Assembly: GCA_015146655.1 (NCBI GenBank)
Contig: VKHL01000030.1
Location: forward strand, 170,415 to 234,414
Direction of reading: 5' to 3'
Origin: Ochromonas danica
Taxonomy: Eukaryota > Sar > Chrysophyceae > Chromulinales > Chromulinaceae
DNA: 64,000 nt
Part shown: positions 1-64,000 of the stretch, piece after piece
Layout of the letters: each line of letters opens with the position of its first letter
How positions within the stretch are numbered: the stretch's first letter is position 1
Made by a program: the position numbers and the translations under genes
The notes under the pieces: generated by a model
The model's input: only the letters and a program-made list of their open reading frames with translations
What the model was told of the DNA's origin: nothing
Database searches by the model: none

Positions 1-1066
1 TCATTTCGTTGATAACATTATGATGATATCCTTGTTCAATTGCTATAGCTAAAGGATATTCTCCTGGTGTACCTTTACCACGATGACATGCTATTTCAGG
101 ATATTGTCTTAATAGAAATAAGATAATATCATCATTACATAACTTCTCTAATGCATGATGTAATGGCATAGAATATGTTTTATCTCTTATTAACAAATTC
201 TCTCTATTAGCTATGACTAATACTTCAATAACATCATATTGACATTTATTAGCTAAAGCAACATGTATAGGTAACATTTCTAATTCACCTGTTGGTAAAT
301 CAATACTATCAGGATAACTTGTTAATAGACTTTTCACTGTTGAAACTGAAGCTTTTACTTTACATGCTATATGAATAGGTAGATAACCTTGATAGTATTG
401 ACGTACACCTGATGGATAAGCGGTAGCTAATCGATCTATCCATGGACCTGGTGCACGACTACTAGCTGCTATATGAATAGGTAATTCACCAGAGGGTAAT
501 TTACATTCGATAGCTAATGGTCGTGTTTTAAGAATCATTTCTAAGACTTCTAATGGAGGATGATATTTTGCAGCATAATAGAGAATATTATGACCTTCTC
601 CATCTAATCGATCAAATGCTTTCATATCAAATCTTGTAACAGTTTGAAAAATAGCAAATGTTGATTGATATTGTATAACATAATGAATTAGATAGACTTG
701 ATTAAGATCAGGATAGACAGCTTGTTGTGGATCAATAGATAAGATAGTCTCTAAGATATAACTTGGTGCTTTTTCAACTAGTGCACGTTGTGATGGTGTA
801 AGTTGATTTTTGTCAATTTGTGGTTGACTCACTTGGTCAGGATGCATTTGTAAGAGACGTTGTAAAGCTTTCCAATCCTTCTTACTGATCATTCGATCAA
901 TCATAGAGGAGGAGGAGGAAGAAGGAGAAGATGATGTAGTAGTGTTATTACCATTATTACTGAAAAAGCTTGATTTCCTTCGTGTTGCTGAATTAGCATT
1001 ACTTGGTGAACTTAACGGAGATTGTGTAATATCACCAGCATAGACCTTAGCATTACGATTTCCCAT
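1..1066 (-). CDS. ankyrin-type repeat protein, N-terminal part (runs off the window)
   Basis: An open frame reads leftward from an ATG at 1066-1064 to the window edge without a stop, about 355 codons. The first 55 residues are Ser/Asn-rich and disordered-looking, with a run of serines. After residue 60 comes a helical array with recurring LPIHIA, LPIHVA and MPLHHAL cores spaced about 33-40 residues, each followed by a stretch such as VIEVLV or ILFLLRQYP. This is the helix-turn-helix pattern of ankyrin-like repeats, somewhat degenerate, of the kind common in large stramenopile protein families. No enzymatic domain is visible in the part seen. The protein begins MGN, but residue 6 is Ala rather than Ser/Thr, so N-myristoylation is only a weak possibility. 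It is divergent to the kinase gene starting at 1327. Function unknown; probably a protein-interaction scaffold. Confidence 0.75.
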   Translation of the reverse strand, partial: MGNRNAKVYAGDITQSPLSSPSNANSATRRKSSFFSNNGNNTTTSSSPSSSSSSMIDRMISKKDWKALQRLLQMHPDQVSQPQIDKNQLTPSQRALVEKAPSYILETILSIDPQQAVYPDLNQVYLIHYVIQYQSTFAIFQTVTRFDMKAFDRLDGEGHNILYYAAKYHPPLEVLEMILKTRPLAIECKLPSGELPIHIAASSRAPGPWIDRLATAYPSGVRQYYQGYLPIHIACKVKASVSTVKSLLTSYPDSIDLPTGELEMLPIHVALANKCQYDVIEVLVIANRENLLIRDKTYSMPLHHALEKLCNDDIILFLLRQYPEIACHRGKGTPGEYPLAIAIEQGYHHNVINEM

Positions 1067-1326
1067 CTCATATAATAGTATTATGGTATACAAACACACA
1101 GGTAATCTGTCTGGTCAGTCAATCGTCTCTATTCTGTCCGATAGACTGCATAGATAAACAGAGATGAAAACGACAGGTCCAGATGTTCAGATTCTGGATA
1201 TTTGGCATCTCAAACAAGATTTTGTTCCCATTATTTGACAATCCCTGGAATCAAAAGTGGTTATTAGTAATGAGTGGTTATTAGTGAAGCATTATGATCA
1301 ACTAATCACTTCTCTTCCTTGCTAGC

Positions 1327-1644
1327 ATGAAGAATAAACAATTGGAATTGAATGTGGTAAGTTACAAGTATTATTCTATTTTTTTGTTTAGTTTTTGGTA
1401 TTAATTCACTCACACTGCTGCTGTGACGTGGTCAATGAATTCACTTACAATTAGCAAGTCCTGCCACTTGGTCAGAGAAATCTTGTCACATCTCAGAAGA
1501 TCAAAGGAGGTGAAGAAGAGCAAGGAGAAGAGAAGAAAGACTCTACTTCTCCTCTAGTAGATCTTAATCAACATCCACCACTTGATCCACCACGATCTGG
1601 AGTAAGTATGACTACCTACCCACTGCTCCTGTGGTATCACCCTT

Positions 1645-1734
<90 letters not shown>

Positions 1735-4223
1735 TCATACTCTCCTATGTTATGTTGTTGTTTCTAATAGAGAAAAGATAAACCACATCGTGTGATCAAG
1801 ACAATAGATACTTCTTCTTCTTCAGTCAAGAAAGAAATGAAACTGAAACAAGTCAGTCTAATCCCTCCCAACACATCTTCTGCCACAGCTACTGATGAAG
1901 ACTCTTCTTCAGTTCGAGTTGGTATCCACCATCAGACCAAACCTCTATCATCATCTACTCCTACCAAAGCGGATGCATTTGAGATGAGCTTTCTCTATCA
2001 ACTACCTATTCGATCTGTCCAAGGAGAGGAAGTTCTCCCAGAGAAGGTCATACAACAATCATCACCATCCCAATCCAATGGTTGGCAAGTACGGAAGAGC
2101 AGTTATTGTACTCAACTTCTTGCTAAGCGTGATCAAATCGATTATTTGAATCATATCTATCGTGATGGAGGTATTTCTATTCGAAGTAGTTTCCCCACAT
2201 CTTTCTATCGACCCAGTAGAGCAGGTACTAGCAATGGTAGATCTGTCCTTCATACACGCTCCAATCGTCAACCAGTTCCTCCACCTACCGCTGCTTCTCT
2301 CGTCGTCCCGAGTATTGCATATCAGAGTAGTGTATCCAACAGCGATAAAGTGGTCAAGGACTCCTCCGAGAAGGTCTCCAGCCCAAAAGACCTGGGTAAT
2401 CCTCTACCAGAAGAGTTCAACGAGAATTATGATTACAGTAGCGAGTGGCAGAGAATAGAGGTTGAACGAAAGGACCCTATTCGTCGCTCAATACTGCTCT
2501 TGGAAGGTTTGAAAATTGAAGGGGACGGATCGTTCAATAATACTGTTGGTCGGTCATCCTCGAGTGACAAAACGGAGTCAGGTAAGAAGGAAATAGTCGC
2601 TATCCCTGGCTCACCAACTGTCAAGGAGGCAGTGGCAGATCTTACTGAGAAGTTACTGGTTATTAATCCCATCTCACCTGCTCCAAGTCCTTCCTCAGTG
2701 CGGAGAAAGAGAAGCATCGCAATGCCCTCGCTAAGCCCCTTGTTCGGCTCGTCCTTTATTCGTCCTGGTATTTATCTCGGCAGCGCCTCTGATGAGAGTG
2801 CGAACAGTTGTCGTCAAAACACTCCGGTACGAAATGCGATTGCCTTGGGGGAGTGTCTACAAGTTTTGGCAGTTGGCGCTGAGAAGGATAACAAAGCAGC
2901 CGTTGTTGGTATTGATGCTTCCTCCACTACTACGGATGGTTCGGTCGTCCTATCAGCGGAAAAGCCTGCGATGATAGTCATTCCGACGGTCAAACCGAAA
3001 GAGATCTTTAATGCAGGGTCTGAAGAAGAGACTACCACCACTCCGATGGCTGTTGATCAACGTGTTCTGTCCCTCCATTCTGACGAAGGACAGTGTGAAG
3101 TCTTTATGGGGCACTTGTTAGGCTGTGGAGCCTTCAGTAGAGTTTATAAAGGAAGATATATGACCAAGTCTTCTTCCACTCAATCTGATGCATCGAGTAA
3201 TCAATGGAAGGATGTGGCGGTTAAAGTCCCACTTGCCAATAACGAGTGGACTCGAAACAACTTCATGCGCGAGCTCTTAGTGTTTCAACATCTTTCCTCA
3301 CTGAAAGCCTCAATGCATGATAATGATCCAGGTGGTGATAGTAGTCTGTGCGAAGATGGTGACCATTACCTGCTTGAGCTGCTTGCCACTTTTCGCCAGG
3401 ATAGCAATTCAAGTATGTGCTTGGTCTTTCCTCGTTACTCTGGTATCAATTTGAAGCAATGGCTTGATCGTAATAATTACCAATGTGGGGTAGATTTCCC
3501 ATTTTTAATTGGCGTGTTACAGCAATTATTATTAGCAGTTGCTTTTTTACACGAAGAAGCTCAAGTGATCCATGCTGACATAAAACCTGACAATATCCTC
3601 TTAAAGCATTTAGTGGAGCCAAGGAAAGAGATGGATCAAGAGTTTGAGCTCGTCTTGATAGACTTTGGGAATTCAATCTTTTTCTATGAAGCAGATGCTG
3701 CTAATTCACTCAAAGACAAAGCCAGCCAAGGCGTTGTCCAATCGCCCAGCTATCGAGCCCCTGAAGTCATGGACCATACGTACTATGGTAGGTGATAATC
3801 TTCATCATCTTCTTTGTGTGCACTTTATTTGATATGGTGTGTGATGGTATGTGTGAGAGAACAGGAGCGAGCATGGATGTCTGGGGAGTTGGCTGTGTTC
3901 TAGCTGAGTTATTGCTAGGACGAGTTTTCTTTGCCGATTGTGATGATGTCGATCAGATAAAGAGGATTTTACGAGTAGAAGATGAAGTTGATGTGCAAGA
4001 TAGCAGTCTTATTGAAACATGGCTATCAATTTTGAGCCAAAGTAATTGTATTTGCTTGGACTTGAACACGAATAAGGAAGAGGACACCGACTTAATTTTG
4101 AAGAAAAGAGAACAGTTAGCGTCTTTTTTAGGCCACACTCTTGCTGTGGACTATACCAGGAGAAGTTCTGCACAAAGTTTGTTAGCTCATGCCTTGTTAC
4201 TAGGCAATGCGAGTGAAATGTGA
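1327..4223 (+). CDS. CMGC-type protein kinase, PRP4-like, with long disordered N-terminus
   Basis: Model: exons 1327-1356, 1455-1601, 1771-3787, 3865-4223 (850 aa). All junctions are GT-AG and keep frame; the last one restores the sequence YYGASMDVWG. Residues 1-495 are Ser/Thr/Pro-rich and without a recognised fold. The kinase domain starts near residue 500 with a glycine loop (GCGAFSRVYKG) and an AVKVP lysine. It has the catalytic loop HADIKPDNIL, then IDFGN for DFG, then YRAPEV and DVWGVGCVLAELLLGRVFF. HADIKPDN instead of HRDxKxxN is the hallmark of the PRP4 (PRPF4B) group of CMGC kinases, which phosphorylate spliceosome components; DYRK/HIPK relatives are the alternative. The start ATG is the first in frame with the short first exon and is the least certain part. 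Substrate and location are inference. Confidence 0.8.
1645..1734 (+). repeat. (ATC)30 microsatellite inside kinase intron 2
   Basis: About 30 uninterrupted ATC units occupy more than half of the 169-nt intron at 1602-1770. The tract is not coding in the spliced model and is likely length-polymorphic. Confidence 0.95.
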
Positions 4224-4666
4224 CAGCACTATCTGTGGGTTGTATGTTACATATGTGTTACATGTGCTATTCTTACTGCCTGTTGTTTGTTATATGCTAT
4301 TGTGATGGTTGTGATTCAATTTTTATACTAGTAGTTATTTTTGGCTTTTGAGACTTTGTCTCTTTTCTTTCATGGTGTAACTAAGGTTTCTTTCAATTCA
4401 GATCATGTAACAAAGGTTATGGGTATTGTATGTCATGATTTATTTCAATTGATGGCTTGAGGGTTTCGATAGATCAGATTCGCACTAAGTTAACGCCCTT
4501 TCAATTAAGTTAACACTTGTTGGCCAGATTTCCAGATCTCTAGACCTGATTTTGAATTGAAATTGAAAGCATCGCCATCAAAACAATAGACTAATAGTCT
4601 ACCAATCAAATCACTTATCACTTATCACCTTGACTATTGTCACTATTAATAATAATAATATACAAC

Positions 4667-7600
4667 ATGTCAAAAGAAGATCAACAAAAAGAAGTTCTAT
4701 TAAAGAATTTATCTTATTATTGGGGTTATTCCACTTTTCGTTCTAATCAATATGAAGTCATTCATCATGTGATGGTGAAGAGACAAGATTGTTTTGTTAT
4801 GATGGCAACAGGATCTGGTAAAAGTCTAATTTTTCAATTACCTGTTGTTACTTTATGTAATTTAGGATTAAAATGTTGTGCTATTGTAATTAGTCCATTA
4901 ATTGCATTAATGGAAGATCAAGTCTCTAGTCTGATTGCTATGGGAATACCAGCTATTGCATTAGGTAGTCTAACTGATCATAAGATAGAAGAACGTGCTA
5001 TGCAAGGTGACTATTGGCTTATCTATTGTACACCTGAAAAGGCTATGTTATGGAAACATGGATTTCAAACATTAGCACAAAAAGTACAAATTATCTGTCT
5101 TGCTATTGATGAAAGTCATTGTGTTTCAGAATGGGGAAATGATTTTAGACCTGAATATAGACAATTAAAAGAAATTCGATCATTTATTAGTTATCATATT
5201 CCTATTATTGCATTAACAGCTTCTGCTACATTAACAGTACAACAAGATATTATTAATACTTTAGAATTACATCAACCTTTTATTATACGTGCTAGTCTAA
5301 ATAGATCTAATTTGAAATATAATGTACGTATTAAATCAACAACAAATGATCTTTTACGTGTTTTATTAGATTTTCGTCGTCAACAAGTACAAGAAGTTGG
5401 TATGACATTAGAACAAGGGAAAGGTAGATTACGTTATTTAACAACTTTAATCTATGTAAATTCTCGTAAAGCATGTGAAACCATTGCACAAGAGATTGTC
5501 TCATCTAATTATCTACAAGGAATACAAGTTGCTTATTATCATGCTGGATTAACGTTAGAAGATCGTACAGCCATATTAACTGCATTCTTGAGAGATGAAA
5601 TTGAAGTAGTTGTAGCAACAACTGCCTTTGGCATGGGTAAGTAATATAGTGTGTTATGTTGATTATGCTTAGCAATACTGTGTAATGACGTTTATTGTTC
5701 ATGTTTGTTTTCATGTATGATCTTATTACAGGTATCAATAAAGCAGATATTCGTCTTGTCATCCACTATGGTCTGACATTATCAGTAGAAGCTTATTACC
5801 AACAAACAGGTCGTGCAGGGAGAGATGGTGCTTCAGCTAATTGTGTCTTGTTATGGAATAGACAAGATATTGTCTCTTGTTATACCCTAGCATCATCTAG
5901 TAATAGTGGTAGTGGTAGTGGTAATGTTGATCTAAAGGATGCCAGGTTGTCAAGTGATAGTATTGGTAATAAGATTGATGGACCAAATATTCAAAAGCGT
6001 ATCCAAGCGATGGTAGATTATGCACAAGGAGAAATGGGTTGTAGAAGAAGATACTTACTACGCTATTTCGAGGAGATGATGATCACAACAAAAGAGGATT
6101 CTAATGATGACATTACTATATTAGAATCTTGTTGTGATCTTTGTGATCAAAGATTACATCGCATGACTAACAACACTTCAACTATTGAACAGAAACTCTC
6201 TTCTAACTCGAATAGCTTAAATTCTGGTCTATTAGGTGATGACAAACTAACTGATTTAGATTTGAGCTATGAAGTCTATATGCTGTTAGCAACTATTCAA
6301 GACTGTGGTGGTCATTATGGTCTGGCAGTACCAATCTCAGTCTTATTGGGTAGACATGATAAAGGAGTCCAGAGAGTACCTCGTTATAGTGAACTAGATC
6401 ATTTTGGTAAAGGAAGTCACCATCAGGTAGATTGGTGGAAAGCTCTAGCAATCCAGCTAACAGAGGTTGAGAAGCTGTTGGACTGTCTGTTGGTTCGACC
6501 AGTGAATAGTGGCTATTCTTACCAGAGATACACAGTGTCAATGAAGGGACTTGCTTATTTGAAAGGTGTGGATGGGCAGCAGCATGGTGGTGGTCGTTCA
6601 AGTCGACCTGAAGTGACGTTAGAGAGTCTATTTGGGTGTGACAATATGTCCACCAACCCTTTTCTCTCTCCTGCTATACAATCACTGCCACCAAGATCTC
6701 TATGGGATTGTGCTGAATCACCTTTCACAGCTTTTAGTTCTTCGATACCGACACCTAATAAGCAAGCTTTAACTGGAACAAGTCAACAAGGAAAGATGCA
6801 TTTGAACCGTCAACGACTGATCTTTGATTCTTCTATTCATCATATTGAATTACAACTTCGTAGAGACTTTATTAAGATTCATTTAGCTGAAGAGAAAGTG
6901 AAGCAAGGGAGAGGTTTACAGAATGATGCTGCTGCTCAAAAGTCAAAAGAGCTCTATTACTCCAAACTTGATGCAGAAGTTCAATCTCTGAACCAGCAAC
7001 AGCAACAACAACAGTCAACATCGAATGAGCAAGTGATTCATCGAAGATTTTTAGAAGATCAAATACGACGACTTCGTAACGAATTAGCCACAAAGAAGCA
7101 TATGAATCCTTATCAAATCTTATCACCTCAGGAAATCCAATTGATTGTCATTCAACAACCAAATCAAGCGGAAGAGCTCATGACATTGTTACGTTGGATG
7201 CCATGGAAGAAGGATGTGGCAGATGAGATAATCAAGTTGCTGCAACAGCCGATGGATATGGCTAAAGAAGTGGAAGTTGATAAGGCAGTGCAGTCGACAC
7301 TTTTGGCTCGTGGAGCTGCTGAAGTGAGTGCTTCCTCAAAAGGAAATAGTTTGGCTGAGACTATTGCAGCTATAAAGCCTCAACTGAAACTGTATAAGCC
7401 AACTTATGATCTTGAAAATGAGGTCAATCAGATGAAGCCACCAAGAAGCGAGGATGACGTAGTAGTCACCTCGCCCCCTCTTGATGGCACTAATGGTGAC
7501 TCTCATGTAGTACCAAAGCAACAAGATCCTCCTTCACAGACACTTTCCTGTGCAAATGATCAACAATCTCTCTCAGAAGAAAAGACTTCCATTCTAGCCG

Positions 7601-7893
7601 CAGATTCTGTTGCGGTCGTGGTTGATCTTTCATCTTGCTTGACAGAGGTTACGGGACAATCTGATGGTCCGAATGAGTCATCGTCAAGTCCACCTTTAGC
7701 TGAAGCGAAGGCACCCGATTCATTAGATTCAAGAACATCCCTTGCTCCTGCTGTGCGAGCTACCAAGAAGAGACCTCTAATGGGTGGCTTGGGAGGTGAG
7801 TTGATGGGTTTTGACATGACTTATTGTATTAACTGTAAACTAACCCATTTGATTTGTTTGATAGGGTTGAAGTTGAAAACTAAAACAATTTAA
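4667..7893 (+). CDS. RecQ-family DNA helicase, WRN-like RQC region
   Basis: Model: exons 4667-5636, 5732-7795, 7865-7893 (1020 aa), starting at the ATG of MSKEDQQKE. The first junction restores AFGMGINKADIRLVIHYG, the expected motif V region. Superfamily 2 motifs are in order: TGSGKSLIFQLP (Walker A), IDESHCVSEWGNDFRPEY (motif II as DESH rather than DEAH, then the RecQ aromatic-rich loop), ALTASAT, YYHAGL and QQTGRAGRDG. A CCDLCD pair follows for the RecQ zinc site. After that FGKGSHH plus WWKALAIQL resembles the WRN winged-helix (RQC) segment. The C-terminal 500 residues are Gln/Ser-rich with possible coiled coil; no clear HRDC or exonuclease domain is seen. It unwinds DNA 3'-5' for recombination and repair. 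The last intron (69 nt) is a multiple of three and stop-free. Confidence 0.88.
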
Positions 7894-8579
7894 TCCCCCA
7901 AGTCCTTCGGTTCCACTCTTTCCTTAGGTGGGGTCCTACTTGTGGATTAATGTGGGCGAAGAAGTACGCCTGACCGATTAAATCCCAGTATTCAGCGAGG
8001 ACTGCTACCCTCGCTGGAAATTTGGAGCTAGTCGCACTAGTTGGTGCCTTGATTGCCACCAGAACAGAGCTGCTGGCATGATAATATGATTGCCCTCAGT
8101 TGTCAGCTTCCTTGGCCCAATTTGCCACCAAGTTTGACTTGTGGTCTTTCTCACCTTGACCAAGAAATAGTGTAGCTAGTATTTGTAGATATTGTCTAAT
8201 CGTGTTAACATTTTGTTGGTTGTTTATCAAAGCCCTAAACACAGACTCTTAAAACCTCCCACCACACGTCGAATGAATCATATTATCGATCCGTCATGAT
8301 TTATTGAATTCGCGATAGACCGACGATATCCAAAACGACTCCGCTGAATATCATATCATATCATATCATGATGGGTTCATAATCCCCAAACAGTAAGTCA
8401 GATCTTCAAATTTCCAGAATTCGCCATTCTGGAGATGCCATGGTTTTGAAAGTTCGGATTTTCGTGGAAATATCTTGAACGGTTGCGATTATTCCGAGCA
8501 ACTTCCTGCAAGGAACAGCCAAGAAGGGCAACCAACAGAGAGAGATCCATAATCAAATCAAAACCAATCCCCTTTCACA
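7894..8579. other. intergenic spacer upstream of the papain-type protease
   Basis: No gene or RNA is recognisable. There is a short pentanucleotide-like run of ATATC units near 8347-8368. The last ~100 bp probably hold the promoter and 5' UTR of the protease. Confidence 0.6.
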
Positions 8580-9584
8580 ATGATCAGAGCCATCGTCCTT
8601 GCCTGTCTTGCCATCAGTGCTACTGCTGACTTCTCTAAGCCTCGTGAGTACTATGAGGAGTTGTTCTATGATCACATCCAGAATTTCAAGGTGAAGATCG
8701 AGAATGGCGCCGAGTTCATCAAGCGTGTTGCCATCTTTGCTGCCAATGTTGACTACATTGAGCGCCACAACTCTGATAACTCCCAGACCTATCAGCTTGG
8801 TATCAACCAGTTCACTCACTTGACCTTCGACGAGTTCTTGGATGCTGTGAACATTGGTGGCACTCGTCCTCCTCATCTGAGACGCCAAGGATCTGGCAAG
8901 GTCCACAAGGCTCCTTCCCAGACTTCTTCTCTTCCTTCCTCTGTGGATTGGGTCTCCAAGGGCGCTGTTACTCCTGTGAAGGACCAAGGAAACTGTGGTT
9001 CTTGCTGGTCTTTCTCCACCACTGGAGCTTTGGAGGGTGCTTACTTCTTGAAGTATGGCACTCTTCCTTCCCTCTCTGAGCAGAACTTGGTTTCTTGCGC
9101 TCCTTCTCCTAACGCTGGTTGCAACGGTGGATGGATGGATGATGCATTCGCCTTCGTTAAGTCCAACGGTGGTATTGCTTCTGAGGCCAACTATCCTTAC
9201 ACCTCCGGAACATCTGGAAAGTCTGGATCCTGTGAGACTAACCACGGAATTGTCGCCAATTCCGCTCCTTCTGGCTATGTTGACGTCGATCAAGATGTTA
9301 ACGCTTTGTTGTCTGCTGTGGCTCAGCAGCCTGTCTCCATTGCCATCCAAGCCAACCAGCTTGCTTTCCAGTCTTACAAGTCTGGTGTCCTCACTGGAAG
9401 ATGCGGAACTAACCTTGATCATGGTGTTCTTTTGGTTGGATATGGTACTGACAATGGTGTTGACTACTGGAAGGTGAAGAACTCTTGGGGCCCTACTTGG
9501 GGTGAAAGCGGATACATTCGCATTGAGCGCTCTGCCGATGACAAGTGCGGTGTCCTTGATGCTGCTAGCTATCCTACCTACTAA
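8580..9584 (+). CDS. papain-family cysteine protease (C1A), secreted or vacuolar precursor
   Basis: Intronless, 334 aa. The first 16-17 residues (MIRAIVLACLAISATADF) are a signal peptide. An I29-type inhibitory propeptide follows, about residues 23-85, with the ERFNIN-like helix and the GINQFTHLTFDEF segment. The mature enzyme begins around LPSSVDWVSKGAVTPVKDQG near residue 118. The catalytic Cys is residue 142 in CGSCWSF, His is residue 281 in LDHGVLLVGYG and Asn is residue 301 in KNSWGPTWGE; the oxyanion Gln precedes in KDQGNCG. The length is typical for a cathepsin L-like zymogen without a granulin tail. Codons are C/G-ending and strongly biased, unlike the neighbours, suggesting high expression. 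It probably digests protein in food vacuoles or lysosomes. Convergent with the LRR gene downstream. Confidence 0.95.
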   Translation: MIRAIVLACLAISATADFSKPREYYEELFYDHIQNFKVKIENGAEFIKRVAIFAANVDYIERHNSDNSQTYQLGINQFTHLTFDEFLDAVNIGGTRPPHLRRQGSGKVHKAPSQTSSLPSSVDWVSKGAVTPVKDQGNCGSCWSFSTTGALEGAYFLKYGTLPSLSEQNLVSCAPSPNAGCNGGWMDDAFAFVKSNGGIASEANYPYTSGTSGKSGSCETNHGIVANSAPSGYVDVDQDVNALLSAVAQQPVSIAIQANQLAFQSYKSGVLTGRCGTNLDHGVLLVGYGTDNGVDYWKVKNSWGPTWGESGYIRIERSADDKCGVLDAASYPTY

Positions 9585-9840
9585 ACAGCCATAGCGATAG
9601 CGATAGGTTTTTCATGGTTACAATGCGCTACGAAGGGCATTTCACTCGGTACTATTTACATTATGTGCTAGCTTCCAGTTATCACATTTTCTCTCACCTT
9701 AACATAGCATAGATTGTATTTTAAGGCAGAGTATGTACAATTCTCTTGTCTTCTTTTCTTCTAGTCAAATCAGAGTAAAGAAGAATAGGATGGATTCCCT
9801 CGAAACTTGTTTTTCTCAGGAGCAATGTCGATATACTGCT

Positions 9841-11280
9841 TTATGTTGTAAATTCTTCTTTAGGCTGTGATTTCCAGATCATTCCAAATCCTGAATCTGA
9901 TACCTTCAACAAACCAATGGGTAAGCGATTCGACCGAACGAAGCTTTCATCAACCTCATCAAGTGTTGGTTCCCAGCTCTCTATGGCACTTCTGACCTTT
10001 GGTTTGGCTTTACTGGCGATAAGATCCTCCACGAATCTGGTGAAATGATAGCCGTCTCGAGTTCCTTCTACTGAACGATTAACTTGTAAAGACAGCTCAA
10101 TGCCTTGCCGCAAGGATTCATCCATGGGCACACCATCCAGACGAACGTCTAATAGATGCGTCCCCTTCTGGACTACATTACGTAGACGCTCTACAGCAGA
10201 GACATCTGTCATTTCATTGGTTACGGGATTATAGGACAAATCAATGGACTTCACTCGTGGGTATTTCTTGATGATATCAATGAGATAATGTGCACCTTTG
10301 GCAGTGATCATATTGTTTCGCAAAATGATAGATTGCACTCGACTCATATGACCAATCAAACCACAAATAATACCTACTTCCATAATACGAACATCTTTAT
10401 TAGAGAAATCAAATGTTGTTCTTGTTTCCTCATCAGATTTCAATAACGCGATATCCAACCCATTTAAGAAATGAATACCATTCATCGCTGTGTAAATACG
10501 ATGTCCATCATCATAGGACATAGCAGAGTTTTCTCTTAAATCTAAGACTTCCAATTTACGATACAGCTTTGGAAAATGACCACATAGTGTAGTAATAGAA
10601 GAAGATGTTAGTTGATTCTGATTTAGATAGAGTTCCTTCAAATGTCTCAATTCTTTGAATCCTTCATTCACAATGATTTGCAAGTGATCATCTGTAACAC
10701 CACTATTGACCATATCAATGACTTGTAACTCATTAATACGTTTGCATAACTCACAAATGACTTTCACTTCTTCAGTACTTAAAGCAAATCCTGTCTTGAT
10801 TTTCAAAGAACATGTGCCTGCTACTTTGTCTTGAGAAAACTTGGCGAATCGATTTAGTCGATCCATTAGTTCAGCTCGTGACCAATCTTTAGGATCAATG
10901 GCTAATCCACGTGCTTTAGCTGCTGCCATCTTCTTCCTTTTCTCAGCATCAGGTACATCTCGCTTTCTTTCAAAGTCATCTTCTGAGAAGACTTTTGTAG
11001 GACTTGGACTACGACCACGAGAGTTTGGTCGCTGACTGGCACCTTTGGTGTCAGGACTAGGTGATCGGCTACTTGATCGTGATTTACTTTTAGTAGTAGT
11101 GCTACTAGCCTTACTAGGACTGACCTTGCTAGGACTGGCCTTGCTTCCGCTAGTGCCGCTGACACCACTGCTGGTACTGTCTGCGAAGCTGACATTAGTG
11201 TTCCCCTTCTTTGCCTCGCTACCTCCTCGAGACTTTAAGTTGGATCGAAGAGAAGACTCAAGTGACACATTGGATGACAT
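9841..11280 (-). CDS. leucine-rich repeat protein with Ser-rich N-terminal tail
   Basis: Intronless, 479 aa, from the ATG at 11280-11278. Residues 1-95 are a low-complexity Ser/Lys/Pro tail with repeated SPSK and SRSPSP units. A charged segment follows, then LRRs of the ribonuclease-inhibitor type from about residue 160 to 400. Visible repeats include LQVIDMVNSGVTDDHLQII, LKELYLNQNQLTSSSI, LEVLDLRENSAMSYD, VQSIILRNNMITAKGAHYL and VKSIDLSYNPVTNEM. There is no NACHT, F-box or kinase domain. Such LRR proteins usually act as binding scaffolds; in flagellated protists many are axonemal, but nothing here proves that. The gene shares a 164-bp divergent promoter region with the glycosyltransferase gene. 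Confidence 0.85.
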   Translation of the reverse strand: MSSNVSLESSLRSNLKSRGGSEAKKGNTNVSFADSTSSGVSGTSGSKASPSKVSPSKASSTTTKSKSRSSSRSPSPDTKGASQRPNSRGRSPSPTKVFSEDDFERKRDVPDAEKRKKMAAAKARGLAIDPKDWSRAELMDRLNRFAKFSQDKVAGTCSLKIKTGFALSTEEVKVICELCKRINELQVIDMVNSGVTDDHLQIIVNEGFKELRHLKELYLNQNQLTSSSITTLCGHFPKLYRKLEVLDLRENSAMSYDDGHRIYTAMNGIHFLNGLDIALLKSDEETRTTFDFSNKDVRIMEVGIICGLIGHMSRVQSIILRNNMITAKGAHYLIDIIKKYPRVKSIDLSYNPVTNEMTDVSAVERLRNVVQKGTHLLDVRLDGVPMDESLRQGIELSLQVNRSVEGTRDGYHFTRFVEDLIASKAKPKVRSAIESWEPTLDEVDESFVRSNRLPIGLLKVSDSGFGMIWKSQPKEEFTT

Positions 11281-11444
11281 CGTGGCAGAATGTTGTCAAA
11301 TCCGAAATGGGGCAATCAATGCTGATGAGTTGAAACGTGCCATGTTTTTTCCAGATCGTTTATTATTGTAAAACAGCTTTTCCTTCACTGTGTTGTTTTG
11401 ACGAAAACAGAGATGACCATGAAGAACAACTGCAAGGTTAATCC

Positions 11445-13269
11445 ATGGTCAGAGTAGTTTGGTCACTATTTATTATTGTATTTTATTGGATTGTAGTACT
11501 GTACGGTAATGAAGATGTCTGTCAAAGTAACAATGATTTGAATGAGCTCCATCAATGCTGGAGTCGTCGATGGTCCACACCAATTGACTTGCTTCGCTGT
11601 GTCAACGCCACCAACACACGACGCTTCACCAATCTACAGCAGACATCGCATGATCAGCCTATTTGCTTGCTAACGCGTGTTACCACTGATATTACTGACT
11701 ACGCGGCCTATAGCTATTTCGTCCAGAGCATCTTTGCTTCTTGTCGAGGATACGTCATGTTGCCTCTTCTACCTGATAGTGAAAGAAAGGATTATCAATA
11801 CCATCGGAAGCTTGTTCCTATATTAGAGACCATGCTAAACAAAGAAGTTGACTGTAAATTCGTTGTTTGGTTTGATGCAGGCAGGTGTTTGATCAGCTTC
11901 CAGCCCCATGTTGTCTCCTTTCTCTAATGGATCGCTTTGAGTGTGTCCAGATCTCATCCCGCTGACTATGGCTTTTCATGTCGAGAATATTGTAGCTAGG
12001 CATCCTGAAACACATATCTGGATGTCAGCGGATGTCAGTACAGTTGCAAACACTGGTTGTATTATTCTCCGCAATTCGCTGTGGAGTGAGTCTTTCCTTT
12101 TGGATTGGCTAGCTTGTAAAGATGAGTTAGGTAGTCTGAATGAGCAATTGGGGTTGCAATGTACTATTAGGTTGCATGGCGGGGCTATTCCCGAACAACT
12201 GTCGATACTGGATGGAGCAGCTCTCAATTCTCTTGCCCCAGCCATGGGAAAGCAACTTCCACACCACCAGGTCAGTTTCTGTCCCCATTCGGCTCATAGA
12301 TGCTTTATCTAATCCATTCACTGTCTTTCCGCATGTCAAAGATTTTACATCTGGCAGCTGAAGATGCTGCCTTGAGAGCAGCAGTCTTCAAGGAGGTCGC
12401 ACAGACTTTGGCCGCGAATATTCACTCACTAGAGAGCTTGCCTTATCAGATGAGCATGAGCCGACAGCGACTACAACAGTTATCGATAACCATGTTAGAT
12501 TGTCAATTTACTTAACATTTATATCTGTATTTTTAATATCTTTGCTCTCGTTTACCAGATACCAGGAAATCTTTGCAAGTACAGAAGGCGTTATTCGGCA
12601 ATCGTTAGAACGCGACCTTCCCAAGGGGTTACTGGACGTTGAGATTGTTGCAAAGTACAGACTCGCTGCCAGCAAGTTAGTTCATTCCAAGCTGTATCAT
12701 TTGCAAGACAATGCCCAATTTTCGGGCTCTGATATAAGCGAGGATGATCTCATAAACTTGATCATCACACAAGATCAAGCATATCAACTCATCCTAGAGA
12801 TGTTGATGGAGACGCTGAGTATTGTGCTTCAGCTAGATAGCAAGGTAACTATCCATTTTCGCTGTGCTTGTTGCCCTGACCAATTAATGTACTTGTTATT
12901 ATTTAGGCCGTGGAGACTTTGCTTTGGAAAGCGAATTCAGCACCAAAGCTGTATGGACAATTGAACTCAGTTTTTGGAGCGAACCCAAATAAATCCTTTG
13001 GAATTGAGATAGCTTTGACACAAAAAATTGCCGAGCTCTTGAAGATTGCCGCGGAGCTAGGTTATGAACTATTGATATCTTACGTAGACTACATCATATT
13101 ATCTCAAATGCCGATGGATGCAGATGCTACTGTGGGAGTTCTTTTGAACGAGATTTCTGCCCTGTTGTCGTTGTTACAAGTTGTTGTTCATCCTCGCCAA
13201 CGTGTTCTTGTCGATGATATGAGACGCGACTTTGATGATTACGTTTCTAACTATTTAAAAGGTATCTAA
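11445..13269 (+). CDS. GT-A fold glycosyltransferase-like type II membrane protein (GT34-like)
   Basis: Five-exon model: 11445-11880, 11951-12270, 12342-12478 (or to 12493), 12559-12844, 12907-13269, about 513 aa. The N-terminus MVRVVWSLFIIVFYWIVVLYG is a signal anchor or signal peptide. Joining exons 1 and 2 gives CKFVVWFDADLIPL, a DxD motif at residues 144-146 that binds the metal and nucleotide-sugar. NTGCIILRNSLWSESFLLDW follows, the second conserved block of GT34/GMA12-MNN10-like enzymes. That first junction needs a GC-AG intron (11881-11950). The donor of intron 3 is weak (gttatc or gttaga), so exon 3's end is uncertain. The C-terminal third is helical and unlike known GT domains. Likely a Golgi enzyme; donor sugar unknown. 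Confidence 0.7.
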
Positions 13270-13318
13270 TACAGAATATCTGCAGTCTCTAAAAATAAAA
13301 AACATGGACAGTGCTCGC

Positions 13319-13909
13319 TCAGTGGTAACATCCATCACTATCCACTTGTTTTTGAAAGCCAGGACCATATGAGTAGAATAATCCACTCATGTTTTCATTG
13401 ATTGTGACTTTGAAGTCTTTGTCACAGTTTAGACATCTATACAATGTCACTTTGGAACCTTGCAGACAACCTTCTTTTTCTTCCTCAAGTACAAGATAGT
13501 CTTTGTGACGTCCCCAACATTGACAGTATGGACAGCGCATATCGTCTCTTGGCTCTTGTAGAGCCTCCGCATCTCTTTCTGCTTGTTGTTGGTCCAACAA
13601 GGCCTGATGAGCTAAATATGCGGGACTACTTTTACCCCCATGGTACGAACCTCCAATTTTACCAAAATCGTCTCTTTCTTCCTCAAGCAACAACTTCAAA
13701 GTTTTATTTATTTTTGTATTATTTGCACTTGATTCTTCCACTTCGTATTCCTTGGCTAAGATTGACTTTATAGTGGGTAGACCAACAAGAGATTCTTGTT
13801 TTGTCAGCAAATCAAGAATTTTGTCTTTGAGTGTTTTTGGTGCTTTCTTGGCCACTTTCTTTGAGTTTGAAGCACCTTCAGAGTTGGATACCAATTTGCG
13901 TTTGGACAT
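13319..13909 (-). CDS. winged-helix (linker-histone-like) plus zinc-ribbon protein
   Basis: Intronless, 196 aa from the ATG at 13909-13907 (MSKRKLVSNSEG). The frame extends further upstream, but with no other good start, and into the HSP70 promoter side. A Lys-rich leader (KKVAKKAPKTLKDKIL) leads into a roughly 65-residue segment, about 28-95. Its helix-helix-helix-wing pattern ends in FGKIGGSYHGG and resembles H15/linker-histone or related winged helices. The C-terminal part has CPYC near residue 130 and CLNC about 35 residues later, a treble-clef or ribbon zinc site. I do not recognise a named family with this order. Nucleic-acid or chromatin binding is inferred. Its stop lies 49 bp from the convergent glycosyltransferase stop, and it shares a 271-bp divergent promoter with HSP70. 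Confidence 0.7.
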   Translation of the reverse strand: MSKRKLVSNSEGASNSKKVAKKAPKTLKDKILDLLTKQESLVGLPTIKSILAKEYEVEESSANNTKINKTLKLLLEEERDDFGKIGGSYHGGKSSPAYLAHQALLDQQQAERDAEALQEPRDDMRCPYCQCWGRHKDYLVLEEEKEGCLQGSKVTLYRCLNCDKDFKVTINENMSGLFYSYGPGFQKQVDSDGCYH

Positions 13910-14055
13910 TTTTGATTCAGTGAAAAAATATGATATAACTGTGAATGTGATGATGAAACCTTGAGTGCTTTGTTTTTGAGTGCTTTCCAGAGAGATTGCA
14001 TGCTTCCCGCGCAATAAGACTGATGAGCATTACGGAGGCGCATTTTTTGAGTTTT

Positions 14056-14086
14056 CGAATATTCGTCGCCCAGAACCTTCTAGAAG
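14056..14086. promoter_or_regulatory. heat-shock elements in the divergent H1-like/HSP70 promoter
   Basis: AGAACCTTCTAGAAG at 14072-14086 is a perfect three-unit heat-shock element (GAA-nn-TTC-nn-GAA). A second, two-unit copy, CGAATATTCG, is at 14056-14065. They lie 95-125 bp upstream of the HSP70 ATG and 147-177 bp upstream of the H1-like gene's ATG, so both genes could respond to HSF. Confidence 0.8.
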
Positions 14087-14180
14087 GTACTCTCTGGTTC
14101 GTGGCTGGCAGGCACCGTCAACTGTTGGTGGACACAATCAATTGTGAATATCTATCACTTTGTCTTTTAGTGAAAAGAAA

Positions 14181-16142
14181 ATGTCCACTGTTGAAGGAGC
14201 TTCTGTTGGTATTGATTTGGGTACCACCTACTCTTGTGTTGGTGTGTGGCAGAATGATCGTGTGGAGATTATTGCCAACGATCAGGGTAACCGTACCACC
14301 CCTTCTTATGTTGCTTTCAACGACACTGAGCGTCTCATTGGTGATGCCGCCAAGAACCAAGTTGCCATGAACGCTTCTAACACCGTCTTCGATGCCAAGC
14401 GTCTCATTGGTCGTCGCTTCAATGACACTGCCGTCCAGTCTGATATGAAGCACTGGCCTTTCAAGGTCATTGATGGTCCTGCTGGCAAGCCTCTCATCCA
14501 AGTCCAGTACAAGGGTGAGACCAAGCAGTTCGCTGCTGAGGAAATCTCTTCCATGGTCTTGATCAAGATGAAGGAGATTGCTGAGGCCTACCTTGGCCGT
14601 GAGGTGAAGAACGCTGTCATCACTGTCCCTGCCTACTTCAACGACTCTCAGCGCCAGGCTACCAAGGATGCTGGTGTCATTGCTGGCCTCAACGTGCTTC
14701 GTATCATCAACGAGCCCACTGCTGCTGCCATTGCCTACGGTCTTGACAAGAAAGGTGCTGAGAAGAACGTTCTCATCTTCGATCTTGGAGGTGGAACCTT
14801 CGATGTGTCCCTCCTCACTATCGAGGAAGGTATTTTCGAAGTGAAGGCCACTGCTGGTGATACTCACTTGGGTGGTGAGGATTTCGATAACCGCATGGTC
14901 GACCACTTCACTCAAGAGTTCAAGCGCAAGTTCAAGAAGGACATCTCTGACAACCAGCGTGCTCTTCGTCGTCTCCGCACTGCCTGCGAACGCGCGAAGA
15001 GAACCCTCTCCGCTTCTACCCAGGCTCATATTGAGATCGACTCCTTGTATGAGGGCATTGACTTCAACTCCGTTATTACTCGTGCCCGCTTCGAGGACTT
15101 GAACATGGACTACTTCCGCAAGTGCATGGAGCCTGTTGAGAAGGTTCTCAAGGACTCTAAGCTATCCAAGTCTCAGGTTCATGAGGTTGTCTTGGTCGGT
15201 GGTTCTACTCGTATCCCCAAGGTTCAGGAACTTCTTTCTGAGTTCTTCAACGGAAAGGAGTTGAACAAGTCCATCAACCCTGATGAAGCCGTTGCCTACG
15301 GTGCTACTGTCCAGGCTGCTATCCTCTCTGGCTCCGACAAGTCTGAGAAGCTTCAGGACCTCCTGCTTCTCGATGTCACTCCTCTTTCTTTGGGTATCGA
15401 GACTGCCGGTGGTGTGATGACCACCCTCATCAAGCGCAACACCACCGTGCCTGCTAAGAAGTCCCAGACCTTCTCCACCTACGCTGACAACCAGCCTGGT
15501 GTGCTCATTCAGGTCTTCGAAGGTGAGCGTGCCATGACCAAGGACAACAACTTGCTTGGCAAGTTCCAGCTTGAGGGTATTCCTCCTATGCCTCGCGGTG
15601 TTCCTCAAATCGATGTCACTTTCGATATCGATGCTAACGGTATCTTGAACGTTTCTGCCATGGAGAAGTCCACCGGCAAGGAGCAGAAGATTACTATCAA
15701 GAACGACAAGGGTCGCATGTCTGCCGATGAGATCGAGCGTCTTGTCCAAGAGGCTGAGAGATACAAGGCTGAGGATGAGGCTAACCGTGCTCGCATTGAG
15801 TCTAAGAACGGTCTTGAGAACTACGTCTTCCAGATCAAGAGCAGCATCAACGATGAGAAGCTTGCTGATAAGATCCCTGAGGCTGAGAAGAAGAAGGTTT
15901 TGGATGCTATTAACGAGACTACCCGATGGCTCGACAGCAACCAGCATGCTGAGAAGGAGGAGTATGAGGAGAAGCAGAAGCACTTGGAGTCTATTGTTCT
16001 TCCTGTTTTGCAGAATCTTTCTGGTGGTGCTGCCCCTGGTGGCTTCCCTGGAGCCGCTCCTGGCGGTTTCCCTGGTGGAGCTACTTCCTCTGGTCCTGCT
16101 GAGGCTGCCGATGAGGGACCTAAGATCGAGGAGATCGATTAA
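14181..16142 (+). CDS. HSP70: cytosolic HSP70 chaperone
   Basis: Intronless, 653 aa, ATG at 14181. All HSP70 signatures are present: [13 protein letters not shown] near residue 10, [14 protein letters not shown] near 195, and [13 protein letters not shown] near 335. The [19 protein letters not shown] linker leads to the substrate-binding domain, then the helical lid. The tail contains [14 protein letters not shown], marking the cytosolic/nuclear class, and ends EEID instead of the usual EEVD that docks TPR co-chaperones. There is no signal peptide or ER-retention tail. Length and motifs are normal. Codons are strongly C-ending, consistent with high expression. The upstream heat-shock elements indicate HSF control; it may be constitutive and inducible. 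Confidence 0.98.
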
Positions 16143-16741
16143 ATTCTTATCCCTACTCTCTCTTCGTGTAGTCAATAGTTGTGATTTTTTATGGTAGTTG
16201 TCAAAAAGATGGCCATGCCCAACTACTACTGTTGAAGTAGGCATCCCCCTGTCAAAATAATTTACTTTAACAAGTTGAAAATAATAATTGAAATTTTGAC
16301 CATACTTTTCTTTTTTTTTATTGTCCGCTTAGATTGTACTTTCTGACATCGCCTGAACCAAAAGCGGTTAATGCTCTCTTGCCCTGCAAGGGAACCCGGG
16401 TCAACCAGGACATAAGGTTTACTCTTTTTGAGGGGGCCAGGAACGCCACATCATACCAGACGCTAACATTCCATTCGGTGTGCAATTTGCATGTTGGTGA
16501 TGTCACTGAGAAAGAAGATATGCAGTTGCAACGGAACTGTGTGGCTGTGTCGGAACTATTAACTACTCTCTCTCTCTACTGTTGTCGAACTGTGCTTGAG
16601 GTCTGCGCGAAGCCAAGCAAGCCTTCCACCTTGATTAGTCCTAAGATCTCCTCTCCTCTAACGTTGAGATACCGTCTCTCTTCGTTTTTTTTTTATCTAT
16701 GAGATATGCTCAATCATAGTGGAAGAGAGCGATTTTAGGAA
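16143..16741. other. intergenic spacer between HSP70 and histidine kinase 1
   Basis: Contains the HSP70 3' UTR, a T-rich run near 16310-16320 and another at 16685-16693. No convincing gene; an open stretch at 16334-16702 lacks an ATG start and any recognisable domain. Confidence 0.6.
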
Positions 16742-19700
16742 ATGATAGTACCAGTAACTTGGTGGTTCAATCAGAAATGTTATTCTGTTTGTTCCCGTTA
16801 TGAACCATTTCGAACTGTTGTAAAAGTTCTTGACTCCTATATATATAAATATGCCTTTCTCTCAGGCTTTCTGATCATTTCAATATATTCAATTCTATGC
16901 TTCATGCCACTGTTGACTCCACACAGTGCTATTGACCGATTTGGCTTCGACCTTGAACCATGGAGAAACTTTCAATATGCAGTTAGTGATGAGTCCTATT
17001 CGAAATGGCTTTTGGTTAGCATCTTTGTAGCTATTCCATTAGGCCTGGAGTTAGTACTGGATTATCCTAAAATCTTTGAAAGTTATGAAGAACGAGAAAA
17101 TTGGCTTGCCACACTCTTGCTCATCTTAACTTTTGTTGTCCCGAATTCCATCCTGTACTGTCTTATTTATTATTGCCCTGCAGTTCTGATTAAAAATGAA
17201 GTCCTTCTGACCAGATTTGCTTTTGTACGTATTCAACAACAATTCTACACATTCGCCATGCTCGCCATGATGTTTGGGCGGCGGATTGAATATGCACGGA
17301 ATACGAAATATACATTTCTTAACTTCTCTGTTGAGAAGAGGACCGTGACGGTTCTTAGCTTGTTCATGTTTGGGAAAGCTTTTGACCTGCTTGGAGATGC
17401 CTTTAATAAATCCCTCTCTCGTGTTGGTTATGTGGTCAATACGTTAGCAGTGGTCGCTCTGTTGCTGCTGTTGATTCGAATGCTCTATATGCAAGTATAT
17501 CAATACGTAAAGCGAGGAAAGTTTCCAACACATTATCATCTATCGGACTGTATGCTATGCTCAACGAACATCCTATTCGTGGTCTTTAGCTTTATTGTTC
17601 AGGCATACGCCACTGCTAACCCACCTCACCATGAGGAACAAGCTAAAGCTATTGTCAAATGTGAGATATTTCTTCAAATTGGACTTGCCTGCTTTATTCA
17701 AATCATATCTGGAAGGAAGAATAAGTTATTGGCGGAGATCAAACACGAGAAGTTAGAGACGAGACTGAATCTCATTCGTTATGTATCTCATGAAATGAGG
17801 ACTCCTTTAAACACCGCCTTCATGGGTTTGACGCTAGTCACTAATGATCTGAAGGTTTGGAGAAGGAAGGTTCGCTCAGAAGAACATCGCGAGCAAGATC
17901 TACAAGCCATGAGGGAGATTATGGCGTCAATGTCGGATGCAGCTTCTCCTCGCAGCGTTAATGGTGGCAGAGATCAACCACCATCTCCATTACATAGATC
18001 TTTGCTTGTACGCTCGTTTAAGACATCAGCTGTTGGATTGTCAAATGATGTTCAGCATACTGAACCAACATCCACAGATCCAGTGGTTTCGTTAGCGCGA
18101 ACTGAAAGCCCGTATAGAAGCATTGACTTGAATCAACCTTGGGATAAACCTATGCATGATGATAGCAAGTCTGATGCAGATGATAGGAAAAAAGGAAGTG
18201 AAACCAATATTTCGGGCATGCTTACTCCTTCTACTCAAATTGACAGTCGTGCAATAAGTGAAGCTTTGGATACATTGACTCAAGTCAATGATTCTTGTCA
18301 AGTTGCCCTATCCACACTGGATGACTTGTTGACCTTCGATAAGATTGATGAGCAAAAGCTGGTGGTGGAAATGCAGGATATCAGTCCTTGGTCGTTCGTT
18401 TGTGCCGCAGCCAAACCTTTCTCTATCAATGCAAAGCAAACCCACGTTCATTTCGCGGTGAAGCTGCATGATCGAGAATCAGGTTGGGCGAGGCGGCATA
18501 TGATTCGTGGGGATCCATTCAAGCTGAGCCAAGTCCTGCGGAATTTGATCTCCAATGCCTTGAAGTTCACTCCTGCAGAGGGCAATGTGGAAGTGAGAGT
18601 ACAAAGAGATCCTGATTTCAACAATAAAGACATAGTTCGCATCAGTGTGACGGATACGGGGGCAGGCATTTCTCCTCAGAACCAGAAGAAGCTGTTTGGT
18701 CAGTACGTGCAGTTCAATGCCGGTGCTCTGCAGCAAGGCAAAGGGTCAGGACTAGGTTTATGGATCAGCAAAAGTAAGTGTGCATGTTTTAGGTGTTTCT
18801 TATTGATTAGAGATGTTATTCTGATGGGCTTGCTTTTGTTTGGGTTGTTCGAATGTGTATATTCAGGCATAGTGGAGATGCATGAAGGCCAGATCGGTGT
18901 GATTTCTGAAGGAGAAGGCTGTGGCAGTATGTTCTATGTTGATTTGCCTTTGTTCAGGCGGTCGATTGTTACTTCTACTGGCGATCCCGCTTCTCATTCT
19001 TCTCGAGGAAGGTCTTTCGGAAGTTCTGCGAGCATCCGTAATTTGTACGAAAGACCTCCATCTGATGAAGCTGGTGTAGTTTCTGCGTCCTCTGCTGCTG
19101 TTTCTGCCGCAGCTCCAGCTTCATGGGACAGTGAGCTCAATCCGACTATACCTGCGATGTCACTCTCTGTTCGTAAGGCTGCGGACAACATCATTCTCGA
19201 CACTGACCAGTCAGTTCCTAGTAATCGTGTCATCAAACAAAAGAAGATGCGGAAGAGCTTTCTTAATTCCTCATGGGAGTGGCGAATAGGAAAGTCGCAG
19301 CTTGAGCCCGAATTCCCGGTTGACAATATTAACAATGAGGCGCATGCTCATTCAACAGTGTGGGATAGGGTTTGGACACTTCTTGGTTATCGATACTGGT
19401 GGGGTGCACCCGCTGATCATTGTAGAATGGTACAGGATGATGCCAATTCCTTGGTGTCTGATCTTAACACTGTACCTGGAGTTGGTGGCGATGATGGTTC
19501 ATCCAATAACTCTCTTTCCAAGACGAAGCGTGCGGAAAGTAGGATCTTCCTCGACTATCCTGTGCGTCTCTGGATCAACAAGCGTTGTAACAATGCCAAT
19601 CTAGGTGCTGCAAACTCTCAGAGTTCTCTTCTTCCTGATCAGATCATTGAAGGATATGAAAGACAACTCGTTGTTGATGATCAGGATAATGCCGTCGTGA

Positions 19701-21127
19701 AAACAGAAAGTGACGAGATGAGGCTTCGGAATGAATACTATGATCCTACCGAGCACGCTGTGTTTGATTACTCTGATAGCTACCTCAGCATGATTCCAGA
19801 GGAATTAGACTATTCTATGAAAGTTGTGAATATGGATGATCAAGATTCTTTGGTGAGATTAAATTCTCCCTCGCTGGAAGAAGTACCATTTGAGACAAAA
19901 CCCAATCCTCGTGTATTGCGCAAGAATTCGTCTACCTTCTCATTGCTGAAAGGGCGAACATCAAATGCCCACACAATTCGTCAAGATAGTAGTGGGCGTG
20001 TGCAACCAAGTGCTCTTCGGCCGGATAGCCAAACCAGTTCAGAAAGCGATTTCCGCGTCTTCTCGTCTATTTCTCCCTCAAAGCTTCTCAACCCTCCACT
20101 AAGACCGATGAGTGGGACACTAGATGATTATGGACTTCAGGTGGCCCCATCACAGTCTGTTTCATCGGTTGAAGAAATAGAGAGAGGAGAACATGTTAAC
20201 TCGACTGCTGCTGTACCTTTGCGATTACGACATGACTCTTGTGATAGCCTTCAATCGGATGACAGCAATGTGGCAGTCCGATATAACTCACCGAAGTATT
20301 CAACACAGCAGATCCAAAGCAGCAATAATGCTTCGAATCATAAGATCAATAGTCCGCCAAATTTGACTATCAACACCAATTCATCGTTCAGTTCTCTCCC
20401 TGCACAGCTTCAAACTCCGCTTTCCAGACAATTCACCGCGCCACTCTTGCCAGCACAAAGCGATAGAACTATACGATTGCATGAACATCCGGCATTAAAC
20501 AGAGAGGCATTTAACCGTCATGATAGCGAGGTTAGGAATAGATGGCAACAAGGTCTGAAGATCTTGTTGGTGGATGATGTCTTATCCAATCGCAAGCTCT
20601 GCTCTAAACTGTTGACCTCTCACGGTCATGTTGTACTGGATGCTCATGATGGCCAGCATGGCTTGGAGGTTTGGCAGGAGCATCAAAGATTGTATGGGAG
20701 TATGAGTGGCAGCAGTGATAATAATGCGAATTGTGGTGATGCTGCGTCTATCAATACTCCTCCATATCATCTGCCTTCATCTAATATTGCAACACAACCT
20801 CGAGAACAAGAGCAAGTGCAGGTTCAGCGATCTGGTCGACATGGACAATTCACGACCTCTTCCTTCAACAGCAATGGCAATGGCAGTGCCGCTTTGACGG
20901 ATCGTCCCTTCGACTTGATATTATTGGATGATAACATGCCTCGTCTATCAGGCTTTCAGACTGCACAAGCCCTGCGCAAGCTGGGCTATAAAGGGTTGAT
21001 AATTGGAGTGACAGGAGATGTCCACGAGGAAGCAGTGCAGCGCTTTCTCTCTCATGGTGCAGACCATGTTTTATCCAAGCCATTGGATATCGAAAAGCTT
21101 CGCACCAACGTATTGCGGCTTTCTTAG
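16742..21127 (+). CDS. hybrid histidine kinase, paralog 1 (multi-pass membrane sensor)
   Basis: Two exons, 16742-18773 and 18867-21127 (1430 aa). The 93-nt GT-AG intron is stop-free; its removal restores GLWISKSIVEMHEGQIG. The N-terminal 320 residues carry about seven hydrophobic segments, then a helix into the H-box SHEMRTPLN (His near residue 350). The second half of the dimerisation domain (DTLTQVNDSCQVALSTLDDL) comes only after a polar insert of about 125 residues. The ATPase domain has the N box (LRNLISNALKF), DTGAGIS and GKGSGLGLWISKS. A disordered 500-residue linker leads to a receiver domain, LKILLVDD to LSKPLDIEKL. This has phosphoacceptor Asp in LLDDNMP, Thr in GVTGD and Lys in SKPLD, but carries a ~60-residue Ser/Gln-rich insert. 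It signals by His-to-Asp phosphorelay; ligand unknown. Confidence 0.9.
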   Translation: MIVPVTWWFNQKCYSVCSRYEPFRTVVKVLDSYIYKYAFLSGFLIISIYSILCFMPLLTPHSAIDRFGFDLEPWRNFQYAVSDESYSKWLLVSIFVAIPLGLELVLDYPKIFESYEERENWLATLLLILTFVVPNSILYCLIYYCPAVLIKNEVLLTRFAFVRIQQQFYTFAMLAMMFGRRIEYARNTKYTFLNFSVEKRTVTVLSLFMFGKAFDLLGDAFNKSLSRVGYVVNTLAVVALLLLLIRMLYMQVYQYVKRGKFPTHYHLSDCMLCSTNILFVVFSFIVQAYATANPPHHEEQAKAIVKCEIFLQIGLACFIQIISGRKNKLLAEIKHEKLETRLNLIRYVSHEMRTPLNTAFMGLTLVTNDLKVWRRKVRSEEHREQDLQAMREIMASMSDAASPRSVNGGRDQPPSPLHRSLLVRSFKTSAVGLSNDVQHTEPTSTDPVVSLARTESPYRSIDLNQPWDKPMHDDSKSDADDRKKGSETNISGMLTPSTQIDSRAISEALDTLTQVNDSCQVALSTLDDLLTFDKIDEQKLVVEMQDISPWSFVCAAAKPFSINAKQTHVHFAVKLHDRESGWARRHMIRGDPFKLSQVLRNLISNALKFTPAEGNVEVRVQRDPDFNNKDIVRISVTDTGAGISPQNQKKLFGQYVQFNAGALQQGKGSGLGLWISKSKCACFRCFLLIRDVILMGLLLFGLFECVYSGIVEMHEGQIGVISEGEGCGSMFYVDLPLFRRSIVTSTGDPASHSSRGRSFGSSASIRNLYERPPSDEAGVVSASSAAVSAAAPASWDSELNPTIPAMSLSVRKAADNIILDTDQSVPSNRVIKQKKMRKSFLNSSWEWRIGKSQLEPEFPVDNINNEAHAHSTVWDRVWTLLGYRYWWGAPADHCRMVQDDANSLVSDLNTVPGVGGDDGSSNNSLSKTKRAESRIFLDYPVRLWINKRCNNANLGAANSQSSLLPDQIIEGYERQLVVDDQDNAVVKTESDEMRLRNEYYDPTEHAVFDYSDSYLSMIPEELDYSMKVVNMDDQDSLVRLNSPSLEEVPFETKPNPRVLRKNSSTFSLLKGRTSNAHTIRQDSSGRVQPSALRPDSQTSSESDFRVFSSISPSKLLNPPLRPMSGTLDDYGLQVAPSQSVSSVEEIERGEHVNSTAAVPLRLRHDSCDSLQSDDSNVAVRYNSPKYSTQQIQSSNNASNHKINSPPNLTINTNSSFSSLPAQLQTPLSRQFTAPLLPAQSDRTIRLHEHPALNREAFNRHDSEVRNRWQQGLKILLVDDVLSNRKLCSKLLTSHGHVVLDAHDGQHGLEVWQEHQRLYGSMSGSSDNNANCGDAASINTPPYHLPSSNIATQPREQEQVQVQRSGRHGQFTTSSFNSNGNGSAALTDRPFDLILLDDNMPRLSGFQTAQALRKLGYKGLIIGVTGDVHEEAVQRFLSHGADHVLSKPLDIEKLRTNVLRLS
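18350..18901 (+). repeat. 552-bp tract identical to 37372-37923 (kinase paralogs)
   Basis: Read side by side, the two copies match base for base from just after the variable GATTGAT/C codon to the variable codon after GGCCAGATCGGTGTG. The tract covers the ATPase-domain exon and the whole 93-bp intron. The flanks diverge quickly, a sign of gene conversion. Confidence 0.85.
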
Positions 21128-22226
21128 AACCGTTTATTTAGCATATTAAGTGGTAATCGTCCATACTATTGTTGTATCTTCCGTGAGTGTGATATGTTTT
21201 CTTTCTTTTTCTTAATGCATGATTGTTGCATACCTTGTATATATTTTGAATAAACTGGTTATCAAGGGTCGAACGAGCGATATGGTATGTGTTTGCTTTA
21301 AATACGACCAAGAGTGTCATTGCAACTTAATTTAGGTAGGAATTTTAACCTTGTTGATCAATTAATCAATCAATGAATAGTTTCGCTTTGGAGGATAATT
21401 CCTTCCAGTGCCCAGAATTGAATATTCACTTTGTATAATGTACATTACATCGTGCCATAATAATTATGAGGTGGTAGCATATATGCTACTCTGTTATGCA
21501 GCCGCTAATGAATGTATGATATATAGTTTGATGAAATGAATATGGTGATACGTGTTGACGTGTAATAGTACGAGTTTGTTGCGATACGAGAACTTTTGGG
21601 AGTGATTAGTTGTTAGGCGGTGGTTGCTTGCTTAGCCTTTCTCTTGTAATTATTTTATTTTCTGATCGGACTATGCTATTACTTGTTTGAATACTTTTCT
21701 ATTAGTCTAGCTCAACTACTACTTGTACATTTCCATCAAATCTATTCTTATTGTTGGCCAGAAAAGAAGAATTGACCAACATAGCTGTGCAAAGGCAAAA
21801 CACTAATGAATACAAGACACAACTTCTCTAATGCACTTCTAGAGGAGGCCAAAACACCCTTCCAAGACAAAACTCACGTCTGGGGGAACAAACACACAGT
21901 GGGGGTTTTGGTCCTCACTGCTGGACTTGGTCGGATTGTGGATTTCCTACGAGTTTAACTCACCGAAGTCACCAAATTTGGAATTATCTGACTTGCGATC
22001 TGCTGAATATCTCTTTGTGCGACCTCTTTGGAATTAATTAGATGTTGCCCATTTTTGATGATTTGAAGTGAGTCTACCAAATCCGGAAATGAATGCAGTT
22101 CTGTTATTGCGCGGGAGTTATACTACTATTAACTTAACAAGAACTGGCTGGATTGGAAACTGACTGGTTTGGTTGCAGAAGAAGGATTTGATTTGGTGAA
22201 CCTTTGTTCTTGTCATTTCTATTGGA
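21128..22226. other. 1.1-kb intergenic spacer
   Basis: AT-rich, with the kinase 3' UTR on the left and the 5' UTR/promoter of the small plastid-type gene on the right. I find no ORF with a recognisable domain, no tRNA and no repeat. Confidence 0.6.
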
Positions 22227-22823
22227 ATGAGTCATTCTTTTATTCTCTTCACCATTCTTTCTTTATTCTTCTATTTATTCTGTTTCACTACCACTACACT
22301 AGCCTTCAATCTCCCTCAGAGAAGATGTTATGGTATTGACGGAACTGCTTTGTTGGCAAGACGCAAACCTGTCCGATCCACAGCAGGCAAAGAAATTGCT
22401 GCACGAAGGAATAAGCAAACCTCTTTCATTGAAGATGAGATTCTAGCAGATATTGAGAGTCTTCGTAACAATAATAACAACCAATCACCTCTCTCTCTGT
22501 CCAGCAGCAGCACAATTGAAGACAACAACAACAACAACGACAAGACTACTGCTGCTACTGCCTGGTTGACACCTTTGAAGAATGCTTTGTCACTTATCTT
22601 AGTCGTTGATTTCTTTGTTATCATTGGCTTTCTGATCTGGTTTCTAGTAGGGATAGGTCTACAAAGTAGCTATCCGGTGGTGTTGCAAGTCTTCCAGAGT
22701 ATCTTCCAATCTGTTGTAGTGCCTGCTTTGACGGTGTTAATGGCAGGATCGATCATCTCAGGTCTTATGTCAAAGAAAGATGATGAAGATGATGACTCCT
22801 CCAAAAAGAGTCGCAGACAGTAG
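22227..22823 (+). CDS. small membrane protein with plastid-type bipartite presequence
   Basis: Intronless, 198 aa. A strong hydrophobic signal peptide (about residues 1-26) ends TTTTLAFNLPQRR, with predicted cleavage between Ala and Phe. Phe at +1 followed by a basic, hydroxylated stretch is the rule for secondary-plastid targeting in stramenopiles. The mature part has an Asn/Ser-rich segment, then two hydrophobic helices (LSLILVVDFFVIIGFLIWFLVGIGL is the first, written here only by its ends LSLILV...VGIGL in spirit; the second is near VVPALTVLMAGSIISG). It closes with an acidic-basic tail, KKDDEDDDSSKKSRRQ. Function not recognised. The 3' two thirds of the gene plus flank are duplicated at 26300-26971. 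Confidence 0.75.
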   Translation: MSHSFILFTILSLFFYLFCFTTTTLAFNLPQRRCYGIDGTALLARRKPVRSTAGKEIAARRNKQTSFIEDEILADIESLRNNNNNQSPLSLSSSSTIEDNNNNNDKTTAATAWLTPLKNALSLILVVDFFVIIGFLIWFLVGIGLQSSYPVVLQVFQSIFQSVVVPALTVLMAGSIISGLMSKKDDEDDDSSKKSRRQ

Positions 22824-23016
22824 ACTAGTGACAATAGAGATGTAAGGTGTAAATACGATGAGGGTGAGGATGAAGATTTTGAATCAAAACATACAAAGTA
22901 GATTGATTGACTTCTTCCTCCTACAACAATAAAACGAATACAATAGAGAGTACAGGGAAAAATAGAACAACAACTACTTGGCCTTTCTTATCCTTTGAGG
23001 ACTTGAATGGTAAGTC
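22344..23016 (+). repeat. left copy of a ~0.67-kb direct repeat
   Basis: 673 bp nearly identical to 26300-26971; I see three substitutions near the left end and one 1-nt indel. It covers the mature part and 3' UTR of the small membrane protein and ends with a truncated copy of the last ~30 bp of the DysF gene's coding region. Confidence 0.9.
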
Positions 23017-23319
23017 TTGATTGAGTTGGTAATCAATACAACTATCCACCAACTAGACATTACTAAGAATAAGATATCTTTTATTTTAGCTAAGATGTAT
23101 GGTCACAGCTTTCCATGCGAAAAACACCTCCTTTCCACATTGCACTAAAGGTCCAAACGTTAGGAATCTGGGAATCTGGAGCCTTCTTGTTTGCTCGCTT
23201 CAACACCCTGCTGTCTTCTCTCTGCGCCCTGTCTGCAACATGAATCCAAGAAGTCTGTCCAGACTACATTAAAGCTTGTCTATTACTATTACTATTACTA
23301 TTGTCCAGATTCTAAAGTC

Positions 23320-25275
23320 ATGTCTTTCGTTAAACAGTACTGTGACCCAGTAAAGAACAAAAATCTCTGGGATAGCTCTCGAGGGGTTTGTGATATTGTT
23401 AGTGCCGATGGCTATTATCTATATGGTACTGGATATCGCTTTGGTAGCTCCTATATCAAAACTTGTGCTCATGTTCTCGATAGTTTTGATAAAGCGAATT
23501 CAGCTAACTTCTTATTTCCCTCTGATAATCCACAAAGTAATGATAGTATTGTTATCTCAAAAGACGATGACGAGAGAACCAGAAGATTTTATGCACAATC
23601 TCGACCAGAAAATGGATGTAACTATGGTATGATTGATTCTGTTATGGTGGATATTCAAGAGTATCCAAATCCTAATGATATTCTGAACAGTTTTCGTGGA
23701 GATTATATGAAACATTTAGAAGAATTGTTAAGAGAAGTTTGTAATTCAGATCAAAGGAATTATCAGAATTATAGTCAATATTTTCAATATTTCATGAAGG
23801 AAGCGAATCAAATCAACTCCATTACCATCGGCAACATTCCACAATTAGTGAGTGATCTAGAACGTAATCATCCTCCAGATAAATGTACTAGAATCGAGAT
23901 ATTCAAAGACATTATGAAGTGCCGAGTTGACGGATATAGCCGTTTGCATACGTATTCCCCTACGATGAAGCCAATCCCTAAGCAATTACCTGGAATAGAT
24001 TTGATTCAGTTCCAGTCTCTCACCATAGATCCATCTGGAGATTGTATTGTCTTACTAAGCGAAGGTACGTTCGTGAATTGCTTGTATGAACAAGTTACCA
24101 ATGAATTGTTACGAAATGTATATGCTATTGTGCAAAATGAACCAACTCAACAATTGCTCAGATATCTTCATGATAAAGGATTGCTATTTTCATTGAAACC
24201 TTCTCTCAACGATCAACATGATAATACCACTCCATTCACATTCTTGCCTGGTTGCAGTGGATCACCTGTTGTAATACCTACTGAGAAGGTGTCTTTGATT
24301 GGTACCTTGTTTTGGTCTGATGACCGTTGTACTCCGTTGTTTGTTCGCTATGATAAGAGCTTGCATGATCATTTTCACAATGCAGTCCTTGAAACATTTG
24401 TGCCGATTAGCTTCTCAGGCAATAATAGTCTGATTTATTCTATTGGCATCAATGAATCAAGAACAAATGGTTATCACATGATGGTGGAAAGTATTCAATC
24501 CCAAGTGAGGGGATTGATTCGATATGATGATGACAATGATGCTCTGATGGCTTTAATGTGCAGTCATCCTATTTTTGAAGGTTATTCACCTCTGTTTCCA
24601 GTTGATCCAGACCATTTGGTATCTAGTGGTAGCTGTTTTTACATGTACCGCTGGAAGAATGAAGACCAAGTTGCTGCAATTTTGCGCTTTCGCAGATGTC
24701 GTAATGCATCTGATAAAAATAACCTCCATGAAATAGCCTCTAAGCTTGCTGAGGTTCATAGAGGCATAGATGGTGTGGAGAATTGCTTTAGAGATACTTC
24801 ATATTGGTTAGGACGCTTGCAGAAATTGGTGAAGCATAGGCTTGTCAGCGTGCATTTTCATTTTCGTTATCCTTTTTTCATGAGAGTTCGAGCCGATACT
24901 GGCGTAAAGCAACCTACATTTAATAACGCCAATTTTACGTCTGAAATGCAAGGCTTCCGTGGCATGAAGGCAATCAATTCATGGAGCCTTCGCCACAATT
25001 ACTTGCCGGAGGGAAATGGCGGAACATCTACCGGCAGACGACCATTGCGAAAGCATGGCGACGAAGAAGAACGCAGCAATCTTCAGATCTATGAATGTGA
25101 TGCCGAAAAATATTGGGGATATTATGGCCAATCAATGGCAACAGGTATTCTTATTCTAGCCAAAGACTCTATCTTGAGTACTTGTCTGAAATGTATGCTC
25201 GATAAATTTGATACTTTGTGTGATAACTCTGTTGGCGATAAATTTCGGAAGATTAAAGATATTCCTATCTACTAA
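23320..25275 (+). CDS. trypsin-like serine peptidase-domain protein, novel C-terminus
   Basis: Intronless, 651 aa from the ATG of MSFVKQYCDPVKNK; an upstream ATG at about 23239 opens an 11-codon out-of-frame uORF. GSSYIKTCAHVLDSF (residues ~45-60) matches the S1/trypsin-like His region. FLPGCSGSPVVIP (near residue 310) matches the GxSGSP serine motif, and the following LIGTLFW fits the strand after it. An Asp candidate is in the YGMIDSVMVDI segment. Between His and Ser lies an unusually long helical insert rich in Asn/Gln. The C-terminal 300 residues, Cys- and Tyr-containing, match nothing I know. No signal peptide is visible. It sits in a block flanked by direct repeats, with a second, diverged 5' fragment of the same family at 26027-26299, so it belongs to a local multicopy family. 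Confidence 0.72.
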   Translation: MSFVKQYCDPVKNKNLWDSSRGVCDIVSADGYYLYGTGYRFGSSYIKTCAHVLDSFDKANSANFLFPSDNPQSNDSIVISKDDDERTRRFYAQSRPENGCNYGMIDSVMVDIQEYPNPNDILNSFRGDYMKHLEELLREVCNSDQRNYQNYSQYFQYFMKEANQINSITIGNIPQLVSDLERNHPPDKCTRIEIFKDIMKCRVDGYSRLHTYSPTMKPIPKQLPGIDLIQFQSLTIDPSGDCIVLLSEGTFVNCLYEQVTNELLRNVYAIVQNEPTQQLLRYLHDKGLLFSLKPSLNDQHDNTTPFTFLPGCSGSPVVIPTEKVSLIGTLFWSDDRCTPLFVRYDKSLHDHFHNAVLETFVPISFSGNNSLIYSIGINESRTNGYHMMVESIQSQVRGLIRYDDDNDALMALMCSHPIFEGYSPLFPVDPDHLVSSGSCFYMYRWKNEDQVAAILRFRRCRNASDKNNLHEIASKLAEVHRGIDGVENCFRDTSYWLGRLQKLVKHRLVSVHFHFRYPFFMRVRADTGVKQPTFNNANFTSEMQGFRGMKAINSWSLRHNYLPEGNGGTSTGRRPLRKHGDEEERSNLQIYECDAEKYWGYYGQSMATGILILAKDSILSTCLKCMLDKFDTLCDNSVGDKFRKIKDIPIY

Positions 25276-25974
25276 CACGCAGAGAACTCCAATTTATTCT
25301 CACCCTTACCATGTTTGCGGTTTTGTTGAAGTCCCTAAATGGGCCATAAAAGGATCAGATAGGATTGTGGGCCAATTTGTGGAGGATATCTGATAATTGG
25401 CTGCGCAAAATGGCCAAAAAATGAACAAAAGGAAATAAAAAATTAAAGTAAAACTAACATATATAAATAAATATAAGAAATACGATATTATCTTAAAATT
25501 ATTAGCCATATATTACCTATCCTCGATCTTAACAAAATAAGATAAGATAGATTTAATTACTCTTTGGAATAGTTTGCCATATCACCATATACCACTATGA
25601 ACATAACATACATATTTCATTTACTTTCGCTATTGCTGGCTGCTATTAGTACCCCAAATAACTGTATAGTCTATAGATCCGCCAACTCCAGGACTATTTC
25701 CAGATGATCTTCACCAGATGTGATGAATCACCACCCTTACCAAAGCTGATGTGGGATATTGTTCCAACAATAGCTAAGTACAACTCCCACGCGTTGGTTT
25801 ACTACAAGAGGAACAACTTCCCGCTTCTATCATAACTAGCTGGACTTGAAATTTTTACCTGCCCATGCAACCACATGTTAACTCATTACCCCAAATATAT
25901 GAACTTTACCAGGAATCTGGAGCCTATCTTGCCACCTACAACATCTCGCACCTTTGACTATTGACTATTGACAT
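25276..25974. other. AT-rich intergenic spacer after the peptidase gene
   Basis: No gene recognised. Its right end (from about 25910) begins to resemble the peptidase gene's own upstream region, sharing AGGAATCTGGAGCCT and GAAGAAGTCTGTC, and so marks the start of the second peptidase copy. Confidence 0.55.
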
Positions 25975-26026
25975 CAATTGAAGAAGTCTGTCTGCATTGA
26001 AGCTTGCACATTACTATTGTGCAAAC

Positions 26027-26779
26027 GTGTCTTTCATTAAACAGCGCTGTGACCCAGAAAAGAACAAAAATCTCAGGGATAGCTCTCGAGGGGTTTGTGA
26101 TATTGTTAGTGCCGATGGCTATTATCTATATGGTACTGGATATCACTTTGGTAGCTCCTATATCAAAACTTGTGCTCATGTTCTCGATAGCTTTGATAAA
26201 GCGAATTCAGCTAACTTCTTATTTCCTTCTGATATTATTATCTCAAGAGACAACAATTTGAACAATAATGACACGAAAATGAAAACCAGAAGATTTTATA
26301 CTGCTTTGTTGGCAAGACGCAAACCTGTGCGATCCACAACAGGCAAAGAAATTGCTACACGAAGGAATAAGCAAACCTCTTTCATTGAAGATGAGATTCT
26401 AGCAGATATTGAGAGTCTTCGTAACAATAATAACAACCAATCACCTCTCTCTCTGTCCAGCAGCAGCACAATTGAAGACAACAACAACAACAACGACAAG
26501 ACTACTGCTGCTACTGCCTGGTTGACACCTTTGAAGAATGCTTTGTCACTTATCTTAGTCGTTGATTTCTTTGTTATCATTGGCTTTCTGATCTGGTTTC
26601 TAGTAGGGATAGGTCTACAAAGTAGCTATCCGGTGGTGTTGCAAGTCTTCCAGAGTATCTTCCAATCTGTTGTAGTGCCTGCTTTGACGGTGTTAATGGC
26701 AGGATCGATCATCTCAGGTCTTATGTCAAAGAAAGATGATGAAGATGATGACTCCTCCAAAAAGAGTCGCAGACAGTAG
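26027..26779 (+). pseudogene. chimera: peptidase 5' fragment fused in frame to small membrane protein
   Basis: The frame starts where the peptidase ATG should be, but that codon is GTG here. It then follows the peptidase for about 90 residues (CDPEKNKNL, GYHFGSSYIKTCAHVLDSF), with small indels near the end. At 26299/26300 it switches in frame (RRFY then TALLARRKPVRS) to the small plastid-type membrane protein, read to its normal stop. It lacks the signal peptide of the parent, the peptidase serine and any ATG before 26279. Translation from that ATG would give 166 residues without targeting. The peptidase part has diverged much more than the membrane-protein part, so they have different ages. 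Best read as a non-functional by-product of a rearrangement, though the open frame across the junction is striking. Confidence 0.8.
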
Positions 26780-26971
26780 ACTAGTGACAATAGAGATGTA
26801 AGGTGTAAATACGATGAGGGTGAGGATGAAGATTTTGAATCAAAACATACAAAGTAGATTGATTGACTTCTTCCTCCTACAACAATAAAACGAATACAAT
26901 AGAGAGTACAGGGAAAATAGAACAACAACTACTTGGCCTTTCTTATCCTTTGAGGACTTGAATGGTAAGTC
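26300..26971 (+). repeat. right copy of the ~0.67-kb direct repeat
   Basis: 672 bp matching 22344-23016. On its right the sequence continues without a break into the intact 3' exon of the DysF gene, so this junction looks ancestral and the left copy carries the cut-off tail. Confidence 0.9.
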
Positions 26972-29900
26972 GTAATTGAGGTAATTTGCAATCTGGTCGT
27001 GGTCCACGATTGGCTCCAAATGCCCCAGCAGCAAGAGAATCAAGATAGCCTACTCCACCTTTGGTATTCAATGCATTTCGTTTCGGTGATTGTTGCAAAG
27101 ACTGCAAATCAACACCTGGATTCTCTCCTCGTTCGTATTTCTTGGCTGTGGATTTGTACGCATTAGATGGTTGAACAATATACCAAGCAGTATGAGCACA
27201 TAATGTACGCGCTGCTTCGCAATCCAAAAGTGGATCATCTGTCTCTATCCCATCTCCTCCTCCATGGGTAGCAAAAGAATGTCCTTTGAAAGATAGCTTC
27301 TGGGACATTTCAGAGAAACTTGCAGTTGGTGGATCAGAAAGAGATGGAGACAAGACGACCTCAGAGGTCTGAGAAGAGCGAATGATATCACCCAAGTTAA
27401 TGACAACTGTGCCAATTAGTTGTTGTCGGAAGACCTTCAATGGACGAATTTGGAAACCATACAGCTCAATACGTAACTCTTTCAACTGATTCATCTAAAT
27501 CACAACAATAGCAATTAGGACATTGTCATCATTTATTCATCATTCTGATCATTCATAATATTCATACCTGCATATTATCCCATTTCACGATATCATTCCA
27601 TGACATTAGAGTATTTGAGTTTGCTTGAAGTGGTAATTCATACACTTCCTTGTTAACTATGACTTTCTACTCATCAATCAGCAGCATTGAGATCGAACAG
27701 GAGTTTGTTAGTTGTTGAGTGCTATTATGTAAATACAAGTAACCAGAGAATGCTGTCTTACCAAGAAGATGCTGCGGTACTTGACCACTTGAACACATGC
27801 CAAACCACTAATCCGTAGAGAACAACGCGGTCCAAATGCTTCGCTATCACTCTCTCGAGGGATGCAATTAGGATCCACTGCATCGCTATTCCAACAGTCT
27901 TCACTGTCCATGTTGTTCAGAAGAGGAGAAAAGTGTGTGAAGGCATTGTCTGTGGAGAAGAAGGTCTCTAATGAGTTGTAATAACTATCCGAATCAGTCA
28001 CAGCTAGAGTAAGCAATCGTTCTGGAGGCTAACAGGAAACACAGTAACGCATTAGTTAAATTGATCGCATAGACTAAATGTCATGTCATGTCATAATCTC
28101 ACCTGAATACCAAAGCTACCAACCAGAAAGCGATTCAACGATGCTGTTCCTACCCAATCATTCGTTAAAGCAGACATAATGAAGAATGATAACTTCTTGA
28201 TTAATAAGATACAACCCCTTTCAAAACGACGAGAGATATCTGATAGATCATCTCCATTATCTTCTTCTTGTCCTTCTTGTCGTCGTGTTGATTTCTTTTC
28301 TGATGGATTTTTACTATCTGACCAAAGTTGACCTTCTCTTTTACTTGATCTTCTCTTGGAAGATGATGGTGATTTATTATTGTTATTGTTGTTGTCATCG
28401 TCATCATTATCATCACCTTCCTCACGTGAAGGAGAAGAAAAAATACGATGACGAGTTTCCGTAAATAAAGTTTTAAGTTGGCGCATATCCTTTTCCCAGA
28501 TTTCCATCATTAACAAGTCATGTTCATGAACTGCTTGAACAGTCTCACTACCAACATTTTTGATATTAGCATGAGAGGAAGTACTTTTACGACCAAAAGA
28601 AAAGCTCAATCGTCTACTTGATCTGTCCTCTTTCGTTGAAGAAGAAGACAAACTACTACGATGACTTTTCGAATTCATTCCACCTGTTACAACACGTGCT
28701 CGATAATCATGATAATCTCGTAAGAAGAGTAGATAACGTATAATAATTTTAAGAAGACAAAGATATACTAAAGCACATAGTTCTTCCATCATAATATGAT
28801 GACTTGCAAAGACTAAGAAATCTAAGAAAGTTGCTTTAATTAATTCTAATGGACTATGTTGTTGACTATTATCCAATGTCACACTTCCTGTTGTAATGTC
28901 ATGATAATATCGGAAAATATGACCATAGTCATCAAAACCATTTAAAAAATAATATCGTAATTCTGTAAAGAAAAAGAGTTGATTGGAAAGTTCATTGAGA
29001 GCTTTGTATGTCACTGTATTGACAACTTTTCTTGACAAATTGAAAGAAAGATTGCCTTTATTACTATTACCTGTTGTGGCATTAGTACGTAGAGGATGAT
29101 TCCCTCCACTATCTGATAGACGAGAACTACCACCAGCAGAGGAACAACTTGATCGTCTGGTCACACCACCACCAATACTACCTGTAAAGGATCTTCTTCC
29201 TAGATAGGCTACATTACGTTTATGAATATATCCTTTTCCACCATAATGATTATTACTACTACCAAAGCGAAATAAGGCAGCATTATGACTGTTGGCTGTA
29301 TTTTGATAAATTGTTTGAAAATCTGCTACAAATAAGTCAATGGTCTGAGGAATATGTGTTGTATTGATACGATAACAATCATTTACAACAGAGAATAAGA
29401 AGGAAATGACTTCATCATGTAGACTATCATTAGCTGTCTTCTCATTTTGATTTAATGTTGTAAATGTGCTAGATCCTCTTCTATTATCACCACCACCAAC
29501 ATTTTGACCAAATCGTAACAGTTTATTACTACCACTACTAGTCTGACCGGGTTTACCACTCCCTGCAGTAGCTAAGCTACTATAAAGACTATTAGTAGGT
29601 TGTCGTTTTAAGACAAGTGGTAATAGATAGGTTGCTACATTCTGAATGAATCGATTTAAAACATTTTCATATTCTGCTGCAAGAGCAATATAAGATAAGA
29701 TTAAACTATTCATAATCTTTCCATTCATTGCTTCAATCCGTTGAAAGGATTCCATACTTCGATTAATTCGACTATTATTTGCCATAGTAATCAGATCTAT
29801 ACCTCCTGCTACACCATTGGAAGAGATTGTATTACTATCATTATTACCATCTTTTGATTGTAAAGGTGTAATCTTTTTCAAACCAATTTCAACATTTAAT

Positions 29901-32900
29901 TGTAATTGAATGGTCTCAGGAATATGTGAGATATACATCTCACGTCCACATTGTTTATCTTGAATTGTTGTAATCTCCCATGGCAATTGTAAACCTTCTG
30001 AGGAGAATGTTGTTACAGTAGTAGATGCAGAAGAGGATGAAGAAGGACTAAATGGTTGTTTACTACCATCTAATTGATATTCCATGAAGTGCTTTAATGT
30101 ACGAGTATTCCACATTAACAAACTAGCATCCAAAATACTACTAAAGGTATCCAACAAGTCCTGGAAGTTAATCGATAATGACAATAATGGTCTTTTATTA
30201 AACTTGTAATTATGTGAGCGTAGGATATAATTACAATAACTTTCAAAGATTTCATCATGTGTAATAACAAATTTAATCAAATCTCTTTTCTTTTGTGGAT
30301 TTTTATTAATTGTTTGTTGGTTTTGTTGCTTGTCTGTGTGTTTACCAGAAGATGTTGTAAGTCGTTGATCTGATGGTGGTAATGGACCTGTTGTTGTAGT
30401 AGCATTGGATAATCCATCTCCTACATCAATAGTATCTAATAACATCGCTACAATCTCCTTATACTTGGTAAAGATGGTTCGAGTCAGTTCAGTAGAGACA
30501 TCCATATAGTTATGATGTAGAGCACGATAAATGATATGACGTACTTCTTGTTCTAATCGTCGCATATGATCTCCAATACGATAAAGCAAGGCATCAATCT
30601 CTGTACTATAGTTAGTGGTATTAATCGGCTGGTTCGCATAAGAGATAATACGTGGAGGTTGTCGCCCACTAGCGACTAATTCTGGTTGATGATAACTATA
30701 ACTTGTGGACAAACTCCTTTCATCGAATAATATCCAATTTGTATCCAGATAATGCTTCTCAGCACTATAACTTGCAGGGGCTTGTTGTAATAAATACCAA
30801 AGATAAATACGGAACGTAGCAAGACGTAAATACAGTTGTTTGATGGTTGGATTACGACTGGTCAATGAAGTCAATACATAGTCTAGACAACATGGATCAA
30901 TCTCATGACTTGAATGGCGCAGATGTAAATCTTCCATGTCTTTACTAATCTCCCTCATTACTCTCGCTGCTGACGATAATGGAGAATTAGCTAATGCACC
31001 ATCATTTTCACCACTACTGGGTGGAGTTTCACTCGCTAATAATCGTTGTTCTTCATTACGCTCCTCAATAAAGTTCATACTCTCATAGATGCTTGTTTCT
31101 AATGCCTTGGCTAGCTTATGGAAGGATTCTTCTTGTTCTTTACCATTTGATAGCAAATGAGCTTGTAATGCTTGTCTCATTTCCTGTACACTAATATGAT
31201 TACAAATGCTAGCATACATATCCTCCGCAAGACAAGGTCCAAGAAGAAGTTGGATTTCTACCTGACGAACAACTCCTTTGTTGGATGAAGAAGACATTGC
31301 ACGATGTAAAGTAAGTTGAAGTAAAACTGTGTGCTCACAGAGAATATGTAACGCACTACTTTGTAGTTGTGTATAAGGAATAAGTAACTTCAGACATGGG
31401 GAGGTAGCATTGGAGATTCGTTCTTGACATTCCTCTAACATAACAATACGATCACTATGTCCTTGATTGGCAGTTTTATCAAAGCTAATTTGTAGACCAC
31501 TTTGTAATATTGAAAGATAGAAGATATCCATCTCTAATCTCTTCTCATTGGCATTAAGAATTTGTGCAGGCCAGGCACAATCTCCAGGTTGTAGTGGTCG
31601 ACTACTCATTGCAAGTTTTACAAGATTCCCTTTATTTCGTAATGCTTGAGACCTTGCAGAGCCTGGAGTCGAAGGATTGGAATAACTTTCACCATTATTT
31701 TGTAATGTTTTGTTTAGCATTAGACGCAGAGTTCCTAAAGTGAAGAGGTGCTTTGACGAGGCTGCCAGTGTGACTGCTAGTGCAGTATTACGAGAATTGG
31801 CTGGGATAGTGGAATGATTTGAAGAGCGAATGATATAGCAGTTAGTCGCAGTTGCAGGTGGAGTATCGCTGTGATGATGACTTGACCCACCCTCTTCATC
31901 ATCAGAATCCTCCTCACAGGATCGAATGGGTAAGTCAGATTCAGTCGATGCAGTACAAGTGGGTATCAAGACTTCACCTAAGCATATGTCTTGACCATCT
32001 TCATTGTCAATTCCCCACACTTCAATGAGAAGATAATGTGCAGTTTCCAACACGGGGTAGGTAGCTGCATCAATTACAATTGTTCCTTCACGACCAAAGT
32101 TATAACCATCTTCAGCAGAGATAACTGCAGTGCGATGAATATATCCAGATCTTAAAGAAGCATTCTTTGATGATGAAAACACTCCTCCACTTCCTCCTGT
32201 CACAGCAACTCCTGTGGTAGAGTGAGATGCTGTAATTGAAGATTGGCTTTTCTTCTTACCACTTCCACCAAAACTTAAAATGGATTTCCTACTACTGCTA
32301 TGGTTACTTCCAGAATGGTTACTAACTGGAGAATTGACGGGCTCATTCCATACTAAAACATGTCCTTCTCTGTCGGCAAGGAAGAATAACAAATAAATGT
32401 CCCAACCATAAGCTTTAATCTTTTCTTCTGTCCATGCTAACTCCAAGGAGTTGACATGGAGTTCCAAGATAGGTCGCTCCAATACTATCTGTAACTCTTG
32501 CTCATTTGACAAGGCCGAGCTATTACCAATTCCAGGAAGAGCTGCCTGACCGAGGCGCACAACATCAGCCCCCATAGAAATTGACAAACCATTGGATTGA
32601 CCGTCTTTGTCCTTTTCTCTCCAGCTTTGGCTATGAGTCGAAGACGCGGGGCTGTTTGGAGCAAAACGACCACTGTCCCGCTTCGCACCCAGTCCACTGA
32701 GTTGAACGCTATTGGTTTTGTAAGCAGTCGCAGGTCTTGCTGAAAGGGACAAGAAAACAAAGTGTCGGTTAGCAGACTGTGCTTGTAAATGAGAGGCAGA
32801 TGAGCCGTAGGATGGAACGCGACGAAATTTGATGGAATCTTCACTATCAGCAAATCCATGCTCTTCTGGTGAGTGAGATGTCCAATAAGGAAGCAATATA

Positions 32901-35097
32901 CGGACTGTGGTGTTCTTAATTTCACCAGTCGCGGGCTCAGGAATTCCTCCACCATTAATACCATCATGTCGAATAGAAAAATTAGTTTCATAATGTTGCC
33001 CATCAACTGTATCGATACAAATACAAGCTTCATGTTCATAAACAGGTGCATTAGCCAGCTGGAAAGAGGTGACCGAAAGAAGTTTGACTTCCAGTAGATG
33101 TGACATTGTCAAACTATGCGCATGACTGATTTCAACTGCTTCCAGAAGTTCAAATGGTATACGAACTGGAAATAGATGAACATCCTCAGAAGGTAGTTCA
33201 GTAATATCTTCCAAGGAAATGTGTATACATTCCTCTTGAAAGTCAAGCGTAAGAAGACCTTTCTCAAAGGATCTTCCTTCCATTGAGAGTAACATACCTT
33301 CAAGTTCGATGACTTCATCAGCATAGTTATTTAAATCATATTTAATGGCAGAAAGATAACGTAATAGCTTGTAGTAGTCATAGATATTATTCCAGAATAT
33401 TCCATAGGTTGAAGAAGATCCTTCCTCATCGATCTCACTGGATTCTTTACGCACAAAAAGATAAACACGATATGTATAACTTATTAAACCACGTGCTTCT
33501 CTGTGCCATTCTTCGTGGTAACACTTCATTACCGTCGAAGTACATACAGGCTGTCGACGGAACCAAGTCTGTGTTCGACTATATGTATCCGCAATACGAT
33601 TCATGAGTTCATCTCCTAGACTAGAGAGGTCTTGTTCACCAAAGAAATGTCCAAAAGGGATCCATTTGGTGAAGAGAGGCATATAATAAGGATAATGAAG
33701 GTAGAAGATAGGTTGGTGTGCAGATTCTGCATCTCTTAAATAGGAAATCACCTTGTTAAGATCACTGTTCGTACTCTTAATTGTACTTTGAATCTGATTG
33801 ATATCTTGAAGAATATTAATTAGATCGAAATCACTGATATAATCCTGTCCTTCTGTACGCAATGAAGTGATATCTTTTAACAAACCATTGCAATTACTTT
33901 CCAGACTCAAAGACAACATAATAATCTGCTCTTTTAAGCGATGAGAAATTTTATTTTCCATCATAACAACTTGATTTAATTGGCCATCTGCAAAGCATTC
34001 TTCTGTGTTCACCACATTAAAGATTGTGTGTTCATTTATGCGGAATTCCACGAAAACGGAGAATTGCTTTTCTTTCAATAAAATAGTAGAAAAATAAGGA
34101 GTTGCGGAACTTTGCAGCTGTTCTGAGTTGACAGTATTAAGCTGGTCAACAATGTCTCCAACAGTGAAGGAACTGACAATCGGAGCGTTGTGACTTGACT
34201 GACTGCGCAAGAGACTGATTCCCACTTTCTTTTGCCGCGCGATATGCGATAGAGGCAAAATAAAGTCCTTTGCCCATAGTGGAGGGCCCAATGCTCCAGT
34301 TTCTCTGACTATACCATCACTGATAAACTCTACATAGTAGGAGATATTCGTATTCAGAGAACTTGACGGAACATTGGATGAAATGGTCATGTGTGCCACC
34401 AGCTCATATGGTAGCAATCGACCCACAGACTGCAAGTCTACCACCATACTGCGGCGTAGTTTTTGCCTTCTAACCCAGCTCTATTCACACATATATAGAA
34501 CAAGGGATGAGATCATTGCAGATGCAGCAGGTAAAGGTGACAGTTACCATCTTTCCAGGACTAGCAGTCGTCGAACGACGATTATTGCGAAGTCTTCTCC
34601 AAGTTGTAGCATATTGAAAACTGTCATTGAAATCAAGAACAGGTCATCAGATTGGCGAGTGAGTGCAAAGGACGGGAAATTGCACACGGAAAGCAGCAAA
34701 CACTCACCCGCTTTCGTCAGTGACGCCATCCACCTTTACTACAGTCCAATCATCTTCCCATTTAAACCCATTTAGAGGTTCAATATCTTCCAGTGTACCG
34801 CTATTATCATTAAAACAGACTCAGCATCACCAAAGCCACACTTTCCAGAAGAAAGATCTCTTACCTAACGTATCTGTCTCCCTTTTCATTTGTAAAAGGC
34901 TTTCGATCTACCCCAGGAATTATATGTACACCCACAATACCTCCCCACTCCTTGGCGATTTGTCGATATTTCTCATTCTTGAAGACCTCGATGATAATCT
35001 GATTACATGTTGATTCTTCCGGAATAACAAACCAATACAAGTTTTTAGCCTTAAGTTCTTCAACAAGATCAAATGGCAGATGTTCCCAATCGGCCAT
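26943..35097 (-). CDS. giant DysF-C2 membrane-traffic protein (2564 aa)
   Basis: Seven exons, complement: 35097-34865, 34800-34708, 34620-34548, 34480-28103, 28028-27762, 27666-27568, 27494-26943, all GT-AG and in frame. Exons 1-4 together spell a DysF (dysferlin/Pex30-type) domain in residues ~30-145: IIIEVFKNEKYR, then GFKWEDDWTVVKVD, DESGFQYATTW and SWVRRQKLRRS, i.e. the split N- and C-terminal DysF halves. A C2-like domain lies near residues 815-975 (HYLLIEVWGIDNEDGQDICL). A long helical region around 1400-2080 is reminiscent of MUN/tethering folds. A second C2 is near the C-terminus (KVIVNKEVYELPL to LKELRIELYGF), interrupted by two introns. Low-complexity Ser/Asn stretches separate the parts. 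Ferlin, Munc13 and peroxin proteins share these modules, so vesicle or peroxisome membrane work is plausible; the exact family is open. Confidence 0.8.
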
Positions 35098-35754
35098 GAA
35101 GAGGTTAGATTAGGGAGATATGGTTGCTGTGGCAGGATATCCAAAGACTGTTGGAGAAGGTGATGATGATGGAAGAGCCTCTTGGCTTGCTCTAGACCTC
35201 TCCCACGCAAAATAATAACAACAAACCAATTTCTCTCCTCGCGCGCAATCAACAACAATCGAAGCCATCGAACTGATCCATCCAAACACAATTTCAAGAA
35301 TTGATGCAGAAGAGATCCAAAATTATTATTCTCTTGTGGTCTAATTATTGGTATTTTGTTTTGGTAAGTTCGGACTATAAAAAAAATATAAAAATTGCTT
35401 GAAAAAAGAATTAGAATAGCTTCAATGGACAAAATTACTTATTCTATAGCTGAACATACAGATTAAAATGTTTTAACAATGGGCATACAATCCAGTGATT
35501 GCCACCTGCTGGACTAATGAGCTGTGTAAGAGTGACAGACAGTCTAGTCTAGAGACTTCACAGTTACCCCGCGCAATAAACCTCCCGATGGGATGGCGTT
35601 GGGGAAGTGGGAAGTTTCTCGGCTGCTCCTCTTCTCTTCCTGCTGCTGCCTGCTGCTCTCAACGAATCTCGCAGATTAAAAAAAATAATACACTGGAATA
35701 GCAATAAAAATATAGAAATAATTCTCAAGAAATCGATTATTGAGCAAAGAATCC
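35098..35754. promoter_or_regulatory. divergent spacer between DysF gene and kinase 2
   Basis: 657 bp holding both 5' regions. AT-rich, with A-tracts near 35379-35393 and 35678-35690. An in-frame TAA lies 15 bp upstream of the DysF ATG, which supports that start. No gene recognised. Confidence 0.5.
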
Positions 35755-38700
35755 ATGTCTTCTTCGATTTTATATCGAATAGAAGATGGTATTGTTAAAG
35801 TGGAAGATGGTTTGGTCTATGCTTTGGCAGGCAATCCCTTGATGAAATTTTGTCAGCGCTGGGCTGAACGCGTCTTGTATCGCAATGCATTTCTTGTCTG
35901 TCTCCTATTACTCGTTCTTTTCGCTATCATTTCATTTTCTCCCTTGGTCATGCATTATCATGATGCCTCGAACTTTGTGGAGGAGCGAGATGGCTGGGAA
36001 TACTATCGCCGCGCTGTTGGTTCTGAGATGACAAAGAAGTGGGTATTGGTGAGTGTCTTTTCTGCGATACCCATGGGGTTAGAGTTAGTATTAGATTACA
36101 GGCGCGTGTTTGAAGGCCCAGAAGAAAAATTAAATTGGTTGGCTACTTTGGTATTGATCTCAGCCCTTATTGCACCAGGAGTCATAATATACTGCCTGGC
36201 CAGTTTTTCCTCAGATCAAGGACTGTCAGATGCAGCATTGCTGGTAAGATTTACCTTGGTTCGATTTCAATTCTTAAGCTGTTTGTTTGGAATGCTGGCA
36301 ATGATGTTTGGCCGTCGTGTGGTCTATCCCCGTAACGAGAAGCATAAGCTCCTCAATTTCTCTGTAGAGAAAAGATCTGTTAATGCGTTAGTATTAGCTG
36401 TCCTTTCGAGACTATTCGACACATACGGTCGAGGTGAGAAAGGACGCGCCGTTACCATGTTAGGTCGCATCTTGGCGACTTTATCAGTGCTCTCCGTATT
36501 TCTCCTTGCCATTCGCATGATTTATTTGCTTAGCAAGCATTATTTGAAATATGGCAGGTTTTCTACACATCATCATATATCTGATTTTATATATGCTTCT
36601 GCTACAATGTTATACATTGGTGTCTACTATGGAGTGCAAACTTCCGCGCTCTTTAGTACACCAAGCTCCACCAGTGAAGCAGAGAAAGTAATTCTTTGGC
36701 AGACGCTGATACAAGTTGCACTGGCCTGCTTTGTGCAAATCATATCTGGACGGAAGAATAAACGTTTGGCGGAGATCAAACACGAGAAGTTAGAGACGAG
36801 GCTGAATCTCATTCGTTATGTATCTCATGAAATGAGGACTCCTTTAAATACTGCCTTCATGGGTTTGACACTAGTCACTAATGATTTGAAGGCTTGGAGA
36901 AGGATTTTGTGGGGTACGGAAAATTCTGAAGAAGATCCGACACAAGGCCCAGCCGTTCGTAAAGGTGGCGAGAACTTGACCACAAGGAGGCAAAGACACG
37001 ATCAAAGTCTTATGCAGCAAGCTAACCCCTTGATACGATCGCCAACATTGAACCTCCAATCTAATGACCGTCGTTCCCAGCGTCAGTTCGAGAAACCCTC
37101 CATAACTCAAATTCGGATTCCCAGTACTGAATGTGAGGCAGATTTGATGCAAGATTCGTTTGATAGAGCAGATGATCTTATCCCTGATCGAAACTTAAGC
37201 CAAGAGAGAGTTTTTAACAATCAGCCGAGAAATGTGAGTCCCTTAAACGCCCTTCGAAGCTTTGACAGTCGTGCCATAAGTGAAGCTTTGGATACATTGA
37301 CTCAAGTCAATGATTCTTGTCAAGTTGCCCTATCAACGCTGGATGACTTGTTGACCTTCGATAAGATTGACGAGCAAAAGCTGGTGGTGGAAATGCAGGA
37401 TATCAGTCCTTGGTCGTTCGTTTGTGCCGCAGCCAAACCTTTCTCTATCAATGCAAAGCAAACCCACGTTCATTTCGCGGTGAAGCTGCATGATCGAGAA
37501 TCAGGTTGGGCGAGGCGGCATATGATTCGTGGGGATCCATTCAAGCTGAGCCAAGTCCTGCGGAATTTGATCTCCAATGCCTTGAAGTTCACTCCTGCAG
37601 AGGGCAATGTGGAAGTGAGAGTACAAAGAGATCCTGATTTCAACAATAAAGACATAGTTCGCATCAGTGTGACGGATACGGGGGCAGGCATTTCTCCTCA
37701 GAACCAGAAGAAGCTGTTTGGTCAGTACGTGCAGTTCAATGCCGGTGCTCTGCAGCAAGGCAAAGGGTCAGGACTAGGTTTATGGATCAGCAAAAGTAAG
37801 TGTGCATGTTTTAGGTGTTTCTTATTGATTAGAGATGTTATTCTGATGGGCTTGCTTTTGTTTGGGTTGTTCGAATGTGTATATTCAGGCATAGTGGAGA
37901 TGCATGAAGGCCAGATCGGTGTGGTTTCTGAAGGAGAAGGCTGCGGCAGCATGTTCTATGTTGATTTACCTCTTGTCAGCAAGGCGGAGACGACCAGAGC
38001 AAGCATTAGGCGGCAGAATTCCCTGAGAAGTCCTATACACGATAGAAGAAGTGATACAAGCTCAAGCGGCAACCACTCTAGACAGGATTCAGACGCCGAG
38101 CAACTAGTTCCATCCGCAGCTTTAGATAATGTTGATCTAAACTCTTCGAACCGCATCTTGATGATTCGCAGGGATAAAGTAGATACTCTTTGGAGTTGGG
38201 TGTTTCGTAAGCCCTACTCCAAATCCCAGTCGTGTGATGCTCAAAGAGAAGATGTGTGGATTGATGATGATCTTGAGTCCGGCAGTGTTGTTTCGAGAGC
38301 GCCGTCCACGTTTTTCCTGAATCATCCTGTTCGCTTATGGTCGAAAGCATATCAGCAATGCGCATCACAGAATGGTCAAGAAGTAAATCATGCAATACTT
38401 GAAGCAGTTCGTGCTCGACAGTTGGCGAACGACTCCTCCGTTGGTGGCCGGCCTGTGCAGGATAATGACGGCCTCAATGAGTCTGAAGGCGATGCTGACG
38501 ACCGCTTCGTATCTCCGTTCGAATTAGAGACCAATGCTTCCGAAAAGCGATCTCCGAAGTCAGGAACATCTAAGATCCAGCCTATTTGTTGTGAAAGCTT
38601 TGACAATGAGGATGACAACGTCAACTCTATCTCTTCTATTCTAGTGACTAAACCTCAAAGCTCGGGTAGCAGTTGTCCTCCCTCACACGGTCAAGCAACA

Positions 38701-39555
38701 AGAGTATATGGACTTGGCTCGTTCAATGCAACAACTCCTCTGTCACTTTCCGGTAACAACGATTGCCTAATAGACGGCCAGATCGTGAGAGAAGGGATGT
38801 TGGAAAGACCAGATTCATGTGAAAGTTTGGAATATGACGAAAGACCCATCCGATCTCGCCCCAGCCCACTCCCCAGCTATCAATCGCTTCGTGCATATTC
38901 AAATGCTTCAGATCTGTCGCCTGGCTTTTTTGTACGTCCAAACCAACCTCTATCTGAGGGAATCGAACCAAATCGATCTATCCGAAATGAGCAATTAAAT
39001 ATATTACCGCAAATTGACCAGAATCCAAGTCCACTTCCTCATCATGGATGGGAAAGAAGTCTGAAGATCTTGTTGGTGGATGATGCCTTATCCAATCGCA
39101 AGCTCTGCTCTAAACTGTTGACCTCTCACGGTCATGTTGTACTAGATGCTCATGATGGCCAGCATGGCTTGGAGGTTTGGCAGGAGCATCAAAGATTGTA
39201 TGGGAGTATGAGTGGTAACAGTGAATCACCACCTCACCAACAGCAGGAGCAGGTTCAGCAATCTGGACATGGACAGTTCCTGACCAACAGCAATGGCAAT
39301 GGCAGTACCGCTTTGACGGGTCGTCCCTTCGACTTGATATTATTGGATGATAACATGCCTCGTCTTGCAGGCTTTCAGACTGCACAAGCCCTGCGCAAGC
39401 TGGGCTATAAAGGGTTGATAATCGGAGTGACAGGAGATGTCCACGAGGAAGCAGTGCAGCGCTTTCTCTCTCATGGTGCAGATCATGTGTTATCCAAGCC
39501 ATTGGATATCGAAAAGCTACGTACTTGGCTCAATTGCAAAATAGATAAGTTATAG
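35755..39555 (+). CDS. hybrid histidine kinase, paralog 2
   Basis: Exons 35755-37795 and 37889-39555 (1235 aa), with the same 93-nt stop-free intron in the same place as paralog 1. Architecture repeats paralog 1: about seven membrane segments, SHEMRTPLN H-box (His near residue 359), ~130-residue polar insert, second dimerisation helix, ATPase domain with N, G1 and G2 boxes, long disordered linker, receiver with LLVDD, LLDDNMP, GVTGD and SKPLD. The membrane sensor is only distantly similar to paralog 1 (shared blocks such as GLELVLDY and LAMMFGRR). The linker is shorter by about 190 residues and unalignable, and the receiver insert is about 20 residues shorter. The H-box, ATPase and receiver DNA, by contrast, is nearly identical. 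The C-terminus ends differently (TWLNCKIDKL). Presumably it senses a different input but feeds the same phosphorelay. Confidence 0.9.
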   Translation: MSSSILYRIEDGIVKVEDGLVYALAGNPLMKFCQRWAERVLYRNAFLVCLLLLVLFAIISFSPLVMHYHDASNFVEERDGWEYYRRAVGSEMTKKWVLVSVFSAIPMGLELVLDYRRVFEGPEEKLNWLATLVLISALIAPGVIIYCLASFSSDQGLSDAALLVRFTLVRFQFLSCLFGMLAMMFGRRVVYPRNEKHKLLNFSVEKRSVNALVLAVLSRLFDTYGRGEKGRAVTMLGRILATLSVLSVFLLAIRMIYLLSKHYLKYGRFSTHHHISDFIYASATMLYIGVYYGVQTSALFSTPSSTSEAEKVILWQTLIQVALACFVQIISGRKNKRLAEIKHEKLETRLNLIRYVSHEMRTPLNTAFMGLTLVTNDLKAWRRILWGTENSEEDPTQGPAVRKGGENLTTRRQRHDQSLMQQANPLIRSPTLNLQSNDRRSQRQFEKPSITQIRIPSTECEADLMQDSFDRADDLIPDRNLSQERVFNNQPRNVSPLNALRSFDSRAISEALDTLTQVNDSCQVALSTLDDLLTFDKIDEQKLVVEMQDISPWSFVCAAAKPFSINAKQTHVHFAVKLHDRESGWARRHMIRGDPFKLSQVLRNLISNALKFTPAEGNVEVRVQRDPDFNNKDIVRISVTDTGAGISPQNQKKLFGQYVQFNAGALQQGKGSGLGLWISKSKCACFRCFLLIRDVILMGLLLFGLFECVYSGIVEMHEGQIGVVSEGEGCGSMFYVDLPLVSKAETTRASIRRQNSLRSPIHDRRSDTSSSGNHSRQDSDAEQLVPSAALDNVDLNSSNRILMIRRDKVDTLWSWVFRKPYSKSQSCDAQREDVWIDDDLESGSVVSRAPSTFFLNHPVRLWSKAYQQCASQNGQEVNHAILEAVRARQLANDSSVGGRPVQDNDGLNESEGDADDRFVSPFELETNASEKRSPKSGTSKIQPICCESFDNEDDNVNSISSILVTKPQSSGSSCPPSHGQATRVYGLGSFNATTPLSLSGNNDCLIDGQIVREGMLERPDSCESLEYDERPIRSRPSPLPSYQSLRAYSNASDLSPGFFVRPNQPLSEGIEPNRSIRNEQLNILPQIDQNPSPLPHHGWERSLKILLVDDALSNRKLCSKLLTSHGHVVLDAHDGQHGLEVWQEHQRLYGSMSGNSESPPHQQQEQVQQSGHGQFLTNSNGNGSTALTGRPFDLILLDDNMPRLAGFQTAQALRKLGYKGLIIGVTGDVHEEAVQRFLSHGADHVLSKPLDIEKLRTWLNCKIDKL
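37372..37923 (+). repeat. 552-bp tract identical to 18350-18901
   Basis: Second copy of the converted tract, same orientation, 19.0 kb from the first; it includes the intron at 37796-37888. Confidence 0.85.
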
Positions 39556-40415
39556 GTGTCTGTTCTATGTTTCTACTGTATATATCATCATTATTCTATT
39601 GTGTTAAAAGTGTTGATACTATTTCTATTTTCTAGGACGAGATGCCATGATTTCTCCGTCCCTGTTCTCTTGTATTGAAATCGATTTATTTTTATATGTT
39701 TAGTAGTAATGCCATGTGAGTGTTATCTCATACTCCCTTGCTAGTGTCCTTCTGGTTAAAGCTAGTCATTGGTATTATAGTCAGGCAAAATCTGGCTATT
39801 AAGTTGCTTTTCTGTGATTGAATCTTGTATTGTCCATAAAATCACATTTATTTACTACGCTGATTGTTTCGATGCTTATATCGAAGATAAACTAACGTTG
39901 CACTGTCAATATACTTTTGAATTTATTTCTCAGTAGAGTTTTCTCAGTAGAGAAGCACTAATCTTTTGCTACGAAACAAACTGTACACAGAGCCAATGCT
40001 CTGCAATTGTGTGAACAGAATATTGTTTTTTTGAAACGAAGACAAGAGAGATTTGCCTCACTGATGGTCCACACTTGGCAATTTCGCAAACAAGAGAAAG
40101 ATATTGAGAGCTACTTGCCAAGAGGAACCTGTTTAACAGATGGGGGAAGGAGAAAATAATGTTTCGCCACTACAATAAATATCATGTCCATTATTGAACC
40201 AAACACTGGCACTTTCAACACATACTGTGTACAGCATCAAACAGAATAGTGGCTCCCATTGTTGACAAGAGTGGTGTTCATAAACACCGTTTTGTTCAAT
40301 CTTTTGCTTTTCTTCATTTCGTTTCATTCCATAAACCTTTCCTTCTGGTCAGACTAACCAAGGAAGGACAGACAACCAGCCCAACCAACCCAAGTTACAA
40401 CCACCATCCAGTCAT
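39556..40415. other. intergenic spacer between kinase 2 and histone H3
   Basis: 860 bp with the convergent 3' UTRs of both genes. No gene, RNA or repeat recognised, and no canonical histone stem-loop next to the H3 stop. Confidence 0.6.
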
Positions 40416-41363
<948 letters not shown>

Positions 41364-41369
41364 ATCATC

Positions 41370-41381
41370 GATCTTCAGATC
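41370..41381 (+). other. small inverted repeat 6 nt after the H4 stop
   Basis: GATCTTCAGATC can fold as a 4-bp stem with a TTCA loop (or 5 bp with a 2-nt loop). The position fits a histone 3' hairpin, but the stem is shorter than the canonical 6 bp and the H3 gene has no counterpart. Weak candidate only. Confidence 0.2.
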
Positions 41382-42398
41382 TGCCTTGTCTGGCTGCTTG
41401 TCTGCTTTACTAACAGAGAGCGAAAGAATGAGAAAGAACAAATCAAATCAATCCTATCAAAACGGTGTTTATTAACACCACTACTACTACTCGATAAGGT
41501 TTTGTTTGAGGTTAACCGTGTTTTATGATAGCGGAAGTGTGGCATGTAGAAGCTACCACTGTAGGCGGTGGATGAGGAAGCAGTTGACGAAGGTCTTGAG
41601 GATGTCAATGCAGCTTCGCGAATGATAAATGGATCTGATGAAACAGGATTTGGTTATTTTGATTTTCAATCATTGTTATCATAAATGTTGCTTTCTTGAC
41701 GTGTGCTATTATTCATCCTTTGGTTAACGGCTAACCTGTTTTCGTTTGCGTCTGGTTAATCCATTAAGCAATACAATAAATAATTCCCGCTGCTTCCATC
41801 CTTGCATTGTTGTACTCCTTCCCCCACCTCTCTTCCACTTACACCAACACTACCACCTGAGAGCCATATTGGGGAATAGTCTGACGATGCTATTAGAGTT
41901 ACGTCTTCAAGCTGCTCAATATGTTATGCAAGCATAAGCTCCTCAGATGCTATAATCTCTCTGTAAGCTATCTTCAAGCTAATGGCTTGAGAGTGGGTAT
42001 TTCTATGAGCGGCGGCAAAAGGAACTTAATATAAAGTAGTTGGGCTAAAGTGCGCTAAAGCTATCGCGTGAACTATTGAACGTTCATGCTTTAAGAGACA
42101 CGGAACTGGGTCGTGATTTGAGTGGGATTAATGCCACGGCATGGTGGAAATTAACTGACCTCCAGGAAGAGAACATTAAAACGTGATAGTCAATTAATAT
42201 TGTTTGTTATCAACAAAAGTGGTGGTTTCTTGTTCAGTGTTATCTTTGAAAAACGTACAAACGAAATTCCGAAACCCGGCAGCGGAACTCAACTGCCATT
42301 GCCACAAGAGAAAAGCTCAACAAAAGAACAACTCAGACAACTGGACTACCTCTATCAGAAATATGAAAAGGAATGAGTGGTAAAGCTTGGTAATAACG
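41382..42398. other. 1-kb spacer between H4 and the PHD-C2-PH gene
   Basis: No domain-bearing ORF or RNA gene seen. The last 60 bp contain a short uORF (ATG at 42363, seven codons) ahead of the next gene's ATG. Confidence 0.55.
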
Positions 42399-44777
42399 AT
42401 GGAGAAAAAACGACGTCCTAAACATCAACGAGGTTTATCATTTTATCGTCTTCAAGAAGAATTTCCAGTGGGGACTGTTTCCTCTGCATGGATTCAACCC
42501 AGAGCTCAAGATAGTTTAGTTGCTAAGCATAACTTTAATTGTGAAATCTGTCTCACACCCGGAACATCGAAGAACATTCTTTTAAAGTGTATCTATTGTA
42601 ATGTAGTATGTCATGTGGATTGCTTGCAACGTTATATCCGACAAGCTCGTCATGTGGAGAAATGGATATGCTTTTACTGTCTTGATTATTATGACAATAG
42701 TAGAGAGACACATGAGCAAGAAAAGATCAATCAAGTTAGATATGAGAAGATGAAGAAAGCGCAAGTCATTGTTGCTAAGAGTTGGAGACGATATGCAGCA
42801 CGTAAATGGTATTTACGTATTTATTTATTAATCATACGTCTTCAAGTCATGTTTCATGTACGTAGAAGAAAGAAGATGTTTATTCTATCTTTACAGAATA
42901 AACTTCGACCCATGAAGATCCGACTTATTCGTTGTGATGATCTTGTTGCTGTAGGTCGTGAAACAGGCAATCGATCACCTGGTCCATCGTCACCAAGTCG
43001 TCGTCAACAACGTCAGCTTCAACAATCCTTATCTTCACCTTCTCATCTTCATGCTCGCCAGTCTCATCAAGTACAACAACAAAGTAATACAAGACGCCGT
43101 GATAACTCTTTCTATGTTCTCATCTCTATCATGGATAACTTTAAGACTACCGTCACACAAACAATGCGCTTGGCCAGTAGACTCATCTCTTTAGATGTCA
43201 TGCCCTATAGTGTTTTTGATCTCATTATTGAGGAGAAGATCATGTTACCTGGAATATCTGGCAACAGTATTATCGTCTTAACGGTGTTGCAAAAGGGGGT
43301 AACGAAGGATATTCTACTGGGCCAATGTAGTATTGCTGTGGGTGAGGATCATATTTGGAAGAAAGGTGGACAGTTTTCTTTGCGGTTAGAAGAACAGGAA
43401 TTTGCTATCAAAGATTCGGTTGGGGTTGATATGAAAATTGAAACCAAGATGATACCCACAGGAACAATTGATTTCGAGTTGATCCCCTTTAATGGCATGA
43501 CATCTGAATGCGGACATTGTTATGCTACTAATCCTGATGAGATTGTACGAAATCTTAATAGATTGCCTGGATATCGTGGATTTATTATTCCCCATCGATC
43601 TGCTGCATCAGGTGGCACTGTACACAATCTTGGTGGTCACAGTGATGGAGGTGGAACTAGTAATTATGGATTTAAAGCTATAGGATCATCAGATTCATTT
43701 TCTATCCCCATGAAAAGAATATGGATTGTTATTGCTGATGGATTGCTCTATTTATATAATCATTTTGGTGATCAGTTAAAGCTGATCATTGAATTGTCAG
43801 CATTTTCCTATAATTTCGAATATAAAGACCATGGTCATGTCTTATTATACAAAATACATAAAGGTGGTTATCCAGATTTCTATTTCTATACTGCATCGAA
43901 TAATGATAGTCTACGATGGAAATGTGCTTTTCTTTGTAGTGTACGATCTTTTACTGTTGAAGGTGGTTATCAACTTCTTAACAACAATAATAACAATAAT
44001 AACAACAAGGATAGATTTGATGTCGTTGCTCTACTACAAGATTTATGGATATTAGAATCTTTGAAACCTAATAGTGGCTTGGTGAAGGAAGCTGAACAAC
44101 TCCTACTTCAAAACCAACGTCAACAACGTCAACATCGGAAAACAAGCCAACAAGCTACCCGGGCCAGTCAACAGAATATTCCAGCCCTTCGAACCTCTCA
44201 TGGACAGCTTGATGAATTGGCTAAGCTGTTTTCTGAAGGAACATCTGTTGCATCTAAGACTGATGTCACAGGTCGACTAAGATCTATTCGGAGGTCTTTC
44301 ATTCAATCCCAGGAATCCCTGGAGCAGATCGAGGCTGGCCAAAAGGTAGTGACGAAACAAGTTACTCATGTCAAAAAGGATGACGTAAAAGTCCATAAAA
44401 ATGGAAAAGGCCAAGAATCCCATCAACATTCTTCTCAGTCTGGTGGTGAACTGGGTGGTGCTGTAAATAACCAACAAGTATTCATGGCGACTGGCGCCAA
44501 GTTATTATCCGACCAATTGCGTGCAGAGGGTGCATTAGATGAGATCGTAGCGAATGAAAAGCTTCAAAAGCATGGAGAGACTTTTGTACAGTTGTTAGTC
44601 GCGTCTATTGCTGAGAAGAAGCAATTACTGCAGAAGACAAAGTCTTGTCGTGAAGATTTACTGGAAGAATATGGTCTCTCAAGATCGCCTAGCAAGTCTT
44701 CAATTCGTAGTAGTTTTTTCAACGCTGATGAATCATCTCAAGCCTCCTCTCTCACTTCAGGAGGAATGACTTCATGA
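42399..44777 (+). CDS. PHD finger-IQ-C2-PH domain protein
   Basis: Intronless, 792 aa from the ATG of MEKKRRPKHQRG. A PHD-type zinc finger occupies residues ~48-102 (CEIC, CIYCNVVCHVDC, WICFYC: the C4HC3 order). An IQ-like helix follows at ~125-145 (AQVIVAKSWRRYAARKWYLR). A C2-like beta domain lies at ~168-365 (MKIRLIRCDDLVAV, VFDLIIEEKI, DILLGQCSIAV), broken by a Gln-rich loop, with a CGHC pair near its end. A PH-like domain is at ~435-525, starting PMKRIWIVIADGLLYLYNHF and ending with the amphipathic helix DSLRWKCAFLCSVR. The rest is Gln-rich and coiled, with several KLL/EKLQ heptads. PHD reads histone tails in nuclear proteins, while C2 and PH bind membranes, so the PHD-like finger may instead be a membrane or protein module here. 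Location unknown. Confidence 0.75.
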   Translation: MEKKRRPKHQRGLSFYRLQEEFPVGTVSSAWIQPRAQDSLVAKHNFNCEICLTPGTSKNILLKCIYCNVVCHVDCLQRYIRQARHVEKWICFYCLDYYDNSRETHEQEKINQVRYEKMKKAQVIVAKSWRRYAARKWYLRIYLLIIRLQVMFHVRRRKKMFILSLQNKLRPMKIRLIRCDDLVAVGRETGNRSPGPSSPSRRQQRQLQQSLSSPSHLHARQSHQVQQQSNTRRRDNSFYVLISIMDNFKTTVTQTMRLASRLISLDVMPYSVFDLIIEEKIMLPGISGNSIIVLTVLQKGVTKDILLGQCSIAVGEDHIWKKGGQFSLRLEEQEFAIKDSVGVDMKIETKMIPTGTIDFELIPFNGMTSECGHCYATNPDEIVRNLNRLPGYRGFIIPHRSAASGGTVHNLGGHSDGGGTSNYGFKAIGSSDSFSIPMKRIWIVIADGLLYLYNHFGDQLKLIIELSAFSYNFEYKDHGHVLLYKIHKGGYPDFYFYTASNNDSLRWKCAFLCSVRSFTVEGGYQLLNNNNNNNNNKDRFDVVALLQDLWILESLKPNSGLVKEAEQLLLQNQRQQRQHRKTSQQATRASQQNIPALRTSHGQLDELAKLFSEGTSVASKTDVTGRLRSIRRSFIQSQESLEQIEAGQKVVTKQVTHVKKDDVKVHKNGKGQESHQHSSQSGGELGGAVNNQQVFMATGAKLLSDQLRAEGALDEIVANEKLQKHGETFVQLLVASIAEKKQLLQKTKSCREDLLEEYGLSRSPSKSSIRSSFFNADESSQASSLTSGGMTS

Positions 44778-45005
44778 GGGAGAAGTTTTGTTTTCTTTTG
44801 TATTTATTCTACTTGCAAGTGTTACGATGATCAGAACGAAATCAAGATCACTCACTTTCACTTCAATATCTCTGCCAATACGATGAGTTATTCTTCTTCC
44901 ACAATCAGCAGGAGAAGATTTGATCAGTTCAGGTTTATTTTTATTTTCATTCCCTTTATTTTCTATTTTTATCATCTCATGAGGTAAAACTGGAGCTTCT
45001 GTCAT
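44772..45005 (-). CDS. possible small protein, unrecognised
   Basis: An ATG-initiated 77-codon frame (MTEAPVLPHEMIKIENKG) whose stop overlaps the end of the PHD-C2-PH gene by 6 bp. It is rich in Lys/Asn with CGRRITHRIGRDIEVKV near the middle and a hydrophobic stretch after it. It contains a plausible GTGAGT donor after EVKV, so it may be the first exon of something, but no second exon is obvious. No homology recognised; it could be chance. Confidence 0.25.
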   Translation of the reverse strand: MTEAPVLPHEMIKIENKGNENKNKPELIKSSPADCGRRITHRIGRDIEVKVSDLDFVLIIVTLASRINTKENKTSPS

Positions 45006-45201
45006 AATGAATGAGACAGTGGCTAAAGAAACACATATAGTTGATTGAGCCGAATGTTCGGTTTATGATAACTTAACAAGCATTTCATTTACACATTGTC
45101 GAACAATTCTCTTAAAGAAGACCAAGATCGCAGTTTACGAACAGAATCCCTACAAATTATAGACACCATAGTAATAATAGTCAATTAGACGAACACGACT
45201 G

Positions 45202-45930
45202 TCAGGCATTGAGATTCCATCTGCAGTTCCAGAGAGGTTCCTGAGGAGCAGAGCAAGAAGCCATCGTCTCATCCCATGAATTCATGCAACAATACCAAGC
45301 TCCACCTTGCTCAGCGAAATGCTTGTTCTTAAAGAACTTGGTCAATAAAACGTTGGAATCAATGTTCCGACTAATAGCACGCCACTTGCCACAAGAAGGA
45401 TTACTACAACGAATCCATTCCACTTCAGATTTCCTTTTCTTAACACGTGTATTGGTCGCCAGGCGATGCTCTGCGCGATCAGAACTACGAAGTCGCTTAA
45501 TCCAAACACGAAGAAATTGTCTTTGAGGAGCATGGACATCATCTTCTTTGTTATAATTCTCTTCAGGCGCCTCACAATTAGCTCTTGCAGGATCATAGAC
45601 ATTCAAATCACATGTCCAAATGTCTGGAAGAGTGTTGGGATCCACAGTGGACGGTAAAGAACGCCATTTATCACAATTATTACATTGTACCCAGACAGGT
45701 TCATTAGCAGGTTGTGCTTGGGATTGAGCAGCAGCGGAAGCTTTGGCGGCACTTTTCGTATTACGTCCACCAGAACTGGATGGTTGAACTGGCTTTGGTG
45801 GCGGCTCTTCTACCTCTTCCTCTTCATTCTCATCCGCGGCACTGTTATTCTCACCATCACCATTACCTTCTTCAGATTTTCTTTGGTGAATCTCTTTCAA
45901 CTGTCTCTTTCTCTTAGACAACTTGGGCAT
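45202..45930 (-). CDS. protein with two CW-type zinc fingers
   Basis: Intronless, 242 aa from the ATG of MPKLSKRKRQLKE; the frame stays open upstream but only from non-ATG codons. After a basic then acidic leader (NEEEEVEEPPPKP), the first CW domain runs from about residue 80 to 128: WVQCNNCDKWRSLP, then WTCDLN, then NCEAPEE, with four Cys and the paired Trp that form the aromatic cage. The second, residues ~174-236, has WIRCSNPSCGKW, then WYCCMN, then SCSAPQEPLW. It carries a two-residue longer first Cys spacing and a longer loop. CW domains read H3K4 methylation. The unusually small size, with nothing but two readers and a charged tail, suggests an adaptor subunit of a chromatin complex. 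Confidence 0.85.
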   Translation of the reverse strand: MPKLSKRKRQLKEIHQRKSEEGNGDGENNSAADENEEEEVEEPPPKPVQPSSSGGRNTKSAAKASAAAQSQAQPANEPVWVQCNNCDKWRSLPSTVDPNTLPDIWTCDLNVYDPARANCEAPEENYNKEDDVHAPQRQFLRVWIKRLRSSDRAEHRLATNTRVKKRKSEVEWIRCSNPSCGKWRAISRNIDSNVLLTKFFKNKHFAEQGGAWYCCMNSWDETMASCSAPQEPLWNCRWNLNA

Positions 45931-46436
45931 CTTGTTGAGTTTGGTCTTCTTATCTAAAAATTGAAATACTCTTTCAAAGAGATCAGATTTTAACAATTCT
46001 CTTTAATCAAAAAGAGCTAAATATTGATTCCAAGCAATGGAAAATATACTAAATGATCCAGTGTGAGCACAGGCTGGTATCAATACGAGCAGAGCAGAGC
46101 AGAGCAGACAAGCAAGTCCAAGTGTGGAAGGAAGATGACGAGATCATTCATCGCCAACAACAAGAGGAGAGCACAACGCACACGCACAGCACAGGCACAG
46201 CAACACCAACAGCACCAGAGCACCGCACACACCGGAACAACGCGCTGAAAACAGAGAGAGAGAGAGAGAGAGAGCAGGAGAGGTGTGTGCATACAGCAGA
46301 GCTGACGTTGCGGTTAGGGCTTTAACCCTTCCAGCAGCTCAGGAGGCCAAATACCCAGAAACTTGGAGCAAGTTCTTTCTTCTCTGTTTCGATGACGGTG
46401 TCATTGAAAATAGAAGAAAGTGATTACATCAACTGT
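45931..46436. other. spacer with short tandem repeats upstream of the lipase gene
   Basis: Holds a (GAGCA)n run at about 46087-46107, a CACAGCACAGGCACAG-type run around 46180-46220, and a (GA)n tract at 46252-46275. Both genes' 5' regions lie here. An open frame across it is repeat-derived and not believed. Confidence 0.65.
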
Positions 46437-49400
46437 ATGAGAATGACAACAAGTTGGAGAACTTGGACGATATGGTTTTACTTTCTCTTCACTATCTTAT
46501 TCATTATTCAATCAGAATGCTACTTCCTTTCTTCTAAACCTTCAACTCTTTCTTCTTCTACTATCTTCAAGTCCAACACACTTACAAGATCAACACTGAC
46601 ACAAAGACTAAGAAGAAGGATGAGGATGGCCATGACAAGGAGTCAGAGTGGGTCAGAGGAAGAAGTCAAGTTCTCTATTCCTAACACGATCTCTCTTGCA
46701 GGATATGCATTTGAAGCGTATAACAGTCCCGTGGTGGGGAAAGCTGCTGTAGGGGCTGATCAAACACACATCTTCTACACTTCTGTAGATTACCTCCGTA
46801 CTTCTTTCTCTGGTAGACTAATTGTGACTTTACATCGAGCCAAAGCATTCATTAATGAGGATCAAGTTGTTGTTGAGAAGATTCTGTCAGGAAATCAACC
46901 CGATTTATATGTACAAGGTATAGTCTATGAAGACTATTTCCCTCCTTCCTCCAACAGGTAAGTCTGTGACGTAAGATTTAGCCTCTCTTGCTATGGATCT
47001 AATAAGGTTTGCATGTGGTCTGATAAGGTCTAATCGTATTGTGGATTCTGCACGAAGTATGGTGGTGTATAATCGAGATGACGCTATGTGGGAGAATCAA
47101 CACTATTCCATCTATGTTCGTGATCCTAATCGTACTGTCTTGGAAGTAGCACTCTTTGATAAGAGCATTGTTTCTGAAGACGTCTTCTTGGGTAGTGCTA
47201 TCTTTACCTTAAAGGAGATCTTAGACAGTCAAGGTGAAGATGGTAATGGAAGTCTAATCGAGCCTTTAGATATTCCTTTATATCGTGATCGTGAGATGCG
47301 ATCGCCGCCGAATGAAAGTGTTAGAATGAACAGAAGAAAGCGAGAACGCACAGGTACAGTCAGAGCCAGCTTCACGTATCAACCATTTTCCACGGTATCT
47401 GATGAAGAAATTGAACAGATGATGTTGGCGACTGAGATCGACCAACCTAAACCACCCCAACAACAACAGCAACAACTGGCTGGTGCTAATGCCGGAGTAA
47501 CGATTGATGAAGATGTGGATATTGTGATGGACACAGATAGTGGCTTTGATTCCAGTTCCATGCTGAGAAATCTTCGTGATCAAGTTATGCAAACAATGAT
47601 GGACTTACCCGTGGATTATAAAGGCATTCCGAGGGACTTGCTTTCTGTTCTTCCGCGCGGTGCTTCGCCTGGACATGCTCACTGGCCAACTCTCTTGTTA
47701 TCTTATCTACGTCGTCACAGACAATTTCATCACGAGAGAAAGCCTGGAAATCTATTGTCCTCATTGCTATCTAGTCCACGACTAGTACAAATATGTCAGA
47801 TGGATAATAGAGAGACGGATACGCAACTATCAATCTGGTGTGATCGTCAAAATCGTGTTTTATTGTTATCGTTTCGAGGAACAGAGACTATTCGAATTAA
47901 GGATATTCTAGTAGATATGAAAGTCGTTCAAGCACCTTTCCGAGATGATCATCTTCTTCTTCGCCAAGCAATGGTCCATGCAGGTTTTCTGGAAGCATAT
48001 CGATCTGTACAAACCTCTTTACTACATGAGATAAGTGATATATTGGAAAGTAGTGATGATCCCAATGATGAGTGGGATATTTATATTACTGGTCATTCTC
48101 TTGGTGGAGCGTTAGCTACACTATGTGCTTTTGATTTAACTCGTCAGGCAGTGGGACTTTACAATGATTCAGCGATACTTTACAAGCAACGCTCTGCTCC
48201 ATTAGATGAGAAGAGCAGCAGCACTACAAGCGACGGATCAGAAGGTAATAATAATGGTGGAGCGTTAAGTAGGATGTATGACATACTACGTAAAGGGTTT
48301 GCCAAGGCTATTGCATCGAACAGTGCAACAATAGAGGAAGGAAATAATAATATCGTAGACCTGCACAACTATGATGCTGGGGGTAAAGTCTATCAATATG
48401 GTCATCGTCATTTACACTATGAATGTGCTTTATTAAGCTCAAAGAATGATCCAGCTATGCTCTTCACTGAATCAAGCGATGGATATGATCTTTTCCAAAC
48501 ACTTCGACGCTCTCATTTCTATGTGTATACCTATGGATCACCTCGTGTTGGGAATAGTCATTTCCAAGAATTGTATAATAAACTTGTTCCACATACCTTT
48601 CGTGTTGTAAATATGAAAGATGTTGTACCACGACTACCCAGAGAGATGTCTATCTACAAACATGTGGGACGCACTGTATTGTTAGAACAAGTCAACGAGA
48701 TGAAAGCGGACGAACCAGGAGGTCAACAGCAGCAGAATCAAACGAAAATGCTTCTGTTGGTTGAACGCGAAACATCTCCACTTTGTCCAATTGAAGACTT
48801 ACCTCTCTTCTTGAATGCTACGGGCAGCTTAGATTTTCAAGGAATATATGAAGGAATGATGGCTAACATTAATCCTGATTTATTACCTCGTAATATCTCC
48901 GATAATGTACAGCAAATGTATCAACAACTAACATCAGCTGCTGCACAGAATTCAAGACAAGCTTTAGAGACACTTTCTCAATCAATTCTCTCCAATGGAT
49001 TGAATGCATCAAATGCATTGAACAATATGACATTACGTTCAATACAAGACTCATTCTCATCCGTTTTGGATCAATCAGAAGAAACAATGATCTCTCTTGT
49101 TAATGGTAGTAGTCATCCATCAGAACTATCCAATCAGATCACACAGCAACTGTCTTCTCAATATCAATCTCTTGTACAAAATATGTCTAACTTCTATATT
49201 ACAAATATGAGTTTTGGTTTATTAGATCGCTTTTCTTCACAATATCAACGATTTGTTGCTAATATGAGTCAACTCTATGTGAGTGATTTAATGCCTCGTG
49301 AGATGGTAGAGAGACTACAAGACTTTTATTCCAAGGCAGTCAATACAACAAGTCAATTTTATCTGCGTGATCAAGTACCTACATGGGAAAAGCTTGGTAT

Positions 49401-49581
49401 TCGAAAGGCTTTTATTGATCGAGAAGTGGAGCTGTTAGCCACGATGTTGGACATGTCAGCACTTCTCCATCACCTCGAGCCTTCTTATTATTCTGCCTTA
49501 GCAGAACTTGTCTCTGCTAGTAATTCCACTCAAGCTGCTCAACTAGAAGCTGCAAGGAATAGTTCGCTACTCACTGAATAG
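46437..49581 (+). CDS. C2 domain-class 3 lipase with plastid-type presequence
   Basis: Two exons, 46437-46957 and 47028-49581 (1024 aa); an ATG at 46392 would add 15 residues. The start chosen gives MRMTTSWRTWTIWFYFLFT, a signal peptide ending SECYF. Tyr-Phe after the cut, then a Ser/Thr/Arg-rich stretch, resembles a plastid presequence. A C2-like domain follows (LIVTLHRAKAFI to VYNRDDAMWENQ) and spans the intron. The class 3 lipase domain includes LLSFRGTE, GHSLGGALATL (nucleophile Ser near residue 530), YGSPRVGN and DVVPRLP with the following KHVG His. A ~90-residue low-complexity insert sits after the nucleophile. The C-terminal 250 residues contain three degenerate ~40-residue repeats (QYQSLVQNMSNFYITN, QYQRFVANMSQLYVSD, FYSKAVNTTSQFYLRD). 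Likely hydrolyses plastid galactolipid or phospholipid. Confidence 0.85.
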
Positions 49582-49814
49582 ACAATCCCCAAACAACGTG
49601 ATCCTAACCCTATGCAGTGGAGCTTATCAACCAGTGATGACTGTTAGAACAATTGCCTACAGCCCAGAACAATTACTGTCCTTTCTCAATGGTTGCAAGT
49701 GCGAGCCATTGAAGAGTAGGTCTAGTTGCCTATTATTCTGGGAAGGATGTGTGAACAGCAGAAATCATAACATTGTTATCTTATTAAGCGACTTCATCAT
49801 CATCAACATCATCA

Positions 49815-51378
49815 TCACTCAAAATAAATGGCAAGAGAGAGGGAAACATCGCTAAGCATGGGATCAGTCACTGTGATGACCTCTCCGTGATGCAACAGAG
49901 AGGCCAAGGTTTTGGACAAGTTCGGTCGCAAGGCTTGCTCCAGTGAGGGCGGCCTTTGCATGTAGAGTGTCGTGCTTTCACCCACCAAGGAAGGCTTCTT
50001 GAGCTGCAAGGAAGGATCTTCTTGCATCTTTATGATTAGATCTTGTAGTGTGAGCTGTGAAGAAATTGTGAGAGGTTTAACAGTGGCTTGATCACTGCAG
50101 ACCAGACAATGTTCCTTGCGTTCATAGATGAAAGTGGGCGAGTACAAACCTTGAGCACCCATGTACATGAAGTAGTTGTTGATGGTCTGACTACAGAAGG
50201 TGAGCAATTTCAACGCTTCATTGACACAGACTGCAGCAACGACAGCGTTAGTCGAGGCAACAGCGGGGATAATGTTCTTGACCACCCCAAGGGTCTTGAA
50301 ATAAGTCACACCTTCAATACCAAAGCTCTTTGCTCTTTCTAAAGCTCGTTCATAGACCCATTGCATATCCTCAGCACTGTCTTTGTCCAACTTCTTTTGA
50401 GGGAAATGTCTCTCCCACTCCAAAAGATAGACATAGGCAATACAATGCTCTGGCAGACGAGGAGTCTCTGCGATAGTACACATGGGGAAGCTTTGTTGAG
50501 GTGGGAAAGACTCTAAAGTACATTCAAAACATGCAGTAATCTTGGGCAAGATGACACGACTTTGTCCCTTAAAGCCTTCAGTTCCACCATCAATAAGAGG
50601 GATGATAGTTGAGACATCAATCTCTCCATCTTCATCATATTGCACAAGATTCAAAATGACACTATTTAACCAACGACGAGCTTCAATGTTATCTAAGCCT
50701 GAGATGATGACATTGAAAGACTTATAGAAGGACTCGTCTTTGTCTTGGATACGACCAACATGGGCTGTAACTTGTACACCTGGTACACGACGACTAATAA
50801 ACTCAGCTGCTACTTCTGCTTTGGCTCGACCAACATCTTTCATACGGAAGAGGAATTGTCGATTAAGATTGCTGATATCGATTGTGTCCATATCTACAGT
50901 AGGTAGTAAATCAATCATATCATATCATATGAAAGAGAGAAGAGGTGAGTGAGGCACAAGGAGGGGTAGTGTGAGGAGAGACTTACCGATGACATCAATA
51001 TGAACAATTCCTGATAATGCCAGATCCTAATTATCCCACACAGAAGAGAGAAACACAACACAAACACATTAGAGAGAGAGAGTGAGGTAAGGTACTATAG
51101 GGAAGATGAACTTCGTCACTCAAGCATATCAACATGTCTGAAACAAGTGATAGAGAGAGAGAGAGAGAGAGAGAAAGTCTATGACAGGGTCTGACCTTGA
51201 GGATCTCACAACCCAATCCACCAGCACCCACAACAAGTACACGACTCTCTCCCCGCAACTTCTGCAATAGCTCAGGTCCAGGGGTATAGTAGCCATTAGG
51301 TAATTGACCACTTTCATTCCCAAAGTCAGAAGAGCGAGAAAGAAATTGGTTGAGACTTTTCCAGCGAAGATCATCCAT
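49815..51378 (-). CDS. UBA3: NEDD8-activating enzyme E1 catalytic subunit
   Basis: Three exons, complement: 51378-51196, 51026-50987 (only 40 nt), 50893-49815, giving 433 aa. Splicing restores the Rossmann start VLVVGAGGLGCEILKDLALS and the ATP/Mg loop DMDTIDISNLNRQFLFR. The catalytic Cys is in FPMCTIAETPRLPEHC. The adenylation core continues through IISGLDNIEARRWLN and IPLIDGGTEGFKGQ. CFEC and CLVC provide the zinc site, and ASTNAVVAA and the C-terminal ubiquitin-like fold follow. Length is slightly short of the ~440-460 usual. With APPBP1/NAE1 (not in this window) it adenylates NEDD8 and passes it to UBC12 for cullin activation. The first intron contains a (GA)n run, read as (CT)n ahead of its acceptor. 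Confidence 0.95.
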
Positions 51379-51789
51379 TTTGATTTAGACCAGATCACTA
51401 ACCACTGCCACTGTGTAAGTTACTTTTCTTTTGAGCCCCTCATCATGTAAGAGGCAATAAGACCAGAGTTCCAGATTTCCAGAGTTTGGAGCTGGGTTCC
51501 TGTTAAGTTGCCGCATATCATATGATAGGGATAGACATGGTGAATGATGGACATGGTGAACTATGCAGTAGTACGGAGTAGACTATTGGGCCAACTGTAG
51601 TATATGTCATAAATGTGATGTGCTAAAGTGGAAGAAAAACATGAACCTAAAATGGAGTGAGATTGAATGAGATCTTAAACTTTGCCTTGACCATCTAGTA
51701 ATACTGTGTATGATGATTGCAACTACTGACTGGACAGATTGTTAAGCGAATATGAATCACAGAACAAGCGCAAACAAGTGTTTCATCAT
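51379..51789. other. spacer between UBA3 and the ArsB/NhaD-type gene
   Basis: About 410 bp with the UBA3 promoter and the transporter's 3' UTR; a short palindromic CATATCATATGATAG lies near 51513. No gene seen. Confidence 0.55.
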
Positions 51790-54111
51790 CTACCACGCAC
51801 TTCCTGTGACATTGTCAAGCAGAACCACGGCAGAGAGAATACCTCCACTGACAAAACAGCACAGCAAAGTGACCCAGAAACAGACCCGATAATGTTTGAA
51901 AAAGTCTAACGCAATGGTTGCATCCATTCGATTCGCTTTCTCTGCCACGATGATGTTAGCTACATAGCAAACAGAGTGCTTCATTTAAAACCAAAGCATG
52001 CGACACTCAAGGTGAGTTGCATACTTACCTGCACTGCCTGTAATAGTGAGATTGCCGCCAATCGTTGAAATGAAAGCAATGACTGACCAAGCAAAGCGAC
52101 GATCACTATCATCCAAACTCTGAACATTAGGCTTGGCAAGTTGTACTACAGCAACATTCCCAAGAAGCTGAGAAGCGATTAGAACAAAAGCACTTATACT
52201 AATCACAGAGCCCACAGTACGAAATGGTTTCGTACCCACCATGCTCTTCCTGTTCACCATCATACATACATCATACTTGTTAACATCATACTGTACATGA
52301 AAGAGTAAGGCAAAAGTAGACATACCAGATATATCGCGGAATGCCAGTTGAGGCCATGGATTCAATAACAATAAAGGTGCCCAAGAAAATCAGCAGCAAT
52401 GAGTAGTCAATTGCTTTGAAAAGGTCATCAAAGAAGTCATTCAAGTTATCGATGCGATCTTCACGAGTATAGGGAAGATCTTCATTGTCATCCTTTCCAT
52501 CAAGTTGCCTGGTTGAAGAAGAGACACCGGTGGACGACGGCTTTTCAATTCGCTCATTCGCGTTCTGAGGTTCCAGGCCTGTCGGTAAATGATCTTCATG
52601 AATGGGTAAGGACAGGCTAGCATAACTGGATCGACTACTGTTCTTTCGACTGTGGCGGCTACTGCGCGATGCGCTCCTCAATCTCTCAGGTGCTGGAGCT
52701 GGAATAGGCAAAGCAGATGCAATATTTTGAAGTGAAGAAGGGCGTGGAAGAGCAGTTGCAGACTCTTCTTGCCACACAACTTCATTCTTCCAATAATTCC
52801 CCAGTACAATGGTCAGTACCATGAGGATAGCGATAACACAGATGAGTCCCGAGATTGGCATGATATCAATGAAGATCATCACAATCATGGCGAAGAAGAT
52901 GATCATGATAGCATATGGCAGAGGAGAAGAAACAAAGCGCACAGCACGATGTACCATACGCTCACGCGCACGAGCTCTTTGTCTTCGTGGGCTAAGTGGT
53001 GGACTCTTCACACTCTCTCCCGGTGATCCACCAAGAGAAGCACCACATCCACACTCAGCAAGAGAAAGAGGATTCAATATCGCTGAAGACTTGGATGAGC
53101 TATCAACTGTCAATACCGAAGGAGGAGGCAGTGGAGCTTCTTCTAAGGTGTTCTCCACTTGAGACAATGGCCCTGGCACAAAGCCAAGCAAAGTGCGCGA
53201 ATGTAACCAGCAGACCTCAATCCACTTGATTGCTGACAGACAACCAATCTACTTAGTCATCACAATATAAGAGATAAGATCATTATAGTACTTACTGATT
53301 AGCCAAGCCACTGTGGAGGGTGCCAACATGTAAATAAGAAACTTGTAGGATGGCATCACACCAATTGCGTCTGATGCTACAATCATATTTTGTGGATTGC
53401 CTGTATATGTTAATGCTGATCCAATGTTGGTGGAACATGCCAATGAAAGAAGGAAATATAAAGCATCCATCTTGCTTAACGGGAAATCTTCATCTTCCTC
53501 TGATGATGATTGTTGTTGTATTGGTTGTTGTTGTTGTGGATCAGACTGTCCCAAGTCTTCAAAGACTCTTAGAATAGGTTCAACGAAAAGCAAACAAACT
53601 CCATCATTGGTCAAGAAAGGACTCACGATAAAGGCAACAAAAGAAATCATCCAAAACCCACGAATTGGATTCTTCTTTAAGAGTTTTTGAAACCAGTCAA
53701 TCAAGCGTTTGGTTTCTTTGAGATGGACCACAATATGGTTGATCACCATAATGGAAGCTAGTAGGATCAAAACATCAAAATCGACAGCATGGAGAAGATC
53801 GATACGATGAGATGGGAAAAGAAATGTTGAGGTGATATAACAACACAAGGCACCCACAGCTGCCACTGTTCTACGATCTACACAGTCAGTCAGTCAGTCA
53901 GTCAGTCAGTCAAGCAAGCATGTTGTAATAAGAGAAGATGATTGTCCACCTGGACACTGTACTACAGTAAGTACTACTTACCAAGTGGGATGAGAAAATT
54001 ACAAGGAAAGAGGAAAGTGAAGGATACCAAGGAGAAGATAATGACAATGATGACTGTATAGGCAGGATGAACTTCTTCATCATGTTCACTGTCTGCTGCT
54101 GCTGATGACAT
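51790..54111 (-). CDS. ArsB/NhaD/P-protein-type ion transporter
   Basis: Five exons, complement: 54111-53982, 53877-53296, 53232-52326, 52249-52029, 51959-51790 (669 aa), every join in frame. About eleven hydrophobic helices. Diagnostic loops are SPFLTNDGVCLLFVEPIL, STNIGSALTYTGNPQNMIVA and, near the end, STIGGNLTITGSAANIIVAE. The last two are the paired re-entrant N-x-G motifs of the ArsB/NhaD (ion transporter) superfamily. The last junction, GSA|ANIIVAE, is exactly at the conserved motif, supporting the model. A polar, Ser/Arg-rich cytoplasmic loop of about 150 residues splits the two halves. It could export arsenite, or exchange Na+ or another anion for H+; substrate cannot be told from sequence. 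The exon 2-3 acceptor (tgtcag) was chosen to keep frame. Confidence 0.85.
53885..53911 (-). repeat. (CAGT)n tetranucleotide run in the transporter's first intron
   Basis: About seven tandem CAGT units just beyond the acceptor of the 104-nt intron 1. Probably polymorphic. Confidence 0.85.
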
Positions 54112-54615
54112 TTCCTTTCCTCACGTTAACTAGTCTATTGATACAGTTCTGCACAATACTAGGGCGAGTGAGTGAGTGAGTGAGTGACAGGCTCAGTATC
54201 GATGAATGACCTCCTGGATTATGACCTCCTTTGAGTCTCAGGGATCATAATTGTTAATTGAGGGGTCCTTTGACCTCATCCAATACACTTCATCTAGTAC
54301 AGGATTTGACATGATCACAATCACAATGACAGATTTGACTCCATCCTAATGAAGGTCATGTGAGATGCTGACTTAACTCACTCACTCAAGAGAGTCAGTG
54401 AATGAGTGATTTAATGACCATCATTCATCCTCTTTACGACCCTTTAAGATACAATCAAAACTGAAAACAGTGCCCAATGAAGATTGGTGGGTAATGATCT
54501 TATTAAGTTAACAGGAATGAAACTGTTGTTGTTAACTTAATAAGAATAATTGCTTTTGATTCAATTGGTGGAAATCAAAAGTGAGTTTGAATTCACTTTC
54601 AAGAGCTTTCCTCCC
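54112..54615. other. divergent spacer, transporter and TMEM216-like genes
   Basis: 504 bp containing a (GAGT)n run at about 54165-54187 and the repeated word GACCTCNT near 54208-54275. No ORF of note; it carries both promoters. Confidence 0.55.
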
Positions 54616-55372
54616 ATGTCATCTCAGCCTAATCTACAAGATCAAGTCAATCCAAATCATCATGCTACAACAGCTTCTGATCTATCAAGAGTGAAAGATC
54701 CTTCTTCCCTCTACAAGCCTATTTCCTCCTCGCTCTCCCTGCAGATGTTGGTCTACTTCAGCCAGCACTACACACCTCTCTTCTTCATTGTCAATATCTG
54801 TCTCTTTGCTTTTAAAGGTGAGTCAGCTAATTAGACTACTCAGACCTCTGATTCACCTCTCTCTGTCTCTGTCTCTGTCTCTCTTCCTATCACAGCTATT
54901 CGCTATTATTATCCTGGGCGATTTCTTGGCTGGGAACTCACCACTGTCTTTGTCTATTTGTTCATTGATGAGACACGATTACTTATGGGTATGCCACCCC
55001 TTTCCCCTCTCTACTCATCCTCTCCCTCACGATCCACATTTGATGTACATGTGGTGTGCATGTGTGTTGTTTGGTAGTGTCCAAGGGTAATAAAACAGGC
55101 AGCACAGAAGCATTTGGTTCAGCTATTCTTCTCTCACTCCCTATCATTGTGTTACATATCTACTATATCCTTTTACAGACCTATGTGTAAGTCAGTCATC
55201 GTTATCTCTCACTATTCTTGCAAAGTCATAATGTGCTTTGGATTGTTGGGTTACTTCTAGGCTGAGAGTTGATGTGGTGCTCAATGCGATCGCTTTGTTC
55301 TTCGTCGGATTGCAATTTTTGCTTTCTATAGCTTCTCTTGTAAATATTTCAGCGGCTGCCAATCGGGTGTGA
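54616..55372 (+). CDS. TMEM216-like ciliary transition-zone protein
   Basis: Four exons: 54616-54817, 54896-54988, 55078-55186, 55261-55372 (171 aa), with introns of 74-89 nt. After a 40-residue polar leader there are four membrane helices. They match the TMEM216/TMEM80/TMEM17 pattern: LQMLVYFSQHYTPLFFIVNI, then GRFLGWELTTVFVYLFIDET with RLLMVSKGNKTGS after it, then LLSLPIIVLHIYYILLQTYV, then LRVDVVLNAIALFFVGLQFL. The third-fourth helix junction YYILLQTYVLRVDVVLNAI is the strongest match I recall to TMEM216. In animals this protein belongs to the MKS/tectonic module that gates the cilium base. Its presence implies a flagellated stage. The convergent ADD-SET gene ends 102 bp away. Confidence 0.85.
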
Positions 55373-55474
55373 GTGAGTGGTTGATAACAGACAATGTAAT
55401 TAAGAAGTGGTTTGTTGACTTAGACTCGATCAGCAAGAGGAAACCATATAGAGCATCATACATACTGGAACACG

Positions 55475-57357
55475 CTAATACCACGTCTTGCGGCAGTTGG
55501 GTGCCCCACAAAGACATGGACGATGCTTTCCTTCCACCAGGCCAGGCAAGTAGCCATAGTCATAGCACAGCTCAGTATTGGCGGGGATGAAATCATTGGC
55601 AAAGAAAGCTACCCTTGGCAAACGAACATCATGCGTATCACAGAAAACAGTGATAATGTCAAGGTTGGGGGAGCAAGAGTGATTGAGAAATCGTCCAACA
55701 CTGCCATACCATCTAAACACACAACAACTGTCATTATTAACAAGATCATGCAAATTTACGCTCAAGACTATTGTCACCTGGCATCAATGATAAACTGGTT
55801 TCCTTCCTCTTCTACCTCCACCACTGAGCGATCAGTGATAACAGCACTAGCTTGAGACCAAAACTGTTCACGTGCTTTGAGATGACGATCTAACCAACTG
55901 GCCATAATTCGTCTACTATTCTCTCTTTTATCAACCGCTTTCGCAGGCTGTGATAGACTAACACTGCCAGCAGTGCTACCACTAATTTGACTTGTTGTGT
56001 TGGTCATATTAGGCAGTGGATTGGGATCAGATCGAAGCAGCGACTGACGAACCTCTCGCCCCATCGCAATGGAACGATCGACAGCACCCTTAGCAATCAA
56101 ATGATCAGTAAACTCTTCCCCTAATAACTTGCGTAACTCTGCTTCTGATGTTGTTGCAGCATTTGTATATAGATGACGAGGTGTCTTCTTAGGCGTGGTT
56201 TTGAGACCAAGCTGACTCAGCTTTAAACATGCTTGACTACGACCCCAGCAATCCATAGTATAGAGGTATTCATCACAAATGGACAATCCACGTGTCTCAG
56301 CATCTGCTTCTAATAAAATCTCTCCAATATAATCTGCTATATAAGTACCAGGCAGAATATCTGAACGACACCGAATACCCCAACCTTTAGAAGGATTAGT
56401 ACAACGAAAGACTTCCAAACGTTCACTTGGTCCACGCCCAACCACTCGATTCTTACATTTGGCCACATGACAAGAACAAAGAGCATTACATTCATAGATT
56501 CCAGCAGGTTTATCTTCCACTAGACGACCATCCAGATCGTAGTTTAATCCAGAAGAGTTTCGAATACATTCACATCGTGTAGGATCACGACAATTATCTG
56601 TACAACTACAACAAATTAAGAAATGTGGATTATTGGTCAACTTGACTCCTTCTCCTGCTACAGGCTGAGAGACATAGACAAAGTCAAGGGGTGCTTTAGC
56701 ATCATCAATGTCATTGATCACTGGGATATCAATCCTTTCTCGTCCACGACAGACATCATAACAAATCAAACCTTTCCTCTCCGAAACTAATTTTGCTTTT
56801 TTTGCAGCATTGGCTTCTTTTGTTGTCGCCACTGGAGAGGAAGAAGATGATGGCAATGATGATGCTGACTTGCCTTTACCACCTTTCTGTGTACTAGGTT
56901 GATCCCATCCTCTTTTCTTGATCAAATCTTTTAAAGGTTGAGGTGAACAAACAAAACAACTCCAACGGCTTGTTAAATTTTTAATTCTTTCTAATTCTGT
57001 TTCACCAAAGTTATTTTTAATACAACGTGAACAAAATGCTTTAGGACATGTATCACATAATAATAATTCTCCTTCTCCTTGACCACACCATCGACAATAT
57101 TGTTCATTATTATCAACGATAGCATAATCATCATAACTATAGATATCATAACAGGTAATACATAATGGTACACCTAATAAAGGATTATTATAGTTATAAT
57201 GTGTAATTTGTAGACATGCTGAACATCGACGAGGTTGTGCTTTTTCTTTTTCTGTGGTAGAACTAGTAGTAGCAGTTGTTGTCGTTGTTGTTGTGGTGGT
57301 GTTGGTGTTGGTTGTGGTTGTCTTCTTGGGATTACTTTGATCAGAAGATGATTGCAT
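55475..57357 (-). CDS. ADD-SET domain histone methyltransferase (SUV39/H3K9 type)
   Basis: Two exons, complement: 57357-55778 and 55712-55475 (605 aa); the join gives FIIDARWYGSVGRFLNHSCS. After a poly-Thr leader, an ADD-like module covers residues 45-137: a GATA-like pair (CSAC, CITC), then a PHD part (CRWCGQGEGELLLCDTC, CSRC, CFVC). A Cys-rich pre-SET (CCSCTDNCRD, CECIRN, CSCHVAKC) occupies 249-301 and marks the SUV39/G9a class. The SET core follows with GWGIRC, NHSCSPN and ELCYDYGYL, and a post-SET CLCGAPNC ends the protein. SET is interrupted by an approximately 145-residue insert (about 372-518). Such enzymes add methyl groups to H3K9. An ADD that reads H3K4me0/K9me3 next to the writer would allow spreading. 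Nuclear by function; no NLS is obvious. Confidence 0.9.
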
Positions 57358-57620
57358 TTTGTCAAGAATAATCGTTATAGTCGACCCTTCAAGACTAATT
57401 ATATCTTATTTACCAACCATTAAAATGGTCGTTCTCTTTCCACGTCAAATCTGGAAACATGACATTGAAACTTCTTAAGTTAATCTCTGCTTAATGGATT
57501 CCATGGAATATAGATGACTCCACCTTGCACTGCCTTCACGTGATTGCTCCAAACCTCTTTGCTGGACGATTGAGAGGTAAAGAAAGACAGAGCAACAATA
57601 CGGAGTCATAATCAAAAACC

Positions 57621-58676
57621 ATGCAACTCTATCTTCAACTAGCCTATTTTCTCTCCTTCTTAAGCATTATATCTGCTTTTCTATCAAGTAGATATGTTGC
57701 AAAATCAATGTTAACACGTGCATTACATCCTCTCTTAGAGACTCCTTTGAGTGGTAAAGGATTCTCTACTTCTTTCATTGCACAAAAGAATTATATTCTC
57801 TTAGATAAACTAACACATCCACCTCAAGGCAATCTCACTGCTATAGCGACTAAGTATGTGAATTATTGTGATGAAAGTTTCAATCATTTCCTATCTGATC
57901 GTATTAATCAAGCAGAAAGTGAAGAAGAGAAAAATGCATTGGGAAAGATACGTTATGAGATCAATATTGCACGTCAACAAAGACTCATGGTAGCTGATTT
58001 GACGTTAAGAGAGATTGTTTCTGCTGGAGAGTTGAAGAAGATGGAAGCCAAGTTAAATAGTCATTTACGTAAGGGAGATATTGATATGGCCTTTATGGTG
58101 ATTCTACAATTGAATATTGAAGATGCTGCTAGAGCAAATGCAGAGTTAGCAGTTCAGATTATGACTCATCTGCGTACTCTCATTGTAGAGTACCAAGATG
58201 CTCTTGTTAGTCCTCCTGTTCGTCTGTTGCGTCGATTAGTTCGTGCTGATGATCCAGATACACGAAAACAAATGATTCGCCAGAAAGTTGCTTTTCCAGA
58301 TGGTCCTCGAGCAGTGAAGAAGCTATGTCAGAGTAAGGCTAAGCAGGAAACACATGACCATCACCATGATCACGACCATCACCACGATCATGATCATGGC
58401 CATGACCATCAGCGTTCTAATGCAGATGAAAAGGCTGTTGCTGCTGCTGAAACACCCAAGTCTAATTGTTGTGGAGCTTGTTATCGTCCAGCAGAGGTGC
58501 CAGATGTGCCAGTGCTTGCGTTATTGGAGACCATTGATGACGTCCTGTTGCAGATGTGCGACTTGGGTGGAGAAGATCAAGTCATCTCGGACTTGCAAGA
58601 GAAATGCTCTGTATTAAGACGTGAAATCGATGAAGTTATGGCGGAGGAGACTGTGATTAAAGCTGCTCAGGAATGA
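57621..58676 (+). CDS. His-rich protein with plastid-type presequence, unknown function
   Basis: Intronless, 351 aa. The N-terminus MQLYLQLAYFLSFLSIIS is a signal peptide, cut predictably before Phe in SAFLSSRYVAKSML, the ASAFAP-like pattern. The middle 170 residues are alpha-helical and charged (EEKNALGKIRYEINIARQQR, GDIDMAFMVILQLNIEDAAR), perhaps coiled. Around residues 246-263 is HDHHHDHDHHHDHDHGHDH, a His/Asp-rich loop like those of zinc- or nickel-binding chaperones and ZIP transporters. A CCGAC motif follows about 20 residues later. The protein ends in another helical segment with two Cys. No transmembrane helix after the presequence. I do not recognise the family; metal storage or delivery in the plastid is a guess from composition only. 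Confidence 0.8.
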   Translation: MQLYLQLAYFLSFLSIISAFLSSRYVAKSMLTRALHPLLETPLSGKGFSTSFIAQKNYILLDKLTHPPQGNLTAIATKYVNYCDESFNHFLSDRINQAESEEEKNALGKIRYEINIARQQRLMVADLTLREIVSAGELKKMEAKLNSHLRKGDIDMAFMVILQLNIEDAARANAELAVQIMTHLRTLIVEYQDALVSPPVRLLRRLVRADDPDTRKQMIRQKVAFPDGPRAVKKLCQSKAKQETHDHHHDHDHHHDHDHGHDHQRSNADEKAVAAAETPKSNCCGACYRPAEVPDVPVLALLETIDDVLLQMCDLGGEDQVISDLQEKCSVLRREIDEVMAEETVIKAAQE

Positions 58677-58791
58677 GTCGTCTTCGTCTCATTCTAGGAA
58701 TGATGTATTATATGAATTGTATTACTGTAAGGAAAATTGTCTTTATTACAATACAAGTAGTTGTCAGAATAATGTCAAAGTGGTATAAGGA

Positions 58792-59978
58792 TTACACGGT
58801 ATAAGATACTCCAGTGAGTCTCTCACTCTCTTGCCACAACCAGGCAGCCATGGCCTTGTCTTGAGCCTTATCAGATGGCTTCGAGGGATGACTGTTATCG
58901 AAATACTGTCCAGCACTGTCTAAAGTCACTCTGGAGGAAGCAGAGAGATAAATCTGTGTTTGAGCACCTTCTTCTGCTGACTTGGAAATATACCCTAACA
59001 CAGATAAGCTTTAGTAAAAGAAGGAACAATAGGACAAACAGAGGAGACAACTCCGAACTCACATATAGGAGAGCCAACAACCGCAGCCAGCGGATTAAGA
59101 TAGTCTGGCACTTTGAAACTGTCCAGATCAAACATATATCTACCAAGTTCAGTACGACATAGGCCTGGATGACAGCAAGCAGTCAATATGGGACGATTCA
59201 GTTTTGAACGAGCAACTTCAAGTCGTCTTGCAAGCTCCTTAGTGAAGAGAATATTAGCCAGCTTAGAATTCCCATAAGCAGGCCAAGGCTCATAACTACC
59301 AGTTCGATCAAGCATTAGATTGTCTCGTTCAATATTGCCGAAAATATGAGCATGTGAGGCAACATTAACAATACGACCCAGTCCTTCTCCTCGATTGACC
59401 AGATCTAGTAATTGTCCTGTTAAAGCAAAATGGCCTAAATGATTAATTCCAATATGTGCTTCAAAACCATCTTGAGTCAGTGTTCGTTGAGGGATGGCCA
59501 TGACACCAGCATTGTTGATCAAAACATCAATACGGTCAACACGTCTTTTCACTTCTTCCACAGCACGTTTAATGGATGAAAGACTAGATAAATCAAGGGT
59601 AACTGTATCCACTAAACTATTTCCTGTTGTTGCTTTGATTTCTTCTACTGCAGCTTGTCCTCTAGTAGGAGTCTTGCAGAGCAACAGAGTGTTTGCTCCT
59701 AGGGATGCTAATTTTGTTGCTGTTGCCTTCCCTAGTCCAGTATTTCCACCTGTTATGACAATAGTTTTCCCTTGGAGAGAGACATTCTCATCAAAAGCAG
59801 GTCCATTTATCAATTGCTTTCCTGCTACCAAACCTGCCACAGCAGCTGCACCCAAAGCTGGTTTGAGATATCGCTTGACTGCACTACTCTGCCCTATATT
59901 AACAGGTTCCTTTGTGGCATTGACCGTATAAGCTCCGATAGCGAGGATTAGGAAAATGAGTGAAAGAAGTTTTCCCAT
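58792..59978 (-). CDS. short-chain dehydrogenase/reductase, retinol dehydrogenase-like
   Basis: Two exons, complement: 59978-59063 and 58994-58792 (372 aa), joined as VVGSPIWYISKSAEEGAQT. A hydrophobic N-terminus (MGKLLSLIFLILAIGAYTVNA) is a signal peptide or anchor. The Rossmann fold has TGGNTGLGKATA for NAD(P), LDLSSL, NNAGVMAIP, NVASHAH with the catalytic Ser, and PAYGNSKLANILF with the YxxxK catalytic pair. PGLCRTELG follows, and C-terminal EEGAQTQIYLSAS completes the RDH/WWOX-like SDR pattern. It likely reduces or oxidises a lipophilic ketone, aldehyde or alcohol at a membrane; substrate unknown. Confidence 0.93.
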
Positions 59979-60303
59979 TTATTTTCGTGTTGATCTAGAT
60001 CTGACGGGAGGATTTCTGATTTCATCGTGCAAAACGGGAAGCGAATGACAATACACGAGTTTTAAGTACGAAAAGTGGAGTTATACTACGCTCCACTCTC
60101 CTCACTTCGACTTTGATATCAGCCACCAATAGATGTTAGTTACTGTAGACTAGCATAGGTGGGGATGGAGGACAAGTAAGTCACTCTGAAGTCCGTAATA
60201 GAGCTCATAATCAACAAAATGAAATGCATCAGTGCATCACATCGACATAGCATGTCAGTGTGTCGTTACCTTGCCCTCATCCTGATGGCTGACCATCATC
60301 TGG
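59979..60303. other. spacer upstream of the dehydrogenase gene
   Basis: Promoter region of the dehydrogenase; no gene or repeat recognised. Confidence 0.5.
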
Positions 60304-60489
60304 CTACTGCTGCTGACTGACCTGCAGCACAGAGCATACTGCGAGAAGTGATAATGACAAAAAATTATCACTTACCATGCCGGTAATTACTACCAGAAAT
60401 GGCAATACGATAAACCAATAAAGGTGCCGTTGTTCGAAGAGGAAAAGTGCAGAGAACATGATGATGATCATCAAAGAGGTTAACCTAAC
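60304..60489 (-). CDS. possible small two-helix membrane protein (partial model)
   Basis: A hydrophobic open stretch (MFSALFLFEQRHLYWFIVLP, VVITGM) ends at a good GTAAGT donor at 60375. It continues, after a 54-nt intron, as VSQQQ and a stop (60321-60304). The upstream side has a possible acceptor (TTTTGTTAG) just before 60489, so an earlier exon may be missing. If translation starts at one of the in-frame ATGs near 60475-60465, the protein has about 45 residues. Not recognised; may be real only if transcripts confirm. Confidence 0.3.
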   Translation of the reverse strand, partial: VRLTSLMIIIMFSALFLFEQRHLYWFIVLPFLVVITGMVSDNFLSLSLLAVCSVLQVSQQQ

Positions 60490-60690
60490 AAAACACTCAA
60501 ACACAAAAAGACCCGCAGGAAAGCTTAAGATCTCTCTACAGCTCCAACATGCCGCCTCACTTCTTCACCTTCTGAAACACATCCAGATTTGTATTAAACG
60601 TATAGGTAAAGATGATTCATGTGCCGAGCATCACTTCCCGTAGCTTATCATGATAAAATGTGCGGTATAATATCTAACCACCGCATGTTC

Positions 60691-62331
60691 TTAATGAAGC
60701 AACTCAAGGAAAGTAGGATGATCGAGAAAGGTTGCAACAATCTGTCGACCAGCGAAGAATCGGCCATGCAGTGCGTTGGCAGCGCTGCTTGCAGACTCGA
60801 TTGTCTGCATTCGCACGAGAACAATGCCACCTGGTTTTCGAGTTTCTACCTTGCAAATATCCACAGGACCAAATCGACGGCATTCTTCGGTTACATCTTC
60901 ACGGATATCTTCATCCCAGCCAGGCGCACTCTCAGTGGCGGGGTCAAACAAGTTCACGACCATGAAACAATTCGAAGGCATACCATCAACAGGAGGGATC
61001 ATGTTGTTGTTATTGTTGTTCATTGCCATAGGAGCCATTGGTATTTGAGGTACTTCAATACCAGCCTTCTCACCAAGTTTGGCCATGAGCATTTGACGAC
61101 TTTGCGAGTTCAAAGACATTCCTGCGCCGCCTTCATCAGCATCCAGCTTCCAATTACCGGAGGCATCAGCTCCAAAGCTGTTAATCATGGGGGCACCAGT
61201 ATAGCCAGCAGCAACTTGTGCGCGATGATCAGTGACAGGGCCAACCTTCAAAGGCCTGCCCGCCAACTCCAATCCACCCAATGTTTTCATAGCCATCTGA
61301 GCTGATTGAGCACTAGCATACTTGACAAAAGCAAAACCTTTGGAGTTACCAAGATTATCTCTGTGAATCTTAATCGATTCCGTTGGACCAAACTGATCAA
61401 GTACCTGTTTCAGTGCATTTTCATCCAATCCCACATGAATATTGCCCAAATAGATACGAGTTTCAGGGTCATAGTTGGGATCATCAATATTCTTGATTGA
61501 GAAAGGATCCTTCTTGGCAAGAAAGTTCTTCTCTGCCTCGGATGCCTTGACCAGAATGGGAAACTTCTGAAAGTCTGGCACAACATTATTGAATAGTAAG
61601 CAATCAGGAATTTTATCCAAATCTGCCATCTCCACATAAGCGAATCCTTTGTGAGCACCTGAATGCTTGTCACGGAGCATGATAACAGAGCGAACATGAC
61701 CAATTTGCTCAAAGAATCGCTCCAAATCACGTTCACCGACTTTCTTTGTCAATTGTCCAACAAAGATGGTACGTTGATCTTTGGTAAGATCATCAATTTC
61801 TCGTTGTTTGCGTTGTTCATCACGGTCCACAACAACTGGACTGCTTCTCTTTTCTGTCTCTCCTCGTCTGTTGCGATCCACACTGCTACGGTCACGACCA
61901 GCTGCTGTCTCTCTATCCTTATCACGTGGACGATCACGCTCCCTATCACGATCACGATCTCGTTCCCGAGAACGATCACGATCGCGATCCCGTGTTCTAC
62001 TGCGACTGTCATCACCACGTCTGCGACCATCGCGTGAATCAGAAGGACTTCTTCTCCTGCGACTTCGTTCACGACTATCATCCCGTCGACGATCTCTGTC
62101 TCGGCTGTCACGCTTCCTATCTCGAGAACTCCTTCTATCTGACTTCCTTGAGTCATGCGGTGCTTCCTCAGCAGGCTTGCTGTGGTCATGATTAAAAAAT
62201 GTCCAAAATCAAAAAATGCCGTTAGCTGACTGACAGAAAAGAGAAATATTGGGTAGTCATGTTATAAAACGTCACCTCGACTTAGAAGCTTTTTCTTCTA
62301 GAATTGCTTCAACATCAAAAACATCCGCCAT
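60691..62331 (-). CDS. RBM39: RBM39/CAPER-type splicing factor
   Basis: Two exons, complement: 62331-62276 and 62179-60691 (514 aa). Exon 1 encodes MADVFDVEAILEEKASKS, matching the RBM39 start, and splices in frame to an Arg/Asp/Ser-rich region (residues ~20-130, RDRDRDRSRERD-like). Then RRM1 (RTIFVGQLTKKVGERDLERF, with GFAYVEM as RNP1), RRM2 (TRIYLGNIHVGLDENALKQV, GFAFVKY) and LAGRPLKVGPVT. A third, UHM-type domain near the C-terminus has NCFMVVNLFDPATES, EDVTEECRRFGPV and LHGRFFAGRQIVATFL. An Asn-rich loop precedes the UHM. The factor binds U2AF/SF3B1-type ligand motifs and assists 3' splice-site choice. It shares a 188-bp divergent promoter with the ERICH2-like gene. Confidence 0.93.
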
Positions 62332-62519
62332 CTTCAGACTGTTTCCAGACGATCGATCGATTTGATTGCCGCTTTGCTTTGACTCCATCCCCACCCGCCC
62401 CGCCATTCCTATTAAGTTAACTCGTTTTTTGGTTGGAGAAGTCGTTTCTGTTTGAGCAAGACGAGAATTTGAAGGGCAGACTGGTAACGATCAACTAGTA
62501 GTTGTCTAGTAGTCAACAG

Positions 62520-63137
62520 ATGAGGAAGCTTCCAGTGGACTTCTTAGCACCTTCTCGACCCAATCGAAGTACCGAGTCTTCCGATGCTAAAGCGGTTCGA
62601 TCAGACTCTTCTAGTCTAGGGGCCAAGGCCACCTCTCCGTCAGAAGAGAGCGCTGCCCCCATCGACCTCATGTCAGAGGTGAGCCTGGCCTCCACTACTT
62701 GTATCCACTCTAGTTCTGACTCTGTATTCTGGGACATGCAATGATAGTTTCTATTGCTTATTACTGGCAACAAGATGAGAGAGGCGATGCAGCTGAGTGA
62801 AGAGATCCTTCGCTATGAACCACACAATAGAGTGGTCTTGGAGTACCGGCTCTATCTACAACAGTATATCGACCAAGGTGAGTTCTTTCATGGGCATGAA
62901 ATGAGCACTTGGGTGACAGTCTCCCTCTCTCTCACTCACTGCATGATATGGACAGGCTTGGACCAGGAGGAGAAATCTGGCGGTGATGATGATGACGATG
63001 AGGAGGGCGATGATGATGATGATGACGACGAAGAAGATGGTGATGATGATAATGAAGAAGATACCAGCGAGGATGAGGAGCACACTGACAGCGAAGAGGA
63101 AGACGAGGAAGAAGAAGGGAAGTCTGAGCGGAAGTAA
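62520..63137 (+). CDS. small acidic protein, ERICH2-like
   Basis: Three exons: 62520-62678, 62775-62877, 62956-63137 (147 aa). Introns are 96 and 78 nt with clean GTGAG donors. The spliced protein has a Ser-rich leader, then a conserved-looking block APIDLMSEMREAMQLSEEIL followed by RYEPHNRVVLEYRLYLQQYI, resembling a single TPR-like pair of helices. It ends in a ~55-residue run of Asp and Glu. The order (APxxLM, helical LCxxILxYEP-type segment, acidic tail) recalls vertebrate ERICH2, from memory. Function unknown. Confidence 0.7.
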
Positions 63138-63499
63138 TACACTGTCTTAGCCCACTGTTGTAAATAAAGCGAAGGGCGGCGTTTTATCCCTTTATTACAC
63201 TAGAATACGAAATTTTATTCTCACATTGAAATGCGCTTGATGCCTTAACTACATTTCGCCATCAAGGGAGGCATGGATTCCATGGAAAGTGTGGAAATCC
63301 ACGTGGAACACCAGTGAACAAATATGAACTCGGAAATATGAAAATAGCATTCAGATAGAAATAAAAATAAACATAAACAGATAGAAAATAAAAAGAGATA
63401 GATAGGAACTAATAAAAGTGCATGAATGCAATCAGTGGACCTAGATCCACTTTCTTCCCACAGAAACTATAACGCTGAATCAAGAAAAGAATGACAGAA
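63138..63499. other. convergent 3' spacer
   Basis: Contains a likely poly(A) signal (AATAAA) at 63163-63168 after the ERICH2-like stop, then an A-rich stretch (63340-63400) with AGATAGA/AAATAAA words. No gene. Confidence 0.55.
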
Positions 63500-64000
63500 T
63501 TAAACAATCTTGTAGCTACATGAGTGTTGATTGTTGTCAATGTTCTCCTTGGTCAGAGCCAGAAATCCGTTGTGACGCGCGTACCACAGCTGGAGCTCAA
63601 TCTCTCCTTCACAAGAAGAATCGTACTCTTCTGTAGAAAACCTTTTCTTTGATTTGGTGGGTGCTAGACTCTTGCTAGACATCTCCCACAGCCCAAGTAG
63701 CTGACTAACAAGCTGTCCTTTCGGCCCGTCTGGTGTTGCGTGATAAAGCGAGGTAAATGGTGGTTTCAGTTCTAGTAGAAACTCAATGGCATCATAGGCA
63801 TCATCATCCAAAGAAGCAATTTTCACGATGTGGGTCTTGCTCAATTGGAAGCAAACACTCCACGGGATCTCAATTGTGAGAGAATACTCGTCACTGTCGC
63901 GGACACGCCTTCCTTGGCGATACCTCTCAAAGACGCTGCACTTAGGTTCTGGCAGGTTCGCTTTCTTGACCAAATCGAGGAGTTTGTCAAGATTGTTGTC
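63500..64000 (-). CDS. C-terminal part of an unrecognised protein
   Basis: The last 166 codons of a gene entering from the right edge, in frame to the final base, stop TAA at 63502-63500. Visible segments are DNNLDKLLDLVKKANLPEP, then YSLTIEIPWSVCFQLS, FLLELKPPFTSLYHATPDGP, and a C-terminal EIELQLWYARHNGFLAL. The strands and loops suggest a mixed alpha/beta domain. No motif lets me name it. Confidence 0.7.
   Translation of the reverse strand, partial: DNNLDKLLDLVKKANLPEPKCSVFERYRQGRRVRDSDEYSLTIEIPWSVCFQLSKTHIVKIASLDDDAYDAIEFLLELKPPFTSLYHATPDGPKGQLVSQLLGLWEMSSKSLAPTKSKKRFSTEEYDSSCEGEIELQLWYARHNGFLALTKENIDNNQHSCSYKIV

Follow-up and report, generated by a model that had tools for sequence, protein, structure and literature searches.

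How did a gene that resembles a protease come to lie between two almost identical direct repeats of about 670 bp? The repair of broken DNA with capture of outside DNA is a known route of gene movement, and the block described here looks like such a scar. Read in this way, it would show in compact form how DNA repair moved a gene in a seemingly photosynthetic protist, with both junctions readable. The block lies in a window of 64,000 nucleotides (C30:170415-234414) of an assembly of 31.19 Mb in 337 contigs, which looks eukaryotic by its genes and introns. All positions below are those of the window.

Direct repeats and the genes that they duplicate

We first give the features that define the two flanks of the block; S denotes the gene on its left, R and R' the repeats and P the protease-like gene between them.

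22227..22823, plus strand: S, an intact gene for a small membrane protein of 198 aa (ORF; N-terminal signal-like stretch by eye)
22344..23025, no strand: left direct repeat R, with the 3' part of S and the cut-off tail of a convergent gene (secure to 23016; the last 9 bp may be junction homology)
22402..22961, no strand: exact 560-bp core in common with the right repeat (exact-match comparison)
26300..26980, no strand: right direct repeat R', which continues as the convergent gene's 3' exon, intact on this side (alignment)
26943..27494, minus strand: last coding exon of the convergent gene (ORF)

Alignment of 22344-23025 with 26300-26980 gave 6 differences in 682 columns (99.1% identity), which upholds the original prediction of almost identical repeats at 22344-23016 and 26300-26971; these shorter ends apply if the final nine columns are taken as junction homology. 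Five of them are substitutions (22373, 22383, 22401, 23017 and 23019), and the sixth, at 22958, is a homopolymer indel. The longest exact run, 560 bp, consists of 422 bp of coding and 138 bp of noncoding DNA. A DNA search of the whole assembly, with the best candidates scored, returned R and R' alone, with no third copy among the matches listed.

Each repeat contains the 3' part of S and the tail of the convergent gene. The left one is joined to the intact 5' end of S and is cut off within the last codons of the convergent gene, as had been predicted and as the S and exon ORFs confirm. The right one carries on into the last exon of the convergent gene, which is intact, and breaks off on the S side. 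Direct repeats of target sequence thus bracket the insert. An insertion with a long target duplication would leave this order, in which each repeat is intact on the side of its own neighbour, and from it we infer an insertion into a pair formed by S and the convergent gene. The predicted insertion into an ancestral gene pair with duplication of about 670 bp therefore agrees with the layout, but the near-identity of the repeats is no proof that the event was recent.

The name DysF, proposed earlier for the convergent gene, remained unconfirmed, as three exon-sized ORFs of this region gave 0 Pfam families at E ≤ 1. S had no family above the Pfam cut-off, and no relatives of it were confirmed in viral contigs. 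The ORFs 22227-22823 and 57621-58676 both open with a signal-like stretch that precedes LAFNLP or SAFLSS, an arrangement reminiscent of stramenopile plastid-targeting motifs.

The same layout might stem from an assembly error or from joined haplotypes, with alleles that carry and lack P set in tandem. The assembly holds two different plastid-type rbcL genes (L026, G000:C193; L027, G000:C289) with rbcS- and rps4-like neighbouring ORFs (named by eye); one of the two rbcL genes was compared with PDB. This suggests that the assembly mixes two algae from a mixed culture or holds a contaminant, so an assembly error keeps a slim chance. Against it, there is no N anywhere in the window, the exact repeats of 560 bp and of 552 bp (the latter in a kinase pair, see below) are spanned within one contig, and the flanks of the block are single copy in the assembly search, with no separate allele contig found.

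The protease candidate and its truncated copy

The insert of about 3.28 kb contains the following features.

23026..23319, plus strand: U1, the stretch of the insert that precedes P; its segment 23171-23290 and the segment 25912-26018 ahead of P' are ~66% alike
23320..25275, plus strand: P, an intact trypsin-like protease candidate of 651 codons (ORF, sub-threshold Trypsin_2)
25728..25883, plus strand: relic of a multi-copy element, namely its 3' end (within U2, between P and P'), also found at 12 other places of the assembly with 74-84% identity
25912..26299, plus strand: P', a second copy of P, truncated so that it covers the upstream region and the 5' end; its core, 26028-26234, is 96% identical to P
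26279..26779, plus strand: chimeric ORF of 166 aa from an ATG at 26279, made up of the P' end and the S body without the latter's signal-like N-terminus

P is a candidate trypsin-like protease. Its motifs GTGYRFGSSYIKTCAHVL and FLPGCSGSPVV resemble, by eye, the His and Ser regions of such proteases; the earlier label of peptidase draws on these and on sub-threshold Pfam matches to Trypsin_2, with scores of 14.6 and 15.9 bits (E 0.058 and 0.022) against a cut-off of 27.6. A single-sequence fold model had a mean pLDDT of 29.8, too low to assess a chymotrypsin-type fold. Matches in Pfam and NCBIfam were all below cut-off, and the best match among PDB sequences had an E-value of 0.67. No relatives were confirmed by tblastn in viral contigs or in bacterial and archaeal genomes, and a 43-base stretch of P had no exact match in viral contigs. 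The six Trypsin_2 matches in the assembly are all on other contigs and none of them is P. P is thus a protease-like gene with no relative in the collections searched (its own assembly, viral contigs, bacterial and archaeal genomes, and PDB), an absence that means little with the assembly and PDB as the eukaryotic sources. A foreign origin of P was not supported by composition: its codon score (0.104) and GC3 (0.33) are within the range of 13 ORFs of the window (-0.022 to 0.241 and 0.13 to 0.59, respectively). No tRNA was found in the window by a bacterial-code scan.

The original prediction had placed a peptidase gene between the repeats, and the intact P is indeed present. It had missed the truncated P' (~25912-26299), which is fused in frame to the right repeat. 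The core of P' differs from P at 8 of 207 positions, and the start codon ATG of P is replaced by GTG. Of the eight changed codons in this 69-codon core, two are synonymous, as expected of a decaying copy. P' reads in frame into the right repeat, and from the ATG at 26279 the frame stays open for 166 aa. It is improbable that the insertion made in this way a new gene, encoding P' and S body without the signal-like N-terminus and perhaps kept by selection and by gene conversion, in a local conversion hot spot that also homogenises a flanking kinase pair.

Since the insert starts ~300 bp upstream of P and stops at ~codon 92 of P', it has the appearance of a linear fragment from a tandem array of P. 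The same orientation of P and the partial P' fits such a fragment. What counts against it is that P matches only itself and P' in the assembly, with no donor of the insert found there, and that the insert DNA otherwise has matches elsewhere in the assembly at the element relic only. Several copies of this element end near GTTAACTTAACTAAG, and an ORF of one copy had no Pfam match at E ≤ 1.

An array could also have supplied a circle. Homologous integration by a single crossover, of a circle or of ectopic DNA already bearing the ~670 bp of S and tail beside P, would leave the two repeats with no target duplication. It is the preferred model for long genic repeats in the parts of an Arabidopsis study used here (PMC2869330), and the partial tandem pair of P and P' is a possible circle source. 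No third repeat copy and no other source of P occur among the assembly matches listed, and the two ends of the insert, ~300 bp upstream of P and at ~codon 92 of P', cannot be joined to give a single array unit. We therefore consider circle integration a poor candidate at this locus.

Further candidates were tried and rejected. Ordinary transposon insertion is at odds with the flanking repeats of ~670 bp, a length that had already been judged too great for it; Pfam found no transposase family in P, and there is no inverted-repeat pair of at least 40 bp in 15000-35000. Movement driven by the element was discarded because the relic at 25728-25883 is the 3' family end only and lies away from the block edges, and because of the lack of Pfam matches in the element ORF. 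For tandem duplication of a larger unit, the sequence upstream of S (21128-22343) had no blastn match (E ≤ 1) to U1, P, U2, R or the tail gene.

Junctions, probable gene conversion and the age of the repeats

Short imperfect similarities were found at both ends of the insert.

23017..23025, no strand: junction J1, which agrees in register with the continuing target at 7 of 9 bases (P of at least 7/9 = 0.0017, random window pairs)
26288..26299, plus strand: junction J2, P' into S'; 11 of its 12 bases agree with 22320-22331 in S

The final six bases of J1 are exact (P = 0.0003, random pairs). For J2, 6 of 3978 random pairs scored at least 11/12 (~0.0015), the match being within 30 bp. Both similarities thus exceed those of random pairs, with word lengths (9 and 12 bases) that were picked after sequence inspection. 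In register, J2 has only 2 of 14 matches, and its counterpart in S stops 12 bp ahead of the left repeat start. Short homology at J1 and J2 may fit template switching somewhat better than staggered-break fill-in, but given the out-of-register J2 and the post hoc lengths it is suggestive only. Two points count against template switching: the offset of 12 bp on the S side would need a further small loss, and the microhomology at J1 is indistinguishable from the diverged end of a longer repeat.

Staggered-break repair or a captured array fragment had been proposed earlier. The array fragment gains from the presence of P' in the block. Simple staggered fill-in is possible, but it is not favoured over template switching, considering the homology at J1 and J2 and the overhang staggers at primate numt insertions, which reach only 11 nt in the part of that report cited here (PMC2567098).

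The differences between R and R' are unevenly placed: the first 58 columns contain 3, the last 68 another 3, and the 556 columns between them none. This clustering was significant in post hoc tests with all six differences (p = 0.0003), with the four that remain without the last nine columns (p = 0.0043) and with the three substitutions among these four (p = 0.0025). The 126 end columns differ at ~5% (6/126), near the level of P and P' (8/207). The exact core includes the 138 bp of noncoding DNA, so protein-level selection alone is not the explanation.

A second pattern of this kind surrounds the block. It is flanked by hybrid histidine kinase paralogs at 16742-21127 and 35740-39555, which have in common an exact tract of 552 bp (18350-18901 = 37372-37923) that includes a 93-bp intron. 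Outside this tract and other similar patches, fully aligned blocks of 100 columns are 34-63% identical. The tract occurred at the two kinase places only among the matches listed in the assembly search. This sequence pattern points to ectopic gene conversion, which makes conversion between the 670-bp repeats plausible as well. Local gene conversion at this locus is therefore likely.

These observations lend some weight to an older duplication of S and the tail, with an old P array, homogenised by gene conversion, so that the near-identity would not come from a recent insertion. The exact central 556 columns, the P/P'-like divergence of the repeat ends and the kinase paralogs all speak for it. 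Against it, the clustering was tested post hoc, junction homology can account for two of the three differences at the right end, and the repeats end sharply. The clustered differences could also stem from inaccurate repair synthesis near the joins. Moreover, the order R-P-P'-R' is no simple tandem duplication, and an insertion step is still needed. On balance we regard the older duplication as rather unlikely. With either local conversion or inaccurate repair at the joins, the 99% identity of R and R' gives no date for the insertion and does not show a recent event. In the presence of local gene conversion, near-identical repeats around an insert can be a misleading clock.

The best explanation, which we hold with moderate confidence, is a repair-associated insertion with a long target duplication, in which a ~3.28-kb piece of a P array would have been inserted, perhaps by template switching, with probable later conversion. 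In the ancestral state, S would have adjoined the convergent gene. During repair or replication, an end under extension would have departed from the target a little way into the convergent gene's last exon. It would have copied or joined ~3.28 kb of a peptidase tandem array: P, then intergenic DNA that includes the element relic, then some 92 codons from the start of P'. It would then have re-entered the target ~670 bp upstream, inside S, leaving these 670 bp duplicated as flanking direct repeats. For the joins, template switching at microhomeology of the MMBIR type is favoured over staggered-break fill-in, the two not being firmly separated. Thereafter the core of the two repeats probably stayed identical through gene conversion.

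Comparison with known gene insertions

The block may work like a product of MMBIR but is not counted as a proven one, since no donor copy was found in the assembly, which may be incomplete. Template switching at microhomeology in MMBIR likewise combines imperfect short homology at joins with copy-number gain, and microhomeology of 7-14 bp was found at 19 of 57 joins of one human locus in the portion of that work considered here (PMC6902434). Those cases are human disease rearrangements of another scale with known donors, whereas no donor was found in the assembly here. Patch-mediated break repair in rice, as summarised in part of PMC7407515 (Vaughn and Bennetzen 2014), involves nicks on both strands, breaks and end joining that yield duplications and filler DNA. 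The rice insertions measure 10-1000 bp (PMC7407515), in contrast to 3.3 kb with a whole gene here.

A bacterial parallel comes from Helicobacter, where the inserted genes are reportedly restriction-modification genes. An insertion with a long target duplication in this genus (Nobusato et al. 2000) is cited in the Arabidopsis study (PMC2869330, in part); it is a gene insertion of the kind seen here but, unlike ours, bacterial.

A close parallel is found in the transposed genes of Arabidopsis, where direct repeats of more than 30 bp flank 18 of 126 genes versus 2 of 102 controls, according to the sections of Woodhouse et al. 2010 (PMC2869330) used here. As may hold for our locus, single genes were moved there and stand between direct repeats. 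These repeats are mostly genic and not of transposon sequence, and the target site often contains them as well. The sources are often tandem duplicates, like the pair of P and P'. The repeats at the target site measure 30-287 bp in the parts of the table considered, with one 550-bp pair that belonged to a Pack-MULE, compared with ~670 bp here. The Arabidopsis target site was shown by an outgroup, whereas the insertion here is read from one assembly. The authors of that study regard circle integration, or tandem repeats that existed beforehand, as simpler explanations than target duplication. In the parts of the study cited, the insertion of genes between long direct repeats of their target is already documented for Arabidopsis, and the present locus is an example of this known kind.
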